Origin: Micromonospora sp. WMMA1363
GTDB lineage: Bacteria > Actinomycetota > Actinomycetes > Mycobacteriales > Micromonosporaceae
Length of the DNA stretch: 64,000 nucleotides
Assembly: GCF_030345795.1 (NCBI RefSeq)
Contig: NZ_JAUALB010000001.1
Coordinates: 5,634,001-5,698,000 of the forward strand
Direction: 5' to 3'
Shown: positions 1-64,000 of the stretch, in pieces
How the letters are laid out: the number at the start of each line of letters is the position of its first letter
Numbering within the stretch: position 1 is the first letter of the stretch
Made by a program: the position numbers and the translations under genes
The notes under the pieces: model-generated
What the model saw: only the letters and a program-made list of their open reading frames with translations
Databases searched by the model: none
What the model was told of the DNA's origin: nothing

Positions 1-1509
1 ACCAAGCTCCGCGGCAAGGGTCGGCTCACCGACGCCGACATCGACGCCACGGCCCGCGAGATCCGCCTCGCGCTGCTGGAGGCGGACGTCGCGCTGCCGG
101 TGGTCAAGGGCTTCATCGCGAACATCAAGAATCGGGCCCGCGGCGCGGAGGTCTCCCAGGCGCTCAACCCGGCCCAGCAGATCATCAAGATCGTCAACGA
201 GGAGCTGATCAATGTTCTCGGTGGCGAGGGGCGGCGACTGACGTTCGCCAAGCAGCCGCCGACCGTGGTCATGCTCGCCGGCCTGCAGGGCTCCGGCAAG
301 ACCACCCTCGCCGGCAAACTGGCCCGCTGGCTCAAGGCCCAGGGCCACCAGCCGCTGCTGGTCGCCGCCGACCTCCAGCGCCCCAACGCCGTCGGGCAGC
401 TCCAGGTGCTCGGTGGTCGCGCCGGCGTCGAGGTGTACGCCCCGGAGCCGGGCAACGGTGTCGGGGACCCGGTGCGGGTCGCGCAGGCCTCGATCGAGCA
501 CGCGAGGCGGGCCGCGCGTGACATCGTCATCGTCGACACGGCCGGCCGCCTCGGCATCGACGCCGAGATGATGCAGCAGGCCGCCGACATCCGGGACGCG
601 GTCAACCCGGATGAGGTCGTCTTCGTCGTCGACGCGATGGTCGGTCAGGACGCCGTCCGCACGGCCGAGGCGTTCCGCGACGGTGTCGGCATCACCGGCG
701 TGGTTCTCTCCAAGCTTGACGGCGACGCCCGCGGCGGTGCCGCACTGTCCGTCCGGGAGGTCACCGGGCAGCCGATCCTGTTCGCCTCCACCGGCGAGAA
801 GCTGGAGGACTTCGACGTCTTCCACCCCGACCGGATGGCCAGCCGGATCCTCGGCATGGGCGACGTCCTCACTCTGATCGAGCAGGCCGAGGCGGCCTTC
901 GACGTCGATCAGAAGGAGAAGATGACCGCCAAGCTGATGGGCGGCGAGAACTTCACCCTGGAGGACTTCCTCGATCAGCTCATCGCGGTCCGGCGGATGG
1001 GCCCGATCGCCAACGTGCTGGCCATGATGCCCGGTATGGGGCAGATGAAGGATCAGCTCGCGGACCTGGACGACAAGCACTTCGACCGGGTCACCGCGAT
1101 CATCCGGTCGATGACCCCGGCGGAACGGACCAACCCGAAGATCATCAACGGCTCGCGGCGGGCCCGGATCGCCAACGGCTCCGGTGTCACCGTGATGGAC
1201 GTCAACCAGCTGCTCAACCGCTTCGCCGACGCCCAGAAGATGATGAAGCAGATGGGCGGCATGATGGGCCTGCCCGGTGGGGGTCGGCGCAAGGCGACCA
1301 AGTCGCCGAAGAACAAGCGCAAGGGCACCAAGGGCGGCGGTCGGCCGCGTACCGGCGCCGGGATGCCGGGCGGCTTCCCGGGCGGGATGCCGCAGCTGCC
1401 TCCGGGCATGGACCCGAACGACCTGGCCGGCCAGGGCCTGCCGCCGGGCTTCAAGCTTCCGAAGATCGACTTCAACAAGCTCGGCAAGGGGGACAAACGC
1501 CCCCGCTGA
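1..1509 (+). CDS. ffh: Signal recognition particle protein Ffh (5' end outside window)
   Basis: GTPase subunit of the signal recognition particle, which binds signal sequences of nascent proteins with 4.5S RNA and delivers ribosomes to FtsY at the membrane. The frame is open from base 1, so the first residues of the N domain lie upstream of the window. The G1 loop GLQGSGKTT is near 283-309, followed by DTAGR near 535 and the SKLDG motif near 709. The C-terminal M domain is methionine-rich (MMKQMGGMMG near 1240-1270) and ends in a basic Gly/Pro/Met tail typical of actinobacterial Ffh. It heads the ribosome and secretion gene block. Identification is secure; only the start is missing. Confidence 0.97.
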   Translation, partial: TKLRGKGRLTDADIDATAREIRLALLEADVALPVVKGFIANIKNRARGAEVSQALNPAQQIIKIVNEELINVLGGEGRRLTFAKQPPTVVMLAGLQGSGKTTLAGKLARWLKAQGHQPLLVAADLQRPNAVGQLQVLGGRAGVEVYAPEPGNGVGDPVRVAQASIEHARRAARDIVIVDTAGRLGIDAEMMQQAADIRDAVNPDEVVFVVDAMVGQDAVRTAEAFRDGVGITGVVLSKLDGDARGGAALSVREVTGQPILFASTGEKLEDFDVFHPDRMASRILGMGDVLTLIEQAEAAFDVDQKEKMTAKLMGGENFTLEDFLDQLIAVRRMGPIANVLAMMPGMGQMKDQLADLDDKHFDRVTAIIRSMTPAERTNPKIINGSRRARIANGSGVTVMDVNQLLNRFADAQKMMKQMGGMMGLPGGGRRKATKSPKNKRKGTKGGGRPRTGAGMPGGFPGGMPQLPPGMDPNDLAGQGLPPGFKLPKIDFNKLGKGDKRPR

Positions 1510-1744
1510 GCGGCCCAGCCCCGCGGGTTTCCGAGCCCTGCCCCGGTCACTGGTCAGCGGATGCTGCCCGCCGAGCCCGGTCGCCGCACGTCGGCCCGGT
1601 TCGGGCCGCCTCGCGGACGATGGGGGATTTCCCGGCCTCGGGCCACCGGGCGTTCGCCGGTTCGGCGCGTCCAGCCGAGCCGGGCGACCGGGAACGCGGG
1701 TGCCGCCCGGCGCGACCAGCGGCGGATCCGGTAGGACTGAGCGC

Positions 1745-2824
1745 ATGGCTCTGCATCTGCGCGGCGTGCTCCTGCCCGACGACGAGGTCCGAGATCTCTG
1801 GCTGGTCGGCGACCGGGTCACCTTCGCCCCGGTGCCCGGCGCCGAGACGATCGCCGACGGCGGCTACCTGCTGCCCGGCCTGACCGACGCGCACTGCCAC
1901 ATCGGCATCGCCCGCGGCGGCACCCCTATCACCTCGGTCGACCAGGCCCGCGAGCTGGCCCGCACCGACCGGGACGCGGGGGTGCTCGCCATCCGCGACG
2001 CGGGCTCGCCGTACCCGTACCCCGAGCTCGACGATGAGCCGGACCTGCCGCGACTGGCCCGCGCCGGCCGGCACATCGCGCCGCCGAAGCGGTATTTGCG
2101 CGACATCGGGGTGGAGGTCGGTGCGGCCGAGGTGGCCGCCACGGTCACCGCCCAGGCGCGGGCCGGCAACGGCTGGGTCAAGCTGGTCGGCGACTGGATC
2201 GACCGGGGGGTGGGCGATCTGGCGCCGGCCTGGGACGCGGACACCATGACCGGGGCGGTCGCGGCCGCGCACGCCGCCGGGGTGCGCGCCGCGGTGCACA
2301 CGTTCTCCGCGGCCGGCGTGGAGATCATGGTGCGGGCCGGGGTGGATTCGGTGGAGCACGGCACCGGCCTCAGCCTGGATCTGATCGACCTGATGGCCCG
2401 GCAGGGCACCGCGCTGGTGCCGACAATGATCAACGTTCGGACCTTCGGCGGGATCGCCGACCAGGCCCGGGCGAAATTCCCCGGGTACGCCGAGCACATG
2501 CTCGCCCTGCGTGACCGCTTCCCGGCGGTGGTGCGCGCCGCGTACGAGGCGGGAGTGCCGATCTACGTGGGGACGGACGCCGGTGGCGGCATCGACCATG
2601 GACTCGCCGCCGAGGAGATGCTGCTGCTGCACGAACGCGCCGGCATGTCCGCGGTGGACGTCCTCGCCGCCGCGTCGTGGCGAGCCCGCGAGTGGCTCGG
2701 GTTCCCCGGTCTGGTCGAGGGCGGTCTGGCCGATCTGGTCGTCTACCCCGAGGACCCGCGCCGCGACCTCCGCGTCGTGCGCGCCCCCGCCCGCGTCATC
2801 CTGCGCGGACGGGTCGTCCGCTGA
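1745..2824 (+). CDS. Amidohydrolase family protein (imidazolonepropionase-like)
   Basis: Metal-dependent hydrolase of the amidohydrolase superfamily, 359 residues. The metal-binding HCH motif appears in LTDAHCHIG near residue 48, a later histidine sits in AAVHTFSAAG, the SVEHGTG motif follows, and the catalytic aspartate is in YVGTDAGGG. The C-terminal strand returns to the composite beta-sandwich (GLADLVVYPEDP). The ATG at 1745 is chosen because the long upstream in-frame extension only shadows the end of ffh. The substrate cannot be read from the sequence; family members hydrolyse cyclic amides or dipeptide-like compounds. It sits alone between ffh and proS with about 235 bp upstream. Confidence 0.85.
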   Translation: MALHLRGVLLPDDEVRDLWLVGDRVTFAPVPGAETIADGGYLLPGLTDAHCHIGIARGGTPITSVDQARELARTDRDAGVLAIRDAGSPYPYPELDDEPDLPRLARAGRHIAPPKRYLRDIGVEVGAAEVAATVTAQARAGNGWVKLVGDWIDRGVGDLAPAWDADTMTGAVAAAHAAGVRAAVHTFSAAGVEIMVRAGVDSVEHGTGLSLDLIDLMARQGTALVPTMINVRTFGGIADQARAKFPGYAEHMLALRDRFPAVVRAAYEAGVPIYVGTDAGGGIDHGLAAEEMLLLHERAGMSAVDVLAAASWRAREWLGFPGLVEGGLADLVVYPEDPRRDLRVVRAPARVILRGRVVR

Positions 2825-2955
2825 CCCGACCTCGGGCGGCGTCTCTCGATTCAGCCATGATGGATCTACGACGTGCCGTGGCGCGGGCGCCGCGCACCCG
2901 GTGCCGACCTGCCCGATGACGGACACCGTCCCGGCGCCGCATAAGATGTGCGGTC

Positions 2956-4362
2956 ATGGCGCGCGTGCTCACTCCCCGTGCGGAGGACTTTCCCCGCTGG
3001 TACCAGGATCTGATCGCCAAGGCGAAGCTGGCCGACAACGGGCCGGTCCGGGGGACCATGGTGATCCGACCGGCGGGCTATGCCATCTGGGAGCGGATGC
3101 AGGCCGAGATGGACGCCCGGATCAAGGCGGCCGGCGCGGAGAACGCGTACTTCCCGCTGTTCATCCCGGAGAGCTACCTCAAGCGTGAGGCCGAGCACGT
3201 CGAGGGCTTCTCGCCGGAGCTCGCGGTGGTGACCCACGGTGGCGGCAAGCAGCTCGCCGAACCGGTCGTGGTCCGCCCCACCAGTGAGACGGTGATCGGC
3301 GAGTTCATGGCCAAGTGGGTCGACTCCTACCGAGACCTGCCGTTGCTGCTCAACCAGTGGGCCAACGTGGTGCGCTGGGAGCTGCGCCCGCGGGTCTTCC
3401 TGCGCACCAGCGAGTTCCTCTGGCAGGAGGGCCACACCGCGCACGCCACCCGCGAGGAGGCCCGGTCCTACGCCCGCAAGATCCTGCACGAGGCGTACGA
3501 GGACCTGATGGTCAGCGTGCTCGGGATCCCGGTGGTGGTCGGCCTGAAGACCGCGCGGGAGCGGTTCGCCGGCGCGACCGCCACCTACACCTGCGAAGGC
3601 ATGATGGGCGACGGCAAGGCGCTCCAGTTGGGCACGAGCCACGAGCTGGGGCAGAACTTCGCGAAGGCGTTCGACATCAGCTATTCGTCGGCCGAGGGGG
3701 GCCGGGAGCACGCCTGGACCACCTCCTGGGGCACCTCGACCCGGATGCTCGGCGGTCTGATCATGTGCCACGGGGACGACAACGGCCTGCGGGTGCCGCC
3801 GAGGCTGGCCCCCGTCCAGGCGTACGTCATGGTGGTCAAGGACGGGGAGGGGGTCGGCGAGGCGGCGGCCAAGCTGCGCGACGCGCTGCGCGACGCCGGC
3901 GTGCGGGTCGCGCTCGACGACCGCACCGACACCCCGTTCGGCCGCCGGGCCGTCGACGCCGAGCTGCGCGGTTACCCGGTCCGCGTCGAGGTCGGCCCCC
4001 GCGACCTGGCTGCCGGCAACGCGGTGGTGGTCCGGCGCACGGAGGGCTCGAAGTCCCCGGTGCCGGTGGCGGACGTGGTCGGCTCGGTGCTCGCCGCCCT
4101 GGCCGACGACCAGCAGGCGCTGCACGACCAGGCGCTCGCCAACCGGGAGACCCGCACCCGCGAGGTGTCGACGCTCGCCGAGGCGATCGAGGCGGCCGCG
4201 ACCGGGTGGGCCCGGGTGCCGTGGTCGGCAATCGGCGTGGCGGGCGAGGCCGAGGCGAACGCCCAGGGTGTCACCGTGCGCTGCCTGGTCCGCGCCGACG
4301 GCTCGGTGCCGGACTCCGAGGACGAGCCCGACCTGACCGCCATCCTGTCCCGCGCCTACTGA
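2956..4362 (+). CDS. proS: Prolyl-tRNA synthetase, short archaeal/eukaryal type
   Basis: Class II aminoacyl-tRNA synthetase that charges tRNA-Pro, 468 residues. Motif 2 is seen as RTSEFLWQEGHTAH (near 3409-3450) and motif 3 as GTSTRMLGGLIMCHGDD (near 3730-3780), with an anticodon-binding domain after about 3800. There is no room for the roughly 180-residue editing insertion of the usual bacterial ProRS, so this is the short eukaryal/archaeal-like form that occurs in a number of actinobacteria. The C-terminus carries the Zn-domain-like tail ending in a tyrosine (SRAY), as in that subfamily. Start is ATG at 2956. Confidence 0.95.
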   Translation: MARVLTPRAEDFPRWYQDLIAKAKLADNGPVRGTMVIRPAGYAIWERMQAEMDARIKAAGAENAYFPLFIPESYLKREAEHVEGFSPELAVVTHGGGKQLAEPVVVRPTSETVIGEFMAKWVDSYRDLPLLLNQWANVVRWELRPRVFLRTSEFLWQEGHTAHATREEARSYARKILHEAYEDLMVSVLGIPVVVGLKTARERFAGATATYTCEGMMGDGKALQLGTSHELGQNFAKAFDISYSSAEGGREHAWTTSWGTSTRMLGGLIMCHGDDNGLRVPPRLAPVQAYVMVVKDGEGVGEAAAKLRDALRDAGVRVALDDRTDTPFGRRAVDAELRGYPVRVEVGPRDLAAGNAVVVRRTEGSKSPVPVADVVGSVLAALADDQQALHDQALANRETRTREVSTLAEAIEAAATGWARVPWSAIGVAGEAEANAQGVTVRCLVRADGSVPDSEDEPDLTAILSRAY

Positions 4363-4450
4363 CGGGCAAGGAAGGCCCCCTGCTGGTGCCGGACCTGGAC
4401 AGGCGGCCCGCGCCGGCGGCGGCGCCCGTCCGCACGGTGCCGGCCTCCGG

Positions 4451-4492
4451 CGGACGGCGGACGGCCGACGGCGGACGGCGGACGGCGGACGG
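4451..4492. repeat. 7-bp tandem repeat, six units of CGGACGG
   Basis: Six head-to-tail copies of CGGACGG, one changed to CCGACGG, lie between proS and the DUF402 gene. They end about 18 bp before the GTG start at 4511. The tract could affect spacing of the DUF402 promoter or simply be slippage-prone spacer DNA; nothing shows a function. Confidence 0.9.
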
Positions 4493-4510
4493 CTCGGTAG
4501 GGTCGGGGCC

Positions 4511-5158
4511 GTGAGGTTCGAACCGGGGCGTTTGGTGGTCCACCGGAATGTGCGGCGCGGGCGGATCGGGTGGGCCCGGCCCGCACGGGTGGTCAGCGAC
4601 GACGAGCGGGGCCTGCTGCTCTGGGTCGCCCGGGACTCGGCGGTCGCCAGCGAGGTCACCGAGGCCGGGCTCGGGATGCGGGCGATCCCGTTCGCCGAGT
4701 GGATCGTCTCGACCTACCGGCTGGCGACCGGTCGGTGGAAGGGGCCTCCCCTGCTGAAGTTCCTGCCCACCGGCGCCGCGCACTCGGTGTGGTGGTTCCG
4801 GGACGTAGAGGGACGTTTCGCCCACTGGTACGTCAACCTGGAGGAACCGGGTGTGCGGTGGGACGATGGCGACCTCGCCGGCGTCGACGTGGTGGACCAG
4901 GATCTGGACGTGGTCGTCCACCCCGACCGTCGCTGGGAGCGGAAGGACGAGGACGAGTTCGCCGAGCGGCTCGACTTCCCCGAGCACTACTGGGTGGCGG
5001 ACGCCGCCGCGGTCCGGGCCGAGGGGAAACGGGTGATCGCGCGGGCCGAGGCGGGGGAGTTCCCGTTCGACGGCACCTGGTGCGACTACGTGCCCCCGGC
5101 GGACTGGGTGGCACCTCGGGACCTGCCGCCCGGCTGGGACCGGCCTCCGGCGCGCTGA
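4511..5158 (+). CDS. DUF402 domain protein
   Basis: 215-residue DUF402 protein. The family includes FomD-like nucleoside-diphosphate/CMP-conjugate hydrolases and RNA-associated proteins. A central beta-barrel-like core is seen with the typical DUF402 strings WYVNLEEP (near 4828) and VVDQDLDVVVHPD (near 4890-4930), whose acidic residues are thought to bind metal. The GTG at 4511 directly follows the tandem repeat tract and gives the usual family N-terminus (MRFEPGRLVVHR). Cellular role is unknown; the gene is commonly found in actinobacterial core genomes. Confidence 0.8.
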   Translation: MRFEPGRLVVHRNVRRGRIGWARPARVVSDDERGLLLWVARDSAVASEVTEAGLGMRAIPFAEWIVSTYRLATGRWKGPPLLKFLPTGAAHSVWWFRDVEGRFAHWYVNLEEPGVRWDDGDLAGVDVVDQDLDVVVHPDRRWERKDEDEFAERLDFPEHYWVADAAAVRAEGKRVIARAEAGEFPFDGTWCDYVPPADWVAPRDLPPGWDRPPAR

Positions 5159-5399
5159 AGGTGCCATGTTCCCCTCACGTTCCGGCGACGGCGGATGACC
5201 CGGGCCGGTCCGGTGTGAGCGTTCCCGGACCGATCTGGCAGAATGGTTGGCTGGTATCCGGCGGGTGTCCGGCGCCCTCTACCCCGGGCACCGCCAGTCC
5301 ACCGAGCAGCCTCCGGCCCAAACCCCACTGTGCCGGTCGGCGCTCACCCGTGCACCGCCCGTTCCGGGCCGGTGAGATCGCAACAGGAGCGAAAGAACT

Positions 5400-5858
5400 G
5401 TGGCCGTAAAGATCCGGCTCCTGCGGATGGGCAAGATCCGCAACCCGCAGTACCGCATCGTCGTCGCCGACTCGCGTACCAAGCGCGACGGCCGGGCGAT
5501 CGAGTTCGTCGGGATCTACCAGCCGAAGGAGGAGCCTTCGGTGATCGAGGTCAAGTCGGACCGGGTGCAGTACTGGCTCTCCGTGGGCGCGCAGCCGAGC
5601 GAGGCGGTGCAGCGTCTGCTGGAGAAGACCGGCGACTGGCAGAAGTTCAAGGGTCTGCCGGCCCCCGAGCCGCTGAAGGTCGCCGCCGAGCGGGCCGACC
5701 GTAAGGCGGCCTACGAGGCTGAGGCGAAGGCCGCCGCCGGCCTGGCGGAGACGCCGGCCAAGCCGGCCAAGAAGGCGGCCGCCAAGGCCGAGCCGGCCGT
5801 CCAGGAGGCTCCGAAGACCGAGGAGCAGGCCGGTGCGGACTCCGGCGAGCAGGCCTGA
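5400..5858 (+). CDS. rpsP: 30S ribosomal protein S16
   Basis: Ribosomal protein S16, 152 residues. The N-terminal half ([20 protein letters not shown]) is the conserved S16 fold. The C-terminal third is an Ala/Lys/Glu/Pro-rich extension that is normal in actinobacteria and probably disordered. The GTG start at 5400 follows an AGGAGC-type ribosome binding site near 5384. It begins the rpsP-khpA-rimM unit, with the next start 2 bp after its stop. Confidence 0.97.
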
Positions 5859-5859
5859 C

Positions 5860-6093
5860 ATGGAACTGCGTCCGGCGTTGGAGCATCTGGTCAAGGGCAT
5901 CGTCGACCACCCCGACGACGTTCGTGTCCGGTTGGTCGACTCCCGTCGGGGCAAGCGGCTCGAGGTCCGCGTGCACCCGGAGGATCTCGGCACGGTGATC
6001 GGGCGGTCCGGGCGGACCGCCAAGGCCCTGCGCCAGGTGATCGGCTCCGTCGGTGGGCGCGGCGTCCGCGTCGACATCGTCGACTCGTACTGA
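5860..6093 (+). CDS. khpA: KH-domain RNA-binding protein KhpA
   Basis: 77-residue single KH-domain protein (YlqC/KhpA family). In other bacteria it pairs with KhpB/Jag to bind RNA. The GxxG RNA-binding loop is visible as GRSG inside VIGRSGRTAKAL near 5995-6030. The ATG at 5860 is chosen over an upstream in-frame ATG because it starts immediately after rpsP and matches the family length. The stop overlaps the rimM start by one base (TGATG), so translational coupling is likely. Confidence 0.93.
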   Translation: MELRPALEHLVKGIVDHPDDVRVRLVDSRRGKRLEVRVHPEDLGTVIGRSGRTAKALRQVIGSVGGRGVRVDIVDSY

Positions 6094-6638
6094 TGCTGCT
6101 CATCGTCGGCCGGATCGGTCGGCCGCACGGGATCCGCGGCGAGGTCACCGTGGAGGTGCGGACCGACGAGCCCGAGGCGCGTTTCGCGCCCGGCATGGTG
6201 CTGCGCACCATGCCGGGCGCGAACGCGTCCGGCGAGCAGCCCGGCGCCTACCGGGTGCCGGAGGGCCTGACCGTCGAGTCCGCCCGCTGGCACCAGTCGC
6301 GGCTGCTGGTGACCTTCGAGGGCGTGCTGGACCGCGACGTCGCCGAGGCACTGCGCGGGACCCTCGTCGCGGTGGACAGCGCCGACCTGACGCCGCCGGA
6401 GGATCCGGAGGAGTTCCACGACCACCAACTGGTCGGTCTGGCCGTGGTCACGCCGGCCGGGGACCGGCTGGGTGAGGTCGCCCGGATCGACCACGCGCCG
6501 GCCTCCGACCTGCTGGTGCTGCGCCGTCCCGGCGAACGGGACGCGCTGATCCCGTTCGTCAGGGCGATCGTCCGCGAGGTCGACCTCGCCGGCGGCCGTG
6601 TCGTCGTCGAGCCGCCCGGCGGCCTGCTCGACCTCTGA
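6093..6638 (+). CDS. rimM: Ribosome maturation factor RimM
   Basis: Assembly factor for the 30S head domain that binds S19, 181 residues. The N-terminal RimM barrel starts with VGRIGRPHGIRGEV, and the C-terminal PRC-barrel contains HDHQLVGLAV and ALIPFVRAIV. It overlaps khpA by one base and is followed after 72 bp by trmD, the standard gene order. Confidence 0.95.
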   Translation: MLLIVGRIGRPHGIRGEVTVEVRTDEPEARFAPGMVLRTMPGANASGEQPGAYRVPEGLTVESARWHQSRLLVTFEGVLDRDVAEALRGTLVAVDSADLTPPEDPEEFHDHQLVGLAVVTPAGDRLGEVARIDHAPASDLLVLRRPGERDALIPFVRAIVREVDLAGGRVVVEPPGGLLDL

Positions 6639-6710
6639 CGGGGACGTAGGCCGCGGTCGGCGGGCCAGCGGCGCCAGCCGTCCGGTCCGAAAGTTGTGGG
6701 AGCATCGCGT

Positions 6711-7484
6711 ATGCGCGTCGACATCGTGTCGATCTTCCCGGAGTACTTCGCTCCACTGGACTTGTCGCTGATCGGCAAGGCCCGTGCCAGCGGCACGCTG
6801 CGGCTGGCCGTGCACGACCTGCGGACCTGGACCCACGACGTGCACCGCACGGTCGACGACACGCCCTACGGTGGCGGACCCGGGATGGTGATGCGGCCGG
6901 AGCCGTGGGGAGAGGCGCTGGACGCCCTCGCCGCGCCGGAGGCCGCCCCGCCCCGGCTGCTGGTGCCCGCGCCGACCGGCGCTCCGTTCACCCAGGCGAT
7001 GGCCCACGAGCTGGCCGCCGAACCGCACCTGCTCTTCGCCTGCGGCCGGTACGAGGGAATCGACCAGCGGGTGCTCGACCACGCGGCGGGCCGGATGCCG
7101 GTCACCGAGGTCTCCCTCGGCGACTACGTGCTCTTCGGCGGTGAGGTCGCGGTGCTGGTGATCCTGGAGGCGGTCACCCGACTGCTGCCGGGAGTGCTCG
7201 GCAACGCGGGCTCGCTAACCGAGGAGTCGCACGCGCACGGGCTGCTGGAGGCCCCGATGTACACCAAGCCGGCGACGTGGCGGGACCTGGCGGTGCCGGA
7301 GGTGCTCCGCTCCGGCGACCACGGGCGGATCGCCCGCTGGCGTCGGGACGAGGCGTTGATCCGAACCGCCGGCCGCCGGCCGGACTTGCTGGCCGCCCTC
7401 GACCCGGCGTCCCTCGACAAACGGGACGTCGCGGCGTTGGAACGGGCCGGATTTCGACCCGCGCCGGGGAATGTGGCAAAGTAG
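6711..7484 (+). CDS. trmD: tRNA (guanine-37-N1)-methyltransferase TrmD
   Basis: SPOUT-class methyltransferase that makes m1G37 in tRNAs and prevents +1 frameshifting, 257 residues. The N-terminus [13 protein letters not shown] and the trefoil-knot strings [12 protein letters not shown] and [11 protein letters not shown] are diagnostic. The ATG at 6711 has a GGGAG site about 10 bases upstream and is preferred to an in-frame ATG 15 bases earlier. Confidence 0.96.
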
Positions 7485-7493
7485 GGGGGGTGC

Positions 7494-7522
7494 CGCAGCC
7501 GGCCGCGCCGCGGGCGGCTGCG
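7494..7522. terminator. GC-rich hairpin between trmD and rplS
   Basis: Arms CGCAGCC (7494-7500) and GGCTGCG (7516-7522) enclose a GC-rich loop that can pair further. It lies just after the trmD stop and 107 bp before rplS. There is no T run, so it may be a terminator-like structure or part of an rplS leader rather than a classic Rho-independent terminator. Confidence 0.45.
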
Positions 7523-7628
7523 AGGACCCTCGACCGGGGCCGGTCCGCACCGGCAACCACCCGGGGGTCAGGAATGCCCATCCGCGCACCGACTGACGGT
7601 GCGCCGTGAGCCTCACGAGGACGCAGCA

Positions 7629-7985
7629 ATGAACATCCTGGACGCTCTTGACGCCCAGTCGAAGCGGACCGACGTTCCCGACTTCCGCGCCGGTGACACC
7701 GTCAAGGTGCACGCACGGGTCGTCGAGGGTAACCGGTCCCGGGTCCAGATCTTCCAGGGCGTCGTCATCCGCCGCCAGGGTGACGGTCTGCGGGAGACCT
7801 TCTCGGTCCGCAAACTCAGCTTCGGGGTGGGTGTCGAGCGCACCTACCCGATCAACAGCCCGGCCATCGACCGTATCGAGGTCGTGACCCGCGGTGACGT
7901 CCGTAGGGCCAAGCTCTACTACCTGCGGGAGCTACGCGGCAAGAAGGCGAAGATCAAGGAGAAGCGCGAGAAGCAGCCGAGCTGA
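7629..7985 (+). CDS. rplS: 50S ribosomal protein L19
   Basis: Ribosomal protein L19, 118 residues, located at the 30S-50S interface. Conserved strings are [23 protein letters not shown] and [15 protein letters not shown]. The ATG at 7629 is used because MNILD is the normal L19 N-terminus; an upstream in-frame start only adds leader sequence. Strong hairpins follow at 8075-8140. Confidence 0.97.
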
Positions 7986-8074
7986 CATCTCGCTGCGCCA
8001 CGCCGCCCGAGCTGCTCGTATGCCGTACCGACCGGACCGCACTACCCTGGTCGTACGGGCGCAGTAGGGCGGTC

Positions 8075-8140
8075 CCCACCGCGCGGTGGGAAGGCGTCCA
8101 CTGCCGCCCGGGGAGCCTCGACGGGGTTCCCGGGCGGTAG
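8075..8140 (+). terminator. Two hairpins after rplS, probable terminator
   Basis: A perfect 16-bp palindrome CCCACCGCGCGGTGGG occupies 8075-8090. A second stem pairs CTGCCGCCCGGG (8101-8112) with CCCGGGCGGTAG (8129-8140) with one G-T pair. Both lie between the rplS stop and the GTG of the first signal peptidase and would separate the ribosomal unit from the secretion genes. Confidence 0.6.
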
Positions 8141-8167
8141 TGTCATTTCTGCGGACCGGGGAGTGGC

Positions 8168-9112
8168 GTGGTGCAGACCCTCGATGAGGACGGCGCGGTC
8201 GACCCGTGGCGTCGACGGGCCCGTCGACGCCACCGGCAGATGCCGCTCTGGCAGGAGTTGCCGCTGCTGCTGATCGTCGCGTTCTGCCTCGCCGTGCTGA
8301 TCCGCACCTTCCTGCTCCAGGCGTTCTTCATCCCCTCCGGTTCGATGGAGGACACTCTCCTCGTCGGTGACCGGGTGCTGGTCAACAAGGTCGTCTACGA
8401 CGTACGGGACCCGGTGCGCGGCGAGGTGGTCGTGTTCCGGGGCACCGACCGCTGGGCCCCCCAGACCGACGGGCAGCCCGAGCCCGGCTTCGTCGGCAAG
8501 CTCGGCGCCACGATCGGCGACCTTGTCGGGGTGAGCCGTCCCGGCGAGAAGGACTTCATCAAGCGGGTGATCGGCCTGCCCGGCGACCGGGTGGCGTGCT
8601 GTGACGCCCAGGGCCGGGTGCTGGTCAACGGCACACCGCTGGACGAGCCGTACGTGATCCGCGACTCGCCGCTGGACGTTCCGCCGAACCCGCGCGAGTG
8701 CCGGTCCCGGCGGTTCGAGGAGATCGTGGTCCCACCCGGGCAGATCTTCGTGCTGGGCGACCACCGGCTGGTCTCCCAGGACGCCCGCTGCCAGGGGCCG
8801 GTGCCGATCGACAACGTGGTCGGCCGGGCGTTCGGCGTGGTCTGGCCGTCGTCGCGGTGGAGTTCGCTGTCCGTCCCGGGCACCTTCGCGGCCGTGCCGG
8901 GCCCGGTAGGCGCGCCGACGGGCATCGCGCCGCCGGGCATCGCGCCGACCGGCATCGCGCCGACCGGCATCGCGCCGACCGGCATCGCGCCGACCGGCAT
9001 CGCGCCGCTCCGGCCCACCCCGGACGGTGGTGTGGTGCTGTTCCTCCCACTATCCGCCGTGCTGCTCCGTTCTCGCGCGTTCCGGACGCCGCTCTTCAGC
9101 CGGGCAACGTAG
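8168..9112 (+). CDS. lepB: Signal peptidase I, first copy, with Gly-Ile-Ala-Pro-Thr repeat tail
   Basis: Type I signal peptidase that removes signal peptides outside the membrane, 314 residues. A basic cytoplasmic start is followed by one membrane segment (LPLLLIVAFCLAVLIRTF), the serine nucleophile in IPSGSMEDTL and the general-base lysine in DFIKRVIGLPGD. The box-E-like GDHR motif follows. The last ~60 residues are unusual: six 15-bp units encode a GIAPT repeat, then a hydrophobic stretch (VVLFLPLSAVLL) that could be a second membrane anchor. Start GTG at 8168. The paired lepB arrangement is common in actinobacteria. Confidence 0.92.
   Translation: MVQTLDEDGAVDPWRRRARRRHRQMPLWQELPLLLIVAFCLAVLIRTFLLQAFFIPSGSMEDTLLVGDRVLVNKVVYDVRDPVRGEVVVFRGTDRWAPQTDGQPEPGFVGKLGATIGDLVGVSRPGEKDFIKRVIGLPGDRVACCDAQGRVLVNGTPLDEPYVIRDSPLDVPPNPRECRSRRFEEIVVPPGQIFVLGDHRLVSQDARCQGPVPIDNVVGRAFGVVWPSSRWSSLSVPGTFAAVPGPVGAPTGIAPPGIAPTGIAPTGIAPTGIAPTGIAPLRPTPDGGVVLFLPLSAVLLRSRAFRTPLFSRAT
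8921..9010 (+). repeat. 15-bp tandem repeat inside lepB
   Basis: Six consecutive 15-bp units with consensus GGCATCGCGCCGACC, starting at 8921, 8936, 8951, 8966, 8981 and 8996; the first and last units vary at their ends. They encode GIAPT/GIAPP. Units are a multiple of three, so copy-number change would keep the frame and alter only the linker length of the enzyme tail. Confidence 0.93.
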
Positions 9113-9121
9113 GCTCCTTGC

Positions 9122-9757
9122 GTGATTGACGAGCAGACCGACAAGTCCCGCAGCTCCTTCTGGAAGGAACTGCCGATCCTCCTGGGCGTGGCGATCCTGG
9201 TCGCGGTGCTGGTGCGAGCCTTCGTGCTACAGACCTTCTTCATCCCCTCGCCCTCGATGGAGAACACGCTACAAATCGACGATCGGGTGCTGGTCAACAA
9301 GCTGGTGTACGACTTCCGGTCGCCGCACCGGGGTGAGGTGATCGTTTTCAAGGCGCCGGTCGAGTGGAGCGGCAACCCCGACGGGGAGGACTTCATCAAG
9401 CGGGTCATCGGCGTCGGTGGGGACCAGGTGGTCTGCTGTGACGAGCAGGGGCGGATCACGATCAACGGCACCTCGCTGGACGAGCCGTACCTGTACTCCG
9501 TCGACGGTGAGCGGGACAAGCCAGCCGACCAGGAATTCGACGTGACCGTCCCGGAGGGGCGGCTCTGGGTGATGGGTGACCATCGGTCCGCCTCGGGCGA
9601 CTCGTTGCAGCACTGGCAGCAGTCCGGGCAGGACGTCACCGAGGCGACCATCCCCGAGAACGACGTTGTCGGCCGTGCCTTCACGGTCTTCTGGCCGTTT
9701 GGCCGAGCGCGTCTCCTGAGCGTGCCCGAGCAGTTCGACGCCGTTTCCAGTTCCTGA
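9122..9757 (+). CDS. lepB: Signal peptidase I, second copy
   Basis: Second type I signal peptidase, 211 residues, starting 9 bp after the first. One N-terminal membrane segment (LPILLGVAILVAVLVRAFVL), the serine nucleophile in IPSPSMENTL, the lysine in DFIKRVIGVGGD and the GDHRSASGDS box are all present. It lacks the repeat tail of its neighbour, so it is the conventional form. The two enzymes probably differ in substrate preference, which is inferred from the paralogous pairing only. GTG start at 9122. Confidence 0.94.
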   Translation: MIDEQTDKSRSSFWKELPILLGVAILVAVLVRAFVLQTFFIPSPSMENTLQIDDRVLVNKLVYDFRSPHRGEVIVFKAPVEWSGNPDGEDFIKRVIGVGGDQVVCCDEQGRITINGTSLDEPYLYSVDGERDKPADQEFDVTVPEGRLWVMGDHRSASGDSLQHWQQSGQDVTEATIPENDVVGRAFTVFWPFGRARLLSVPEQFDAVSSS

Positions 9758-9812
9758 CCGTAGACCCGGTGGGGGCATGGGCGTAGTCGGCGACGTCTGG
9801 CAGGCTGGGGCG

Positions 9813-10331
9813 GTGACCGTCTACACCCCTCGTCGCGCGGCCCGGGTGCTGCTCGTGGACGCGGCCGGCCGCGTCCTGCTCTTCGAGGGCAGCGATCCGG
9901 CGCGCCCCGGCCACCGGTACTGGTTCACGCCGGGCGGCGGGCTCGACCCGGGGGAGAGCCCGGCCACTGGCGCCGCTCGTGAGCTGGCCGAGGAGACCGG
10001 GCTGCGGCTCGCTCCGGCGGAGTTGGGCGCGCCGGTGTGGTCGGAGACGGTCGAGTTCCCGTTCGACCGTGTCTGGTACCGGCAGGAGCAGGAGTTCTTC
10101 CTGGTCCGGGTGGCCGCCTGGGAGGTCGACACGGGAGGCTTCAGCGCTGTCGAGCGGGCCAGCGTCGCCGGGCACCGCTGGTGGTCACCGGCGGACCTGG
10201 CGGCCAGCGGCCAGCGTTACTACCCGGTCGACCTGCCGGCGGTGCTGGCCCAGGCCCTGGCCGCCGCGCCCGCCGTGACCGATGCCGAGGTCCTGCCGAC
10301 CGCCGGGGCTGACGGGGGTGGGCCGTGCTGA
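9813..10331 (+). CDS. Nudix hydrolase
   Basis: 172-residue Nudix family protein expected to hydrolyse a nucleoside-diphosphate-linked substrate. The Nudix box reads GGGLDPGESPATGAAREL followed by AEETGL, with the glutamates that bind magnesium intact. The GTG at 9813 (VTVYTPRRAAR) is preferred, although an ATG at 9777 is also in frame. Its 3' end overlaps the rnhB start by 7 bp, so the two are probably cotranscribed. Substrate unknown. Confidence 0.85.
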   Translation: MTVYTPRRAARVLLVDAAGRVLLFEGSDPARPGHRYWFTPGGGLDPGESPATGAARELAEETGLRLAPAELGAPVWSETVEFPFDRVWYRQEQEFFLVRVAAWEVDTGGFSAVERASVAGHRWWSPADLAASGQRYYPVDLPAVLAQALAAAPAVTDAEVLPTAGADGGGPC

Positions 10332-11137
10332 CGCCCCCGCGCACGGTCGTCCGGCGGGATGGCGGACTGTACGCGTTGGAGCGTGCCCTGCAGCGGCGCG
10401 GCTTCCGGCACGTGGCCGGCGCCGATGAGGCTGGCCGGGGCGCCTGCGCCGGTCCGCTGGTGGCGGCCGCCACCATCCTGCCCGAGGGACGGCGCGGCGA
10501 GATCGACGGTCTCGCCGACTCGAAGCTGCTCACCCCGGCGAGCCGGGAGCGGGTGTACGCGGAGGTGGTGGCCCGCGCCCTGGCGTACTCCGTGGTGGTG
10601 ATCCCGGCGGCGGAGGTCGACGCCCGGGGTCTGCACGTGTGCAACCTGGCTGCGATGCGCCGGGCGCTGGCCTCGCTCACCACCCCGCCGGAGTACGTGC
10701 TCTCCGACGGTTTCGGTGTCGACGGCCTGGACGTGCCGGGGCTGGCGGTGTGGAAGGGTGACCGGGTGGCGGCCTGCGTGGCGGCGGCGAGTGTGCTGGC
10801 CAAGGTGACCCGGGACCGGATCATGGTCGAGCTGGACGGGACGTTCCCGGGCTACGGGTTCGCGGAGCACAAGGGGTACATCACCACCGAGCATTCGACG
10901 GCGCTGCGGGAGCGTGGGCCCTGTCCGGAGCACCGGTTCTCGTACGTGAACGTTGCCGCGGTGTCCGGCCGGACCGGCGCCCCGCCCCGGGCACGTCGAC
11001 CGCTGGGTGCGAGGCCGGACGAGCCGATGGAGCGTACCGGCGCGCCAGGGGGTACCGTCGGCGTGGCGTTGGGCGAGCGGCCTGGGCCCATGGCGCCGGT
11101 GGGGGAAGATGTGGTCATGGAAGGCGGAGAGGGATGA
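10325..11137 (+). CDS. rnhB: Ribonuclease HII
   Basis: Endoribonuclease that nicks RNA in RNA-DNA hybrids, including single ribonucleotides. 270 residues. The first catalytic Asp-Glu pair is in AGADEAGRGACAGPL, with further acidic residues in LSDGFGVDG and near TRDRIM. The conserved GYITTEHSTAL motif closes the catalytic part. The last ~55 residues (after VNVAAVSG) are a Pro/Gly/Arg-rich extension without recognised fold. GTG start at 10325 overlaps the Nudix gene; the end overlaps the next start by 4 bp (ATGA). Confidence 0.94.
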   Translation: MLTPPRTVVRRDGGLYALERALQRRGFRHVAGADEAGRGACAGPLVAAATILPEGRRGEIDGLADSKLLTPASRERVYAEVVARALAYSVVVIPAAEVDARGLHVCNLAAMRRALASLTTPPEYVLSDGFGVDGLDVPGLAVWKGDRVAACVAAASVLAKVTRDRIMVELDGTFPGYGFAEHKGYITTEHSTALRERGPCPEHRFSYVNVAAVSGRTGAPPRARRPLGARPDEPMERTGAPGGTVGVALGERPGPMAPVGEDVVMEGGEG

Positions 11138-11457
11138 GCGCGGAAGATCTCGAGAAGTACGAGACAGAGATGGAGCTGCAGCTCTACCGGGAGTACCGCG
11201 ACATTGTCCGCCAGTTTTCCTATGTGGTGGAGACCGAGCGCCGCTTCTACCTGGCGAACCAGGTTGACCTCCATGTACGCAATTCGGACGGCGAGGTCTA
11301 CTTCGAGGTCGAGATGCACGACGCCTGGGTCTGGGACATGTATCGTCCCGCCCGGTTCGTAAAGAACGTGCGGGTGATGACGTTCAAGGACGTCAACGTC
11401 GAGGAACTGGAGAAGCCGGATATCTCACTTCCTGCCGACTCGGGCTTCGGCGGCTGA
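11134..11457 (+). CDS. DUF2469 family protein
   Basis: 107-residue DUF2469 protein, highly conserved and restricted largely to actinobacteria, of unknown function. The typical start MSAEDLEKYETEMELQLYRE and the core YVVETERRFYLANQVDLHV are clear. The ATG overlaps the rnhB stop. In many actinobacteria yraN and comM follow on the same strand; here they are missing and lie about 30 kb away on the other strand. Confidence 0.93.
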   Translation: MSAEDLEKYETEMELQLYREYRDIVRQFSYVVETERRFYLANQVDLHVRNSDGEVYFEVEMHDAWVWDMYRPARFVKNVRVMTFKDVNVEELEKPDISLPADSGFGG

Positions 11458-11986
11458 CCCGTCCCGGTTCCGGCGGCCCGCCGCCGGCCGCACACCCCAC
11501 GGCCCCCACCGCCGTACAGCGCCGCCCGCCAGCACCACGACCTCGACCCGCTGGGCGAGGTCGTTCGCGCCTCCCGCCGCTCCCCGGGCTGCTTCGACCG
11601 ACCGCGCACGGCCCGAGCTCCGCTAGGCGGGCGTTCGGCGTGCACCGGCCAGACAGCCACCGCCACTCCTGCCGCCAACGCCGCCACGGGTGCGGGCCGT
11701 CGGTGTGCCCGTCCAGCCGGGCGTCACGTCGGACCCCTGCGGGGCGCCGCGCGGACCGGGACGAGGTCGCGAGCCCCACCGGCGCAGAGGCTGATCGTCC
11801 GCAGCGGCCGGGCAGGGCCTGGTCCTGGACCATCCGCGCAGCTCAGGGCGGATCCGGAATCCGATGCTCGGGTGCCTCATACCAGATCAACTTTGGCGGC
11901 GGGCGCTGTCCACAGTGCGCCCCTCGTCCACCGGCGCTCGACTACGAGATGGCGTCTCGGCGGGGTGCTCGGAGAGGGTGCCGGCC
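11458..11986. other. Non-coding gap after DUF2469
   Basis: About 530 bp with no convincing gene on either strand; open frames here have Arg/Pro/Ser-rich translations typical of GC-rich shadow frames. It sits where yraN would be expected next to DUF2469, so it may hold a rearrangement scar. I see no repeat or IS end in it. Confidence 0.6.
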
Positions 11987-12871
11987 ATGGGACCTCTGTC
12001 GCCTCTCGTCGCCCTGCTCTGCGCTTCCCTGTTGGTCGTCGCACCGTCCGCCGTGCCCGTGCCCGTGCCCGCGCCCGTGCCCGGAAGCGAACATCCGCTT
12101 CGCCCCGGGCCGGCCGTCCAGTCGGCGGCCGACGCCAGCCCGCCGGGGGCTGCGCCGCCGGGGCCCGCCGGGGCTGCGCTGCCAAGGCCCGCCGGGGCCG
12201 CGCTGCCAAGGCCCGCCGGGGCCGCGCCGCCAAGGCCCGCCGGGGCCGCGCCGCCGGGATCCGTGGGGGCCGCGCCGTCCGGGCTCGTGGCGGTCGGCCC
12301 GGATCAGCGCCGCGCCGTCGAAATCGGCAAAGAGGACGGCCCCTCCACCGGCCGAGATCGTCCACGAAGCGCCGCCGACCGCGGGATCCGCCGGGCGGCG
12401 GACGCTCAGCAGGGGATCCCGCTGACGGGACACGGGGCGCTGACGTCCAGGAGCTTCCGCTGGCCGCTACCGGGGACGCCGCTGGTGGTGCGGCGGTTCG
12501 ACCCGCCGCCGCTGCCCTGGCTGCCCGGCCACCGGGGGGTGGACCTGGCCGCCACCCCCGCCTCGCCGGTGCGGGCAGCAGGCGCCGGCACAGTCACCTT
12601 CGCGGGTATGGTCGCCGGTCGTCCGGTCGTCACCGTGGGCCACGCCGACGGTCTGCGGACGACCTACGAGCCGGTGCAGCCGACCGTCGGACTCGGCGTC
12701 CGGGTGCCGGCCGGCGGGCAGATCGGGCACCTGCTGGCCGGGCATCCGGGCTGCCCGGCCCCGGCCTGCCTGCACTGGGGGCTGCGGCGGGGCGACGGGT
12801 ACCTCGACCCGCTGGCCCTGGTGGGCCGCGGGCCGGTGCGGCTGCTGCCGCTCGCCCCCGCAGCTGGGTGA
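11987..12871 (+). CDS. Secreted M23-family (LytM-like) peptidase with Ala-Pro repeat region
   Basis: 294-residue exported protein. The ATG at 11987 follows GGAGAGGG and gives a signal peptide (LVALLCASLLVVAPSAV). Residues ~40-110 contain Val-Pro and 8-residue Ala-Ala-x-Pro-x-Pro-Ala-Gly repeats, probably a flexible wall-spanning linker. The C-terminal domain has the M23/LytM pattern HRGVDLAATPASPVRAAG, GTVTFAG and the final CLHWGL. The final motif has HWG where metallopeptidases have HxH, so catalysis is uncertain. In other actinobacteria an M23 protein sits near rpsB-tsf. A role in envelope remodelling is inferred. Confidence 0.8.
   Translation: MGPLSPLVALLCASLLVVAPSAVPVPVPAPVPGSEHPLRPGPAVQSAADASPPGAAPPGPAGAALPRPAGAALPRPAGAAPPRPAGAAPPGSVGAAPSGLVAVGPDQRRAVEIGKEDGPSTGRDRPRSAADRGIRRAADAQQGIPLTGHGALTSRSFRWPLPGTPLVVRRFDPPPLPWLPGHRGVDLAATPASPVRAAGAGTVTFAGMVAGRPVVTVGHADGLRTTYEPVQPTVGLGVRVPAGGQIGHLLAGHPGCPAPACLHWGLRRGDGYLDPLALVGRGPVRLLPLAPAAG
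12149..12270 (+). repeat. 24-bp repeats in the M23 protein linker
   Basis: Successive 24-bp units, best seen as GCTGCCAAGGCCCGCCGGGG repeats, encode Ala-Ala-Leu-Pro-Arg-Pro-Ala-Gly and variants. The unit length is divisible by three, so slippage would vary linker length without frameshift. Confidence 0.8.
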
Positions 12872-12926
12872 GCAGCCGGGGCGCTGGGGTGCCGGGTCCC
12901 TTGGCCGCCGCGCGGCACCGGCCGGT

Positions 12927-14108
12927 TCAGCGTTGCGCGAGCAGCGGGGGCAACGACACGGCGAGCCGCTCGTACTCCGCCGCCGCGTTGTACACCTGGC
13001 CGCACACCCGCAGCCAGCCCCGCCCGTCCCAGGCGTTCACGGCCACCTCGGTGTTGAGCCGGTCCGCGATCCGGGCGCGTAACGCCCGCGCGGCCTCCAG
13101 ACTGGTGGCGATTCCCGGCGGCAGCGGGACGATCCGCATGGCGACCCCCGGCCCGCCGGGATCCGGCAGGTCGGCGGGGCGCACCCCGAGCGCTTCCCCC
13201 AGCACCCACTGGCCGTACCCGGCCAGCGCGGCGTTGTGCCCGCGTACCCGGTCCAGGCCGAGCGTGCGCAGCGTGAAGAGCCCCACCGGCGCGGCCAGCC
13301 ACGAGGTGTAGTCCATCGTCGCCTGCCACTCCACCCGGCTGGGGAAGCCGGACTCCTGCTCCCAGGAGACGACCAACGGCTCGATGCGTTCCCGCCACGG
13401 CGGGGCCACCACCAGCACGGCCGTCCCGCGGGGCGCGTACGCCCACTTGTGCAGGTTGCCCACCCAGAAGTCCGCGCCGATGCCCCGCACACTGGTCGGC
13501 AGCATGCCGGGCGCGTGAGCGGCGTCGACCAGGACCGGCACCCCGTGTTCGCGGGCGACCCCTGCGATCGCGGCAACCGGAAGCAGCCGCGCGGTGGGGG
13601 AGGTCAGCTGGTCCACCACGAGCAGCCGGGTTCGGCCCGGGCGCAGCGCGGCGCGGACGATCTGGAGGATCTCCTCGTCGGTGGCGCCCAGCGGCACCCG
13701 CAGTGCCCGCGTGACCGCCCCACTGCGACGACACTCTCGGCCGATGGAGAGGCTGACCGCCCCGTAGCCGTGGTCCGTGGTCAGCACCTCGTCGCCTTCC
13801 CGCAGGCCGAGCGACTGGAGCGCCACCGTGACGCCGGTCGTGGCGTTCGGCACGAGGGCGGTGCCGTCCGGATCCGCGCCGAGGAACGTCGCCAGGTGAC
13901 GGCGGGTGTGGGTGATGCGGTCGATGAGCCCGGCGGTGAAGAAGCGCAGCGGGTTCGCCTCCATCTCGTCGCGCAGCCGCTGCTGGGCCCGCTGCACGCC
14001 GACCGGCACGGCACCGAACGAGCCGTGGTTGAGGTGGCTCACCGCCGCGTCGAGGGAGAAGAGCAGACGGGCCCCCGGGATCGGCTCGGGTGGCTGCACG
14101 ACGCTCAC
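12927..14108 (-). CDS. PLP-dependent class V aminotransferase (isopenicillin N epimerase-like)
   Basis: 393-residue pyridoxal-phosphate enzyme of the class V aminotransferase/cysteine desulfurase fold. The start SHLNHGSFGAVPVGVQ, the phosphate/cofactor region PNATTGVTVAL, the aspartate in VDAAHAPGM and the Schiff-base lysine in WVGNLHKWAYAPRG are visible. This pattern is typical of isopenicillin-N-epimerase-like proteins of broad, mostly unknown substrate range. GTG at 14108 is chosen because the upstream extension lacks conserved sequence. It starts the leftward block that contains xerC, dprA and comM. Confidence 0.87.
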   Translation of the reverse strand: MSVVQPPEPIPGARLLFSLDAAVSHLNHGSFGAVPVGVQRAQQRLRDEMEANPLRFFTAGLIDRITHTRRHLATFLGADPDGTALVPNATTGVTVALQSLGLREGDEVLTTDHGYGAVSLSIGRECRRSGAVTRALRVPLGATDEEILQIVRAALRPGRTRLLVVDQLTSPTARLLPVAAIAGVAREHGVPVLVDAAHAPGMLPTSVRGIGADFWVGNLHKWAYAPRGTAVLVVAPPWRERIEPLVVSWEQESGFPSRVEWQATMDYTSWLAAPVGLFTLRTLGLDRVRGHNAALAGYGQWVLGEALGVRPADLPDPGGPGVAMRIVPLPPGIATSLEAARALRARIADRLNTEVAVNAWDGRGWLRVCGQVYNAAAEYERLAVSLPPLLAQR

Positions 14109-14168
14109 CCGATGATCGTAACCGTCGGTCGATTCGGGAGTCCGTCGACGCAACTGCCGCAGACCCGG

Positions 14169-15278
14169 TCAGGCGCGGGGATGGGCCTGCCGGTAGGCGG
14201 CGCGTAGCCGGTCGACCGACACGTGGGTGTAGATCTGCGTGCTGGCCAGGGAGGAGTGTCCGAGTAGCTCCTGCACCGCCCGCAGGTCCGCGCCGCCCTC
14301 CAGCAGGTGGGTCGCCGCCGAGTGGCGTAGACCGTGCGGGGTGGTCCGGGGCAGCCCGGACACCTCCGCATACCCGGCCACGATCCGGCGCGCGGTGGTC
14401 GCGTTGAGCCGACCGCCCCGGGCGCCGAGCAGCAGTGCGTCCAGCGCCCGCGGCCCGGTCAGTCTCGGGCGGCCATGACGCAGCCACGCGTCGAGTGCGC
14501 GCTGCGCCGGCACCCCGTACGGCACGGTGCGTTCCCGGCCGCCCTTGCCGAACACCCGGATGACGCGCCGGCCGGGGTCGACGTCCGCGACATCCAGCCC
14601 GCACACCTCGCTGACGCGTACCCCGGTCGCGTAGAGCAACTCCAGCAGCAGCAGGTCACGCAGCCGGACCGGTGCTGTGTCGTCCTGGTCCATGGGTGGG
14701 GGCGGCGCGGCACGGGGCCGGCCCGCGTCTGCCGCCGCCGGATCATCGCCCGTCGGCTGCGTTCCTGCCGGGAACGGCAGGGCCGCGGTCTCGAGGAGGG
14801 CGGCGGCCTGGTCGGCCCGGAGCACGGTCGGCAGTTTGCGGTGTGCCCGGGGACTGGCCATCGGTGCGGCCACGTCCGTGGGCAGCAGGCCAGCGCGGTG
14901 CGCCCAGGCGCTGAAGGCGCGGGCCGTCGCCGCGCGGCGGGCCAGCGTGGACCGGGCGACTCCTGTCGTCCGCTGTCGGGCGAGCCAGCTGCGAACCACG
15001 GTGAGGTCCAGATCGGCGGGTGTCCGGGCACCGGCGCGCATCGCGTGGTCGAGTAGCGAGACCAGGTCCGTGACGTACGCCCGGACGGTGTGGACGGACC
15101 GGTTGCGGACCTGCGTCAGGTGGGTGGCGAACTCGTCGACCGCCTCACGCATGGCCGGCGGCAGCGCCGCATGCAGGGCGCGGGTGGCCCGGCCGTCCCG
15201 TCGGCTCACCGGACGGCCCCCGTCCCGGCCGCTCGGCACCTCCGCTTTCCCGGCCCCGGGCTGCTGGTCGGCGCACAC
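14169..15278 (-). CDS. xerC: Tyrosine recombinase XerC-like
   Basis: Site-specific tyrosine recombinase of the XerC/D family that resolves chromosome dimers at dif, 369 residues. The N-terminal SAM-like domain (VDEFATHLTQVRNRSVHTVRAY) precedes the catalytic domain. Catalytic residues are seen in ATGVRVSEVCGL (Arg), TTPHGLRHSAATHLL (His-x-x-Arg), LGHSSLASTQIYTHV (His and the tyrosine nucleophile). A Pro/Asp-rich insertion of about 35 residues interrupts the region before PVRLRDLLLLELLY, and the N-terminus is ~40 residues longer than usual, so a start further in is possible. Confidence 0.9.
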   Translation of the reverse strand: MCADQQPGAGKAEVPSGRDGGRPVSRRDGRATRALHAALPPAMREAVDEFATHLTQVRNRSVHTVRAYVTDLVSLLDHAMRAGARTPADLDLTVVRSWLARQRTTGVARSTLARRAATARAFSAWAHRAGLLPTDVAAPMASPRAHRKLPTVLRADQAAALLETAALPFPAGTQPTGDDPAAADAGRPRAAPPPPMDQDDTAPVRLRDLLLLELLYATGVRVSEVCGLDVADVDPGRRVIRVFGKGGRERTVPYGVPAQRALDAWLRHGRPRLTGPRALDALLLGARGGRLNATTARRIVAGYAEVSGLPRTTPHGLRHSAATHLLEGGADLRAVQELLGHSSLASTQIYTHVSVDRLRAAYRQAHPRA

Positions 15279-15352
15279 CCGTGCAGCTTACGGTCGCCAC
15301 ACTCGGACCAGGACGGGCGAGGTGCCGGTCACGACGGGTCGGGTCGGGGTGG

Positions 15353-16645
15353 TCACGGTCGGCGCGCGGCGCCCGCAGCGGCGAGCGCATACCCGTCGGC
15401 ATGCCGGACGACGAGCCCCAGCGCCTCGAGCAGGGCCAGCTTGCGCAACGCCGTCCGCACCGCCACCCGGGACCGTGCGGCGATGTCGTCTACCGCGGTC
15501 ACGCCCCGTCGCGGTAGCGACTCCAGCACCGTTGCGGCCTCGTCGTCGAGCTGGTCCCGGGTCCGCTCGGGTCCCCGGACCGGCGGCGCCAGGTCGCTGC
15601 CGATCCGGCCCACCTCTTCCAGCACCTGCGCCAGGCCGGTGACCAGCCGCGCGTCCGGGTTTTCCCGCAGCAACTCGTGCGCCCCGACCGACATGGCGGA
15701 CGTCACCGGGCCCGGCACCACCATGGCCCGCCGGGCGATCGCCAGCGCCCGTCGCAGCGTCTGCGTCGCTCCGCTGCGGGCCGACGCCTCCACCAGAACG
15801 CTGCCGCGGGTCGCGGCGGCGATGACCCGGTTGCGGATCAGGAACCGCGGCCGTAGCGGCTCCGCCCCAGGCAGCCACTCACTGACCAGCAGCCCGGTGT
15901 CGGCGATGCGGTCGAAGAGTGCCGTGTTCCCGATCGGGTACGGCCGGTCCAGGCCGCAGGCGAGCACCGCGACGGTCAGCCCGCCGGCGCTCAGTGCGCC
16001 CCGGTGGGCCGCGGCGTCGACGCCGAACGCCCCTCCGGAGACCACCGTCCAGCCCCGCTCGGCCAACCCGTACGCCAGCTCGGTGCCCACGTGGAGGCCG
16101 TACCCGGAGGCTGCCCGCGCCCCCACCACCGCGACCGACCGGTCCAGTGCCTCGGCCAACGGCCAGGCTCCCCGCACCCAGAAGCAGAGCGGTGGATCGG
16201 TTTCCCGATCAACCTTCCGGGTCGCCCCGTGCAGGACGAGCCGTCGCAGGTCGCCCACCGGGGCGGGCCACTCGTCGTCGGCCGGCGTCACCAGGCGGGC
16301 GCCCAACCGATCGGCCCGTTCCAGTGCCTCGGTCGCCACCGCCACCGGGTCCCCGGCCGTCAGGCGCGTCGCGACGGTCTCCCGTAGTGCGTTGTCGCAG
16401 GCGCCCCCGTCGCGCAGCAGTGCCAGCGTGTCGACGGCGCCGTGTCGCTGAACCAGGCGGAATACGGACCGGGTGCCGGGCTCGGTGAGCCAGGTCAGCG
16501 CCACCCGGGCGAGCCGGTCGGCGTCCGCCCCCGCCGTCGGTGGGCGCGGTGCGTCGTGGGCCGTCACGTCATCGTCCAGGCCGGGCCGAGGACGCCTCGG
16601 GCCGGTTGCCCCGGGTGACGGTGACGCCGCCGCTGCGGTGGTCAC
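15353..16645 (-). CDS. dprA: DNA-processing protein DprA
   Basis: DprA/Smf loads RecA on incoming single-stranded DNA during natural transformation. 430 residues. The Rossmann-like core shows VAVVGARAASGYG, VSGGAFGVDAAAHRGAL and RPRFLIRNRVIAAAT, and a C-terminal winged-helix-like domain ends the protein. The GTG at 16645 overlaps the comM stop (GTGA), giving a comM-dprA operon; the apparent upstream in-frame extension is only a shadow of comM. Because comM is broken by the mobile element, dprA may now depend on a promoter inside or beyond that element. Confidence 0.94.
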   Translation of the reverse strand: MTTAAAASPSPGATGPRRPRPGLDDDVTAHDAPRPPTAGADADRLARVALTWLTEPGTRSVFRLVQRHGAVDTLALLRDGGACDNALRETVATRLTAGDPVAVATEALERADRLGARLVTPADDEWPAPVGDLRRLVLHGATRKVDRETDPPLCFWVRGAWPLAEALDRSVAVVGARAASGYGLHVGTELAYGLAERGWTVVSGGAFGVDAAAHRGALSAGGLTVAVLACGLDRPYPIGNTALFDRIADTGLLVSEWLPGAEPLRPRFLIRNRVIAAATRGSVLVEASARSGATQTLRRALAIARRAMVVPGPVTSAMSVGAHELLRENPDARLVTGLAQVLEEVGRIGSDLAPPVRGPERTRDQLDDEAATVLESLPRRGVTAVDDIAARSRVAVRTALRKLALLEALGLVVRHADGYALAAAGAARRP

Positions 16646-17930
16646 AGCGCCTCCCCGGTGCGCAGGCCGATCGCCTCGCGGACGTCGTCGGCGTCGGGGC
16701 GGTTCCGGCCGTCCAGGTCGGCGATGGTCCACGCCAGCCGGAGCACCCGGTCGAAGCCCCTGGCCGAGAGTGAGCCGCAGTCGAGCCGGGCTCGCAGCTC
16801 GCGCGTGTCCGGTGCGGGCAGGCGCCACGGCGGGCGGCGCAGGACCGGGCCGGGCAGCTCGGCGTTGATCCGCCATCCGGCCCTCGACCAGCGGGTGGCC
16901 GCCGCCGCCCGCGCCGCCGCCACCCGGGCGGCCACATCTGCGGAGGATTCACCGGGACTGGCCAGCTCCGTCAGCTCGGCGGCGCGGACCGGCCGCACGG
17001 TCACCTGCGCGTCGATCCGGTCGAGCAGCGGGCCGGAGAGGCGCCCCAGGTAACGTCGGCGGGCCAGGGGCGTGCACTCGCAGGTGGCGTCCCCGGACGG
17101 TTTCGCGCAGGGGCACGGATTGGCGGCGAGGACGAGCTGCACCCGGGCCGGGTAGTCGGCGCCGCCGCGGGACCGTGCCAACCGGACCCGGCCGTGTTCG
17201 AGTGGCTGGCGCAGCGCGTCCAGGGCGCCCTTGGCGAATTCGGGTGCCTCGTCCAGGAAGAGCACCCCGCGATGGGCGAGCGAGACGGCACCTGGGCGGG
17301 CGAGACCGGAACCTCCGCCGACCAGCGCCGGGACGGTGGCCGTGTGGTGTGGCGCCTGAAAGGGTGGCCGACGGATCAGCTGCCCGCCCGGTGGCATCAG
17401 GCCCGCGATCGAGTGCAGTGCGGTCACCTCCATCGCCGCGTCGTCGTCCAGCTCGGGGAGCACAGACGGGAGTCGCTCGGCGAGCATGGTCTTGCCCGCG
17501 CCGGGTGGGCCGAGGAGGGCCAGGTGGTGTCCGCCGGCGGCGGCTACTTCGAGGGCGCGGCGGCCGAGGCCTTGGCCGGCTACGTCGGTCAGGTCGGGTG
17601 TGGATGTGGATGTGGGTGTGGCTGGGCCGGGGTGGGGTGGTGCGAGTAGTGGGTTGCCGTCGGTGATGTGGGTGATGAGGCGGTGCAGGGTGTCGATGGC
17701 GCGGACTCGGATGCCGGGGATCACGGCGGCTTCGGCGGCGTTGTCGACGGGGACGATCACGCGTTGGTGGCCGGCGTGGGCGGCGGCGGCGACCATGGGC
17801 AGGATTCCGCGGACGGGTCGGAGGGTGCCGTCGAGTCCTAGTTCGCCGAGGAGTACGACGTGTTGCAGGGGTTGTAGGGGTAGTTCGCCGGCGCTGCCGA
17901 GGACCGCGGTGGCGATCGCGAGGTCGAAGG
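16642..17930 (-). pseudogene. comM: comM (YifB), C-terminal 3/4, separated from its N-terminus by the AICE
   Basis: ComM is a hexameric AAA+ helicase that promotes branch migration during natural transformation. This part has the Walker A motif LLGPPGAGKTMLAERL (near 17485-17530), Walker B LFLDEAPEF (near 17240-17265) and the Mg-chelatase C-terminal domain. It is missing the first ~83 residues, which lie at 39068-39315. A stop codon (TAG at 17949-17951) lies in frame just inside the element. A truncated product from an internal start such as the GTG at 17796 is possible but would lack the N-terminal Lon-like region. Its stop overlaps the dprA start. The allele should be restored on excision. 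Confidence 0.93.
17921..17930. other. Left attachment core (comM C-terminal side)
   Basis: AGGTCGAAGG, identical to 39068-39077. On the minus strand it encodes part of SFDLA in ComM. Sequence to the left is chromosomal comM, to the right is element. A short shared core is what serine integrases use; the flanking arms have not been tested. Confidence 0.9.
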
Positions 17931-18081
17931 TGAAGCTACGCCAGATCTAGATGGCGTCGCCGCCATGGCCGCGAATTGGGAAGGCCGCGGCGCCATCAGC
18001 CCATCGGCAGTTTTGGTGGCGTTCTGCTGCGCCCGCCCTGGAGTTTGTACCGGGGCGGGCGCCGTCGTCAGTGGCTTCGCA

Positions 18082-18279
18082 TCAGGCGGCTTTTTGCCTC
18101 TCGGAAGGCCGGGCTTCACGAATGCCGATCGGCAGGTCCGGGCGCAGCAGTATGGCGAGCCGGATCCGCTGCTCAGGTGTCAGTGGAGGCCAGTCGGCAA
18201 CCAGACGGCGGGCGTATTCGCGCCCGGGAGACGCGAGGGACTCGGCAGTAGATACAAGACGCTTCTTAGGCGTCGTCAT
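18082..18279 (-). CDS. Small hypothetical protein, 65 residues
   Basis: Begins MTTPKKRLVSTAESLASPGR at ATG 18279 with a GGGAGGA site 9-10 bases upstream. It is rich in Arg and Leu with a helical region (LTPEQRIRLAILLRPDLPIG). No family recognised. It overlaps the end of the gene at 18266-18442, and it is the last leftward gene before attL. Such small proteins near the left end of AICEs are sometimes excisionases, but no HTH is obvious here. Confidence 0.6.
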   Translation of the reverse strand: MTTPKKRLVSTAESLASPGREYARRLVADWPPLTPEQRIRLAILLRPDLPIGIREARPSERQKAA

Positions 18280-18442
18280 GGGCGGGGTCCTCCCTCGGGG
18301 TGGCGTCGAGGTAGATGCGGTGCCAGGTAGATGGGGGCCGGTCGGGGTAGTGCCGGCTGACCTGCTGGATATGCAGCACTTGGGCGATGGCGGGGAGTGC
18401 TGCGGCTGTTTCAGCGGGTGTGCCGTGCAGCCTGATTCGCAT
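18266..18442 (-). CDS. Small hypothetical protein, 58 residues, AICE type
   Basis: Reads MRIRLHGTPAETAAALPAIA and continues to YLDATPREDPAHDDA. The pattern of beta strand, helix (PAETAAALPAIAQVLHIQQVS), then YPDRPPSTWHRIYLDA is one I associate with small conserved proteins of actinomycete integrative elements. Start ATG 18442, stop 18266-18268, overlapping the next gene by 14 bp. Function unknown. Confidence 0.6.
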   Translation of the reverse strand: MRIRLHGTPAETAAALPAIAQVLHIQQVSRHYPDRPPSTWHRIYLDATPREDPAHDDA

Positions 18443-18654
18443 CGTGGGAGCCTTCCGGTCGTGGGCGGTTTTTCGGCGGTGGGTTCGCAGGGTGTTGCGG
18501 GAGGAACGCGTAGAACGGCCCGCTGAGAGCGACGTAGACGCAAGATCCCGGGTGGGTCGGGTAAAGGCGTCAATGTCTCTGTGTGGCTCTCAGCGGGCTG
18601 TTCTCTGCGGGTCGGTGGCGGTTGTTTGCGCTCGTTGTGGGAGGGGCTGAACCA

Positions 18655-18869
18655 TCTCCGCATCTCCGCATCTCCGCAAACAGGGCTGTGAGCTGCGGAA
18701 ACAGGTGCGGAGATTGACGGTCGGTGGTGGTGGCCATCTCCGCAAACTCTGGTGATCTCCGCATGATCGTGCGGAGATGCGGAGATGGGTTTGGTTCTAT
18801 GGGTTGGATCTCCGCAGGGTGTTTGGGCTGGTGGGCCGGGTTTTGTGCGGAGATGCGGAGATGCGGAGA
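18655..18869. repeat. Iteron field: 12 copies of TCTCCGCA in mirror-like order, probable replication origin
   Basis: Twelve exact copies of the octamer. Forward (TCTCCGCA) at 18655, 18663, 18671, 18737, 18756 and 18809; reverse (TGCGGAGA) at 18706, 18770, 18778, 18846, 18854 and 18862. Three contiguous forward copies open the field and three contiguous reverse copies close it, giving an overall inverted symmetry. It lies directly after the stop of the element helicase gene and before the left-end small genes in a 441-bp gap with no ORF. Iterons next to rep genes usually mark the origin; binding by the element's replication protein is inferred. Confidence 0.85.
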
Positions 18870-18883
18870 TGGTTCAGCGGGTT

Positions 18884-20443
18884 CTATCTGTCGTCCTGCT
18901 TGACCCAGAACAGGCCCCGGTCGCCTCGTTCGGTTTTGCCGGCGCGCAGGACGTGATCGCCGCGCCACCGGCCTGCTTGTCCGGTGAGCATGCGGCCGAG
19001 TTGCAGTGCGTTGGGGAGGCGGCCGGCTTGGGTGGTGATGAACTGGCCGTTCCATGGGTCGTTGATGTCGCTGCCGAGGTGCAGGGGTTCGGCGTCGCGG
19101 CGTAGTTCGGCGGCGGTCATCTGCCGGTCGCCGTGGCGGTCGTGCCAGCAGGTGAGGAACGCGCGCCAGCGCGTTTCGTCTTCATCGATTTCCCGGACGT
19201 CGGCGGCGTTGGTGAGGAACCCGGCGATGTCGTGGTGGGCGAGGAACCCGCCGAGGTATTGCGCCCACGGGGTGAACTGCCGCATCGTCACCCCGGTCAC
19301 GCGGGGTGCTCCTTGGCGGGTCCAGTCGAGTACGAGCACGAGCAGGTGCCACAGGACGGTGAGTTGGTTGGCGGGGGCGGTGATCCACTGGTCGAGGTGG
19401 GGGATGCCGAACCCGGATTGGTCGCGGAGTTCGGGGCGGGGCATGTCGGGGTCGAGGTGCACGCGCACGGTGCGGGAGGCCATGTCGCCTCCGACTTGGA
19501 GGTTGTTGCCGGTGGCCATCCACAGTCGGTCGTTGGTGGTGGCGATGTTGCGGGACGCGCCTAACTGGCGGTCGGACCAGGTGCCGGCGGTGACGAGTAG
19601 GGCGAGGGTGGGTGAGTCGATGACGGTTCCTTCGGCGAGGTTGTCCCAGATGACCACGCCGACCTGTTCGGCGAACACGGCGGTGATTGATTTGCGGAGT
19701 TCTTCTTCGGCGTAGGCCCAGGGCATGACGCGTTGGCCGTAGAGCATGCCGGGGCCGGCGGTGAGGATGGATTTGCCGGATGAGGGCATGGTGGCGTCGA
19801 TGAGCGCGAACGGGGTCAGGGAGTGGGTGAAGTGCCGCAGGATCGGCGTGGCCAGCAGGGCGATGTAGTTGGCCCGGTCCGCGGCGCTGGCCCATGGGAA
19901 GTCGCGCAGGAACCGGCCGAGCAGGAACCGGCGGGCCTCCGCTACCTGCTCGCTGGTGGGCGCGTCCGGGACGGGTGGCAGCGCGACTTTTGAGGCGAGG
20001 TAGAAGCCGGTCGCGGGGTCGTAGCCGGGCTGTTGGAGCAGGGTGCCGTCTCGGCGGAGCACGGGAGCGCCGATCACGCCGCGTAGTACCGGCACGCCCG
20101 GCCATGTCTTTCCCGCCAGCACGGACGACAGCACCTCGCGCGAGGGGGTGGTTTCCTCGTCGTAGGGTTCCGGGTTGCCCTGGTCGTTCTTGCGGGTCCT
20201 GGTGCGGTACACCCGGGCGTACTCGGCGAGCAGCCCGGCCAGTCCCGCCGGAGTGATCACGCTGGCCGACACCGGCAGCGGGGAGTCCTCATCGGCGGCG
20301 GCGGCCAGCCCGCCGGAGACGGCTTCCATGTGCACTAGCGCCCCGGCGGAGACGTACGTGTCGGGCAGCAGGCCCTGCGCGAGTTCCTGCTTGAGGACGC
20401 GGATGGTTTCGGGGCCGGTGCCGATGTGCAGCTTTTTGATCAC
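18884..20443 (-). CDS. AICE replication helicase/ATPase
   Basis: 519-residue ATPase likely to act as the replicative helicase with the neighbouring prim-pol. The Walker A motif is DATMPSSGKSILT near the middle and Walker B is VGVVIWDNLAEG, followed by a sensor-like LWMATGNNLQVGGDM. This layout resembles the phage/plasmid DUF927 and SF3-like helicases of integrative elements. The GTG at 20443 has a GAGGAGG site; the longer upstream open frame crosses the previous gene and has shadow composition. The start overlaps the stop of the DpdA-like gene (GTGA). Located in the cytoplasm; expected to bind the iterons directly downstream. Confidence 0.8.
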   Translation of the reverse strand: MIKKLHIGTGPETIRVLKQELAQGLLPDTYVSAGALVHMEAVSGGLAAAADEDSPLPVSASVITPAGLAGLLAEYARVYRTRTRKNDQGNPEPYDEETTPSREVLSSVLAGKTWPGVPVLRGVIGAPVLRRDGTLLQQPGYDPATGFYLASKVALPPVPDAPTSEQVAEARRFLLGRFLRDFPWASAADRANYIALLATPILRHFTHSLTPFALIDATMPSSGKSILTAGPGMLYGQRVMPWAYAEEELRKSITAVFAEQVGVVIWDNLAEGTVIDSPTLALLVTAGTWSDRQLGASRNIATTNDRLWMATGNNLQVGGDMASRTVRVHLDPDMPRPELRDQSGFGIPHLDQWITAPANQLTVLWHLLVLVLDWTRQGAPRVTGVTMRQFTPWAQYLGGFLAHHDIAGFLTNAADVREIDEDETRWRAFLTCWHDRHGDRQMTAAELRRDAEPLHLGSDINDPWNGQFITTQAGRLPNALQLGRMLTGQAGRWRGDHVLRAGKTERGDRGLFWVKQDDR

Positions 20444-21273
20444 GCTGCCTCCTCTCGGTGGTGCGCCGGGTGTCGACCGGCCGCAGCTGCGAGCACGGCT
20501 GTTCGCCAGTGCAGGGCATAGGGCAGGCAGTTGGCGCAGTTGCGGTGCCGTGCGGCGCGTACGCATTCGGTGAGGGCGGGTCGGCGGAGTTTGCGGGCGT
20601 CGATGGACCAAGCGAGGGAGTCGGCGGAGGTGAGTAGGTGGCCGTACTCGGCCAGGCCGAGGGTTTTGAACCCGAAGCCGTGCAGCCGGCGCACGCCGCG
20701 CTGGTGCAGCCGGGTCAGGATCGGTGCGGCGGCGCGGGTTCCTTGTCGGCGGCACACGGAGCCGAGCCCGACCAGCGGCATCGTGGTCAGGTCGACGCGC
20801 AGCATCGTCCAGTACAGGTCGACGCAGCGTAGGTAGTCGTCGGCTTCCCACCCTTGCACGACGGGGATGATGGGCAGCTCGGGGGCGCGCTCGCGCAGCT
20901 GCGCGTAGTTCGCGACGGTGCGCCGCTGATGCTCGGCGACGGTGAGGTGGGTCCCGGCGAACCGCTGCCCGGCGGCGGTGCCGCCGTTGATGACGATCGG
21001 TTCGCACATCCAGTCCTGCGGGGCGGCCCACAACAGGCGGCCGATCTGGTCGCGGTAGCGGCGTAGCCGGTTGATGTAGTCGGTGGGGGTGACGGTCCAC
21101 CGGCCGTACTGCTGGAGCTCGGTGAACCCGCCGGAGTCGCACGCCCACGCAGCCGCGGCGCGGGGCAGCGTCTTGTACACCCGTAGCCGCCGGTCGGACA
21201 CGAACAACGGCACACCTGCCCGTGCCAGCCAGCCGGGCTGATGGGTGCCCAGCAGGAACAACGCCCCGCTCAT
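20440..21273 (-). CDS. DpdA/TGT-like 7-deazaguanine transglycosylase family protein
   Basis: 277-residue protein resembling the DpdA branch of the tRNA-guanine transglycosylase superfamily, which swaps guanine for 7-deazaguanine bases in DNA. The string ACDSGGFTELQQYGRW parallels the DSGGFQ active-site motif of TGT. Also seen are APQDWMCEP, IPVVQGW, GLGSV and the GFGFKTLGLAEYG motif corresponding to the substrate-binding Gly-x-Gly region, plus a late CANC pair. It sits between prim-pol and helicase with 4-bp overlaps on both sides, so it is cotranscribed with replication. No preQ0 synthesis genes are in the element, so the base would have to come from the host. The alternative is a TGT-fold protein with another role. 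Confidence 0.7.
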   Translation of the reverse strand: MSGALFLLGTHQPGWLARAGVPLFVSDRRLRVYKTLPRAAAAWACDSGGFTELQQYGRWTVTPTDYINRLRRYRDQIGRLLWAAPQDWMCEPIVINGGTAAGQRFAGTHLTVAEHQRRTVANYAQLRERAPELPIIPVVQGWEADDYLRCVDLYWTMLRVDLTTMPLVGLGSVCRRQGTRAAAPILTRLHQRGVRRLHGFGFKTLGLAEYGHLLTSADSLAWSIDARKLRRPALTECVRAARHRNCANCLPYALHWRTAVLAAAAGRHPAHHREEAA

Positions 21274-22256
21274 GCGGCCCGCCCTGCGGCGTTCAGGTGG
21301 CGGGGCCGTCGCGCGCCGGCACGCAGGCCGGAGGCGATCGTGCGGGCCACCTCACGCGCCGACAGGCCGGTCGACAGGGCGGCCGGCTCCAACGCGGCGG
21401 ACACGTCGTCCTCGGTGAGCACGCCTCCAGCGACCAGCTCACCGAGTACCGCCGCGCTGATGAACAGCACGTTGTTCCGCTCTCCTTCGGGGGCGGTGGT
21501 GAGGTGGTCGACTTGGCGGCGGATCGCGGCGGCGACATATCGGCCGTGCCGGTCCGGCGGCAGCGCCACCGCGGCGGGCCGGTAGGCGGGCCGTACGGCC
21601 GGAGTGAGCAGCGACGCGAGCCATCCGGGCAGCGGGCAGGGGTCGCAGTCCAGGGCGACGGTGTAGGGGCGGGCGTTGATGGTGGAGCCGGCGGCCACGA
21701 CGTAACCGCCGTGTGACTTGGTGTCGACCTTCCAGCCGAGCCCGCCCCGCTCGCCTACGGTGTTGCCCAGGCGGGGGCCGGTGTCGGGGTGGCGGTAGAA
21801 CAGGTGGCTTCCGCCCCGCCCAGTGCTCTGCGTGTACGTGGCATCAACGGTGCCGCCGTGGCGGGCGGCCAGGGCGGCGAGCACGTCCACGCCGTCCCGC
21901 ATGCCGGCCCACTCGGCCGGCGGGGTGTCGTCGGGATGCTTGGGCACGTCTAGGTCGACCACCAGCAGCCCGGACGGCCCGCACGCGATGCCGACACCGT
22001 AGGGCCGGTGCGTCCACGCCCGCCGGATACGGGTCGGGTCGGTGGTGGCGCGGTCTTCCCACCCGACGTGCCGCTCGGCCGCCCGGCAGCGGGGGTCGGT
22101 GCGGTCGCAGCGGGCGGCGGTGCACCGGTTCGGGAATGCCGGTCGTTTCGCCTCGTCCTCGGCGGCGTGCGGGTGGTCGGGGCGTAGGGGGAACACGTGC
22201 CAGCCGCGCGCCGCACAGGTGAGCGCGGCGGCCAGCAACACGGAAGCCTCAGGCAT
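21270..22256 (-). CDS. Bifunctional DNA primase/polymerase (prim-pol)
   Basis: 328-residue archaeo-eukaryotic-type prim-pol. The catalytic acidic motif is LLVVDLDVPKH, the histidine motif region GRGGSHLFYRH, and the later core string GWKVDTKSHGGYVVAAGS is typical of the family in AICEs and phages. A zinc-like cluster (CTAARCDRTDPRC) lies near the N-terminus. ATG at 22256; the stop overlaps the DpdA-like gene. It would prime and start element replication with the helicase encoded two genes downstream. Confidence 0.9.
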   Translation of the reverse strand: MPEASVLLAAALTCAARGWHVFPLRPDHPHAAEDEAKRPAFPNRCTAARCDRTDPRCRAAERHVGWEDRATTDPTRIRRAWTHRPYGVGIACGPSGLLVVDLDVPKHPDDTPPAEWAGMRDGVDVLAALAARHGGTVDATYTQSTGRGGSHLFYRHPDTGPRLGNTVGERGGLGWKVDTKSHGGYVVAAGSTINARPYTVALDCDPCPLPGWLASLLTPAVRPAYRPAAVALPPDRHGRYVAAAIRRQVDHLTTAPEGERNNVLFISAAVLGELVAGGVLTEDDVSAALEPAALSTGLSAREVARTIASGLRAGARRPRHLNAAGRAA

Positions 22257-22425
22257 GAGATTCCTTCCAGGCAGCGGCGAGCGATGGCCAGCGCCGGACG
22301 GGCGCTGGCCACCAGGTGGTGAGCGCGCGAAGCGCGCCGGTCAGGGGTTCGGGGCTATCCGCTGTGGTGCCGGTGGCGGTAGACGTTGTTGCAGGTGGTC
22401 GCCGGATTGGCGGTGTTGGACGCAT
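22249..22425 (-). CDS. Small protein at the head of the replication operon, 58 residues
   Basis: Begins MRPTPPIRRPPATTSTATG and ends TWWPAPVRRWPSLAAAWKESHA. A GAAGAAGA site lies 7 bases before ATG 22425, and the stop overlaps the prim-pol start by 8 bp, which supports coupling. Pro/Thr-rich N-terminus and a Trp-rich C-terminal helix. No family recognised. Confidence 0.5.
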   Translation of the reverse strand: MRPTPPIRRPPATTSTATGTTADSPEPLTGALRALTTWWPAPVRRWPSLAAAWKESHA

Positions 22426-22521
22426 CGTTCGGTCTTCTTCGCCCGGTCCTGTGGGGTAGCCACGATGGACACTCATAGCTATCGTTTGATTACTCAGGGA
22501 TTCGGTGTATGGGGAGGCCGG

Positions 22522-23715
22522 GTGTCGAGCAACGATGACTTTTTTGCCACGAAGAAGGCGGCAGCGGTTTTCAAGCACGGCATTCTGTCCCGGTATCCCG
22601 TGGTGTTCGCCGCGAAAGCGGGCATGAACGTGCGCGACCATCGAGTGACGTTCCTGGACGGCTACGCTGGGCAAGGTCGCTACGGCGACGGTGAACCTGG
22701 TTCGCCGTTGCTGTTGGTCGAGTCAGCCCGCCAGGTCGAGAGTTTCCGGTCGGTACGCGGAATTTTCGTTGAGCGGAATGACGCGAATTTCGAGAACTTG
22801 TCCCAAGTGCTCAGCGAGGTTGAGTGCGTCAGGAAGCCGGTGCTGTTTCACCGTTCTTTGGATGACTGCCTGCCGGAGATTCTGGATTTGGTGAAAGAGG
22901 ACGCGTTGTTCGCGTTCCTGGACCCGTTCGGGCCGGCGTTGGATTTCAACCTGATACGGTCCGGTCTGCTGAGCCGTCCCGAGCGACCGCCAACAGAGGT
23001 GTTGCTACATATCAGCGTGTCGACGGTGGCCCGCATGGGAGGGCAACTGCGTACCGCACGCGCAGACGGTAAGCCGTTGACGGGATCGCCGTTGGCCACG
23101 GCGCAACGCCTGAACCGGTTCCTCGGTGGCGACTGGTGGCAGGAGCATTTCGCTACCGTCTCCGACAAGCACGATGATTATCAGGCGACGCAGGCCGCGC
23201 TGACGGTCGCCGACAAGTACCGCGACATGATCGCCGCGGGGACAGGTTTCATGTCGATGAGCATGCCGGTACGGCCCCGACCGGATCTGCTACCCAAGTA
23301 TGTGCTGGCGTTGTTCACCCGCCACGTCGAGGGGGTATGGTGCTTCGCTGACGCGTTAGGCAAGGCCGGTGCTGACTGGCGTCGCGCGTGCACGGCCGCG
23401 GCGTGGAACCGCGGCATCTCACCGGACCAGCCGACCCTGTTCGACTTGGAGATGCTGGCCCCGGGCGGCGATGTCACCGAGTCGGCCAACAATAGGGACT
23501 GGATCGCCACGATCGCCGCGAACATTCTGCATCTGGCAACGACCGTCGGCCCGTTCCGCATCGCGGACCGGGTAACCGACGTATACGGTGACACGCTCGG
23601 TTCGGCGTGGATTCCGCACGTGCGGTCCGCCGTGCAGGACCTGCACCGGCAGGGGCTCATCGCGAACGACGGAAAGGGCAAGCGCTTCCACTATGCCCTG
23701 ATCCGTCGCTACTGA
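22522..23715 (+). CDS. tcmP: Three-Cys-motif partner protein TcmP
   Basis: 397-residue protein of the TcmP family, named for its constant association with three-Cys-motif (DUF5131) proteins; the biochemical role is unknown. It has a Rossmann/methyltransferase-like start: VTFLDGYAGQGRYGDGEPGSP, then GIFVERNDANFENL and FAFLDPFGPALDF, where the acidic residues could bind a cofactor. It has a C-terminal winged-helix-like region. GTG 22522 follows GGGGAGG at 22511-22517; an in-frame ATG at 22465 is the alternative. It is divergent from the replication operon and convergent with its partner, with one base between stops. AT content is higher than in neighbouring element genes. Confidence 0.88.
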   Translation: MSSNDDFFATKKAAAVFKHGILSRYPVVFAAKAGMNVRDHRVTFLDGYAGQGRYGDGEPGSPLLLVESARQVESFRSVRGIFVERNDANFENLSQVLSEVECVRKPVLFHRSLDDCLPEILDLVKEDALFAFLDPFGPALDFNLIRSGLLSRPERPPTEVLLHISVSTVARMGGQLRTARADGKPLTGSPLATAQRLNRFLGGDWWQEHFATVSDKHDDYQATQAALTVADKYRDMIAAGTGFMSMSMPVRPRPDLLPKYVLALFTRHVEGVWCFADALGKAGADWRRACTAAAWNRGISPDQPTLFDLEMLAPGGDVTESANNRDWIATIAANILHLATTVGPFRIADRVTDVYGDTLGSAWIPHVRSAVQDLHRQGLIANDGKGKRFHYALIRRY

Positions 23716-23716
23716 C

Positions 23717-24475
23717 TCACACCGCTACCGCCACGAGGTCTCGCGCCGGCATCTGGTCCCAGGTGCGTCCGTCGAGGGTCCGCCCGCCGGCCTTCGGGGT
23801 ACGGCCACCCCACTGCTTGAAGAAGAACGGCACACCACCCTCGACGCAGCGATCTCGCACAGTGCGTGCCCATGTCGGCGACATCGGCCGGGCGGACTGC
23901 CCGGACTCGCCTCCGACGATCACCCAATGCATCCCGGACAGGTCGATGCCCGGCAACGGGCCGAGCAGGGGCTCGGCCGAGACGAACCGCACCGCTGCGG
24001 GAACCTGACGCAGATAGTCCAGACGGGCAAGCTGGTCGGCGTCTTCCACGCTGACCCCCATCCACACGTTCGCCGGCCAGTCGAACAGGTGCGCGACCTT
24101 GGCCAGACGGGCAGCGCGTTTGGTCAGGATCTGGTAGGTGTGTTGCGGCGTCGCCGTCATCACGTCGAAGACCTGCTGGATGAACGAGGTTGGCACGCGG
24201 GCGTGGAACAGGTCCGACATCGAGTTCACGAACACCATCCGCGGCTGGTGCCACCGCAGCGGAAGTCTCACCGCGTCTGGGTGCACGGTCACCGCGAACC
24301 CGGGACCGGACGTACGGGGGTCACCGTCGTTTTGATACTTCGCCGAGCCCATCGCCTTCAAACGCTTGGCCAGCGTCAGGGCGTAGCAGTTGTCGCAACC
24401 AGCGGAGATACGGTCGCATCCGGTGGTGGGGTTCCACGTGGCCTCGGTCCACTCGATCGCACTGTGATCAGCCAT
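23717..24475 (-). CDS. DUF5131 (phage Gp37/Gp68) three-Cys-motif protein
   Basis: 252-residue DUF5131 protein, the partner of TcmP. The cysteine cluster is TTGCDRISAGCDNCYALTLA, resembling but not equal to a radical-SAM Cx3Cx2C motif, and an iron-sulfur role is plausible. Other family strings are FVNSMSDLFH, QILTKRA, WMGVSVED, VGGESGQSARPM and FFFKQWGG. The ATG at 24475 has AAGGGG six bases upstream, better than the ATG at 24481. Family members in phages and islands are often linked to DNA or tRNA modification, but no reaction is established. Confidence 0.9.
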   Translation of the reverse strand: MADHSAIEWTEATWNPTTGCDRISAGCDNCYALTLAKRLKAMGSAKYQNDGDPRTSGPGFAVTVHPDAVRLPLRWHQPRMVFVNSMSDLFHARVPTSFIQQVFDVMTATPQHTYQILTKRAARLAKVAHLFDWPANVWMGVSVEDADQLARLDYLRQVPAAVRFVSAEPLLGPLPGIDLSGMHWVIVGGESGQSARPMSPTWARTVRDRCVEGGVPFFFKQWGGRTPKAGGRTLDGRTWDQMPARDLVAVAV

Positions 24476-24674
24476 GGCCATCCCCTTTCCTTTTATGATC
24501 GACATCCTGTCGCACATAGGTACGGCTCGAACAGAGAGCAAATCACATGCGTGTGACTCGCCGTCACCCTGTGTCCCGCAACGGGTAACGGCAGGTTTCG
24601 GGGCAACGACACGGCGCCAGCCGACACGCAGGCAGGCCGGCAGGCCATGACACGCCGGCAAACGATCAGAGGAT

Positions 24675-24977
24675 TCACGCCGCGCCCCCGGCCAGCCGGT
24701 CGGGAAACGGCAGCATGGCCCCGCCGTCACCACTGGCCGTCCGGGTGGCCCGTCCGGCCTGCCGGGCGGGGGTGATGTTCAGGCGTAGGTAGAGCCGGGC
24801 GAGGCCGGCGTCGGCGCCGGTCAGCGGCCGACGCTGGCCGCGCTGCGCGATGTGGCCGGCGGCGGCCAGGGCGCGGGCGGCGGCGTCGAGTTCGGCCGGC
24901 GTGCCGATCAACCACACCTCCAAGCCGGACAACCGCGCGTCACGCAGCGACGGCCGGTCGCCGTAACCGCCGGTCAT
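24675..24977 (-). CDS. Hypothetical protein, 100 residues
   Basis: Begins MTGGYGDRPSLRDARLSGLE with a GAGGG site 6 bases before ATG 24977. The core (VWLIGTPAELDAAARALAAAG, then YLRLNI) has the strand-helix-strand pattern of small AICE proteins of unknown role. Its start overlaps the stop of the upstream gene by one base. The 200 bp downstream to the DUF5131 start hold no gene, only promoter-sized spacer. Confidence 0.6.
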   Translation of the reverse strand: MTGGYGDRPSLRDARLSGLEVWLIGTPAELDAAARALAAAGHIAQRGQRRPLTGADAGLARLYLRLNITPARQAGRATRTASGDGGAMLPFPDRLAGGAA

Positions 24978-25309
24978 CAGACACCCTCGGGCGGGAAGCA
25001 CGCCGGGCAGGCCAACGCGCCGAGGTGGTCGGCCCACCCGGCGGTGTACTCGGCCCACCCACGGCCGGCGTGCGGGTCGGCCGGGTCGGGGGCGGGGGCG
25101 GGTTGGCAGGCCGGGCCGATGACCCAGCGCCGGTCGGCGGTGAACACCAACCGCCCACCGGTCGGCGGGTTGCCCTCTGCGTCGATGCTGTGGTGCGCGG
25201 CCTTGTGCGCCAGCACGCCGGGGGCGAGGCGGATCGGGGCGCAGACGATGAGGGCAGCGCGCTGGCCGTTGGTGAAGCGGGCCGCCGTCGCGGTCGTGGC
25301 GGTGGTCAT
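24977..25309 (-). CDS. Hypothetical protein, 110 residues
   Basis: Starts at ATG 25309 (MTTATTATAARFTNGQRAAL) with AAGGAG four bases upstream; an upstream in-frame start lacks a ribosome site. Contains a histidine pair (HKAAHHSID) and a C-terminal ALACPACFPPEG Cys-x-x-Cys. No family recognised. It is coupled to the 100-residue gene downstream. Confidence 0.6.
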   Translation of the reverse strand: MTTATTATAARFTNGQRAALIVCAPIRLAPGVLAHKAAHHSIDAEGNPPTGGRLVFTADRRWVIGPACQPAPAPDPADPHAGRGWAEYTAGWADHLGALACPACFPPEGV

Positions 25310-25361
25310 CGGTCTCCTTGTCGTGAAGGTCACGCAGGTGGTCGAGGGCGACGCGGCGGTG

Positions 25362-25811
25362 CTACCCGTGGTAGCGCCGGTCGGTGTCGTCGGCGGGCTC
25401 GCGTAGCGTGTCGGTGTAGGTGTTCGGGGTGAAGGGGCGTGCCGGGCGGGCGGCGGGCGCGGTGGGGGCGGTGTGGGTGGCGCGGCGGTAGGTGTTCATG
25501 ACGGCGCGTCCCCACCGGATGCGGACGCCTCTGCCTCGGCAGGGGCGGCACGGGCGGGTGCGGCGGGTGTGGTGGTGGCCGCTGCCTTTGCATCGCAGGC
25601 ACGGTGAGTAGGGGGTGCGGGAGCACTGTTCCCGGTAGATGAGCGCGCCAGCGGCGGCGGTCGTGAGGCCCCACCACGGGTGTCCGAGCCAGCCCGTGAG
25701 GCTACCGAGGGTGATCAATGTTAGTCCGGGTGTGGTGCGGGCGGTGAGCCAGAGCAGAGCGGCGAGCAGGGCGAACATTGCCCATAGCGGGTTGCGGGTG
25801 GGGGTGGTCAC
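25362..25811 (-). CDS. Membrane protein with DnaJ-like Cys motif, 149 residues
   Basis: Two hydrophobic segments near the N-terminus (WAMFALLAALLWLTAR and TLITLGSLTGWLGHPWWGL) are followed by a paired CxxCxGxG-type motif (CLRCKGSGHHH and CRPCRGRGVRI) resembling the zinc centre of DnaJ, then a Pro/Thr-rich tail. GTG at 25811 is preceded by GGAGG. It lies directly downstream of traB, so a part in the conjugation machinery at the membrane is possible but not shown. Confidence 0.6.
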   Translation of the reverse strand: MTTPTRNPLWAMFALLAALLWLTARTTPGLTLITLGSLTGWLGHPWWGLTTAAAGALIYREQCSRTPYSPCLRCKGSGHHHTRRTRPCRPCRGRGVRIRWGRAVMNTYRRATHTAPTAPAARPARPFTPNTYTDTLREPADDTDRRYHG

Positions 25812-25904
25812 CAGGGCCTCCAGGGCGGTTTTTGGGTGTGCGGCACCTACCGGCCGCGAGGGTGCGAGTCGGCTGGTGGGGTTGCGGTTAGGGGGCGAGG
25901 GTGG

Positions 25905-25954
25905 GGCCTAGCGGACCCGCGAGGCCTCGCGGGTGATGCCGCGAGGCCTAGCGG
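25905..25954. repeat. Palindrome flanked by direct repeats downstream of traB
   Basis: A perfect 20-bp palindrome ACCCGCGAGGCCTCGCGGGT occupies 25915-25934. It is bracketed by two copies of GGCCTAGCGG (25905-25914 and 25945-25954), and GCGAGGCCT repeats at 25919 and 25941. It lies in the 199-bp gap between the traB stop and the next gene. It could be a terminator or the cis-acting transfer locus (clt), which in some Streptomyces plasmids is near traB; no test is possible here. Confidence 0.7.
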
Positions 25955-26010
25955 CCCGTTCTTGATCGTTGGGGTGCCGGCCGGGCCGGTTTCGACTCGG
26001 CCGTCGGGTG

Positions 26011-28278
26011 TTACTGACCCTTCTTGTTGTCACGCTCGGTGATCGCGGTTTCGAGGTGGGCAAGGCGGATGCCCTTACGGGTCTTCTCGACCCCGGCGTC
26101 GACCGGGGCGTCGGCTGGGCGGAGCTGTCCGACGTCGACGGTGGGTGACTTCCACCCGGGCGCTTCGGCCTTCAGGGCGGCCGTCAGAGCGGCTTGGGAC
26201 TTCCACCGGCCGGGGTGGCGGGTGTTGACGCGGGTGTAGATCACGTCGCCGTGCAGGGCGATGTCGTCGCCGATGAACACCGCCCGCACGTCGTCGAGCG
26301 CGCTGAACGCGGGGGCGGTTTCGGGCTGCTCGACGATGCCGGCCGCCGTGCCGATCAGTGTGCCGGCCTTGGTTCGCCCTGCGAGGGCGGTGGTGACGAT
26401 CCGTTTGACGTCGGGGAGGACGAAGGTGGTGCGCACGCGGACGGGTTCGCCGCCTTCGGAGCCGATGTACCAGCAGGATCCCCGGTCGTCGGCGGCGCTG
26501 CCGGCGGCGCCGCGCCGGAACGCGGTGGCGTCGACGCCGCGCTTGTAGGCGCCGGTGCCGAGGATCATGTCGTTACCGGGCTGTCCGTTCTGGTGGAACG
26601 CGACCCGCACGATCGGCAGGGAACTGATCGAGGTTGGGATGGAGTCGGTGTCGGTGCGCTGCGAGGCGATCTCGACGTGGATGCCGCAGGCCCGGCCGAT
26701 CTTCATCAGGTTCGTCAGCAGGGCGGCGATTTCTTTGCCGTATACCGGATCGGCGAGACCCTCGTGGATCTCATCGATGATGATCAGGATCCACGGCATG
26801 GTGTGTTTCTTCGACCGGGCGAGCCGGTCGGTGAGCGCGGCGGCGTTGTTGTCCAGCAGCTCGGAGCCGACTTTCTTCAGGTCGGTCAGGACCCGGCGGC
26901 GGCGGATGACCTCCCGCGTGGTGGCGTTGAGGAACTCGACCAGCATCCGGCCGGTCTCGGTCGGGTCGGCGTCCGCGCCGTAGGCGTAACAGACCGGTTC
27001 CAGTTCGGCGTAGTCGCCCATGCCCTTGAAATCGAAGATCGCGACCTGGGCGCCGTCCACGTCGGAGCAGCCCAGACACGCCAGCCCGATCAGGTAGGCG
27101 GTCTTCCCGGAGCCGGGGGTGCCGGTGGTGATGCCGTTCGCGCCGGGCAGCGGCCACCGCACCGGCCGGTTACGCGGGTCGTAGCCGATCGTGCATGGAG
27201 CGCCCACGTTGACCGGCTTGCCGAGGTAGGCGAACCGCTTCGGCTTGGTCTGCCCCGGGTCGATGTCCAACACCAGGATCTCCACATGCCCGGGGACGCC
27301 GGTGGGGGCCTGGGAGAGGTGCACCATCGCGGGCGGGCGTTTCAACCCACCGGCGATGACAATCGCTTTGGCCATCACCATCTGCGTGGTCACACCCGGG
27401 ATCGGATGGGTTTCGGCGATCTTCCCGCCTGCGCTGTCATCGCGGAAGATCACATCGACCGGGGAGTGTCCGGCCTTCACCACCTCGCGGAACTGGCCGA
27501 TGCCGGTGGCCAGCAGCGCCCCGGTCACGGTGTCGTTGGTGACCGGCGGATACGGCGACGGCTCCCGAAACTGCGGGAAGAACGGGGCGGTGCGGGCGCG
27601 GCCGTACCAGACCAGCCAGCACCCCAACCCCACCCACACCGCCACAGCGGCGCGGCCGGCGTTGCCCCGGATCACCTCACCCCGGCCGAGCCACAGCAGC
27701 ACCCCGACCACTACGACCAGCCCGGCCAGTGGCAGGAGTGTGCGGGAGCGGACCACCTTCCGGCGGTCCTTGACCTCCCGGTGCCGCTCCGCGCGGGCCT
27801 TCAACCACGCGTCCACGTCGGCTTTGCCGTCCACGGCCCCGGCGGTCTGATCGGCCACCGTCAGGCCCTGCCGGTCATCAACGAACGCGAAGAAGTCCGT
27901 GACCGAGCGGGCCACGCCTCGGAACCACCAGCCGGACGCGCGCACCGACCACGCGCCGAGCACCACGAACGTGTTCCACACGTAGCGCCGCTTGTAGGTC
28001 CACAGCCGGCGGGCCTTGTGCCGCCACCCCACCGCCCACGCCCACTGCTTCAACTCCGGCGGCGCGTCGGTGACCTGCGCGGCCACGATGTCACCTTCCA
28101 ACACTTCCCCCGCGTCCCCGGGCCGGCCGGTGGGCGCGGGCGGCGGGTTGTCCTGCACTGCGGGCGCAACGCCGGTCGAGTTGTCGCGCCGCTGCCGCGC
28201 GGCGTCGAGGTCGACCACCTCACCGAGGTCCTGCTCTGCGGCCTGCCAGTCGAAACGGTCCTCATTCGGGGACGTCAT
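26011..28278 (-). CDS. traB: FtsK/SpoIIIE-type DNA translocase (TraB-like conjugation protein)
   Basis: 755-residue septal DNA pump that moves double-stranded DNA between mycelial cells in actinomycete conjugation. N-terminal ~150 residues are soluble and acidic, followed by membrane segments (LLPLAGLVVVVGVLLWLG and AAVAVWVGLGCWLVWYG). The ATPase core has Walker A GTPGSGKTAYLIGL (near 27090-27130) and Walker B WILIIIDEIHEG (near 26770-26800), then ASQRTDTDSIPTSI. ATG 28278 is chosen for the GGAGGA site 9 bases upstream; the longer frame runs through other genes. The C-terminus should hold the winged helix that recognises clt repeats. Confidence 0.9.
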   Translation of the reverse strand: MTSPNEDRFDWQAAEQDLGEVVDLDAARQRRDNSTGVAPAVQDNPPPAPTGRPGDAGEVLEGDIVAAQVTDAPPELKQWAWAVGWRHKARRLWTYKRRYVWNTFVVLGAWSVRASGWWFRGVARSVTDFFAFVDDRQGLTVADQTAGAVDGKADVDAWLKARAERHREVKDRRKVVRSRTLLPLAGLVVVVGVLLWLGRGEVIRGNAGRAAVAVWVGLGCWLVWYGRARTAPFFPQFREPSPYPPVTNDTVTGALLATGIGQFREVVKAGHSPVDVIFRDDSAGGKIAETHPIPGVTTQMVMAKAIVIAGGLKRPPAMVHLSQAPTGVPGHVEILVLDIDPGQTKPKRFAYLGKPVNVGAPCTIGYDPRNRPVRWPLPGANGITTGTPGSGKTAYLIGLACLGCSDVDGAQVAIFDFKGMGDYAELEPVCYAYGADADPTETGRMLVEFLNATTREVIRRRRVLTDLKKVGSELLDNNAAALTDRLARSKKHTMPWILIIIDEIHEGLADPVYGKEIAALLTNLMKIGRACGIHVEIASQRTDTDSIPTSISSLPIVRVAFHQNGQPGNDMILGTGAYKRGVDATAFRRGAAGSAADDRGSCWYIGSEGGEPVRVRTTFVLPDVKRIVTTALAGRTKAGTLIGTAAGIVEQPETAPAFSALDDVRAVFIGDDIALHGDVIYTRVNTRHPGRWKSQAALTAALKAEAPGWKSPTVDVGQLRPADAPVDAGVEKTRKGIRLAHLETAITERDNKKGQ

Positions 28279-28384
28279 GATGGGGGCTCCTCCAACGGTC
28301 ATGGAATCGGGTGGGGGCCGGCGGCACGGCACGGTTTGCGAGGCCAGGGCCGTGCCGCCGGGCGGGCGACGGGTCAGCGGGCGG

Positions 28385-28609
28385 TCAGTAGCCGTGTCGG
28401 CGGAGGGCGTCGTAGGCGGCGGCCTGGTCAGCCGGCGCGGCGGAACGGAACGCCCGCTCGAACGTGGTCTTGGCGTCGCGGAACTCGCGGCTGTCGATGT
28501 CACGATCAGCGGCGTCGGTCTCGGCCATGCCGAGCTTGAGCAGGGTGCGCACCGCATCCCGGTTGATCGGGGCGGGGGTGGGGGTGGGTTTCTTGCTGAA
28601 CAGACCCAT
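28385..28609 (-). CDS. Small hypothetical protein, 74 residues
   Basis: Begins MGLFSKKPTPTPAPINRDAV with GGGAG eight bases before ATG 28609. After a Pro/Thr linker it is mainly helical and charged (LLKLGMAETDAADRDI, then AFRSAAPADQAAAYDALRR). The MGLFSKK start is typical of small AICE and actinophage proteins. It is the gene immediately upstream of traB in transcription order, separated by the first hairpin of the repeat family. Confidence 0.6.
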   Translation of the reverse strand: MGLFSKKPTPTPAPINRDAVRTLLKLGMAETDAADRDIDSREFRDAKTTFERAFRSAAPADQAAAYDALRRHGY

Positions 28610-28693
28610 GACGGGTGCTCCCTTCCAACCGCCAGACGCTCTGGCAGCCACCACCCGGCACCGGGCAACCCGGTGCCGGACGGAGGCGGCCAG

Positions 28694-28852
28694 TTAGCGG
28701 CGGCGGCGCAACAGGCGGGTCAGGGGGCCTTCGGTGATCGTCTGGGTGGTGTACTCGTCGTATCCGCGCAGGTGACGCGGCAGGGTCGTCTCGACCACTT
28801 CCACCCGCCCGGAGCTGATCTGGTGGCTGTACTGGCGTTTCGTGCCGAACAC
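28694..28852 (-). CDS. Small hypothetical protein, 52 residues
   Basis: Reads MFGTKRQYSHQISSGRVEVV and ends in a basic TRLLRRRR tail. GTG 28852 follows GAGAGGA. Contains LPRHLRGYDEYTTQTITEGP. No family recognised; basic C-terminus suggests nucleic acid contact, which is only an inference. Confidence 0.55.
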   Translation of the reverse strand: MFGTKRQYSHQISSGRVEVVETTLPRHLRGYDEYTTQTITEGPLTRLLRRRR

Positions 28853-28887
28853 GCGGGGTCCTCTCGTAGGGGGTGAGGGCAGGTGGG

Positions 28888-29088
28888 TTACCGGATGGTC
28901 AGGCCGCCCCGGATCTCGTCGGCCTGCCGGCCGACCGTGGCGCGGCCAGCACGGATGTTCTCGGTCCGGCCCGGTGTCGTGTCGCTGGTGTCCTTCGGGG
29001 TCTTGCTGCCGGTGTCACGGCGGCCGAAGACCTGCCCGGCCTGAACGGCGACGCGGTCGTTGCCGGATGCGCGGTTGGTGCGTCCCAC
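28888..29088 (-). CDS. Small hypothetical protein, 66 residues
   Basis: Starts MGRTNRASGNDRVAVQAGQV at GTG 29088 with GGGAGA upstream. Hydrophilic, Arg/Gly/Thr-rich, with no predicted membrane segment. The string VAVQAGQVFG hints at a short beta hairpin. No family recognised. Flanked downstream by the 52-residue gene and upstream by a hairpin of the repeat family. Confidence 0.5.
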   Translation of the reverse strand: MGRTNRASGNDRVAVQAGQVFGRRDTGSKTPKDTSDTTPGRTENIRAGRATVGRQADEIRGGLTIR

Positions 29089-29184
29089 GGTGGTTCTCCC
29101 TTGGTTGTGCCGTCAGCGGGTCTGGCGGCCACCGCACCCCACCGGACCGGCGACGATGATCCGGTGGGGGCGGAGGCGGTCAGG

Positions 29185-29352
29185 TCAGCGCCGCCACCAC
29201 GGGACGTTCTTCTCCGCGTCGATGACCCGCCTGTTGGCGGCCAGGTACTCCGGCGTCACGTCCCGGCTTTTGCGACTGACCCGATCCAGCTCACGGCGGG
29301 CGTCACGGTGGCGTTGGATCGCGGCCTTCTTCTCGTCCTTGCTCTTGCCCAT
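29185..29352 (-). CDS. Small basic protein, 55 residues
   Basis: Begins MGKSKDEKKAAIQRHRDARR, strongly charged and likely one long helix, ending DAEKNVPWWRR. ATG 29352 follows GGGAG. Lies between two of the repeated hairpins. Function unknown. Confidence 0.55.
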   Translation of the reverse strand: MGKSKDEKKAAIQRHRDARRELDRVSRKSRDVTPEYLAANRRVIDAEKNVPWWRR

Positions 29353-29443
29353 GTCGGGCGCTCCCTTCCGGCCGTCCAGACGGTCTGGCGGCCACCACCC
29401 GACACCAGCCCTCGGGGGTTGGTGCCGGACGGAGGCGGTCAGG

Positions 29444-29596
29444 TCAGCGGCGGGCGAGTCGGTCAGCCGCGGTACGGCCGGGACTGCCAGCGGGGAGTCG
29501 GGCCTCTCGGGTGGCGGTCACCGCGATGCTGGGGCAGTAGCCGCACCGGCCGGTGTTCGCGCAGGTGCAGGCAGGGGGGCGGGTATTCTTGGCCAT
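29444..29596 (-). CDS. Small Cys-rich protein, 50 residues
   Basis: Begins MAKNTRPPACTCANTGRCGY; four cysteines in CTCANTGRCGYC could bind one zinc ion. ATG 29596 has GGAG about 10 bases upstream. Arg/Ala-rich tail. No family recognised. Between the fourth and fifth hairpins of the repeat family. Confidence 0.55.
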   Translation of the reverse strand: MAKNTRPPACTCANTGRCGYCPSIAVTATREARLPAGSPGRTAADRLARR

Positions 29597-29708
29597 TCGG
29601 ATCGGACTCCTGTCCGTGAAGGGCCGGCGGCACAGCACTGGTTTCTGAGGCCGTTTGGGCTGTGCCGCCGGGCGGGGGGTTAGTTGGCCGGGCGGCGTAC
29701 GCAGGTCG

Positions 29709-29879
29709 TCAGCGCTTCACAATCCGTGCGGTCGACCCCTTGGGGTACCCGCCCGTTTTCTCCACGCTGTTCTTGATTCGCTCGGCGTCTTTCAGGTCGC
29801 GCGCATCCGTGGCCCACGTGCACGTGCGGCCCGGGTGGTTCTCCGTCGCGACTACGTAGTACGGGTCCTTCTTCGCCAT
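29709..29879 (-). CDS. Small hypothetical protein, 56 residues
   Basis: Begins MAKKDPYYVVATENHPGRTC, then WATDARDLKDAERIKNSVEK and a basic end. Alpha/beta pattern. ATG 29879 follows GAAGGAG. Bounded by hairpins five and six. No family recognised. Confidence 0.55.
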   Translation of the reverse strand: MAKKDPYYVVATENHPGRTCTWATDARDLKDAERIKNSVEKTGGYPKGSTARIVKR

Positions 29880-29974
29880 AGCTGGGGGTTCTCCTTCGTC
29901 TGGTCGCCGGGGTGGCGGCCTCCGCTGACCGCCCGGCCTGGTGCGGGTCCGGGCCGGGCGGCGTACGCAGGTCG

Positions 29975-30136
29975 TCAGCTCTGGCTGGCCTTGCGCTGCT
30001 GCGCGTTGGACGCCTTGCGCTGCTTGATGGCCTTGTCGCTCAACCACGACGGGTTGGCCTTCTGCGCCCGGCGGGACAGGTCGGTCATCTGCCGGTCGCT
30101 GATCGTGTTCGGGACGGTGGTCTTCTTGCCGAACAT
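29975..30136 (-). CDS. Small basic protein, 53 residues
   Basis: Begins MFGKKTTVPNTISDRQMTDL and ends with Lys/Arg/Gln-rich AIKQRKASNAQQRKASQS. GGAGG lies five bases before ATG 30136. It starts 15 bp after the DUF2637 gene stop, so it is cotranscribed with it. The basic tail suggests DNA or RNA binding. Unknown function. Confidence 0.55.
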   Translation of the reverse strand: MFGKKTTVPNTISDRQMTDLSRRAQKANPSWLSDKAIKQRKASNAQQRKASQS

Positions 30137-30150
30137 CGGTTCCTCCCGGT

Positions 30151-31326
30151 TCAGGCGGCGATCGGGGCGGGGGTGGCGGCGACCGGCGTCGCCGCAGCGT
30201 CCGGCGCGGATGGTGAACCGGTCACAGGGCGGGGCCGGTGGCGCTTGACGGTGCTCACGCTGACCTGCGCGAGCCGGGCGATGCGTTCGTGGTTGGCGGT
30301 CGGTTCGGTGGTGTGCGCGTCGATGACCCGCTCAGCGGCGGTCAGCGACCGGGCCGTGACCCGGGCCGGGTGAACCGGCTTACGAGCCGGGACGTGCGGG
30401 GTCGGGATGACCGGTTCAGCGTGGTCCCACGGGTCGGCCGGCATCTCGTCCGGCGTCGGGTCGACCGGCGGCGTGGTGACCTTCTGCGCCTGGTTGGCCT
30501 TCCGGGCGGCGGTGCGGGCGGCGCGTTCGGTGTGGTACCCGTCCCATGCTTTACGCGGGTCCCGCTCGTTGTGCTCGATCGACCAGCGGGCCGCCATCAG
30601 GGAACGGATCGGGAACATGCGCCGCCGTTTAGGGGAGAACTCCACCCCGGCGTCATCGATCAGGTCCGCGTCCTCAGCGAGGAGCTGCACGTGTTGGGCG
30701 CGGCGGGTGTGCAGTCCCCACAGCCACGGCGACAACAGCGACAGCAGCGCGAACGCCACCGCTGCGGCTGTGGGGGCGATGCCGTCGGCGAAGTGGGCGT
30801 AGTTGATGGCCGCGACCACCGCTGCGATCACCCACGCGGCGCGGCGCAGGCTGGCGGCGGTGGCGTGGGCCTTGAGCAGGAGGGCGTCGTGGGCGTGCCA
30901 CTGCACGTAGACGGCGATGGACTCCAACGCTGCGGCGAACGCGATGGCGAACGCCACCCGAGAGGTCGTGTTCCAGTCGGCGGGGGCGATCTGGTTGTAG
31001 GCGTAGGCGGCCTGCGCGTACGCCGCGCCCCCGTTGATCAGCAGCAGCGGCAGCACCGGGCGCAGCTTCGCGGCGAACTCCGCCCGCGCCTTACGCTGCC
31101 GCTCCCGACGCTCGGCGCGCTCGACGCGGCGAGCGGCGTCGCGGCGGCGGCGCTCCTGCTCATCGGCGATAGCCTGGCGGCGGGCGTGCTCGGCGGCGGC
31201 CTCCTGCTGCTCCCGGTCGAGCTGCGCCATCAGCCGGGCGCGCTCCACCTCGGCAGCGGCGGACTCACGTTGGGCCGCCGCGCGGGCGGCCAGGATCGAC
31301 GGGTCCTCCGGCGGGCGACGAAACAT
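30151..31326 (-). CDS. DUF2637 membrane protein, probable plasmid spread (Spd-like) protein
   Basis: 391 residues. An N-terminal coiled-coil region of about 85 residues rich in Ala, Arg and Glu (VERARLMAQLDREQQEAAAE) is followed by four hydrophobic segments (LRPVLPLLLINGGAAYAQA, VAFAIAFAAALESIAVYVQW, AAWVIAAVVAAINYAHFA, AAVAFALLSLLSPWLWGL). A cytoplasmic tail ends with an HTH-like stretch (HERIARLAQVSVSTVKRHRP). DUF2637 proteins are regular members of actinomycete conjugative elements and are thought to help intramycelial spread. It lies upstream of traB in the same leftward run. Confidence 0.8.
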   Translation of the reverse strand: MFRRPPEDPSILAARAAAQRESAAAEVERARLMAQLDREQQEAAAEHARRQAIADEQERRRRDAARRVERAERRERQRKARAEFAAKLRPVLPLLLINGGAAYAQAAYAYNQIAPADWNTTSRVAFAIAFAAALESIAVYVQWHAHDALLLKAHATAASLRRAAWVIAAVVAAINYAHFADGIAPTAAAVAFALLSLLSPWLWGLHTRRAQHVQLLAEDADLIDDAGVEFSPKRRRMFPIRSLMAARWSIEHNERDPRKAWDGYHTERAARTAARKANQAQKVTTPPVDPTPDEMPADPWDHAEPVIPTPHVPARKPVHPARVTARSLTAAERVIDAHTTEPTANHERIARLAQVSVSTVKRHRPRPVTGSPSAPDAAATPVAATPAPIAA

Positions 31327-31344
31327 CGTCGGTGTCCTTCCTGG

Positions 31345-32013
31345 TCAGTCGGTGAGGATGTCGGCGAGCAGGGCACGGTGGGCGGCGAAAACCTTGCCGC
31401 GGTAGGCGTCGGCCAGGTGCCGCACGACGCAGCCGTAATCGACTGCGGGCACCCACACGGCGCGGCGGGCGTCGTCGGCGCCGGTGACGTCGGGCAGCGC
31501 TCCGACGTGGCTACCGAGGTCGATGCGGACGGGGACGGTGACCATCCACGCCTCATCGGAGGCGCGCGGGTCGGGCACGTAGCGGGCCGGCAGCGTCTTC
31601 GCCCACGGGGCGGTGTGGGTGGCGATCAGGCCGGTTTCCTCGGCCAGTTCCCGGAACGCCGCGTGGGTGGGGTTCTCGCCGGGGTCGACGTGCCCGCCGG
31701 GCAGCGCCCACCCGTGTCCGTCGCCGCGCTCGATCAGCAGCAGCCACCGCCACCCGTCCGGGTCGCACGCGGTGACGATCGCGTCGGCGGCCAGGGCCTC
31801 GCCCCAGTGGCCCAGCTCGTTACGCCCGTACCGGACGCCGGTCGGCGCGTACGGGTTGACCGGACGGCCGTCCACCAGGGGGAACGGGATCGCGGCGGCG
31901 GCCCGCCGTGCGGCCCAGTCGATGCGGGTCGGGTCCATCTCCGGGTCCGCCCACGATGCTCCGGCGGCGATGCCGGCCACCACGGACGGGTGGGTGAAGG
32001 TGCGGCCCGTCAT
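31345..32013 (-). CDS. Nudix hydrolase of the AICE, Pif-like
   Basis: 222-residue protein with a complete Nudix box ([18 protein letters not shown] followed by RELAEETGL). In pSAM2, the Pif protein carries a Nudix motif and blocks redundant transfer between cells that already hold the element, so an immunity role is a reasonable guess here. The N-terminal ~75 residues ([20 protein letters not shown]) are extra to the Nudix fold. ATG 32013 overlaps the stop of the 111-residue gene. The chromosome also encodes an unrelated Nudix protein at 9813-10331. Confidence 0.8.
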
Positions 32014-32348
32014 CAGGCCACCGCCAGGGCGGTCAGTCGGTCGGCGGTGGCCGGATCGAGCGGCGCGGTGTCGGTGTACTCGCGGGCGTGGGCGTAGAAC
32101 TCCCAGCCGTGCCAGGTCGGATAGGCGACCTGCGACCGGTACGGACGGCCGTCGCTGCTGGTGCCCTCGTGCTCGGCGGTCAACAGGTCCGGGTCGGTGA
32201 GTCCAGCCAGGTGCAGCCACGACGTCAGGTCGGCGATGCTGTCGAAGTCGACGGTCAGGGAGGTGCCATCCGAGTGGACGGCGATGCCGGTCGGGTTGGC
32301 CAGCAGGATCAGTTCGGCCAGGATCGCGCGGCGGTTCTTGCGGGTCAT
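32013..32348 (-). CDS. Hypothetical protein, 111 residues
   Basis: Begins [20 protein letters not shown]. Core strings [20 protein letters not shown] and [19 protein letters not shown] suggest an alpha/beta fold. Coupled by overlapping stop and start codons to genes on both sides. It shares a loose pattern (L-x-V-D-F-x-s-x-A-D-L-x-x-W) with the 108-residue gene at 32722-33048, so the two may be distant paralogues. Confidence 0.65.
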
Positions 32349-32521
32349 CGAACCAGCTCCATTCCGGAAGTGGGATGGTCAGCGGCGGGGGTGGCGCGGC
32401 GGATGGCGGTAGCCGTGCCGTCCGCGTGCTGCTCGACCAGCCGGCGGGCGACCAGCAGGGGCACGAGCATCGCCGGCGGGCCACCAGCCACGATCAACAG
32501 GACGTACCCGGCGGCGGTCAC
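32345..32521 (-). CDS. Small membrane protein, 58 residues
   Basis: Begins [20 protein letters not shown] with one membrane segment, then a basic and polar tail. GTG 32521 overlaps the preceding stop (GTGA), which is why it is preferred to the GTG at 32578. Stop overlaps the next start by 4 bp. No family recognised; single-span proteins here may be Spd components. Confidence 0.5.
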
Positions 32522-32673
32522 CGGGTACTCCCGGTCGACACGCACATGCCCGCCGCGCCGCTCTGGTCGGGGCGACACGGGTGTGTGGTGTGGTTGGAGT
32601 AGGCGGCCAGGGCGGCGAGCACGGCGCAGATCAGCACCGTCCGCTTCACCAGCCGGTCAACGAATACGCCCAC
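32518..32673 (-). CDS. Small membrane protein, 51 residues
   Basis: Begins MGVFVDRLVKRTVLICAVLA at GTG 32673 with GGGAGG eight bases upstream. One membrane segment (TVLICAVLAALAAY) and a polar tail with two cysteines. Coupled to the next membrane protein through a GTGA overlap. Function unknown. Confidence 0.5.
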   Translation of the reverse strand: MGVFVDRLVKRTVLICAVLAALAAYSNHTTHPCRPDQSGAAGMCVSTGSTR

Positions 32674-32721
32674 AGCGGGCACCTCCCACGGTCATCGGTG
32701 TGGTCACCCGCGGGGTGGCGG

Positions 32722-33048
32722 TCATACGGCGGCCACCGCGGGCAGGAATTCCGTCGGCGTGGTGGCGGTCGGCTCGCAGCACCTCAGCCGCAGCCGGATG
32801 CCGCGCCAATCGCCGTGCACGTTGGTCAGTACCTTCGGCACGTCATCGCTGCGGTAGGGCTGGCTGCGCCGGTCCGTGTCCGACAGACACAGGAACCGCA
32901 CCCAGCGGCGCAGGTCGGCGTGCGTGGCGAAGTCCAGCTCCAGACCCCACGCGTCGGACGCCTCGACCCTGGCCGGCAGCGGCAGACCGTCACAGGCCAT
33001 CACCGCCGCGGCGGTGAACAGCACATCAGGCAGGCTCGGGGCCGTCAC
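32722..33048 (-). CDS. Hypothetical protein, 108 residues
   Basis: Begins MTAPSLPDVLFTAAAVMACD. Contains LELDFATHADLRRWVRFLCL and DWRGIRLRLRCCEP. It resembles the 111-residue protein at 32013-32348 in the LDF/ADL/W pattern and may be a paralogue. Start overlaps the upstream small membrane protein stop by 4 bp. No family recognised. Confidence 0.6.
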   Translation of the reverse strand: MTAPSLPDVLFTAAAVMACDGLPLPARVEASDAWGLELDFATHADLRRWVRFLCLSDTDRRSQPYRSDDVPKVLTNVHGDWRGIRLRLRCCEPTATTPTEFLPAVAAV

Positions 33049-33188
33049 TGGCCACCCCCGGCGAGGGTGGCGGCGAACGTGCCGATCCCGGCCACGACCG
33101 ACCGCACCATGTTGGCGGTGTCAGTCGGGTTGGTGACCGCGTAGAACACCACGAAAGCGGCCACCACCCAGCCAAGAAGCTTGCGCAT
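33045..33188 (-). CDS. Small membrane protein, 47 residues
   Basis: Begins MRKLLGWVVAAFVVFYAVTN and continues PTDTANMVRSVVAGIGTFAA. Two short hydrophobic stretches. The string FYAVTNPTDTANMV recurs in small actinobacterial membrane proteins, in my recollection. ATG 33188 with a weak GAGGT site. It overlaps the next gene by 4 bp. Confidence 0.6.
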   Translation of the reverse strand: MRKLLGWVVAAFVVFYAVTNPTDTANMVRSVVAGIGTFAATLAGGGQ

Positions 33189-33226
33189 CACTACCTCACA
33201 AGAAAGAAAAGAAGGGAACAAGGAGG

Positions 33227-33487
33227 TCAGGCCGCGTCACGACGCGGCACGGCATCACGCGACACGGCGCGGGCGGCCAGCAACGCGCAGGCCTCCCGCA
33301 ACACCCGACGCCGCGCCCGGCGGACCTGCTGACGAGTCACCTCGGTCAGCCCATTGCGCAGCACCGCGATCTGCGCGTCCAGCAACAGCACCTCGGCGTC
33401 GATCAACGGCATCTCCCGCTCGATCTCCGCCAGGTCATCGACGCTCGGCCCGTCCGGGCCGGCGTCGGTCAGGTCGTAGCTGCTCAC
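33227..33487 (-). CDS. DUF6284-like small protein, 86 residues
   Basis: Begins MSSYDLTDAGPDGPSVDDLA; the core EIEREMPLIDAEVLLLDAQI and the basic helix RQQVRRARRRVLREACALLA fit the DUF6284 family of AICE and actinophage genomes as I remember it. GTG 33487 follows GGGAGGA and overlaps the upstream stop (GTGA). Probably helical and possibly DNA-associated. Function unknown. Confidence 0.6.
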   Translation of the reverse strand: MSSYDLTDAGPDGPSVDDLAEIEREMPLIDAEVLLLDAQIAVLRNGLTEVTRQQVRRARRRVLREACALLAARAVSRDAVPRRDAA

Positions 33488-33675
33488 TTGCGGTTCCTCC
33501 CGGAACGACGGACACCCGACGCCGGACGGCGGCGGGCGGTGGACCGCTGCCGGCACAAGCGGCAGCGGTCCTCATCAGGAGCGAGGGGAGCGAGGGAGCC
33601 GCACCCGTTGCAGTCGCGCCACACGGCGTTGCTCTTGGTCGTAATCCGCACGGCGGCGGCGATGCTCACGGACAT
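33484..33675 (-). CDS. Small zinc-ribbon-like protein, 63 residues
   Basis: Begins MSVSIAAAVRITTKSNAVWR; CNGCGSLAPLAPDEDRCRLC has two Cys-x-x-Cys pairs spaced for one zinc ion, followed by an Arg-rich tail. It is the first gene of the long leftward run, directly downstream of the promoter region at 33676-34281. A regulatory DNA-binding role is possible. Confidence 0.6.
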   Translation of the reverse strand: MSVSIAAAVRITTKSNAVWRDCNGCGSLAPLAPDEDRCRLCRQRSTARRRPASGVRRSGRNRK

Positions 33676-34021
33676 GACGGCTCACCTCTCCCCAGCTCGA
33701 ATCAGGTCGGACGAACAGCCGGAGCGCCGCCAGGTCGGCGCGCTCCGGGTGGTAATCAGGGCGTGCCGTACTGGCACACCGGGCGACCCTCGGTTGGGCA
33801 AAGCGAGCGGACAGGTCTTGCGGCCGGACATGTCACGGCCGACACCCGCAGCCACCCCTAGGTCGCGTGCGTCGGGACCCAATCGGGGAGACGGATCTCC
33901 CTGCGCCCCGGACCTCTGTGCAGTTGTCAAGTGGAGCCATGCGCCACGGCGGTCCAGCAGATTCACGAGCGGCGCAGCCGAAGCCACCTCCGCCGGCTGT
34001 GGAGCCACCAGCCTGTAGCCT

Positions 34022-34048
34022 ACGTGTTCTATGTGCCATAGAACACGT
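34022..34048. promoter_or_regulatory. Perfect inverted repeat, probable operator
   Basis: Arms ACGTGTTCTAT and ATAGAACACGT are exact reverse complements separated by GTGCC. The site is AT-rich against a GC-rich background and sits about 350 bp upstream of the leftward run and 230 bp upstream of the rightward regulator. A TATACAT-like -10 candidate overlaps its right edge. A dimeric repressor such as a GntR or XRE protein of the element is the likely ligand. Confidence 0.75.
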
Positions 34049-34162
34049 ATACATGCGACCTGTCAAGCACTGCGCCGTGCTCTGTCTGGAAGGTCGCAAC
34101 TCTCGTGCTTGGTGCTGAGAACCAGCTAAGCCGCTATCGACGCAGGTCAACAGGGAGATCAA

Positions 34163-34196
34163 GGGGGTTCATTGGAGCGGCCGGGGGGTTCACTGG
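34163..34196 (+). promoter_or_regulatory. Direct repeat GGGGGTTCAYTGG, two copies 21 bp apart
   Basis: GGGGGTTCATTGG at 34163-34175 and GGGGGTTCACTGG at 34184-34196. Start-to-start spacing is 21 bp, two helical turns, so two proteins could bind on one DNA face. A third copy, GGGGGTTCACCGG, is at 37376-37388 upstream of the triple-GntR gene. Confidence 0.6.
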
Positions 34197-34281
34197 GGGA
34201 GCACTTGCCTCGGCATGGCCTTGACCTTGCGCCTCAGTACACACTTGACTGCGGAGTGCGTTCGACCATCGGGGAGGTAGC

Positions 34282-35646
34282 GTGCCGAACGAGCTGCTTG
34301 CGCAGGCGCTCGGACGAGCTGGTTGGTCCAACAAGGGCTGCGCAGCCCGGCTCCGGGCCTTTGGTGAGGCCAAGGGAGTTGCGGTCCGCTGCACCCATGT
34401 CGATGTACGCCGTTGGTTAGACGGTGTACAGCCTCGTCCTCAGACCGCCGTTCTCATCGCCGAAGCACTCAGTGACGCGGTAGGGGCGCTGCTGACGCCT
34501 TCCGCGCTCGGCTTTGACTATCAGTCGCACGGCGGACTATCAATCGATGCACTGCGGTATGCCGACGCGCTGCCCGACACCTATCGCAGCCTGACCAGCA
34601 CCGCTGAGCACGACATTGCCGGCTCTATTGAGCTACAGAAGGCGGCAGCCGTTTCAACCGCATGGACCGGTCCACTCATGGCGTGGCTTCTGTCTCGACC
34701 CGAGCCTGTGCCCACCAATTCAACGGGTCTGCGAGTAGGAACGGCAGAGGTGGCTGCCATTTGCTCGACCATCAAACTATTCATGAATCTTGACTTCCAG
34801 TTCGGTGGCGGACACGCCAGAACGGCTCTCGCCCAGTACTTCCGGCATGACGTGCTGCCACTACTCGACGGCGGCTATTCCGAGGAAGTTGGACGCAAGT
34901 TGTTCTCGGCAGCGGCAGAGGTGGCACAGCTTCTCGGCTGGACAGCCTACGATCTCGGGCAACACGGCCTGGCGCAGCGCTACCTAATTCAGGGTCTTCG
35001 CCTTGCTCAGGCAGGCGGTGACCGCGTTATGGGAGGCCGTTTGCTCTCCAACATGAGCCATCAAGCGAACTATCTAGGGCAATACCAGGAGGCGGCCCAA
35101 CTTGCGCGGGCCGCCCAAGAGGGCACACGAGGTGCAGCGAGCGGCACTGTCTCAGCCATGTTCCTTGCAATGGAAGCACGAGCACGTGCCGGGGCTGGTG
35201 ACGGCCGTAGCTGTGCAAGCGTCCTACGTGAGGCGGAGAACGTGTTCAACCGTCGTGCTGTCTGCGACGATCCGCCCTGGATCTACTACTTTGATGAAGC
35301 CGAGATGGCAGGCGAGGCTGCTCACTGCTTCCGAGATTTACGCTCGCCCGGACTGGCGCTGGAATTCGTGACGCAGGCTATAGAGCTAACCGATCCTGCC
35401 TACGTTCGCACTCATGCCTTCATCAGGCTCGTGAACGCGGCAAGCTGTCTACACATAGCAAGGCCAGACGTGGGGAAAGCGGCTGAAGTGGCGCTTGAGG
35501 CAATACAGCTCGCCGGGGCGCTCAAGTCGGAGCGCTATCTACGATACGTAAGGGATCTCCGGTCCGACTTCACGCCGCATGCCGGCAGCGCCGAGGCAAA
35601 GCGAGCGCTCGACGCCTTCGACGCGGTACTAGCGCCTCAGCGCTAA
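34282..35646 (+). CDS. XRE-like HTH regulator with TPR-type C-terminal domain
   Basis: 454-residue regulator. The N-terminal ~75 residues form an XRE-like helix-turn-helix (ELLAQALGRAGWSNKGCAAR, later CTHVDVRRWLDGVQPRPQTA). The remainder is helical repeat sequence of the TPR kind found in many actinobacterial regulators and element-borne control proteins (LFSAAAEVAQLLGWTAYDLG, GLAQRYLIQGLRLAQ). GTG 34282 follows GGGGAGGT. GC content is lower than in the transfer genes. It probably reads a signal through the repeats and controls the divergent region upstream; ligand unknown. Confidence 0.8.
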   Translation: MPNELLAQALGRAGWSNKGCAARLRAFGEAKGVAVRCTHVDVRRWLDGVQPRPQTAVLIAEALSDAVGALLTPSALGFDYQSHGGLSIDALRYADALPDTYRSLTSTAEHDIAGSIELQKAAAVSTAWTGPLMAWLLSRPEPVPTNSTGLRVGTAEVAAICSTIKLFMNLDFQFGGGHARTALAQYFRHDVLPLLDGGYSEEVGRKLFSAAAEVAQLLGWTAYDLGQHGLAQRYLIQGLRLAQAGGDRVMGGRLLSNMSHQANYLGQYQEAAQLARAAQEGTRGAASGTVSAMFLAMEARARAGAGDGRSCASVLREAENVFNRRAVCDDPPWIYYFDEAEMAGEAAHCFRDLRSPGLALEFVTQAIELTDPAYVRTHAFIRLVNAASCLHIARPDVGKAAEVALEAIQLAGALKSERYLRYVRDLRSDFTPHAGSAEAKRALDAFDAVLAPQR

Positions 35647-35651
35647 ACTCC

Positions 35652-36566
35652 CTAAAAGGGCTGCCACCCCGATGTTATGGCTGACTGCCGTAAGCTGGTC
35701 AATCGTCTGTCGAATTCCTCAGCGTGTAGGTTGCTTTCGCCTACGTTCTGCATTAGCCAGGTCGTCATTTTGAACAGGTTGATATCCCGAAGCACCTGGA
35801 AGCCGTTCCATTCCCGTACGTCCGCCCCGTACGCCTCACAGAACGCCTCATAGTCGGCCGGGCTGTGCCAACCGACCTCGTGCTCTGTAGCCGTCACGGC
35901 CAGGTCTACCTCGGGCGGTCCGAAACAGAATGCCTCGAAGTCAATCAGGATTGCCTCCTTGTTGGGAGTGCAAATCAGATTCTTGACGTGGGCGTCTCCG
36001 TGAAGCGCGACGGAGGGGCTCGGAAACGAGAGTGCCGCGTACGCCGTTCTCAGGTCGCTTAAGCGAGAGCGGAGGAAATCGACGGCTTCCGGCGGCACGT
36101 CCGTGGCCTTATCCAGGCGGGCACCAACCCTGCCGAAAATGTCGAGTTTTGGAAGCGCGACAGCACCATCAATTTCGCAGTTGTGAACGGAGCGAAGCGC
36201 TGAGCCGAGGTCGCTGGTGGAAGCCTTCTCGCCGCTGTCGGCCACTTTGAGCCAAAACGTCACGGGATGGTCGTTTATCATAAGCGGTTGCTCTGCCGGA
36301 TAGAGGCGAACGGCCGGCACGTCACAACGCTCTAGCCAGCGAGCGACACGAACCTCTTTCTCTGCATCCTTCAAGTGCTCCTTGCCGCGAGCAATTCGAA
36401 CGACTAGAGAGGGATGCTCAACGCAGAAGATTGCGTTCTCTCCAAGCCTCATCAGTCTCACATTGACCGACGAAGCGCCGACGACGGAACAGGCTTCCTT
36501 AAGAACCAGTGTTGCTGCTGTTGAGCTGAACGGCTGGGATGCCTTCTTAGTCGCCAATTTGCCCAT
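35652..36566 (-). CDS. Aminoglycoside-phosphotransferase-fold kinase
   Basis: 304-residue protein of the APH/choline kinase-like family. The catalytic motif is VALHGDAHVKNLI (Brenner HGDxxxxN) and the metal-binding motif is ILIDFEAFCFGPPEVDLA. The N-lobe has an invariant-lysine equivalent replaced or unclear (PSLVVRIARGKEHL). Its substrate is unknown; the family covers antibiotics, sugars and small alcohols, so resistance is possible but not shown. It is convergent with the XRE regulator (5 bp between) and its start overlaps the end of the triple-GntR gene by 20 bp. The region is AT-richer, suggesting separate acquisition. Confidence 0.85.
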   Translation of the reverse strand: MGKLATKKASQPFSSTAATLVLKEACSVVGASSVNVRLMRLGENAIFCVEHPSLVVRIARGKEHLKDAEKEVRVARWLERCDVPAVRLYPAEQPLMINDHPVTFWLKVADSGEKASTSDLGSALRSVHNCEIDGAVALPKLDIFGRVGARLDKATDVPPEAVDFLRSRLSDLRTAYAALSFPSPSVALHGDAHVKNLICTPNKEAILIDFEAFCFGPPEVDLAVTATEHEVGWHSPADYEAFCEAYGADVREWNGFQVLRDINLFKMTTWLMQNVGESNLHAEEFDRRLTSLRQSAITSGWQPF

Positions 36567-37260
36567 CCGAGGTGATGTCGCTCGATAGAACCACGCGAGG
36601 CTTTCCCGGTAGTCTCGCGATTAAGCCACTGGACTCTAGGATTTCTAGTGCGCGGCGCACTGTGCTACGCGCCGCACTATGGCGCTCGGCTATGGTCTTC
36701 TCCCCTGGAAGTTCAGCGCCGACCGGCAGATTGCCGCTACGAATTTCCTCTTGCAGGGAGCGCGCGATTTCTTCCGCTCGACTCCTTGTCTCGTCACCTC
36801 CCTGAGGTGAGGCGACGAAGCGGCCCCGACCGGGGATAGTGGCAGTAAAACCCCCTCTGTCGAGGATTAGAAGCGCTTGACGAGAGGTGCCACGCGCAAC
36901 CCCGTATTGCGTGCTCAGCGACGCCTCGCTGTCCACTCGCATACCGGCCGCTAGTCGGCCGCTTTGGATGGCTTCTCGAATCTCCGCAGCAATCGACTCG
37001 GCGCGACTGGCGGCGCGTGGCTGTTCCTGATCCCCCGCCTTCACGAACCGGCCTCGGCCAGCAATCGATTCGATCAGCCCGTCAGCCTCCAACGCGGCCA
37101 GTGCCCGACGTGCGGTCACTCTGGATACAGACCAGCGCCTGCATACCTCCGACTCGGGCGGCAATGCCGCTCCGGGCGCTAGCTCCCCGGTGCGGATCGA
37201 CTCCCGCAGCGTCTGAGCGATCTCGCGATAGCCGGCACCTGAGATGCCTCCGGTTTTCAC
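36547..37260 (-). CDS. Regulator made of three tandem GntR winged-helix domains
   Basis: 237 residues with three successive GntR-type DNA-binding domains and no effector domain. Each has the helix start, a GELAPGAALPPESE-like loop, a recognition helix and a closing wing: YREIAQTLRESIRTG to ESIAGRGRFV; RAESIAAEIREAIQSG to TATIPGRGRFV; RAEEIARSLQEEIRSG to ARLPGKPRVV. Normal GntR proteins have one such domain plus a ligand domain. The gene overlaps the kinase gene. A GGGGGTTCACCGG motif at 37376-37388 lies 116 bp upstream. KorSA-like control of element replication and transfer is the likely role, by context. Confidence 0.85.
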   Translation of the reverse strand: MKTGGISGAGYREIAQTLRESIRTGELAPGAALPPESEVCRRWSVSRVTARRALAALEADGLIESIAGRGRFVKAGDQEQPRAASRAESIAAEIREAIQSGRLAAGMRVDSEASLSTQYGVARGTSRQALLILDRGGFTATIPGRGRFVASPQGGDETRSRAEEIARSLQEEIRSGNLPVGAELPGEKTIAERHSAARSTVRRALEILESSGLIARLPGKPRVVLSSDITSDGQIGD

Positions 37261-37635
37261 AGGTCTCCTCGCCGTCGTCGTCTACAGCTCAGGCTAGGCC
37301 CCTGCCGGCATCGCGGCCACCGCCAGGGCGGAGACCGGAGTGGTCTCAGTTGCGGTCTCATTCGGGGCCGTACGCGGGGGTTCACCGGAGCATCGACAGT
37401 GTTCCGGCCGCAGCTCACGTACGGTGTCGACCCATCCTGTACTGGTGAGCGCAGACCTCGAAAGCGTGTGACTCCCGTGCCAGAAGATGCCCGACAGGAC
37501 GTCAGGGGGCATCGGGGAGACGCCGGAGACTCGCGGTAGATGCCCGGGTCCCGGAGCAGACCATGAGCGTGCCAGATCAGGCGGCGGCGCCGTGCTGCAA
37601 ACGGGGCTATCTCGCCGCAAAGTAGCCACACATGA
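37261..37635. promoter_or_regulatory. Gap between integrase and triple-GntR gene
   Basis: 375 bp without a supported gene. It contains GGGGGTTCACCGG at 37376-37388, matching the two motifs at 34163 and 34184, so it probably holds the promoter and operator of the triple-GntR gene. No other structure seen. Confidence 0.5.
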
Positions 37636-39036
37636 TCACTTCGGGATGATCTGTACCGTTCTCGGATCAAAGTACGACTGGCCGGACTTCCAGCCCTTCG
37701 GCCTGCCCCTGCCGGCCCGTTTGATTCTGATCGTCATCAACGCATCGACGATCGCACGGCGGCGGTCGAGATCCTTGACGTCCAGATACGCCCTGGCCGG
37801 GTTATCAGCGAGAAGAATCGCGACGAGCGCACCATCGGCACCAGACGCCACCGAGGCCGCATCCAGCTCCGCGATGCGCTCATCGAGTCGCCTCGCGTCG
37901 CGGCGTACCTCGTCCTCCGTCAACACACCTTCGGTGAGCAGGGTGGACAGGCTCCGGCGCCGCTTGCGTAGCGCGTGCAGCTCGTCATTCACCTTCCCCC
38001 CGTCCGCCTTCGAGCGGACGAGTAGGTCGGCGGCATCCTTTCTCGACAGCCGCTCGACCACCACGGCGTCGACGTACTCGTCGAGCTCGGCGGCGTTGCG
38101 CACGACGTGCCGGCCCTTGCGGCAGGTGTAGGAGGGTTTCAGTCTCGAGCCGCCGACCTGGGTACACAGCACCGGGGCGCCGCAGACATCACACAGCGCA
38201 ATCCCGGACAGCAACCAGCGTCGAGCCGATGACCATTGGGTGCGGCGTCCGGGGTCTTCGAGGATCGCCACGCATGCCCGCCAACGGTCCTCATCGACGA
38301 TTGCCGGCCACGATGCCGGGCCGATGACCTGACCCCGATGCTCCATCAGGCCGGCGTTGCGTGGGCGGATCAGCACTTTCCGTACGGTGTCCTGCCGCCA
38401 TGGCTTCCCGGTCGACGTGACGAGGCCGCCGCGGTTCCACTCGGCGGCCAGTCCGCGCAGGCTGCCTCCGGCGATCACGGCATCAGTGCCGGTGTCGATC
38501 ACTGCGGCTTCGGACTCGCGGACCGTCATGCCGTCATCTTCGTAGCCGTACGGCCGCCGGCCGCCCTTCCACAGGCCAGCGGCGGCGGCCTGGTCCTTCT
38601 GCCGCTGGACGCGTTCGGCGATGTCTTCGGCTTCCCCGGCGTCGTTCGCGGCAAGGATCCGGGCGATCCGGCGGCCGGCGGACGTGTTGAGGTCGAAGCT
38701 GGGCGATCGCATGTATTCGAAGGTGATGCCGTGCTGCTCGGCCAGCTCGATCAGGTCCTCGTTCTCTCGTGGCCGGCGGGTGATACGGCCGGATGTGTAC
38801 GCGAGGATGACGTCGAAGCGACCGGCGCGAGCGTCGGCGAGCATGCGCCGGTAGTCGGGCCGTGGCTTGCGGGAGCGTGTGGAGGCGCCAAGGTCGTTGT
38901 CGCAATAGTCGGCGACCACAACCAGGTCGAGGCGGTCGGCGAGCGCGTCGAGGTCTTCGTCTTGGCGCTCCACGCCGAGGGCCAGGCCTTCACGGTCGCG
39001 TGAGATCCGCTTGTACTTCGCCGCGCGTTTCGACAT
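37636..39036 (-). CDS. int: Large serine integrase of the AICE
   Basis: 466-residue large serine recombinase. The catalytic serine is in AKYKRISRDREG near residue 11. Catalytic-domain arginines are in GRFDVILAYTSGRITRRP. The recombinase domain follows (RRPYGYEDDGMTVRESEA, GLVTSTGKPWRQDTVRKVL), then the zinc ribbon with CDVCGAPVLCTQ and YTCRKGRHV and a coiled-coil part (LHALRKRRRSLSTLLTEGVL). ATG 39036 is 31 bp from the right core. It should catalyse attP x attB in comM without other factors; excision needs a directionality factor that I cannot identify. Confidence 0.93.
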   Translation of the reverse strand: MSKRAAKYKRISRDREGLALGVERQDEDLDALADRLDLVVVADYCDNDLGASTRSRKPRPDYRRMLADARAGRFDVILAYTSGRITRRPRENEDLIELAEQHGITFEYMRSPSFDLNTSAGRRIARILAANDAGEAEDIAERVQRQKDQAAAAGLWKGGRRPYGYEDDGMTVRESEAAVIDTGTDAVIAGGSLRGLAAEWNRGGLVTSTGKPWRQDTVRKVLIRPRNAGLMEHRGQVIGPASWPAIVDEDRWRACVAILEDPGRRTQWSSARRWLLSGIALCDVCGAPVLCTQVGGSRLKPSYTCRKGRHVVRNAAELDEYVDAVVVERLSRKDAADLLVRSKADGGKVNDELHALRKRRRSLSTLLTEGVLTEDEVRRDARRLDERIAELDAASVASGADGALVAILLADNPARAYLDVKDLDRRRAIVDALMTIRIKRAGRGRPKGWKSGQSYFDPRTVQIIPK

Positions 39037-39067
39037 GTGCTTAGTATGTCACAGCGGTACTTTCGCC

Positions 39068-39077
39068 AGGTCGAAGG
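39068..39077. other. Right attachment core (comM N-terminal side)
   Basis: AGGTCGAAGG, identical to 17921-17930. To its right is the N-terminal piece of comM, to its left the element and its integrase. Confidence 0.9.
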
Positions 39078-39315
39078 AGGAGCCGTGTTTGGGTAGGGTG
39101 GCGGGGAGTAGGTTGATGGTGATCCGGCGGTTTGGCCAGGGTCGGCCGGAGTTGACGATGGCGGCGCGGACGCGGTCGCGGGCTTCGTGCAGGGTGGTGT
39201 CCGGCAGGCCGGTGATGGCCACGGTGGGTAGGCCGGGTGCGAGGTTCGCCTCGACCTGGACCACGTGCCCGGTGACTCCGACCAGGCCGACGCAGAACAC
39301 TCGGGCGTAGCTCAC
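39068..39315 (-). pseudogene. comM: comM N-terminal fragment, 83 codons
   Basis: Starts at GTG 39315 and reads MSYARVFCVGLVGVTGHVVQ, then LPTVAITGLPDTTLHEARDR and RRITINLLPATLPKHGSSFD, the Lon-like N-terminal domain of ComM. After the core it continues into element DNA and stops a few codons later at 39049. Fusion to 17920-16642 restores the gene. In the ancestral layout it lay 15 bp after yraN; an IS now separates them. Confidence 0.93.
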
Positions 39316-39335
39316 CGGTGTGTTCCCATGTCAGA

Positions 39336-41022
39336 CCCGGATCCACGGATAGCGGAGGCGTGATCGCTACGCATCGGTGATAGGCGATGGGTGGTGTGGT
39401 GTTTCGGTGGGTGGGCATGCCGGTTTCCCGGGTGGCGCCGGGTTCGCTGGTCTCCGTGGGCTGGGACATGGCCGATGGGCCGAGTGGTCAGGTCCAGATG
39501 GGTAGCCGGCGGAGCCGGGCCAGGACCTGAGCCAGTAACTGTTGCCTCGGGGGTAGCCGTAGGGTGACCTGCCGGGCGTGGCGGACCAGCCGGGCGGGCA
39601 CGGTGATCAGCCGGTGGCGCAGGGTGCCGAGGTGGTTGCGGCCTCGTCCGTCGCCGTCGTCGAGGCCGGCCAGTTCCTGCAGCCAGGCGGACAGGTTGAC
39701 GGCCAGCAGCGCCCCCCACATCCACACCGTGTTGGCCGCCCGGCTGCCGGAGGGCAGGTGCCGCAGCGCGGCGCCGTGCTTGGCATCCCGGATGCGATCT
39801 TCGATGTCGGTGCGCATCCGGTGCCAGGCCTCCACCGCGACCGTCTTCGCCGGGGTGGACACATCCAGGTTGGTGGCGATGAACGAGTACGCGTACACGT
39901 GCCCGACCAGGCCGTCCAGGGCGAGCGTGAGTTGAGCTTTGGGGATGGTGCGCCGGCGGCGGGCGCGTGGGTCGGCCGAGATATCGGTAGCGTGGACCTT
40001 GACCCGCCGCACCACGGTCATGGTGGCGGGTGGCCAGCCGGCCGGTGCGTAGTCGCACACGGCGACCTGGGCGCCTTTCATCCGTTCGGCTTTGCGCCAT
40101 GCATCGTCGGGGATCGCGGCCGCGGCTCGCCAGACCGCGGGGTTGCGGGTCACTCCGAGGGAAAAGTCGCAGCCGGCCTCCACCGCGGCCTGCGCGATGT
40201 CCTTGGCGAAGTAGCCCACATCGCCGCGGACCTTCGGCCGGGCGGTGACCCCGGCCGCGTTGAGGGTGGCCACGCTGCGTTCGATCAGCGAGCCCGCTCC
40301 CGGGCGGGGGTCTTCATCACCGGCGAGGAGGTCCGCGGCGGTCACCACCCCGGCCTCCGCCCACGTGGCCACGTGCGGGCGCCCGGCCCGGGCGCCCTTG
40401 TAGCTGTAGGCGATCCCTTCCTTCTTGGCCCCGTACACCTCGACGTCGGTGCCGTCCAGGTCGATGGTGGCCCCACCGGTGCGCAGCACCGCCCGCCGGG
40501 CGGCCGGCAGCAAACCGACAACCCGGCAGGCGATCTCCCCGATGCCTTCCTCGATACCAGCCACCTGCGCCGGACCGAACCGAGACGCCAACTCCACCGC
40601 GGTGCTCGCCGCCGGCGTGGGCACCGCGGACAACGCCTCACCCGCCGTATCGGCGCGGCGGCGATCCAGACCCACCCAAAACTGCGCGCCGCACATCTGC
40701 GCCTGCGCCACCGCGACCAGGAACTCTCCGCCGGACAATCCTCGATCCCGCTGCTTGATTCGGCCCACGGCGTCGTCCAGCGCGGCGGTCACGCCCAGCC
40801 GGCCGACCAACTCGGCCACCGCCACCACACCCGAGACCGGCGTCAGCGACGCGTCCGGTGCGCCAACACGGACACGACCTGCCAAACCAGGTATCTTCTT
40901 CACCGAACGGGTGTCCTTCCCACAGCGGCGGATTGGTGTCTCGACAACCCCAATCGTCCCTGCTGGCAAGGCATCCGTTCATCTATGCCACGCGGTGGCA
41001 TATCCCTATCCGCGGATCCGGG
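39336..41022. mobile_element. Complete IS1380-family-type insertion sequence
   Basis: 1,687-bp element. Terminal inverted repeats begin CCCGGATCCACGGATAG at 39336 and, on the other strand, CCCGGATCCGCGGATAG at 41022, with one mismatch in 17. It is flanked by direct repeats TCAGA at 39331-39335 and 41023-41027, a plausible target duplication (4 bp is more usual for the family, so one base could be chance). It carries a full-length transposase and is inserted at the yraN stop codon, which the duplication preserves. Confidence 0.88.
39488..40903 (-). CDS. IS1380-family transposase
   Basis: 471-residue DDE transposase from the GTG at 40903 (MKKIPGLAGRVRVGAPDASL); an upstream in-frame start at 40969 is possible. 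Acidic motifs are in ATIDLDGTDVEVYGAKKEG, RPKVRGDVGYFAKD and the C-terminal DIEDRIRDAKHGAALRHLPS, the last containing the Y-x-x-x-K-like signature region of IS4-related enzymes. It appears intact and so may be active. Confidence 0.9.
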   Translation of the reverse strand: MKKIPGLAGRVRVGAPDASLTPVSGVVAVAELVGRLGVTAALDDAVGRIKQRDRGLSGGEFLVAVAQAQMCGAQFWVGLDRRRADTAGEALSAVPTPAASTAVELASRFGPAQVAGIEEGIGEIACRVVGLLPAARRAVLRTGGATIDLDGTDVEVYGAKKEGIAYSYKGARAGRPHVATWAEAGVVTAADLLAGDEDPRPGAGSLIERSVATLNAAGVTARPKVRGDVGYFAKDIAQAAVEAGCDFSLGVTRNPAVWRAAAAIPDDAWRKAERMKGAQVAVCDYAPAGWPPATMTVVRRVKVHATDISADPRARRRRTIPKAQLTLALDGLVGHVYAYSFIATNLDVSTPAKTVAVEAWHRMRTDIEDRIRDAKHGAALRHLPSGSRAANTVWMWGALLAVNLSAWLQELAGLDDGDGRGRNHLGTLRHRLITVPARLVRHARQVTLRLPPRQQLLAQVLARLRRLPIWT

Positions 41023-41376
41023 TCAGAACGCTGCCTTGAGGTGTTCGATCCGGTGTGGGCCGGTGAGGTGGATCGCGACCACGTCGAATCGGACCTCGGT
41101 GGCGGTGGTGCCGGTTTCGGTCAGCCAGCGGGCGGCGAGGTGGCGTAGCCGGCGGGCCTTGGCGGGCACCACCGCCTCGGTGGGGGTGCCGTAGTCGTTG
41201 GTGCGTCGGGTTTTCACCTCGCAGAAGACGAGGATCGGTCCGTCCCAGGCGATGATGTCGATTTCGCCTTCGGGGCAGCGCCAGTTGCGGGCCACGGGCT
41301 GGAGGCCGGCGGCGATCAGGTGTCGTACGGCGCGGCGTTCTCCGTACGCGCCGGTCGCCTGGTTCCGTCTGCTCAT
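41023..41376 (-). CDS. yraN: YraN/UPF0102 nuclease-fold protein
   Basis: 117-residue protein of the UPF0102 family with a restriction-endonuclease-like fold. The active-site-like string is NWRCPEGEIDIIAWDG followed by LVFCEVKTRRTNDYG, giving the E-x-D and E-x-K pattern. ATG 41376 (MSRRNQATGAYGERRAVRHL) is the usual start; the longer upstream frame adds non-conserved sequence. Its TGA overlaps the target duplication of the IS1380-type element, which separates it from comM. Confidence 0.93.
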   Translation of the reverse strand: MSRRNQATGAYGERRAVRHLIAAGLQPVARNWRCPEGEIDIIAWDGPILVFCEVKTRRTNDYGTPTEAVVPAKARRLRHLAARWLTETGTTATEVRFDVVAIHLTGPHRIEHLKAAF

Positions 41377-41610
41377 GCCCGCCACGGTGCCCGGGCCCGG
41401 GCACCCGGGGCAGCCCCGTCCCGCCGACCTGTGGACGACGAGGTCCCCTGTGGATGACAGGAGGATCATGCCCCGGGTGTGCTATGACGGACCAGGTCAA
41501 TGCAGATCAATGGTTTCTGCTTGAGAGTGTGTGCTGGGTGCGGGCATGGTGAAGGCCCGGCGCGTGGGCCGGGTCCCTCCGCGGTGGTTGTCGGGCGTCG
41601 GGGTGATGGT
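41377..41610. other. Spacer upstream of yraN
   Basis: About 230 bp with no gene. It includes a GGCCCG/CGGGCC-rich hairpin-like stretch near 41550-41575, probably the outer end of the truncated IS next to it. The normal upstream neighbour of yraN (DUF2469) is absent. Confidence 0.5.
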
Positions 41611-42054
41611 TCAGTTGGCGGGGCGTGGTAGTGCGGCGAGGCGGCCGAACGCGGTGACCAGCGGGTTCGTCCAGGGCCAATCAGCGGCGATCGCGAGGCG
41701 GGTTCGGCGGGCGGTGCGGGTGAGGCGGACGGCGACGTGCAGCAGCCGGTAGCGCAGCTTCTTCGGCTCCGCGCGGGCCAGGTCGCTGTCGAGGAGCAGG
41801 TTCTGGGTCCAGGTGAGCAGGTCGATGCCGGTCAGAGCCAGCAGGAGCCAGGCCTGGTTGATCGCGAAGTGCCGGGAGGGGAACCGGCCGAATCCGGTGT
41901 TCTTGCCGCAGCGGATGCGGTCCTCAACCCGGGCGTGGGCGCGGTGGCGGGCTTCGAGGAACTGGATGCTGCCCTGGCCAGGTGGGGTGTCGGTGGCGAT
42001 CAGCTGGTGGCGCCATCCTTCGAGGGCCTTCACGTCGGTGAGTAGGGCATGCTT
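41611..42054 (-). pseudogene. C-terminal fragment of a second IS1380-type transposase
   Basis: About 148 codons ending at a TGA at 41611-41613. The reading KHALLTDVKALEGWRHQLIA, the catalytic-glutamate region HRAHARVEDRIRCGKNTGFG and FAINQAWLLLALTGIDLLTW are typical of the IS1380 C-terminus. It is clearly different in sequence from the complete IS at 39336. Its 5' two-thirds are missing because the reading runs straight into a copy of comM at 42055. Confidence 0.85.
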
Positions 42055-42582
42055 GCCAGCCGGAGCACCCGGTCGAAGCCCCTGGCCGAGAGTGAGCCGC
42101 AGTCGAGCCGGGCTCGCAGCTCGCGCGTGTCCGGTGCGGGCAGGCGCCACGGCGGGCGGCGCAGGACCGGGCCGGGCAGCTCGGCGTTGATCCGCCAACC
42201 GATCCTCGACCAGCGGGTGGCCGCCGCCGCCCGCGCCGCCGCCACCCGGGCGGCCACATCTGCGGAGGATTCACCGGGACTGGCCAGCTCCGTCAGCTCG
42301 GCGGCGCGGACCGGCCGCACGGTCACCTGCGCGTCGATCCGGTCGAGCAGCGGGCCGGAGAGGCGCCCCAGGTAACGTCGGCGGGCCAGAGGCGTGCACT
42401 CGCAGGTGGCGTCCCCGGACGGTTTCGCGCAGGGGCACGGATTGGCGGCGAGGACGAGCTGCACCCGGGCCGGGTAGTCGGCGCCGCCGCGGGACCGTGC
42501 CAACCGGACCCGGCCGTGTTCGAGTGGCTGGCGCAGCGCGTCCAGGGCGCCCTTGGCGAATTCGGGTGCCTCGTCCAGGAAG
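42055..42582 (-). pseudogene. Duplicate 528-bp internal segment of comM
   Basis: Matches 16733-17260 over its whole length with only about four base differences by eye (three within 42197-42203, one near 42390). It covers ComM from LDEAPEFAKGALDALR to GFDRVLRLA and lacks Walker A and both ends. The left end abuts the transposase fragment, the right end unknown sequence. Both junctions are abrupt, so it is a displaced copy and not a second gene. Confidence 0.93.
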
Positions 42583-42703
42583 TCTGATGCGCGCCCAGCC
42601 TGGCTGGTGTCGTTGCCGTCGTTCGTGGCGTTGATGTCGCCGGCCGTTGTCGTGGTGGCGGTCGTCGGGGTGCTGGGCCGATGACCGTCAGGGGATAGGT
42701 AGA

Positions 42704-42747
42704 GGGGTTCCGCCCTCGCCGCCAACCGGCGAAGGGGCGGAACCCTT
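42704..42747 (-). terminator. Strong hairpin after the beta-helix gene
   Basis: GGGGTTCCGCCCTCGCCG pairs with CGGCGAAGGGGCGGAACCC around a CCAAC loop with one bulge on the right arm. It lies 22 bp beyond the stop of the leftward gene ending at 42770, so it is its likely terminator. The stretch 42583-42703 between it and the comM copy has no gene. Confidence 0.7.
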
Positions 42748-42769
42748 CATGATACCCAGACGACGGGGA

Positions 42770-43363
42770 TCAGCCAAAGCAGCCGGGGACGTTGACGCAG
42801 TTGTTGGGCCGATTCTCGATGACGATGGTGCCGGTGGCGGTGTTCAGGTTCACGGTGCCGCCCGCTTCGTTGAAGATGCCCCCGCCGTCGGTGACGGCAG
42901 TGTTCTTGACGATCTTGGTAGCATAGATGGTGAGCGTGCCGGTGGGTCCATTGGAAATTCCGCCGCCCGACCCAGTGGCTTGGTTGCCGGTGACCTTTGT
43001 GCGCAGCAACGTCATTGCGCCCAGGTTGCGTATGCCACCACCGTCGACCCCGACGTTGTTCTTGATGACGCTGTCCTCGACAAGCATGGCACCGCCTTGC
43101 AGGAATATCGCACCGAAGCCTTGACCGCCTGTAGCGGTGTTGTTGGCTATCGTGACCCGCGACACGGTGAGCTGCGTTGGCGCACCGGCAATGGCAGCAC
43201 CGCCTTGACCCGTTACCGCGTTCCTTTCGATGCGCGTATCGGCGATCCTGCCGAACCCGCCGCCGAAAATGAAGACACCGCCGCCGTCCGCGGCAGCATG
43301 ATCAACGATCTCACTTCGGGTAACGCTGAAACTACCGCTGACCGTGATGCCGGGGAGTGTCAA
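42770..43363 (-). pseudogene. Right-handed beta-helix repeat protein, N-terminus lost
   Basis: About 197 codons of parallel beta-helix repeats: RSEIVDHAAADGGGVFIFGG, RNAVTGQGGAAIAG, ANNTATGGQGFGAIFLQGG, KNNVGVDGGGIRNLG, GNQATGSGGGISNGPTGTL and KNTAVTDGGGIFNEAGGTVN, each about 25-40 residues with the G-G-G-I turn. Ends VNVPGCFG. Such proteins are usually secreted surface or carbohydrate-active proteins. The apparent TTG start lies inside the IS256-type left end, so the signal peptide and N-terminal half were removed. Confidence 0.8.
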
Positions 43364-44723
43364 GTTAACGGCTGATCTTGGTTGTTGAGGTGGTCAGTTG
43401 TTGGCCGGGGTGAGCCGGCCTTCGAAGGCGATCTGGAAGGCGTTCAGTGGTGCTTTCCAGCGCATGGTCCAGCGTCGGCGGCCGGCTCCGGTCGGGTCGA
43501 GGCTCATCAAGGCCATGTAGACGCACTTGAGTGCGGCCTGCTCGTTCGGGAAGTGGCCACGAGCTCGCACGGCCCTGCGGATACGGGCGTTGACGGACTC
43601 GATCGCGTTCGTGGAGCAGATGACCTTGCGGATCTCCACGTCGAAGGCGAGGAACGGCACGAACTCCGCCCACGCGTTCTCCCACAGCTTCACGATCGCC
43701 GGATACTTACGGCCCCACGCCTCGGCGAACTCGAGGAACCGCTCGGTGGCGGCGTCCTCGGTCGCCGCGGTGTAGACCGGCCGCAGCGCTTTGGCGATCT
43801 TGTCCCAGTCCTGCCGGGCGGCGTAGCGGAACGAGTTGCGCAGCAGGTGCACCACACACGTCTGCACGATCGTGCGCGGCCACACCGTCTCCACCGTCTC
43901 CGGCAGTCCCTTGAGCCCGTCACAGACCAGCATCAGCACGTCGGCCACGCCGCGGTTCTTCAACTCGGTGAGCACGTGCAGCCAGTACTTGGCGCCCTCG
44001 CCGCCGTCACCGGCCCAGATACCGAGGATGTCGCGGTGGCCGTCGACGGTGACCGCCATCGCGAGGTAGATCGGCCGGTTCGCGACCTGACCGTCCCTGA
44101 TCTTGACGTTGATGGCGTCGATGAACACGACCGGGTAGACCCGGTCCAGGGGCCGGTTCTGCCACTCGGCCATGCCGTCCATGACCTTGTCGGTGATCGT
44201 GGAGATGGTCTGCTTCGACACCTCAGCGCCGTAGACCTCAGCCAGGTGCGCGGCGATCTCGCCGTGGGTCAGGCCCTTGGCCGACAGCGACAGGACCATG
44301 TCGTCGACGCCGGTCAGACGCCGCTGCCGCTTACGCACGATCTGCGGCTCGAACGTCCCGGCGGCGTCGCGTGGGACCCGCACCTCGACCGGCCCGACGT
44401 CGGTGAGCACCGTCTTGGTCCGGCTGCCGTTACGGGTGTTCCCGCTACCCCGACCCGCCGGGTCGTGCTTGTCGTAGCCGACGTGGTCGGTGATCTCCCC
44501 ATCCAACGCCGACTCGAGGACCCGCTTCGTCAGCTGCTGCAGCAGCCCACCCTCGCCGGTCAGCTTCAACCCGTCACCACGAGCCCGATCGACCAGCATC
44601 GCGATCAACTGCTCATCCGTGACCGCACCCACCGGCTCCACGGCCGGCTGTCCCACGGTGGTCTCGGTCGTCATCTGGCGTCTCTCCCTTGATCGGTCGA
44701 TCAGCCGTTATTTGTACAGTCCC
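43353..44723. mobile_element. IS256-family insertion sequence
   Basis: About 1.37 kb. Inverted ends are GGGAGTGTCAAGTTAACGGC at 43353 and, on the other strand, GGGACTGTACAAATAACGGC from 44723, with a perfectly shared TAACGGCTGATC core. The outside 8 bases (TGATGCCG and TTGACCCG) do not match, so there is no target duplication. Two unrelated truncated genes abut the two ends, which fits a deletion or recombination between two copies. Confidence 0.85.
43394..44674 (-). CDS. IS256-family mutator-type transposase
   Basis: 426-residue transposase with the DDE residues in VVFIDAINVKIRDG, VLMLVCDGLKGLPE and AIESVNARIRRAVRARGHFP, plus the Cys-x2-His motif region VQTCVVHLLRNS typical of the family. 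Full length and apparently intact. ATG 44674. Confidence 0.94.
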   Translation of the reverse strand: MTTETTVGQPAVEPVGAVTDEQLIAMLVDRARGDGLKLTGEGGLLQQLTKRVLESALDGEITDHVGYDKHDPAGRGSGNTRNGSRTKTVLTDVGPVEVRVPRDAAGTFEPQIVRKRQRRLTGVDDMVLSLSAKGLTHGEIAAHLAEVYGAEVSKQTISTITDKVMDGMAEWQNRPLDRVYPVVFIDAINVKIRDGQVANRPIYLAMAVTVDGHRDILGIWAGDGGEGAKYWLHVLTELKNRGVADVLMLVCDGLKGLPETVETVWPRTIVQTCVVHLLRNSFRYAARQDWDKIAKALRPVYTAATEDAATERFLEFAEAWGRKYPAIVKLWENAWAEFVPFLAFDVEIRKVICSTNAIESVNARIRRAVRARGHFPNEQAALKCVYMALMSLDPTGAGRRRWTMRWKAPLNAFQIAFEGRLTPANN

Positions 44724-45040
44724 TTGACCCGGGGACGCGGCTTCCGGTTGGTCGCGCGGTCGCTGAGTTGGGTCTGAAGCGCGCGCCATGTCTCATCCGT
44801 CAGGATCGGTTCAGCCCGCCGCACGCGCCGCCCCGCGTCGTCCACGATCGGCGATCCGTCCGCCGTGACGAGGTATCCCCGCAGCGTGTCAGAGCGAAGG
44901 AGGTTCGACAGGTTACCGACGCGCCAGAGTGTTCCGCGGGGCTCCTTGCCGGCCCGGATGCGCTGGACGTCGAGGGATGTCGGCACCCTGCGCTTGTTCG
45001 TGTCCGCCACGATTGCATTGATCGACTCGTCCGCGACAAC
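44724..45040 (-). pseudogene. Fragment of a large serine recombinase
   Basis: Reads VVADESINAIVADTNKRRVP, TSLDVQRIRAGKEPRGTLWR and RAEPILTDETWRALQTQLSD, the middle (recombinase) domain of a large serine integrase. The N-terminal catalytic domain and zinc ribbon are missing. The left end runs into the IS256-type terminus (final residues RVKGLYK come from it). It is not part of the intact integrase at 37636 and must derive from another lost element. Confidence 0.8.
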
Positions 45041-45160
45041 GGGAACCCGGCAGCGTCGGTGAGCAGGCCGACGGTGATCTGCCGTTCACCGTCGAGTGGG
45101 ACGCGCGGACGGTCGGCTGCCTCCAGGAACAGGCCAGCACCTCGTGGGCGCCCGCCCTCC
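45041..45160 (-). pseudogene. Short transposase remnant fused to the recombinase fragment
   Basis: In the same frame as the recombinase fragment the upstream codons read GLFLEAADRPRVPLDGERQI then TVGLLTDAAGFP. The QITVGLLTDAAGFP string is typical of IS1634/IS1182-like transposases. It joins the recombinase sequence at about 45040, a clean chimeric junction without frameshift. Evidence is a short motif only. Confidence 0.5.
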
Positions 45161-45541
45161 AGGGTGGCAGAAGCCCTGACCCGACTCTACAGCGGACATA
45201 CCCGGCTAGCCCAAACCAGCTCAACAGTTGTGTTCAGCCCGAATCATTCAAAGAAAGGAATGTCGATTCCGATGTGATTCGCGCCAGGCGATTAGTGTCG
45301 GAACCGAGATGCCGTGCCGCCGTGCACTATCAGTGGAGGGGGTGCGCGGCCGGCCGTTTCGCGGCTACGGTTTCGACCGGGCCGTAGACCGACCACCCCC
45401 ATGCGGATCGCATGGTCCCGACGCGAAGGGAAAGCTTCATGACCACCACTGGCGAGAACCGACCGAAACGGTCGATATGTTCTCACCAGAAGTCGTCGCT
45501 GAAACCGGTCTGCTGGCTCCCGTCCCGCTACCGCGAATACC

Positions 45542-45685
45542 ATGTACAAACAGATTTCGGACACCAAGGCGACCGTGCTGGCCGGCTCCGACGTAATGCA
45601 GATGATCCCCTGGGGCAAGCACACCGCCAGCTGGCCGATCTCGACGTCCTCCCTCGAGGACGCCTTGTCCACGTCGGCGGGATGA
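45542..45685 (+). CDS. Possible small protein, 47 residues
   Basis: Reads MYKQISDTKATVLAGSDVMQ and continues WGKHTASWPISTSSLEDALS. Residue composition looks coded, but there is no clear ribosome site and neighbouring coding-like residues lie in other frames, so it may be part of a frameshifted remnant. No family recognised. Confidence 0.3.
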   Translation: MYKQISDTKATVLAGSDVMQMIPWGKHTASWPISTSSLEDALSTSAG

Positions 45686-45901
45686 CGACGTGGTCGCGGC
45701 TCTGCCCCGGGCCCCAGCCGACCGGCATCTCACGATGGCGACTCTCCACTCCGCACGGTCACGCGCACATCGCCGTGCAGCCGGTGATCCTCGCGGGACC
45801 GGTTCGTCCGGGTCGTGTGACCGGCAGGTGCTGGCCCGGAAACCGGCGCGATGTTCCGGTGGGAAATCGGTGACGGTCACGGTCAATCATTGCGACCCAA
45901 C

Positions 45902-45913
45902 GGGTGTACACCC
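45902..45913. promoter_or_regulatory. 12-bp palindrome upstream of the multicopper oxidase
   Basis: GGGTGTACACCC is a perfect palindrome 26 bp before the ATG at 45940, in a short AT-richer leader. Position suggests an operator over the promoter or leader. The inner GTGTACAC resembles metal- or redox-responsive operator cores, a loose comparison only. Confidence 0.4.
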
Positions 45914-45939
45914 CTGAGATAACGTAGGAGAAAGTTCCG

Positions 45940-47892
45940 ATGGATGACGTCGTCGACCGTCGCACCTTCCTCGCCTCCGCGGTGCTGGGTTCCGCGGGCG
46001 TCGTGGCGGGTGTGAACGTGCTCCCTCCGAGTGCCCCGAGGGCGGCAGCCTCGGCGGTGACCGGCAGCGGGCAACCGATACAGTCCGCGCCGCCGAACTT
46101 CGGTCTCACCAAGTTCCTCGACCCGTTGCGGATTCCGCCGACGATCCGGTCATATTCGCGGCGGAACCGGGACGAGCTGACGATCACGATGACGAACGCG
46201 CGGACCCGGCTGCACTCCCAGCTGCCCGAGACGGTGTTGTGGACCTACGAGGGTCGGTTCCCCGGCCCGACCATCGAGGTGCGCAGCGGCAGGCGACTGC
46301 GGGTGGCGTGGACCAACGAGCTCCGGGGCACGGTACCGCTCGTGGCGGTGCGGGTGCCGTTCGCGAAGCCGACCCCGGCGAACCTGCCCGGCTACCGCAA
46401 CCCGGACGGCAGCCTGCCCGCCGGGGTGGAGCTGATCGACGGTGTCGCCGACCTGCCGCCGTGGACCGTCGTGCACCTGCACGGCGCGCTGGCGAACGGC
46501 GGCAGCGACGGCTGGGCGCACAACGGCATATCGCCGGGGTACGCGCAGCTCACCGAGTACCCGAATCGCCAGCCAGCCACCGCCCTCTGGTACCACGACC
46601 ACGCGATGGCCGTGACGCGCTTCAACGTCCACGCCGGACTGGTCGGCATGTACCTGGTCCGCGACAGGGAAGAGGGCCGCCTGCGACTGCCAGCCGGCGA
46701 CCACGAAATCCCACTGATCCTCACCGACCGCAACCTCGACACCGACCCGGCGACCGGCGCGCTCACCGGCCAGCTGCTGTTCAAGTTCCAGTATCTGCCC
46801 GCGACCGGCACGTCGGCTCCCGTCACCGGCCCGTTCACCCTCGTCAACGGCGTCATCTGGCCGCACCTCGACGTCGAGGCGCGCTGGTACCGCTTTCGGG
46901 TGCTCAACGCGGCGAACGGTCGGTTCTTCCGCCTCGACCTGGTCGACGAGGCGGGCATCGTGCACAACGACGCGGTCCGGATCGTCGGCACGGACGCCGG
47001 CCTGCTGCCCGCCCCGGCGGCGGTGCCGGCGGGCGGGCTGACCATCACCCCGGCCGAGCGCGTCGACCTACTGATCGACTTCGGTCGGTTCACGGGGCAG
47101 CGCCTGCGCCTGGTCAACACCGGTGCCTCGATCGAGCCGGACATCATGGAGCTCCGCGTCGAGAGTCGCGGCCGCAACGACGCGTTCACGCCGCCGGCTC
47201 GCCTGTCCCCATCGTACGTTCGGCTCGAAAACGGGGTGACCGTGCCGGAGGACCACGACGAGGTGTTCGTGGCGACGACCGTGCCCGGTGCGGCCGGCCG
47301 ACCGCACCCGGAGATGTGGGAGCTGAAGGAGATCACCGATCCCGCCGAGCTTCCGACGCACTTCCCGGAGGAGGGGGTCATCCAGCTCACCGACCCGGTC
47401 ACCGGGCAGGTGCGAACGTTCCGGAAGGTCGCGCGCCTGTTCGACGACACGACGACGATCTTCATCGACCGGGGTCGGTGGGCGGTGTGGAACCTGATCC
47501 AGCTCGGCGGGCCCCCGCACCCGATGCACATCCACATGGCACGGTTCCAGCTGCTGACCCGGTGGCGGTTCAGCGACCTGACGGCTTTCGACATCGCGGT
47601 CGGCGGCACCACCAGACCGCTGCCCGCACCGGGCGATGGCCCGCCGATCGAGAAACACGAGGAGGGCTGGAAGGAGACCTTCCAGCTGTGGTCGGGTGAG
47701 TGGATCAGGGTTGCCGGTCAGTTCGAGGGTGCTACCGGCCAGTTCATGTACCACTGCCACATCCTTGACCACGAGGACGAGGGCATGATGCGACCCTTCG
47801 TCGTGCACCCGCCCGAGGTCGCCCGGTTCCACATGCACTCGGGTAGCTCGGGTCACCACTCGGGGGGCTCGGGCCACAACGGGCACTCGTAG
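45940..47892 (+). CDS. Tat-exported multicopper oxidase (phenoxazinone synthase/CotA-like)
   Basis: 650-residue multicopper oxidase. A twin-arginine signal (DRRTFLASAVLGSAGVVAG) indicates export in folded form. Copper ligands are in VVHLHGALA, ALWYHDHAMAV, GPPHPMHIHMARF and QFMYHCHILDHEDEGMM, so all T1, T2 and T3 sites are present. Length and order fit the three-domain CotA/phenoxazinone synthase branch, which oxidises aminophenols and hydroquinones. The tail is rich in His, Gly and Ser (HHSGGSGHNGHS). GGAGAAAG lies six bases before ATG 45940. Next to an ansamycin-like PKS it could oxidise a hydroquinone product or simply handle copper. Confidence 0.9.
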   Translation: MDDVVDRRTFLASAVLGSAGVVAGVNVLPPSAPRAAASAVTGSGQPIQSAPPNFGLTKFLDPLRIPPTIRSYSRRNRDELTITMTNARTRLHSQLPETVLWTYEGRFPGPTIEVRSGRRLRVAWTNELRGTVPLVAVRVPFAKPTPANLPGYRNPDGSLPAGVELIDGVADLPPWTVVHLHGALANGGSDGWAHNGISPGYAQLTEYPNRQPATALWYHDHAMAVTRFNVHAGLVGMYLVRDREEGRLRLPAGDHEIPLILTDRNLDTDPATGALTGQLLFKFQYLPATGTSAPVTGPFTLVNGVIWPHLDVEARWYRFRVLNAANGRFFRLDLVDEAGIVHNDAVRIVGTDAGLLPAPAAVPAGGLTITPAERVDLLIDFGRFTGQRLRLVNTGASIEPDIMELRVESRGRNDAFTPPARLSPSYVRLENGVTVPEDHDEVFVATTVPGAAGRPHPEMWELKEITDPAELPTHFPEEGVIQLTDPVTGQVRTFRKVARLFDDTTTIFIDRGRWAVWNLIQLGGPPHPMHIHMARFQLLTRWRFSDLTAFDIAVGGTTRPLPAPGDGPPIEKHEEGWKETFQLWSGEWIRVAGQFEGATGQFMYHCHILDHEDEGMMRPFVVHPPEVARFHMHSGSSGHHSGGSGHNGHS

Positions 47893-48461
47893 CCAACCGA
47901 CGGCGGACCGGCCCCGCCTCGGCGATCGACCCGCGGCACCCGGGCGGGGTCGACCCCGCCCGCCTCGAGCGCGGCGGATGCCCGATCAAGGCGGGAAACG
48001 GGTTCGGTCAGCGTGAGCACCACGACGCGTCGTCCTCACGCTGGTCGGACACCCGGGCCTGCCGGCCACCGACCGGCAGGCCCGCGACAGGGTTGTGGTC
48101 CGCTGGTTCCACCATCGGGGCGTCCAGCCCCAGTCCGCCCCGTCGATGATCATGCTGGTGGCTCTTCTCCGGTGACCATCAGAACTCGACACCGAGCTGG
48201 TCATCGACGAGTCGCGGGCCCCTCGCGTTCGGGCCGACTCCCGCCCCGAACCCTCGCTCAGCTGCGCAGAGTCAGGGGCGTCCCGGTCGCGGCGAATCTT
48301 GTCGCCCGCACGATTACCACAGCTCAGTGGACTCGTCGCCGGTGAACTACCCACGTTGGTTATGGCCCCTGGCAAGCGGGGTGGGCGAGTCTGATCAGGC
48401 ACAGAACATCCGCACCCGTGAGTTCCGTGGGCCCGGATGTGGAAGAAGGGCTGGAAAAGCC
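47893..48461. other. Intergenic region with 22-bp palindrome after the oxidase
   Basis: 569 bp with no supported gene. CGGGCGGGGTCGACCCCGCC and the following CG form a perfect 22-bp palindrome at 47941-47962, a likely terminator stem for the oxidase gene. A short open patch around 48027-48180 (VVLTLVGHPGLPATDRQARD) may be a decayed gene end. The promoter of the dehydrogenase-P450-PKS unit should lie in the last 150 bp. Confidence 0.55.
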
Positions 48462-49448
48462 ATGCGACAGCTTGAGGTAGCGCTGATCGGCGCGGGATTG
48501 ATTGCACGCTTCCACCTACAGGGATGGATCGACGCCGGAGCCGCCGTCCGGATTCATTCCGACGACGGCCGGGCCGCCGAGTTGGCACACGAGTTCGGTG
48601 CCCGGGCCGCCGGCTCCCTCGCCGAGGCGCTGGATGGTGTGGATGCCGTGGACATCTGCACCCCGACCGGCACCCACCGTGAGATCGCCCTGGCCGCCAT
48701 CGGCAAGGGCGTGGATGTGGTGTGCGAGAAGCCCCTGGCGGCCACCGTCGCGGAGGCCGAGGAGATCGTCGAAGCGTCGGAGCGGGCCGGTGTGCGGCTC
48801 TACCCGGCCCACGACGTGCGGTTCGCACCGGCATTCGCTCGGCTCCACGATCTGGTGGCGTCCGGCCGCGTGGGCGAGGGCGCGGTCGCTCGGTTCTGTT
48901 TCTCCGCCTACCACCCGCGACCCTGGACCGGGCACGCGTCCGCGCAGTCCGGCGGGATCCTGACCGACCAGATGCTGCACGGTGTCGATCTCGCGTACTG
49001 GATCTTCGGGGAGGTCGTTCGGGTGTACGCCTGCTACCAGGGTGAGATCGCCACACCGGCGCCGGCGGGGGCCGTGGCGACCGGCACCGCCGTGCTCACC
49101 CACACCAACGGTGCGATCAGTCAGGTCGTGAGCCGGTGGACGGCCACGCCGCAACCGCCCGTCCGGGTGGCCTTCCACGTCTCGGGTACCGGCGGGACGG
49201 TGAGCCACGACTCGCGGTGGCCCCAGCAGGTGCGGGTCGCCGACGGTGCGGCCGGCGACGTCGGCTACGGCGGGACGTCGGTGTTCGCCACCGAGATGCG
49301 CGAGTTCGCCGATGCCTTCGCGGGAGGGCCCGAGCCGCGCCTGGGGGCCCGCGACGCACTGGCCGCGGTCCGCCTCACGCAGGCCGCCGCGGAGTCCGCG
49401 TGGACGGGCCGTGCCGTGGAACTGCCGGTGAAGGGAGCCGCCGCATGA
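48462..49448 (+). CDS. Gfo/Idh/MocA-family dehydrogenase, first of pair
   Basis: 328-residue NAD(P)-dependent oxidoreductase. The Rossmann motif VALIGAGLIARFH is at the N-terminus, the conserved CEKPLAATVAEAEE motif near residue 90, and the C-terminal alpha/beta domain has the catalytic-type histidine region GGILTDQMLHGVDLAYW. ATG 48462 is used because the upstream extension is not conserved. Its stop overlaps the next start (ATGA). In the rifamycin cluster two such genes (rifS, rifT) lie just upstream of rifA with a P450 gene, as I recall, so a tailoring oxidation of the polyketide is the best guess. Confidence 0.88.
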   Translation: MRQLEVALIGAGLIARFHLQGWIDAGAAVRIHSDDGRAAELAHEFGARAAGSLAEALDGVDAVDICTPTGTHREIALAAIGKGVDVVCEKPLAATVAEAEEIVEASERAGVRLYPAHDVRFAPAFARLHDLVASGRVGEGAVARFCFSAYHPRPWTGHASAQSGGILTDQMLHGVDLAYWIFGEVVRVYACYQGEIATPAPAGAVATGTAVLTHTNGAISQVVSRWTATPQPPVRVAFHVSGTGGTVSHDSRWPQQVRVADGAAGDVGYGGTSVFATEMREFADAFAGGPEPRLGARDALAAVRLTQAAAESAWTGRAVELPVKGAAA

Positions 49449-50401
49449 GAGTCGCCGTCCTGTCCCTGGCGCACGAACACGCCAGCACCTACGCCCGGGT
49501 GTTGCACGAGATGCCCGACGTCGAGCTGCTCATCGCCGACCCCGACGGTTCGCCGGACGGCCACGCTCTCGGCCAACGCGTCGCCGGGCAACTCGGTGTT
49601 TCCTATGCGAACGACTGGGACGAGGTGTTCGAGTGGCTACCCAACGCCGTGGTGATCACCAGTGAGGTCGGCCGGCACCGGGAGCTGGTCGAGCGGATGG
49701 CCGAGGCGGAGACGTTCGTGCTCTGTGCCCAACCGTTGGCACCCACCGAACTCGACGTCAAGGCCATGGTGGACGCCTGCGACATGGCGGGGGTCCGGCT
49801 CACGGTCGCGTCCCCGGCCTGCCACAGCGAGGCGTTCGCCGCGGTGCGCCGAGGGATCGCCGACGGCGTCGTCGGCACGCTGACCACCATCCACGGCTCC
49901 TACCACACCCCCCCGGTCGGCGGGGACGGCGGAGTGCTCGCCGTCAACGCCGCGTACCTGCTCGACCTGGTGGACATGGTGCTCGACGGGGACCCGGCGA
50001 CCCGGGTGTACGCCCAGACGAACACCGTGCTCAGCGGACGGACAGGTGCCGAGAGCGCGGCCGTGCTCACCGTCTCGTACCGCGGTGGCATCGTCGCCTC
50101 GTTCGACTGCGGCTGGAGCCGGTCGGCGGGTGGACCAGCCCTGACCTTCGTCGGCGACCGGGCGAGCGTGGAGTACGACGCCGCGCCGCGGCTCCTCGGC
50201 GGATTCGACGCCGCCGCCGGCGGTGAGCGGTGGGAACCGGGCGGCGAGGACCTGTACCCGCTGATGCTCAGAGATTTCCTCGGCACGATCGAGACCGGTA
50301 CGGGAGTCGGCCCGGACGGCCAGGCCGGGCTGCGCACGCAGCGGATCATCGAGGCCGCCCACACGTCTTTGCGGACCGGCCAGCCGGTCGACATCGGATG
50401 A
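49445..50401 (+). CDS. Gfo/Idh/MocA-family oxidoreductase, second of pair
   Basis: 318 residues with the family fold, but the N-terminal dinucleotide motif is divergent: VAVLSLAHEHASTYARVL replaces the GxGxxG pattern, and LCAQPLAPTELDVKAMVD replaces the C-E-K-P motif (Glu-Lys changed to Ala-Gln). The catalytic lysine is thus absent, so this may be a non-catalytic or altered partner of the first protein, possibly as a heterodimer. ATG 49445 overlaps the preceding stop. Context as for its partner. Confidence 0.8.
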   Translation: MRVAVLSLAHEHASTYARVLHEMPDVELLIADPDGSPDGHALGQRVAGQLGVSYANDWDEVFEWLPNAVVITSEVGRHRELVERMAEAETFVLCAQPLAPTELDVKAMVDACDMAGVRLTVASPACHSEAFAAVRRGIADGVVGTLTTIHGSYHTPPVGGDGGVLAVNAAYLLDLVDMVLDGDPATRVYAQTNTVLSGRTGAESAAVLTVSYRGGIVASFDCGWSRSAGGPALTFVGDRASVEYDAAPRLLGGFDAAAGGERWEPGGEDLYPLMLRDFLGTIETGTGVGPDGQAGLRTQRIIEAAHTSLRTGQPVDIG

Positions 50402-50536
50402 CGCCGCCGGCCCCTGGCCGGGGGCGACGAACGAGCGGACGGAACGCAACTCCCGGATGCGGAGCCAGATGTGCCGGGGCGGTCATCTCGCGCCCAGGTT
50501 CCGGGCGGAACGACCCGGCGAGAGTTGGAGGCCGTG

Positions 50537-50752
50537 ATGAGTGTCACGCAGGTGAAGGTCATTCTCAGTGGTGGACCGGCCGATTTGTCGACGATGCAGC
50601 TCAGTGTCCCGGAGGTGGCGCTGGGACAGACCCTCAAGGTTCGGCACGGGACCGGCTACGAGCACTTTCTCCACGACGGTGAATACCGGACGGAGAACGG
50701 ATACCAGGCCGCGGTGTTCCGCTGGACCGGCCGCACGAAGATCGCCGAATAG
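50537..50752 (+). CDS. DUF5988 family small protein
   Basis: 71-residue protein found in many actinobacterial biosynthetic clusters; function unknown. Matching strings are VKVILSGGPADLS, LKVRHGTGYEHFLHDGEY and the C-terminal FRWTGRTKIAE. ATG 50537 has TTGGAG six bases upstream; a GTG three bases earlier is equally in frame. Separated from the P450 gene by 42 bp. Confidence 0.75.
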   Translation: MSVTQVKVILSGGPADLSTMQLSVPEVALGQTLKVRHGTGYEHFLHDGEYRTENGYQAAVFRWTGRTKIAE

Positions 50753-50794
50753 CAGCCGCTCATCCGCACACCATCACCGAGTGAGAAGGACGCC

Positions 50795-51988
50795 ATGACC
50801 GACGCCATTTCCTTCGAGGTGCCGTGGGCGCGAACCGACAAGTTCGATCCGCCCGCGGTATTCGACACGTTGCGCGAACAGCGCCCGCTCGCGCGGATGC
50901 GCTACCCGGACGGGCATGTCGGCTGGATCGTCTCCAGCTACGAGCTGGTGCGTGAGGTGCTCAGCGACCCGCGGTTCAGCCACAGCTGCGCGGTCGGTCA
51001 CTTCCCGGTGACGCACCAGGGACAGGTGATCCCGACCCACCCCCAGATCCCCGGGATGTTCATCCACATGGACCCGCCCGAGCACACCCGTTACCGCCGC
51101 CTGCTGACCGGTGAGTTCACCGTCCGCCGCACAAGCCGGTTGACGGGGCACGCCGAGGCCGTGGCCGCCGAGCAGATCGAGGTCATGCGTGCGCACGGGG
51201 CTCCGGCTGATCTGGTCGCAACCTTCGCCCAGCCGCTCGTCCTGAGGGTGTTGTCCGGGCTGGTCGGCCTGCCGTACGACGAGCGTGACCGCTACCTGCA
51301 CGCGGTGACCCTCCTACACGACGCGGAGGCGGACCCGGCGGAGGCCGCCGCCGCCTACGAGAAGGCGGGGGCGTTCTTCGACGAGGTCATCGAGAGGCGC
51401 CGCGGGCAGCCCGCCGACGACCTCATCAGCACCCTGGTCGGCAACGGCGAGCTGACCGGCGAAGAGCTGCGCAACATCGTCACACTGCTGCTGTTCGCGG
51501 GCTACGAAACCACGGAGAGCGCGCTGGCCGTCGGCATGTTCGCGCTGCTGCACCACGCGGACCAACTGGCGAGGCTCCGCGCGGACCCGGCGAAACTCGA
51601 CGCCGCGATCGAGGAACTCCTGCGCTACCTGACGGTCAACCAGTACCACACGTACCGCACCGCCTCGGAAGACGTCGAGCTGCACGGCGAGGTGGTCAAG
51701 AAGGGGGACAGCGTCACGGTGTCGTTGCCGGCGGCGAACCGCGACCCGGTCAGGTTCGAGTGCCCCGCGACGTTGGACATCGATCGCGAGACCTCGGGGC
51801 ACGTGGCGTTCGGCTTCGGCATCCACCAGTGCCTCGGCCAGAACCTGGCGCGCGTCGAGCTGCGTGCCGGCCTGTCGGCACTCCTGCGGGCGTTCCCCGA
51901 CCTGCGGCTGGCCGTCCCGGCCGACGAGGTGCCGCTGCGTCTGCAGGGATCCGTCTTCGCGGTGGAGAAGCTGCCCGTCTGTTGGTGA
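50795..51988 (+). CDS. Cytochrome P450
   Basis: 397-residue bacterial class I P450. The I-helix is LLLFAGYETTESALAVG (the usual acid-threonine pair appears as E-T-T), the ExxR pair is in AIEELLRYL with the later arginine, and the haem-binding loop is FGFGIHQCLGQNLARVELR with the cysteine ligand. It needs a ferredoxin partner, not seen here. Placed directly before the PKS gene (39 bp gap), it is probably cotranscribed and hydroxylates or oxidises the polyketide. This position matches rif orf0 from memory. Confidence 0.93.
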   Translation: MTDAISFEVPWARTDKFDPPAVFDTLREQRPLARMRYPDGHVGWIVSSYELVREVLSDPRFSHSCAVGHFPVTHQGQVIPTHPQIPGMFIHMDPPEHTRYRRLLTGEFTVRRTSRLTGHAEAVAAEQIEVMRAHGAPADLVATFAQPLVLRVLSGLVGLPYDERDRYLHAVTLLHDAEADPAEAAAAYEKAGAFFDEVIERRRGQPADDLISTLVGNGELTGEELRNIVTLLLFAGYETTESALAVGMFALLHHADQLARLRADPAKLDAAIEELLRYLTVNQYHTYRTASEDVELHGEVVKKGDSVTVSLPAANRDPVRFECPATLDIDRETSGHVAFGFGIHQCLGQNLARVELRAGLSALLRAFPDLRLAVPADEVPLRLQGSVFAVEKLPVCW

Positions 51989-52027
51989 GCGTTCTTTCCC
52001 CGAGTGCTCGAAAGGATCTACCACGCC

Positions 52028-55000
52028 GTGCGAACCGACCTCATCAAGCCGCTGCCCGTCGCACTTCAGGAGAACGCGGCCCGCTTTCCCGGCAAGGTGG
52101 CTTTCGAGGACGACCGCAGAGCGGTGACGTACACCGACCTCGAGGCGCGGACGCGTCGGCTCGCCGGGCACCTGACGGGCCTCGGCGTCCGGCGCGGCGA
52201 CCGGGTGGCCATCTGGCTGCGCCAGTCGGTGTCGACCGTGGAGAGTTACCTGGCGGTCGTGCGCGCGGGCGCCGTCGGGGTGCCGCTCAACCCCGCCGCC
52301 GCGCAGGCGGAGCTGGAGTACCTGCTGGCCGACAGCGGCGCCACGGTGGTCATCACCGATGCCGTCCAGGCGCAGCGGCTCCGGCCGATGCCGCACCTCA
52401 CGCTGGTGGTGGCGGGTGACGTCCCGGCGGGAGCGCTGTCGTACGACGAGCTCGCCGTCAGCGAACCGGACCAGCCAGCCGGGGACGACCTCGGCCTCGA
52501 CGACGTGGCCTGGATGTTCTACACGTCGGGGACGACCGGCAAGCCCAAGGGTGTCCTCTCGACGCAGCGCAACTGCCTCTGGTCCGTCGCCTCGTGCTAC
52601 GTGCCGATTCCCGGGCTGACGGACCAGGACCGGGTGCTCTGGCCGCTCCCGCTGTTCCACAGCCTCTCGCACATCGCCTGCGTTCTGTCCGTCACCGTGG
52701 TCGGCGCGACCGCCCGGATCATGGACGGCAGTTCCGCGCAGGACGTGATGCGGGCGCTACACCAGGAACAGTCGACGTTCCTGGCCGGTGTGCCCACGAC
52801 GTACCAGCAGCTGGTGGCTGCCGCCAGGCGGCACGGGTTCACCGCACCGAGCCTGCGGATCGGCCTGGCCGGAGGAGCGGTCCTCGGGGCCGGGCTGCGC
52901 CGGGAGTTCGAAGAGACCTTCGGGGTGCCGTTGGTCGACGCCTACGGCAGCACCGAGACCTGCGGAGCGATCACCATCAACCCGCCGGACGGCCCGCGGG
53001 TCGCCGGGTCCTGCGGATTGCCGGTGCCGGGTGTCGGGGTCCGCATCGTCGACCCGACCACCGGGCGAGACCTTCCCACCGGCGCGGAGGGAGAGGTGTG
53101 GGTCAGGGGGCCGGGTGTCATGGTCGGCTACCACAACAGCCCGGAGGCGACCGCCGAAGCGATGCGCGACGGCTGGTTCCGCACGGGCGACCTGGCCCGC
53201 CGCGACGACGCGGGCTACGTCACCGTCTGCGGCCGGATCAAGGAGCTGGTGATCCGCGGCGGGGAGAACATCCACCCCACCGAGGTGGAAGCGGTGCTGC
53301 GGACCGTCCCGGGTGTCGCCGACGTCGCGGTGGCCGGCGTGCCGCACGACACTCTCGGCGAGGTGCCGGTCGCGTACGTGATCCCCGGCCCGGACGGGTT
53401 CGACGTCGAGTCGCTGTTGACCCGCTGCCGCGAGCGGCTTTCCGCCTACAAGGTGCCGCATCAGGTCCATGAGGTCACGAGTATCCCCCGGACCGCGTCG
53501 GGAAAGGTCCAGCGGCGGCTCCTGGCGGAACAGACCGGTCGGTTGGTGTACGTGGCAGTGGATCACCACGACGCGCAGCTGAGCGTGGACGAGCCCGACG
53601 CCGCCATCGCGGCGGCCCTGCGCAATCGGCTGTCCGGGCTGGACGAACGGGCGCAGCTGGCGCTGCTGGAGGACCTGGTCCGAACGCAGACCGCGTCGGT
53701 GCTGCGCCAGCCGGGGCCCGACGCGGTTCCGGCCGACCGGGCGTTTCGTGACCAGGGCCTCACCTCCGCGGCCATCGTCGACCTGCGCAACCGGCTGACG
53801 GCGAGTACCGGACTGCGGCTGCCGACCAGCGTCGTCTTCGACCATCCCACCCCGATGGCGCTGGCGTCCTGCCTGCGGGCCGAGGTTCTCGGAATCACCC
53901 GGCTGGTCGCCGAGCCGGTCCTGGTGGCCGACCCCGCGGAGCCGATCGCCATCGTGGGGATGGCCTGCCGGCTCCCCGGCGGCGTGACGGGTCCGGAGGA
54001 CCTGTGGAACCTGGTGGCCGCCGGAGTCGACGCCGTCGCCGAGTTTCCCGGCGACCGGGGCTGGGACCTTGACCGTCTGTTCGATCCCGACCCAGACCGC
54101 GCAGGCACCTCGTACGCGAGTCAGGGTGGCTTCCTGCCCGAGGCGGGGCTGTTCGACGCGGGATTCTTCGGGATCTCGCCGCGCGAGGCGCTGGCGATGG
54201 ATCCGCAACAGCGACTGTTGCTGGAGACCTCGTGGGAGGCGTTGGAGCGGGCGGGCATCGACGCTCTGTCGCTGAAGGGCGCCGACGTCGGCGTGTTCGC
54301 CGGCGTCTTCGGTCACGGCTACGGAGTCGGCACCGACGCTCCGGAACTGGAAGGATTCGTGACCACGGGGTCGGCCGCCAGCGTGGCATCGGGCCGGATC
54401 TCCTACGTGTTCGGCTTCGAGGGGCCGGCGGTCACCGTGGACACGGCCTGTTCGTCGTCACTGGTGGCGATGCACCTCGCCGCGCAGGCGTTGCGGCAGG
54501 GCGAGTGCTCCGTCGCGCTGGCCGGCGGTGCGACGGTGATGGCCACGCCCGGCACCTTCGTGGAGTTCTCCCGCCAGCGGGCGCTCGCACCCGACGGACG
54601 GTGCAAGGCGTTCGCCGCCGCCGCCGACGGCACCGGCTGGGCCGAGGGCGCGGGTGTGGTCGTCCTGGAGCGGCTGTCGGCGGCCCGCGAGCGCGGGCAT
54701 CGGATTCTGGCCGTGCTGCGGGGCAGCGCGGTGAACCAGGACGGCGCGTCGAACGGCCTGACGGCGCCGAACGGTCTGGCGCAGCAGCGGGTCATCCGCC
54801 GGGCTCTCGCCGCCGCCGGGCTCTCCCCGTCCGAGGTGGACGCCGTCGAGGGGCACGGCACCGGGACCACCCTGGGTGATCCGATCGAGGCGCAGGCGTT
54901 GCTGGCGACCTACGGTCAGGACCGTGCCCCGGGGCGTCCGCTGTGGTTGGGCTCGCTGAAGTCGAACGTCGGGCATGCGCAGGCGGCCGCGGGTGTCGCC

Positions 55001-58000
55001 GGCGTGATCAAGATGGTGCAGGCGTTGCGGCACGGGATCCTGCCGGCGACGCTGCACGTCGACGCGCCCACTCCCGGAGTGGACTGGTCCGCGGGTGCCG
55101 TGCGGCTGTTGACGGAGGCGCGTGACTGGTCGCGCGACGGTCGTCCGCGCCGGGTCGGGGTGTCGTCGTTCGGGGTCAGCGGGACGAACGCCCACGTGAT
55201 CCTGGAGGAGGCGCCCGAGGAACCGGCAGCCGACGAGGCGCCCCGGGTGGGCGTGGTGCCGCTGGTCGTGTCGGCGCGGAGCACGGCGTCGCTGCTCGGT
55301 CAGGCGGGTCGGCTGGCCGCGTTCGTGGCGGAGGCCGGGCCGCCGATGGCGGACCTGGCCGGTGCGTTGACGTCGAACCGGGCGGTGTTGGGCGAGCGAG
55401 CCGTCGTGCTGGCCGGCTCCGCCGGTGAGGCGGTGACCGGCCTGGGTGCCCTGGCGCGCGGTGAACCCGCGGTCGGCGTGGTGACCGGCCGCGCCGACGT
55501 CGAGGGCAAGGTGGTGTGGGTGTTCCCGGGGCAGGGGACACAGTGGGCCGGGATGGGCCGGGAACTGCTCGAGTCGTCCCCGGTGTTCGCCGAGCGGGTG
55601 GCCGAGTGCGCCGCCGCGCTGGAGCCGTGGATCGACTGGCCCCTGCTGGAGGTGTTGCGTGGTGACGCCGAGCCGGGGTTGATGGACCGGGTCGACGTGC
55701 TGCAGCCGGCGACGTTCGCGGTCATGGTGGGACTCGCTGCGGTGTGGTCGTCGGTGGGCGTGCGGCCGGACGCGGTCGTGGGCCACTCGCAGGGTGAGAT
55801 CGCGGCCGCCTGCGTGGCGGGGGCGCTGTCCCTCGCGGACGCGGCTCGGGTGGTGGCGTTGCGTAGTCAGGCCATCGCCTCGGTGTTGTCGGGCCGTGGT
55901 GGCATGGCTTCCGTCGCGTTGAGCGAGGAAGACGTGGCGGCGCGGCTGGCGCCGTGGACGGACCGGCTGGAGGTCGCCGCGGTCAACGGGCCCTCGTCGG
56001 TGGTGATCGCCGGTGACGCCCCGGCGTTGGACGAGGCGCTCGAGTCGCTGGCGGACGGGGCTGTCCGAGTGCGGCGGGTGGCGGTGGACTACGCCTCGCA
56101 CACCCGGCACGTCGAGGACATTCGGGACGCGCTGGCCGAGTCGCTGGCCGGCGTCGACGCGCAGGCGCCGGCCGTTCCCTTCTTCTCCTGTGCGACCGGC
56201 GAGTGGATCCGCGACGCCGGGGTGGTCGACGGCGGTTACTGGTACCGGAACCTGCGCAACCAGGTGCGGTTCGGACCGGCCGTCACCCACCTGATCGGCC
56301 AGCGGTACGGCGTCTTCCTCGAGATCAGCGCGCATCCGGTGCTGGTCCAGCCGATCAGCGAGATCGGGCCCGACACCGATGTCGTGGTGACGGGGACGCT
56401 GCGGCGCGACGACGGCGGCCCGCGGCGGCTGCTGACGTCGATGGCCGAGCTGTTCGTCCGCGGCGTGGCCGTCGACTGGTCCGGGATGCTCCCGCCCAGG
56501 TCCGGTTGGGTGGACCTGCCGACCTACGCCTTCGACCACCGGCACTACTGGCTACCGCCGGCGGAATCGGCGACCGACGCGACGTCGCTGGGGCAGGTGG
56601 CGACTGATCACCCGTTGTTGGGTGCGGTCGTCGGCTCGCCGCGGTCGGCCGGATTCGCGGCCACCTCGAGATGGTCGGTGCGGTCGCACCCCTGGCTCGC
56701 CGACCACCTCGTGGCGGACGCCGTCCTGGTGCCGAACGCGGCCCTCGTGGAGGTTGCCATCCGGCTCGGCGACCTGGCCGCCACCCCCGTCGTCGACGAA
56801 CTGACCGTCGACGTTCCCGTGGTGCTGCCGGCACGGGGCGGCCGCGACGTCCAGGCCATCGTGGGTGAGCCCGACGAGACGCGGCGACGGCCCGTGGAGA
56901 TCTTCTCCCGGGCCGCGGAAACCGCCCTGGACGCGGCGTGGACGCGCCACGCGCACGGCACACTGGCCCCCGCCGCATCCCCGTCGACCCGCCCGGAGCC
57001 CGGGGCCGCCATCGAGATCGGCCTGGACGGCGCAGCGCTTCGGGACGCCGACCGGTACGGGATGCACCCCGCCCTGCTGGACGCGGCCGCCCGCACCGTC
57101 ATCCCGGACGGCACGTTGCCGTCCCGGTGGACCGGGGTGACCCTGCTGGCCTCCGGCGCCGCCGCACTACGGGTGCGGCCGGGGCCGACATCGCAGCGGG
57201 GGACCGGTCTGACGTTGACCGACGCCACGGGGCAACCCGTCATGACCGTCGACGCGGTTCTCGGCACGCCCGCCTCCCCCGATCAGGCGGGGATCTCCGG
57301 TGGGCTGCCACCCGACGCCCTGTTCCGCGTCGAGTGGACCGAGCTGCCGCTGCCGGTCGTGGACCGCGCCGTCGCCGTCACGCCCGTCGCGACCGGCGAG
57401 GACGTGGCCGCCGCGGCCACGGTGGCCCCGGACGTCCTGCAGTACGAAGCCGTCACCGCAGACCCCCGCGCGTCGGCCGGCGCAGCCCTGGAGGTGCTCC
57501 AGGCATGGCTCGCGGAACCAGCCCTGGCGGACACCCGGCTGGCCGTCGTCACCGGGGACTGCGCCGAACTCGGCGCAGCGGCGGTGTGGGGGTTGGTGCG
57601 CTCGGCGCAGTCGGAGCACCCGGGCCGGATCGTGTTGGCCGACCTCGATACGGCGTCCCGGTCCGTGCTGCCCGCGCTGCTGCGCAGCGGCGAGCCGCAG
57701 CTGAGGGTGCGCGACGGCGTCGCGGAGGTGCCACGCCTGGCCCGCGTCTCGCCCGACGCGCCGGAGGAGCGACGTCCGCTCGACCCCGACGGCACCGTGC
57801 TGATCACCGGTGGAACGGGAACACTCGGCGCCACGACGGCACGGCATCTGGTCACCGCACACGGCGTCCGGCACCTGGTCCTGGTCAGCCGGCGCGGCTG
57901 TGCCCCGGAGCTGCAGGCCGAGTTGACCGCGCTGGGGGCGTCCGTCACCGTGGCCGCCTGCGACGCCGCGGACCGGGCCCAGCTCGAGGCCGTGCTGGCT

Positions 58001-61000
58001 GCCGTTGCGGCCGAGCATCCGCTCACCGCCGTGGTGCACACGGCCGGTGTCCTCGACGACGGGGTGCTCACCGAGCTGACCCCGGAACGCGTCGACACCG
58101 TGCTGCGGCCGAAGCTGGATGCGGCACTGCATCTGCACGAGCTCACCCGGGACCTGGACCTCGCCGCGTTCGTGCTGTTCTCCTCCGCGGCCGGTGTGCT
58201 GGGCAACCCCGGGCAGGCGAACTACGCGGCGGCCAACGCGTGCCTGGACGCGATCGCGCGTCACCGTCACCGCCTCGGCCTTCCCGCGGTGTCCCTCGCC
58301 TGGGGCTACTGGACGCCGGTCAGCACCATGACCGAGCACCTGGGGGCCGCGGACCTGGGCCGCAACAGGCGCACGGGTATGAGCGGCCTCTCCGCCGCCG
58401 AGGGAATGGCGATCCTGGACGCCACCCTCGGCGCCGCCGACACGTTGGTCGCGGCGAAGCTGGACGTGCCCGCCCTGCGCAGGGCAGCGGCGGGTGGTGA
58501 TCCGATACCGCCGTTGCTGCGTGGTCTGGCGCCGCCGCCACGGCCGACGGCCGGGGTCACGGCCGGCCCCGCGTCGCTCGCCCAGCGCCTCGCCAATCTC
58601 ACCCAGCCCGAGGCCACCGAGGTGGTGCTCGACCTGGTGCGCGGGTACGCCGCCGAGGTGCTCGGGCACGCAGACGCCGACGCGATCCACCCCGGCCGGG
58701 CCTTCAAGGACGCCGGTTTCGACTCGCTGACGGCGGTGGAACTGCGAAACCGGTTGGCCGTCGCGACCGGGCTCACCCTGTCCCCGGCGCTGGTCTTCGA
58801 CTACCCGAAACCCGCGGCGCTCGCCGAGCACCTACACGCCAGGCTGCTCGGTGGGGCATCCCGCCGCCAGGACGAATCCGGTGTCCCCGCCGCGACGACC
58901 GACGAACCCATCGCGATCGTCGCGATGGCCTGCCGCTTCCCGGCGGGTGTGCACGGTCCGGAGGACCTGTGGCGGGTGGTGGTCGACGGGGTCGACGCGG
59001 TCACCGAGTTCCCCCGGGACCGCGGTTGGGACACCGAGGGGCTCTACCACGAAGACCCCGACCACCCGGGCACAACGTACGTGCGTCACGGCGCCTTCCT
59101 CGACGACGCCGCCGGGTTCGACGCGGCCTTCTTCGGCATCTCGCCGAAGGAGGCGTTGGCGATGGATCCGCAGCAGCGGCTGTTGCTGGAGACCTCGTGG
59201 GAGGTGTTCGAACGGGCCGCGATCGACCCGACCACGCTGGCCGGGCAGGACGTCGGCGTCTTCGTCGGCGTCAACAGCCACGACTACAGCATGCGGACGC
59301 ACCAGGCGTCCGACCTCGAGGGTTTCCGGCTCACCGGAAGTTCGGGCAGCGTCGTCTCCGGTCGCGTCGCCTACCACTTCGGTCTTGAGGGCCCCGCCAT
59401 CACGGTCGACACCGCCTGCTCGTCCTCACTGGTGGCGCTGCACATGGCGAGCCAGGCGCTGCACCGCGGCGAGTGCAGCATGGCGTTGGCCGGTGGCGTC
59501 ATGGTGATGGGCACCCTCGAGACCTTCGTGGAGTTCTCCCGGCAGGGCGGCCTGGCGCCCGACGGCCGGTGCAAGGCGTTCGCGGACGGAGCGGACGGCA
59601 CCGGCTGGTCCGAGGGCGTGGGACTGCTGCTGGTGGAACGGCTGTCCGAGGCCCGCCGCCGGGGCCACCAGGTGTTGGCGGTGGTGCGCGGATCAGCGGT
59701 GAACCAGGACGGCGCGTCGAACGGCCTCACCGCCCCGAACGGGCCGTCGCAGCAGCGGGTGATCCGTAGGGCGCTGGCCGACGCCGGCCTGAGCACCTCG
59801 GACGTGGACGCCGTCGAGGCACACGGTACGGGGACCACACTCGGCGACCCGATCGAGGCGCAGGCGCTTCTCGCGACCTACGGCCAGGACCGACCCGCCG
59901 GCCGACCGCTGTGGCTCGGATCGGTCAAGTCGAACATCGGGCACACCCAGGCAGCGGCGGGTGTCGCGGGCGTCACCAAGATGGTGATGGCCATCCGGCA
60001 CGGCGTCCTTCCGCGGACCCTGCACGTGGATCGCCCGTCCACCAACGTGGACTGGTCGTCGGGCGGGGTCCAGCTGCTGACCGAGGCACGCGACTGGCCG
60101 GAGACCGGCCGGCCCCGCCGGGCCGCGGTGTCGTCCTTCGGCATCGGCGGCACCAACGCGCACGTCATCATCGAGGCAGCCCCCGACCAGCCGGTGACCC
60201 CCACCCCGGAGCCGGACCCGGAGCCCGACGGCCTCCCGACCCCGATCCCGCTGTCGGCGCGGACGGCCGCCGGGCTGCGTGGCCAGGCGGGTCGGCTCGC
60301 CCGGTTCCTCGGCGACCGGCCCACCGTGCGCCTCGCCGACGCCGCCTACGCCCTCGCCACCACCCGCGCCCAACTCGAGCACCGCGCCGTCGTGCTCGCC
60401 GCCGACCGGCGGCAGGCCGAGGTCGATCTCAGCGCCATGGAGCGCGGCGGGACCGGTCCCACGGTCGTGTCCGGCGCCCCGGTCACCGGCAAGCTGGCCA
60501 TCCTCTTCACCGGTCAGGGCAGTCAGTGGCCGGGCATGGGACGCGAACTCGCCGAGACGTTCCCGGTCTTCCGCACCGCGTTCGCCGCCGCCTGCACCGC
60601 CGTCGAACAGCACCTGGAACCGGTGCGTCCACTGCGCGACGTGGTGTTCGCGGGGGACGGTGAACTGCTCGACCAGACCATGTACACGCAGGCTGCCCTC
60701 TTCGCCCTGGAGACCGCGCTGTTCCGGCTCGTCGAGTCATGGGGGGTGCGACCCGACCTCCTCGCCGGCCACTCGATCGGGGAGATAACCGCCGCTCACG
60801 TCGCCGGGGTGTTGGACCTGACGGAGGCGGCCAAGCTGGTCGCCACGCGCGGCCGGCTGATGCAGGAACTGCCCGCCGGCGGCGCGATGGTCGCCGTCCA
60901 GGCGACCGAGGCCGACGTCGCGCCCCTGCTCGCCCGAGCCGACGGCGTGGTCTGCGTCGCGGCGGTGAACGGCCCCGACTCGGTGGTGCTCTCGGGCGAC

Positions 61001-64000
61001 GAGAACGCGGTGCTCGCCCTGGCGGGTGAGCTGGCCGGTCGTGGCCATCGGACGCGTCGACTGCCGGTCAGTCACGCCTTCCACTCGCCGCTGATGGCAC
61101 CCATGCTCGACGAGTTCCGGGCCGTCGTGGCGGACCTGTCGTTCCGGCCGAGTGCCCTTCCCGTCGTCTCCACGCTCACCGGCGTCCTCGCCCGGGAGGG
61201 GCAGTTCGGTACCGCGGACTACTGGGTCGACCAGGCACGCAACACGGTCCGGTTCAGCGACGCGGTCACCGCGCTGGGTGAGCACGGCGCGACGACCTTC
61301 CTGGAACTGGGCCCGGGTGGATCCCTCGCCGCGATGGTGCTCAGCACGCTCGGCGCGCCGGAACAGGCCTGCGTCGCCGCCCTGCGCAAGGACGGCGCGG
61401 AGGCCAGTGACCTCGTGGCCGCGGTCGCGGGGCTGCACGTGCGTGGGGTGGCCGTCGACTGGGCGGGGCTGCTCGGCCGGCGGTCCGGCGGGGCGGGGAC
61501 CGACCTGCCCACCTATGCGTTCCAGCACCAGCGGTACTGGGCCGAGACCGACGACACCACGACGGGCGGCGCGGAGACGCTCGGTGCCACCGACGCCCGG
61601 CACCCGCTACTCGGCACCGTGATCGAGGTACCGGACACCGGTGGCCTCGTGCTGACCGGCCGCCTGTCGCCGCGCAGCCCCGGCCTTCTTCCCGGCAGCG
61701 CCACCCGGGTGCCGGCAGCCGTGCTCCTCGAGCTGCTGGTCAAGGCGGGGAGCGAGGTCGGATGTGGCAGCCTCGACCAGATCGTCGTCGAGGCGCCGCT
61801 CGAGGTGTCGGAGCACGGAGGCACCCAGGTGCGGGTGACCGTGGACGCTCCCGGCCTGGACGGACGCCGGGGCGTCGCCGTCCACGGCAGGCTCGACGGT
61901 GGGCGGCGCGGGCCGTGGACCCGCCACGCGCGCGCTGTACTGCTCCCCGGCCTGCCGCAGCCGAGCTTCGACCTGCGGGACCCGCCGGGGCGCGAGATCA
62001 CCCTGCCGGACGAGCTGACCGACCAGGCCGCCACGTTCGCCCTCCACCCGCTGCTCCTCGACGCCGCGCTGCGCGTCCTGGCCGGAGACGATCACCGGGA
62101 TGTGTCCGCCTGCGCCAGCATGACGGTGTACGCGCAGGGGGCCGTCGCCCTGCGCCTGCGGACGACGCCGACCCGGGACGGCCGGCACCTGCTGGAGTTG
62201 GCGGACACCGCGGGGGAACCCGTCGCCGCCGTCGGCCCGCTGACCCTCGACGCCAGCACCGCCGACCGGGTGGAGCCCGACGCCGCGCCGCTGCCGGTGC
62301 CGCTCACCCGCCGGGTGGTGGCGCGGGGCGAGGCGGCGGGCGAGGCGATCCTGGACCGGCTGGCGGGACTGGCCGGGGCCGAGCAGCTTCGGGTCGTGAC
62401 GGCTCTGGTCAAGGAGAGCATCGCGGCCGTCCTCGGTCACCGCGAGTCGGAAGCGTTCGCCGAGGGGCAGGCCTTCAAGGACCTCGGATTCGATTCACTG
62501 AGCGCGGTCAGACTGCGGAACCGGCTGCGGGACTTCACCGGCGTGAGCCTGCCCAGCACGTTGGTCTTCGATCACCCGACACCCGCCATCCTCGCCGCCC
62601 ACCTGCGGGACGAACTGCTCGGCGAGCGCCGGGAGCTACCCGCTCCGACGGCCCGGGCCACGCACTCTGACGAACCTGTCGCGATCGTCGCGATGAGCAC
62701 CCGGCTGCCTGGCGGCGTCGACACTCCCGAGGACCTGTGGCACCTGGTGCTGGAGCGGCGGGACGCGGTCGCTGGTTTCCCGGTCGACCGGGGCTGGGAC
62801 CTCGACGGGCTGTACGACCCTGACCCCGCCAACCCGGGCACGAGCTACACCCGCCTGGGCGGGTTCTTGTACGACGCCGCACAGTTTGACGGCACGCTGT
62901 TCGGGATCTCGCCGCGCGAGGCACTGGCGATGGACCCACAGCAGCGGTTGCTGCTGGAGACGTCCTGGGAGGCGCTGGAGCGGGCGGGCATCGACCCGCT
63001 GTCGCTCAAGGGCAGCGACGTCGGCGTCTTCACCGGCATCGTCCACCACGACTACGTGAGCCGGTTGCACCGGGTGCCCGACGACGTCCAGGGCTATCTC
63101 ATGACCGGCGCCGCCTCCAGCGTGGCGTCGGGTCGCGTGTCCTACGTGTTCGGCTTCGAGGGCCCGGCGGTGACCCTGGACACGGCGTGCTCGTCCTCGC
63201 TGGTGGCGATGCACCTCGCCGCGCAGGCGTTGCGGCAGGGCGAGTGTTCGATGGCGCTGGCGGGTGGCGCGACCGTGATGGCCAGCCCGGACGCGTTCCT
63301 GGAGTTCTCCCGGCAGCGGGGCCTGTCCGCCGACGGACGCTGTAAGGCCTACGCGGACGGCGCGGACGGTACGGGATGGGCCGAGGGGATCGGTGTCGTG
63401 CTGATGGAGCGGTTGTCCGTGGCACGGGAGCGCGGGCACCCGGTCCTGGCCGTGCTGCGGGGCAGTGCGGTGAACCAGGACGGAGCGTCGAACGGTCTGA
63501 CGGCGCCGAACGGTCCGGCGCAGCAGCGGGTGATCCGCAGCGCGCTGGCGAGTGCCGGCCTGGCACCGGCCGACGTGGACGTCGTGGAGGGGCACGGGAC
63601 CGGGACGGCTCTGGGCGACCCGATCGAGGCGCAGGCCCTGCTGGCCACGTACGGGCAGGGTCGGGATGCCGGGCATCCGCTGTGGTTGGGGTCGTTGAAG
63701 TCGAACATCGGGCACACCCAGGCCGCCGCGGGAGTGGCCGGTGTGATCAAGATGGTGCAGGCGTTGCGACACGAGGTGTTGCCGGCGACGCTGCACGTGG
63801 AGACGCCCACCACCGAGGTCGACTGGTCGGCCGGGGCGGTCCGGGTGCTGACCGAGCCGCGCGACTGGCCACGCGGCGACCGCACCCGCCGGGCCGCCGT
63901 ATCCTCCTTCGGCGCGAGCGGGACGAACGCGCACGTGATCATCGAGGAAGCGCCCGACGAGCGGGCCGAGCCCGCCACGGCGGAGGGCCCCGCGGCCGGT
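52028..64000 (+). CDS. Modular type I polyketide synthase with CoA-ligase loading module (RifA-like), 3' end outside window
   Basis: Open for 3,991 codons to the window end. GTG 52028 has AAAGGA 11 bases upstream. Loading: CoA-ligase-like domain (1-500, [11 protein letters not shown] at 165-175, Lys493) and ACP1 (Ser580 in GLTS). Module 1: KS (Cys808), AT (Ser1254, YASH 1355-1358, methylmalonyl type), DH (His1560 and Asp1685 present, but the HxxxGxxxxP glycine is Asp1564), KR (TGGTGTLG 1927-1934, LDD 2009-2011, Ser2053, Tyr2066; B-type), ACP2 (Ser2233). Module 2: KS (Cys2464), AT (Ser2916, HAFH 3016-3019, malonyl type), DH remnant without the first His motif, no KR, ACP3 (Ser3490). Module 3 opens with KS (Cys3721). 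This fits AHBA-primed naphthalenic ansamycin synthases by domain order; the starter is inferred. Confidence 0.93.

Follow-up and report, generated by a model that had tools for sequence, protein, structure and literature searches.

Does the large polyketide synthase (PKS) gene that runs off the right edge of a 64,000-nucleotide stretch of Micromonospora sp. WMMA1363 begin a rifamycin cluster, and, if so, how are its starter unit and the tolerance of its host provided for? The stretch (hereafter the window, C1:5634001-5698000) comes from a 6.48-Mb genome in 20 contigs. A reading of its letters without database searches (the sequence-only reading) had proposed the start of a rifamycin-type, AHBA-primed naphthalenic ansamycin synthase beside the core chromosome, with the AHBA genes and the rest of the synthase outside the window. 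This proposal was borne out, and refined from a naphthalenic type to a whole rifamycin-type cluster with ten modules and a methylmalonyl-type AT10: the window very probably covers the left end of a cluster that is complete, looks intact and spans about 83-89 kb, in a genome assigned to Micromonospora (GTDB).

Materials and methods

C1:5680001-5806000 was fetched to extend the sequence rightward, over the next 108 kb past the window end, and coordinates above 64000 continue the window numbering to the right. Genes were called with a script using GC by codon position, and a phmmer search, queried with domains from the window protein, located the PKS domains. In WMMA1363, word patterns did not catch parts of KS4, KS8 and AT6; AT6 was later read as YGSH. 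Genes were named by similarity to rif genes and from tables in the accessible parts of PMC4551226 and PMC8788734.

Eight other rif regions were compared (G006, G044, G065, G068, G086, G140, Amycolatopsis rifamycinica DSM 46095 and A. vancoresmycina); the G006 contig stops inside the PKS (7 KS seen), and the PKS of G044 was fetched only to the loading locus. G044 is M. halophytica and G068 M. okii (TP-A0468), and A. rifamycinica DSM 46095 makes rifamycin; G086 is presumably M. rifamycinica, and G006, at a guess, Salinispora arenicola. Module motifs were compared between WMMA1363 and the complete regions of G065, G086, G140, M. okii, A. rifamycinica and A. vancoresmycina, as well as the incomplete one of G006. 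Comparison of the J-DoxX-N-I block excluded rows for the first 370 bases of the stretch used (the end of the transketolase gene) and one 264-base G006 row outside the block.

rpoB was fetched from 26 genomes, 24 of the 160 in the genus (7 rif holders and 17 non-holders) and two Amycolatopsis. The non-holders were picked from hit lists, not at random, and four of them have the second AHBA family described below. G004 was dropped from repeat tests, since it has two full-length alaS copies and the divergent one had been taken; gyrA was left out as a species marker because of split genes and a paralog.

Results

The first synthase gene and its left flank

The frame at 52004-64000 is uninterrupted over 3999 codons and leaves the window; the full protein has 5146 residues (Table 1). 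For its start codon, 52028 is one possibility, but there is no stop from 52004 onward, and alignment to A. rifamycinica sets in at residue 3 of this longer frame. In the window part of RifA, Pfam recognised an AMP-binding domain, three carrier stretches, three KS, two AT, one KR and two dehydratase-like stretches. A loading CoA-ligase with its ACP, a methylmalonyl module 1 in which only the KR works, and a malonyl module 2 without ketoreduction had been described from the letters alone, and all three descriptions held: Pfam and the domain search found the AMP-binding domain and a carrier, the motifs of modules 1 and 2 agree (Table 1), and no module 2 KR was found in the domain search of RifA.

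Three Rfam matches to the ASpks antisense RNA exceed the gathering score, at window 54887-54961, 59855-59929 and 63626-63700, antisense to the equivalent stretch of the three KS domains. In our reading they reflect conservation of the KS coding sequence and do not mark RNA genes.

Directly upstream of rifA, the two Gfo/Idh/MocA genes and the P450 of the earlier description were confirmed by Pfam, NCBIfam and their coordinates; the P450 matches NCBIfam P450 models, all below their cut-offs. The RifS-like gene probably starts at about 48.46 kb, judging from the 327 aa given for cxmS. The order rifS-rifT-orf0 upstream of rifA, named in the sequence-only reading and present in WMMA1363, appears in the accessible part of PMC4551226, and in that of PMC8788734 with orf35 between rifT and orf0. 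Deletion of rifT gave 8-deoxy-rifamycins (PMC7563148, accessible part).

Further left, a multicopper oxidase gene probably belongs to the cluster. Homologs at 70-89% occur in five of the eight other rif regions (G006, G086, G140, M. okii and A. vancoresmycina), and none was found in the fetched rif regions of G065, G044 (part) and A. rifamycinica. At a guess, its product might oxidise rifamycin SV to S. The placement beside the core chromosome was borne out on the right side, where rpsB, tsf, pyrH (read from an amino-acid-kinase-family gene) and frr follow from 136.4 kb, rpsB lying 1.4 kb past rifJ; on the left are the multicopper oxidase gene, a Mutator-family transposase and a serine recombinase.

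Table 1. Features of the WMMA1363 cluster and its left flank, in window numbering.
Feature	Position	Strand	Evidence or remark
Serine recombinase	37636-39036		left of the transposase
Mutator-family transposase	43394-44674		left of the multicopper oxidase gene
Multicopper oxidase gene	45940-47892	+	PF07731/PF07732
RifS-like Gfo/Idh/MocA oxidoreductase	48327-49448 (open frame)	+	PF01408/PF22725 on 48639-49448; 72-90% to 7/7 rif regions
RifT-like Gfo/Idh/MocA dehydrogenase	49445-50401	+	PF22725/PF02894; 54-88% to 7/7 rif regions
Cytochrome P450, orf0-like	50795-51988	+	82-93% to 7/7 rif regions compared
rifA-like PKS gene	52004-67444 (in window to 64000)	+	loading module and modules 1-3; best stretches 72-90% to 7/7 rif regions compared
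Loading adenylation (CoA-ligase-like) domain	52064-53539	+	PF00501/PF13193; 73-89% to 20 named loci
Loading ACP	53660-53884	+	domain search
KS1	53939-55228	+	motif DTACSSS
AT1, methylmalonyl-type	55514-56473	+	YASH
DH1, probably dead	56600-57493	+	glycine of HxxxGxxxxP missing
KR1	57779-58333	+	catalytic Ser/Tyr/Asn and NADPH motif present
ACP1	58619-58843	+	domain search
KS2	58904-60196	+	domain search
AT2, malonyl-type	60497-61456	+	HAFH
Dehydratase remnant, module 2	61586-62434	+	HxxxGxxxxP pattern not found; match overlaps ACP2 start
ACP2	62390-62614	+	domain search
KS3	62672-63967	+	rest of module 3 past window: AT YASH, KR without its tyrosine
rifB	67478-83248		modules 4-6
rifC	83294-88729		module 7
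rifD	88766-94132		module 8
rifE	94185-104648		modules 9-10
rifF, amide synthase	104687-105439		directly after last PKS gene; sole PF00797 match in genome
rifG	105652-106695		Pfam agrees
rifH	106692-107957		Pfam agrees
rifK, AHBA synthase	108219-109340		best PDB match 1b9h, E 2e-224; 56 kb downstream of rifA start
rifL	109337-110410		Pfam agrees
rifM	110422-111120		Pfam agrees
RifI-like (Shikimate_dh_N), RifN-like (ROK), DoxX-like, RifJ-like (class II dehydroquinase)	131999-135027	-	Pfam

The cluster to the right of the window

The rightward sequence holds five PKS genes with ten extender modules, an amide synthase, an AHBA synthase, AHBA supply and tailoring genes, and then rpsB. The AHBA genes and the remainder of the synthase thus lie where they had been placed, and the two enzymes named beforehand as checks on the proposal, a RifF-like amide synthase and an AHBA synthase, are both present (Table 1). 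After rifM, Pfam recognised a Rieske protein, two P450s, a small ferredoxin, a PapA-like acyltransferase, an EryCIII-like glycosyltransferase, DegT and class III aminotransferases, a Gfo/Idh protein, an NDP-hexose 2,3-dehydratase, an FAD hydroxylase, a thioesterase, a LuxR regulator, a methyltransferase and two transketolase halves. Pfam supports two of the three P450s of the cluster. The tailoring genes are matched in most of the eight other rif regions, fewest in A. vancoresmycina.

No MFS exporter of the RifP type was found among 39 Pfam-scanned ORFs, which include non-cluster ORFs and part of those of the region. A rifamycin monooxygenase was set aside as the means of self-resistance in WMMA1363, where no match exceeds the NCBIfam cut-off of 800 and the best reaches 160 bits; such an enzyme exceeds the cut-off in two of eight genomes. 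At about 163.0-168.2 kb (C1:5797035-5802168), three identical 441-aa ORFs spaced 1904 bases apart look like intron-type reverse transcriptases.

Module plan and predicted product

The extender modules are split 3-3-1-1-2 over the five PKS genes, with ten KS in one array. The AT order is methylmalonyl (mm), malonyl (mal), mm, mm, mm, YGSH, mm, mm, mal, mm; the pattern mm, mal, mm x6, mal, mm is that of the rifamycin type. All ten modules agree with A. rifamycinica in their order and AT motif, with YGSH at AT6 in both; the same AT6 motif is found in six of seven other regions and is unreadable in G006. Six other complete regions share the plan, the exceptions being AT10 of M. okii and AT8 of A. 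vancoresmycina, where the motif pattern recognised nothing.

M. okii is alone in having HAFH at AT10; the motif reads YASH in WMMA1363, G065, G086, G140, G006, A. rifamycinica and A. vancoresmycina. Thus the malonyl-specific AT of module 10, a feature of chaxamycin and 16-demethylrifamycin clusters, was not found in WMMA1363. M. okii TP-A0468 is a 16-demethylrifamycin producer (PMC7283461, accessible part). Because AT10 of WMMA1363 is of the methylmalonyl type, unlike the malonyl AT10 of M. okii, a C16-methylated rifamycin is predicted, and the expected product would be SV/S-like with a C16 methyl.

Modules 2 and 3 are without a working KR, another rifamycin-type feature, and KR3 lacks its tyrosine in the three genomes compared (WMMA1363, G086 and A. 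rifamycinica), as is described for chaxamycin in PMC4551226. Modules 4-8 and 10 carry the first DH motif; in module 9 the pattern search gave no convincing one. Rifamycin retains hydroxyls at some positions whose modules carry a DH motif. A similar puzzle is described for chaxamycin modules 6 and 7 in the accessible part of PMC4551226. The module 2 DH stretch occurs in WMMA1363, G065, G086, G140 and G006, and was not detected in A. rifamycinica, A. vancoresmycina and M. okii. Modules 5 and 8 have two DH pieces in WMMA1363 and one in A. rifamycinica.

Loading domains and AHBA synthases in other genomes

Of the 77 loci that the loading domain finds in named genomes, 20, all actinobacterial, match it at 73-89% and the other 57 at no more than 38%. 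An AHBA synthase accompanies it in 19 of these 20 genomes (best match 76-89%), the exception being G164, Streptomyces sp. SID14478. The grouping of the loading domain, a further check proposed at the outset, therefore came out on the AHBA side: the loading module appears to be of the AHBA-type adenylation-ACP kind, and we infer that its adenylation domain takes AHBA. Within the genus, the loading domain is matched at E 1e-150 in 41 of 160 genomes (seven at 82-100%, the other 34 only at 52-68%), and the AHBA synthase at E 1e-100 in 32 of 160 (seven at 86-100%, the others at 70-76%). The genomes with the top matches are the same seven for both proteins.

In the loading-domain tree, WMMA1363 pairs with G006 (support 100) and is united with G006, G065, G086, G140 and M. 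halophytica (support 100). It does not join A. rifamycinica to the exclusion of Streptomyces types, and the deep AHBA-type nodes are weak, so that the call of a rifamycin family rests on the whole cluster and not on this tree. The cluster tree (loading domain and rifK) again pairs WMMA1363 with G006 (100) and adds G044 and G065 (91); the loading-domain protein tree joins WMMA1363, G006, G086 and G140 with a support of 49, in conflict with the cluster-tree placement. These supports are those of the unrooted trees.

A second AHBA-like loading domain (57%) is found in WMMA1363 at C1:1638055, in an A-ACP-KS-AT-ACP-reductase gene adjoining GMC oxidoreductase and aldehyde dehydrogenase genes. Given this gene layout and a single AHBA synthase match in the genome at E 1e-100, it was set aside as a rival starter. 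A second AHBA-primed PKS family occurs in G024 and other genomes of the genus, with a loading domain at about 59-68% and an AHBA synthase at 70-76%; its AT order in G024 is unlike rif.

A patchwork supply of AHBA

The AHBA genes rifGHKLM, rifJ and rifN are all present in the WMMA1363 cluster, J, N and I being of the other AHBA family and standing at the cluster end. This feature does not define the rif group strictly, since part of the AHBA set is missing from the rif regions of G044, G065 and M. okii. rifK-L-M of WMMA1363 shows 85-93% DNA identity over its whole length to seven of eight other rif regions, 83% over 1786 bases to A. vancoresmycina, and 72-73% to second-family clusters (5/5). 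The J-DoxX-N-I block, in turn, is 90-91% identical in DNA to the second-family clusters of G044 and G024, 80-81% to those of G065 and G140, and 74-76% to that of M. okii; it stands at 89-92% to the G006 block and at 67-77% to the scattered native genes of other rif regions. The block, which ends the rif cluster in WMMA1363 and G006, thus appears to have been captured from the second AHBA cluster family.

Native rifI lies between H and K in G044, G086, G140, A. rifamycinica and A. vancoresmycina, and was not found in the rif regions of WMMA1363, G006, G065 and M. okii. Native rifN follows M in G086, G140, A. rifamycinica and A. vancoresmycina, and was not found in those of WMMA1363, G006, G044, G065 and M. 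okii. The last three of these show neither rifJ nor rifN in their rif regions, cluster ends included, and their second AHBA clusters carry both (in M. okii, rifN is more distant, at 57%, and rifI has no match). G140 has native and second-family versions, and G086 has native rifI and rifN and no second AHBA synthase; a second AHBA synthase is likewise absent from WMMA1363 and G006, which have the block. Each of the seven holder genomes therefore has rifJ and rifN somewhere, and it is possible that the second AHBA cluster supplies them in trans in G044, G065 and M. okii.

RifN is a kanosamine kinase and RifJ an amino-DHQ dehydratase in AHBA synthesis (PMC8788734, accessible part). Since deletion of rifI raised AHBA (PMC4551226, accessible part), its loss alone need not matter. 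Because a block of the other AHBA family stands in for native rifI and rifN, the AHBA supply of WMMA1363 is a patchwork.

The RpoB residue and the inheritance of the cluster

The serine of the rifamycin site in RpoB is Asn (RRLNALG) in all nine rif holders, the seven of the genus and both Amycolatopsis, and Ser (RRLSALG) in all 17 genomes without a rif-type cluster. Over the 26 genomes, this residue splits rif-type from other AHBA clusters without exception. In WMMA1363, rpoB lies at C1:3264091 (site locus to 3264297), 2.42 Mb from rifA. The host is expected to tolerate its product through this Asn at the classical resistance serine.

Seven rpoB sites fully separate the seven holders from the 17 non-holders; two are synonymous, and one, column 2027, lies outside columns 1150-1900. 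Within these columns the holders form a clade (UFBoot 100), which is rejected by recA (AU p 0.0013) and by alaS and the rpoB 3' part (p <0.001) in 23 genomes. The rpoB 5' part (columns 0-900) does not reject holder monophyly (AU p 0.24, 24 genomes), and the 5' boundary of the segment is therefore vague. At the rpoB 3' end (last three windows), G006 is at 94.6-96.7% to its small-genome relative G022 and at 91.6-92.3% to the best holder; in the segment (windows 1200 to 1800) it is at 95.7-96.7% to WMMA1363 and at 89.7-91.7% to G022. G006 is closer to WMMA1363 in much of the 5' part too. The segment barely resolves the seven holders (supports 17-61 on three nodes).

For the seven holders, the cluster tree and the alaS+recA tree are equally likely on both data sets, which amounts to one topology, so that common inheritance with many losses is an equally good account. 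Simple transfer of cluster and rpoB among the holders was considered and set aside, these trees being in agreement. rpsB stands beside the cluster only in WMMA1363 and G006, on opposite sides, and is distant or on other contigs in the other five; the chromosomal place is therefore not conserved. In A. mediterranei, a resistant rpoB lies beside the rif cluster (accessible parts of PMC7283461, PMC4551226 and PMC6804068).

While retrieving markers, we observed that recA of G003, G065, G068 and G140 matches in two pieces within one long frame, probably because of an intein.

Discussion

From the gene content, AHBA would be made by RifG/H/K/L/M with the relocated RifJ and RifN, and the RifA loading domain would activate it and load its own ACP. 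Module 1 (methylmalonyl with ketoreduction) and module 2 (malonyl, the ketone left in place) would give aryl-CHOH-CH(CH3)-CO-CH2-CO, and module 3 (methylmalonyl, dead KR) would retain the third ketone, from which the naphthalene ring would close with the help of an orf19-like flavin hydroxylase. Modules 4-10 (RifB-E) would complete the chain, RifF would close the macrolactam, RifT would oxidise at C8, and P450s, an acyltransferase, a methyltransferase and transketolase-like proteins would tailor the product. This chemistry, like expression, product and resistance, is predicted from sequence.

The observed gene content, domain order, motifs and RpoB residue also bear on other readings. There is a slim chance that the cluster is decayed or silent and its product no longer made. 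Native rifI and rifN are indeed gone; however, each of the five PKS genes is a long open frame, the motifs of KS, AT and ACP could be recognised in almost every module, the steps missing with the native genes are covered by the captured block, and RpoB keeps the producer-type residue. A still slimmer chance attaches to a chaxamycin- or 16-demethylrifamycin-type cluster, of equal architecture with malonyl at module 10. The upstream order and the ten-module plan match chaxamycin in the accessible part of PMC4551226, as does the module 2 DH stretch of WMMA1363, G065, G086, G140 and G006, but the AT10 motif is YASH in WMMA1363, and M. okii alone has HAFH. Moreover, the same source gives the chaxamycin producer a sensitive-type RpoB, where WMMA1363 has Asn; as M. 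okii RpoB is also Asn, this counts against chaxamycin only. Hardly credible, finally, is another naphthalenic ansamycin (of the naphthomycin, streptovaricin or rubradirin type) sharing only the chain start. The window alone cannot discriminate, and Streptomyces loci with 76-81% loading identity may be such types, but, in a comparison made among rif regions, A. rifamycinica shares the ten-module AT pattern and most of the tailoring genes.

The rifamycin-type cluster of WMMA1363 can be set beside its known relatives. Amycolatopsis rif (A. rifamycinica DSM 46095 compared by sequence, A. mediterranei from the accessible parts of papers) has the same five PKS genes (L-1-2-3 / 4-5-6 / 7 / 8 / 9-10), AT pattern, dead KR3, RifF, AHBA genes, rifS-rifT-orf0 upstream, most tailoring genes and RpoB Asn. 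WMMA1363 differs from it in the foreign block next to rifJ that replaces rifI/rifN, in the extra module 2 DH remnant, and in Rieske, small ferredoxin, DoxX and multicopper oxidase genes with no match in A. rifamycinica; its rpoB is 2.4 Mb off, whereas that of A. rifamycinica is on the cluster's own contig (C38:115340). The genus rif clusters (G044, G068, G086, G065, G140 and G006) share the loading domain (82-92%), the AHBA synthase (86-94%), the module plan where complete, and most tailoring genes. They differ in chromosomal place, in the malonyl AT10 of M. okii, and in having native rifI/rifN (G086, G140) or native rifI (G044). The chaxamycin cluster (cxm) of Streptomyces leeuwenhoekii, as given in the accessible part of PMC4551226, has the rifS/rifT/orf0 order, ten modules, a dead KR3 and an orf19-like hydroxylase in common with WMMA1363, and differs by malonyl at module 10, an extra KR in the loading module and a sensitive-type RpoB.

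A more far-reaching reading, with a probability a little better than even, is that the rif cluster of this genus is a package of unlinked parts. An rpoB segment of about 750 bases would be exchanged or kept by homologous recombination as the cluster is present or lost, either through gain with the cluster or through reversion after its loss, and the cluster would rely on a second AHBA cluster for rifJ and rifN or, where that is missing (WMMA1363, G006), on the captured J-DoxX-N-I block. Open-licence titles and abstract beginnings showed no prior report of the rpoB segment or the rifI/rifN swap; the 2010 Salinispora arenicola cluster paper, outside that scope, may hold one.

The cluster adds a new member to a known type, one more rif-type locus in a clinically important family, with a C16-methylated rifamycin as its predicted product; the AHBA patchwork and the rpoB association may surprise specialists. 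Two questions become testable: what keeps a drug-making pathway in company with the tolerant form of an essential, unlinked target gene in different species, and in what way co-resident ansamycin clusters share or exchange their starter-unit genes.
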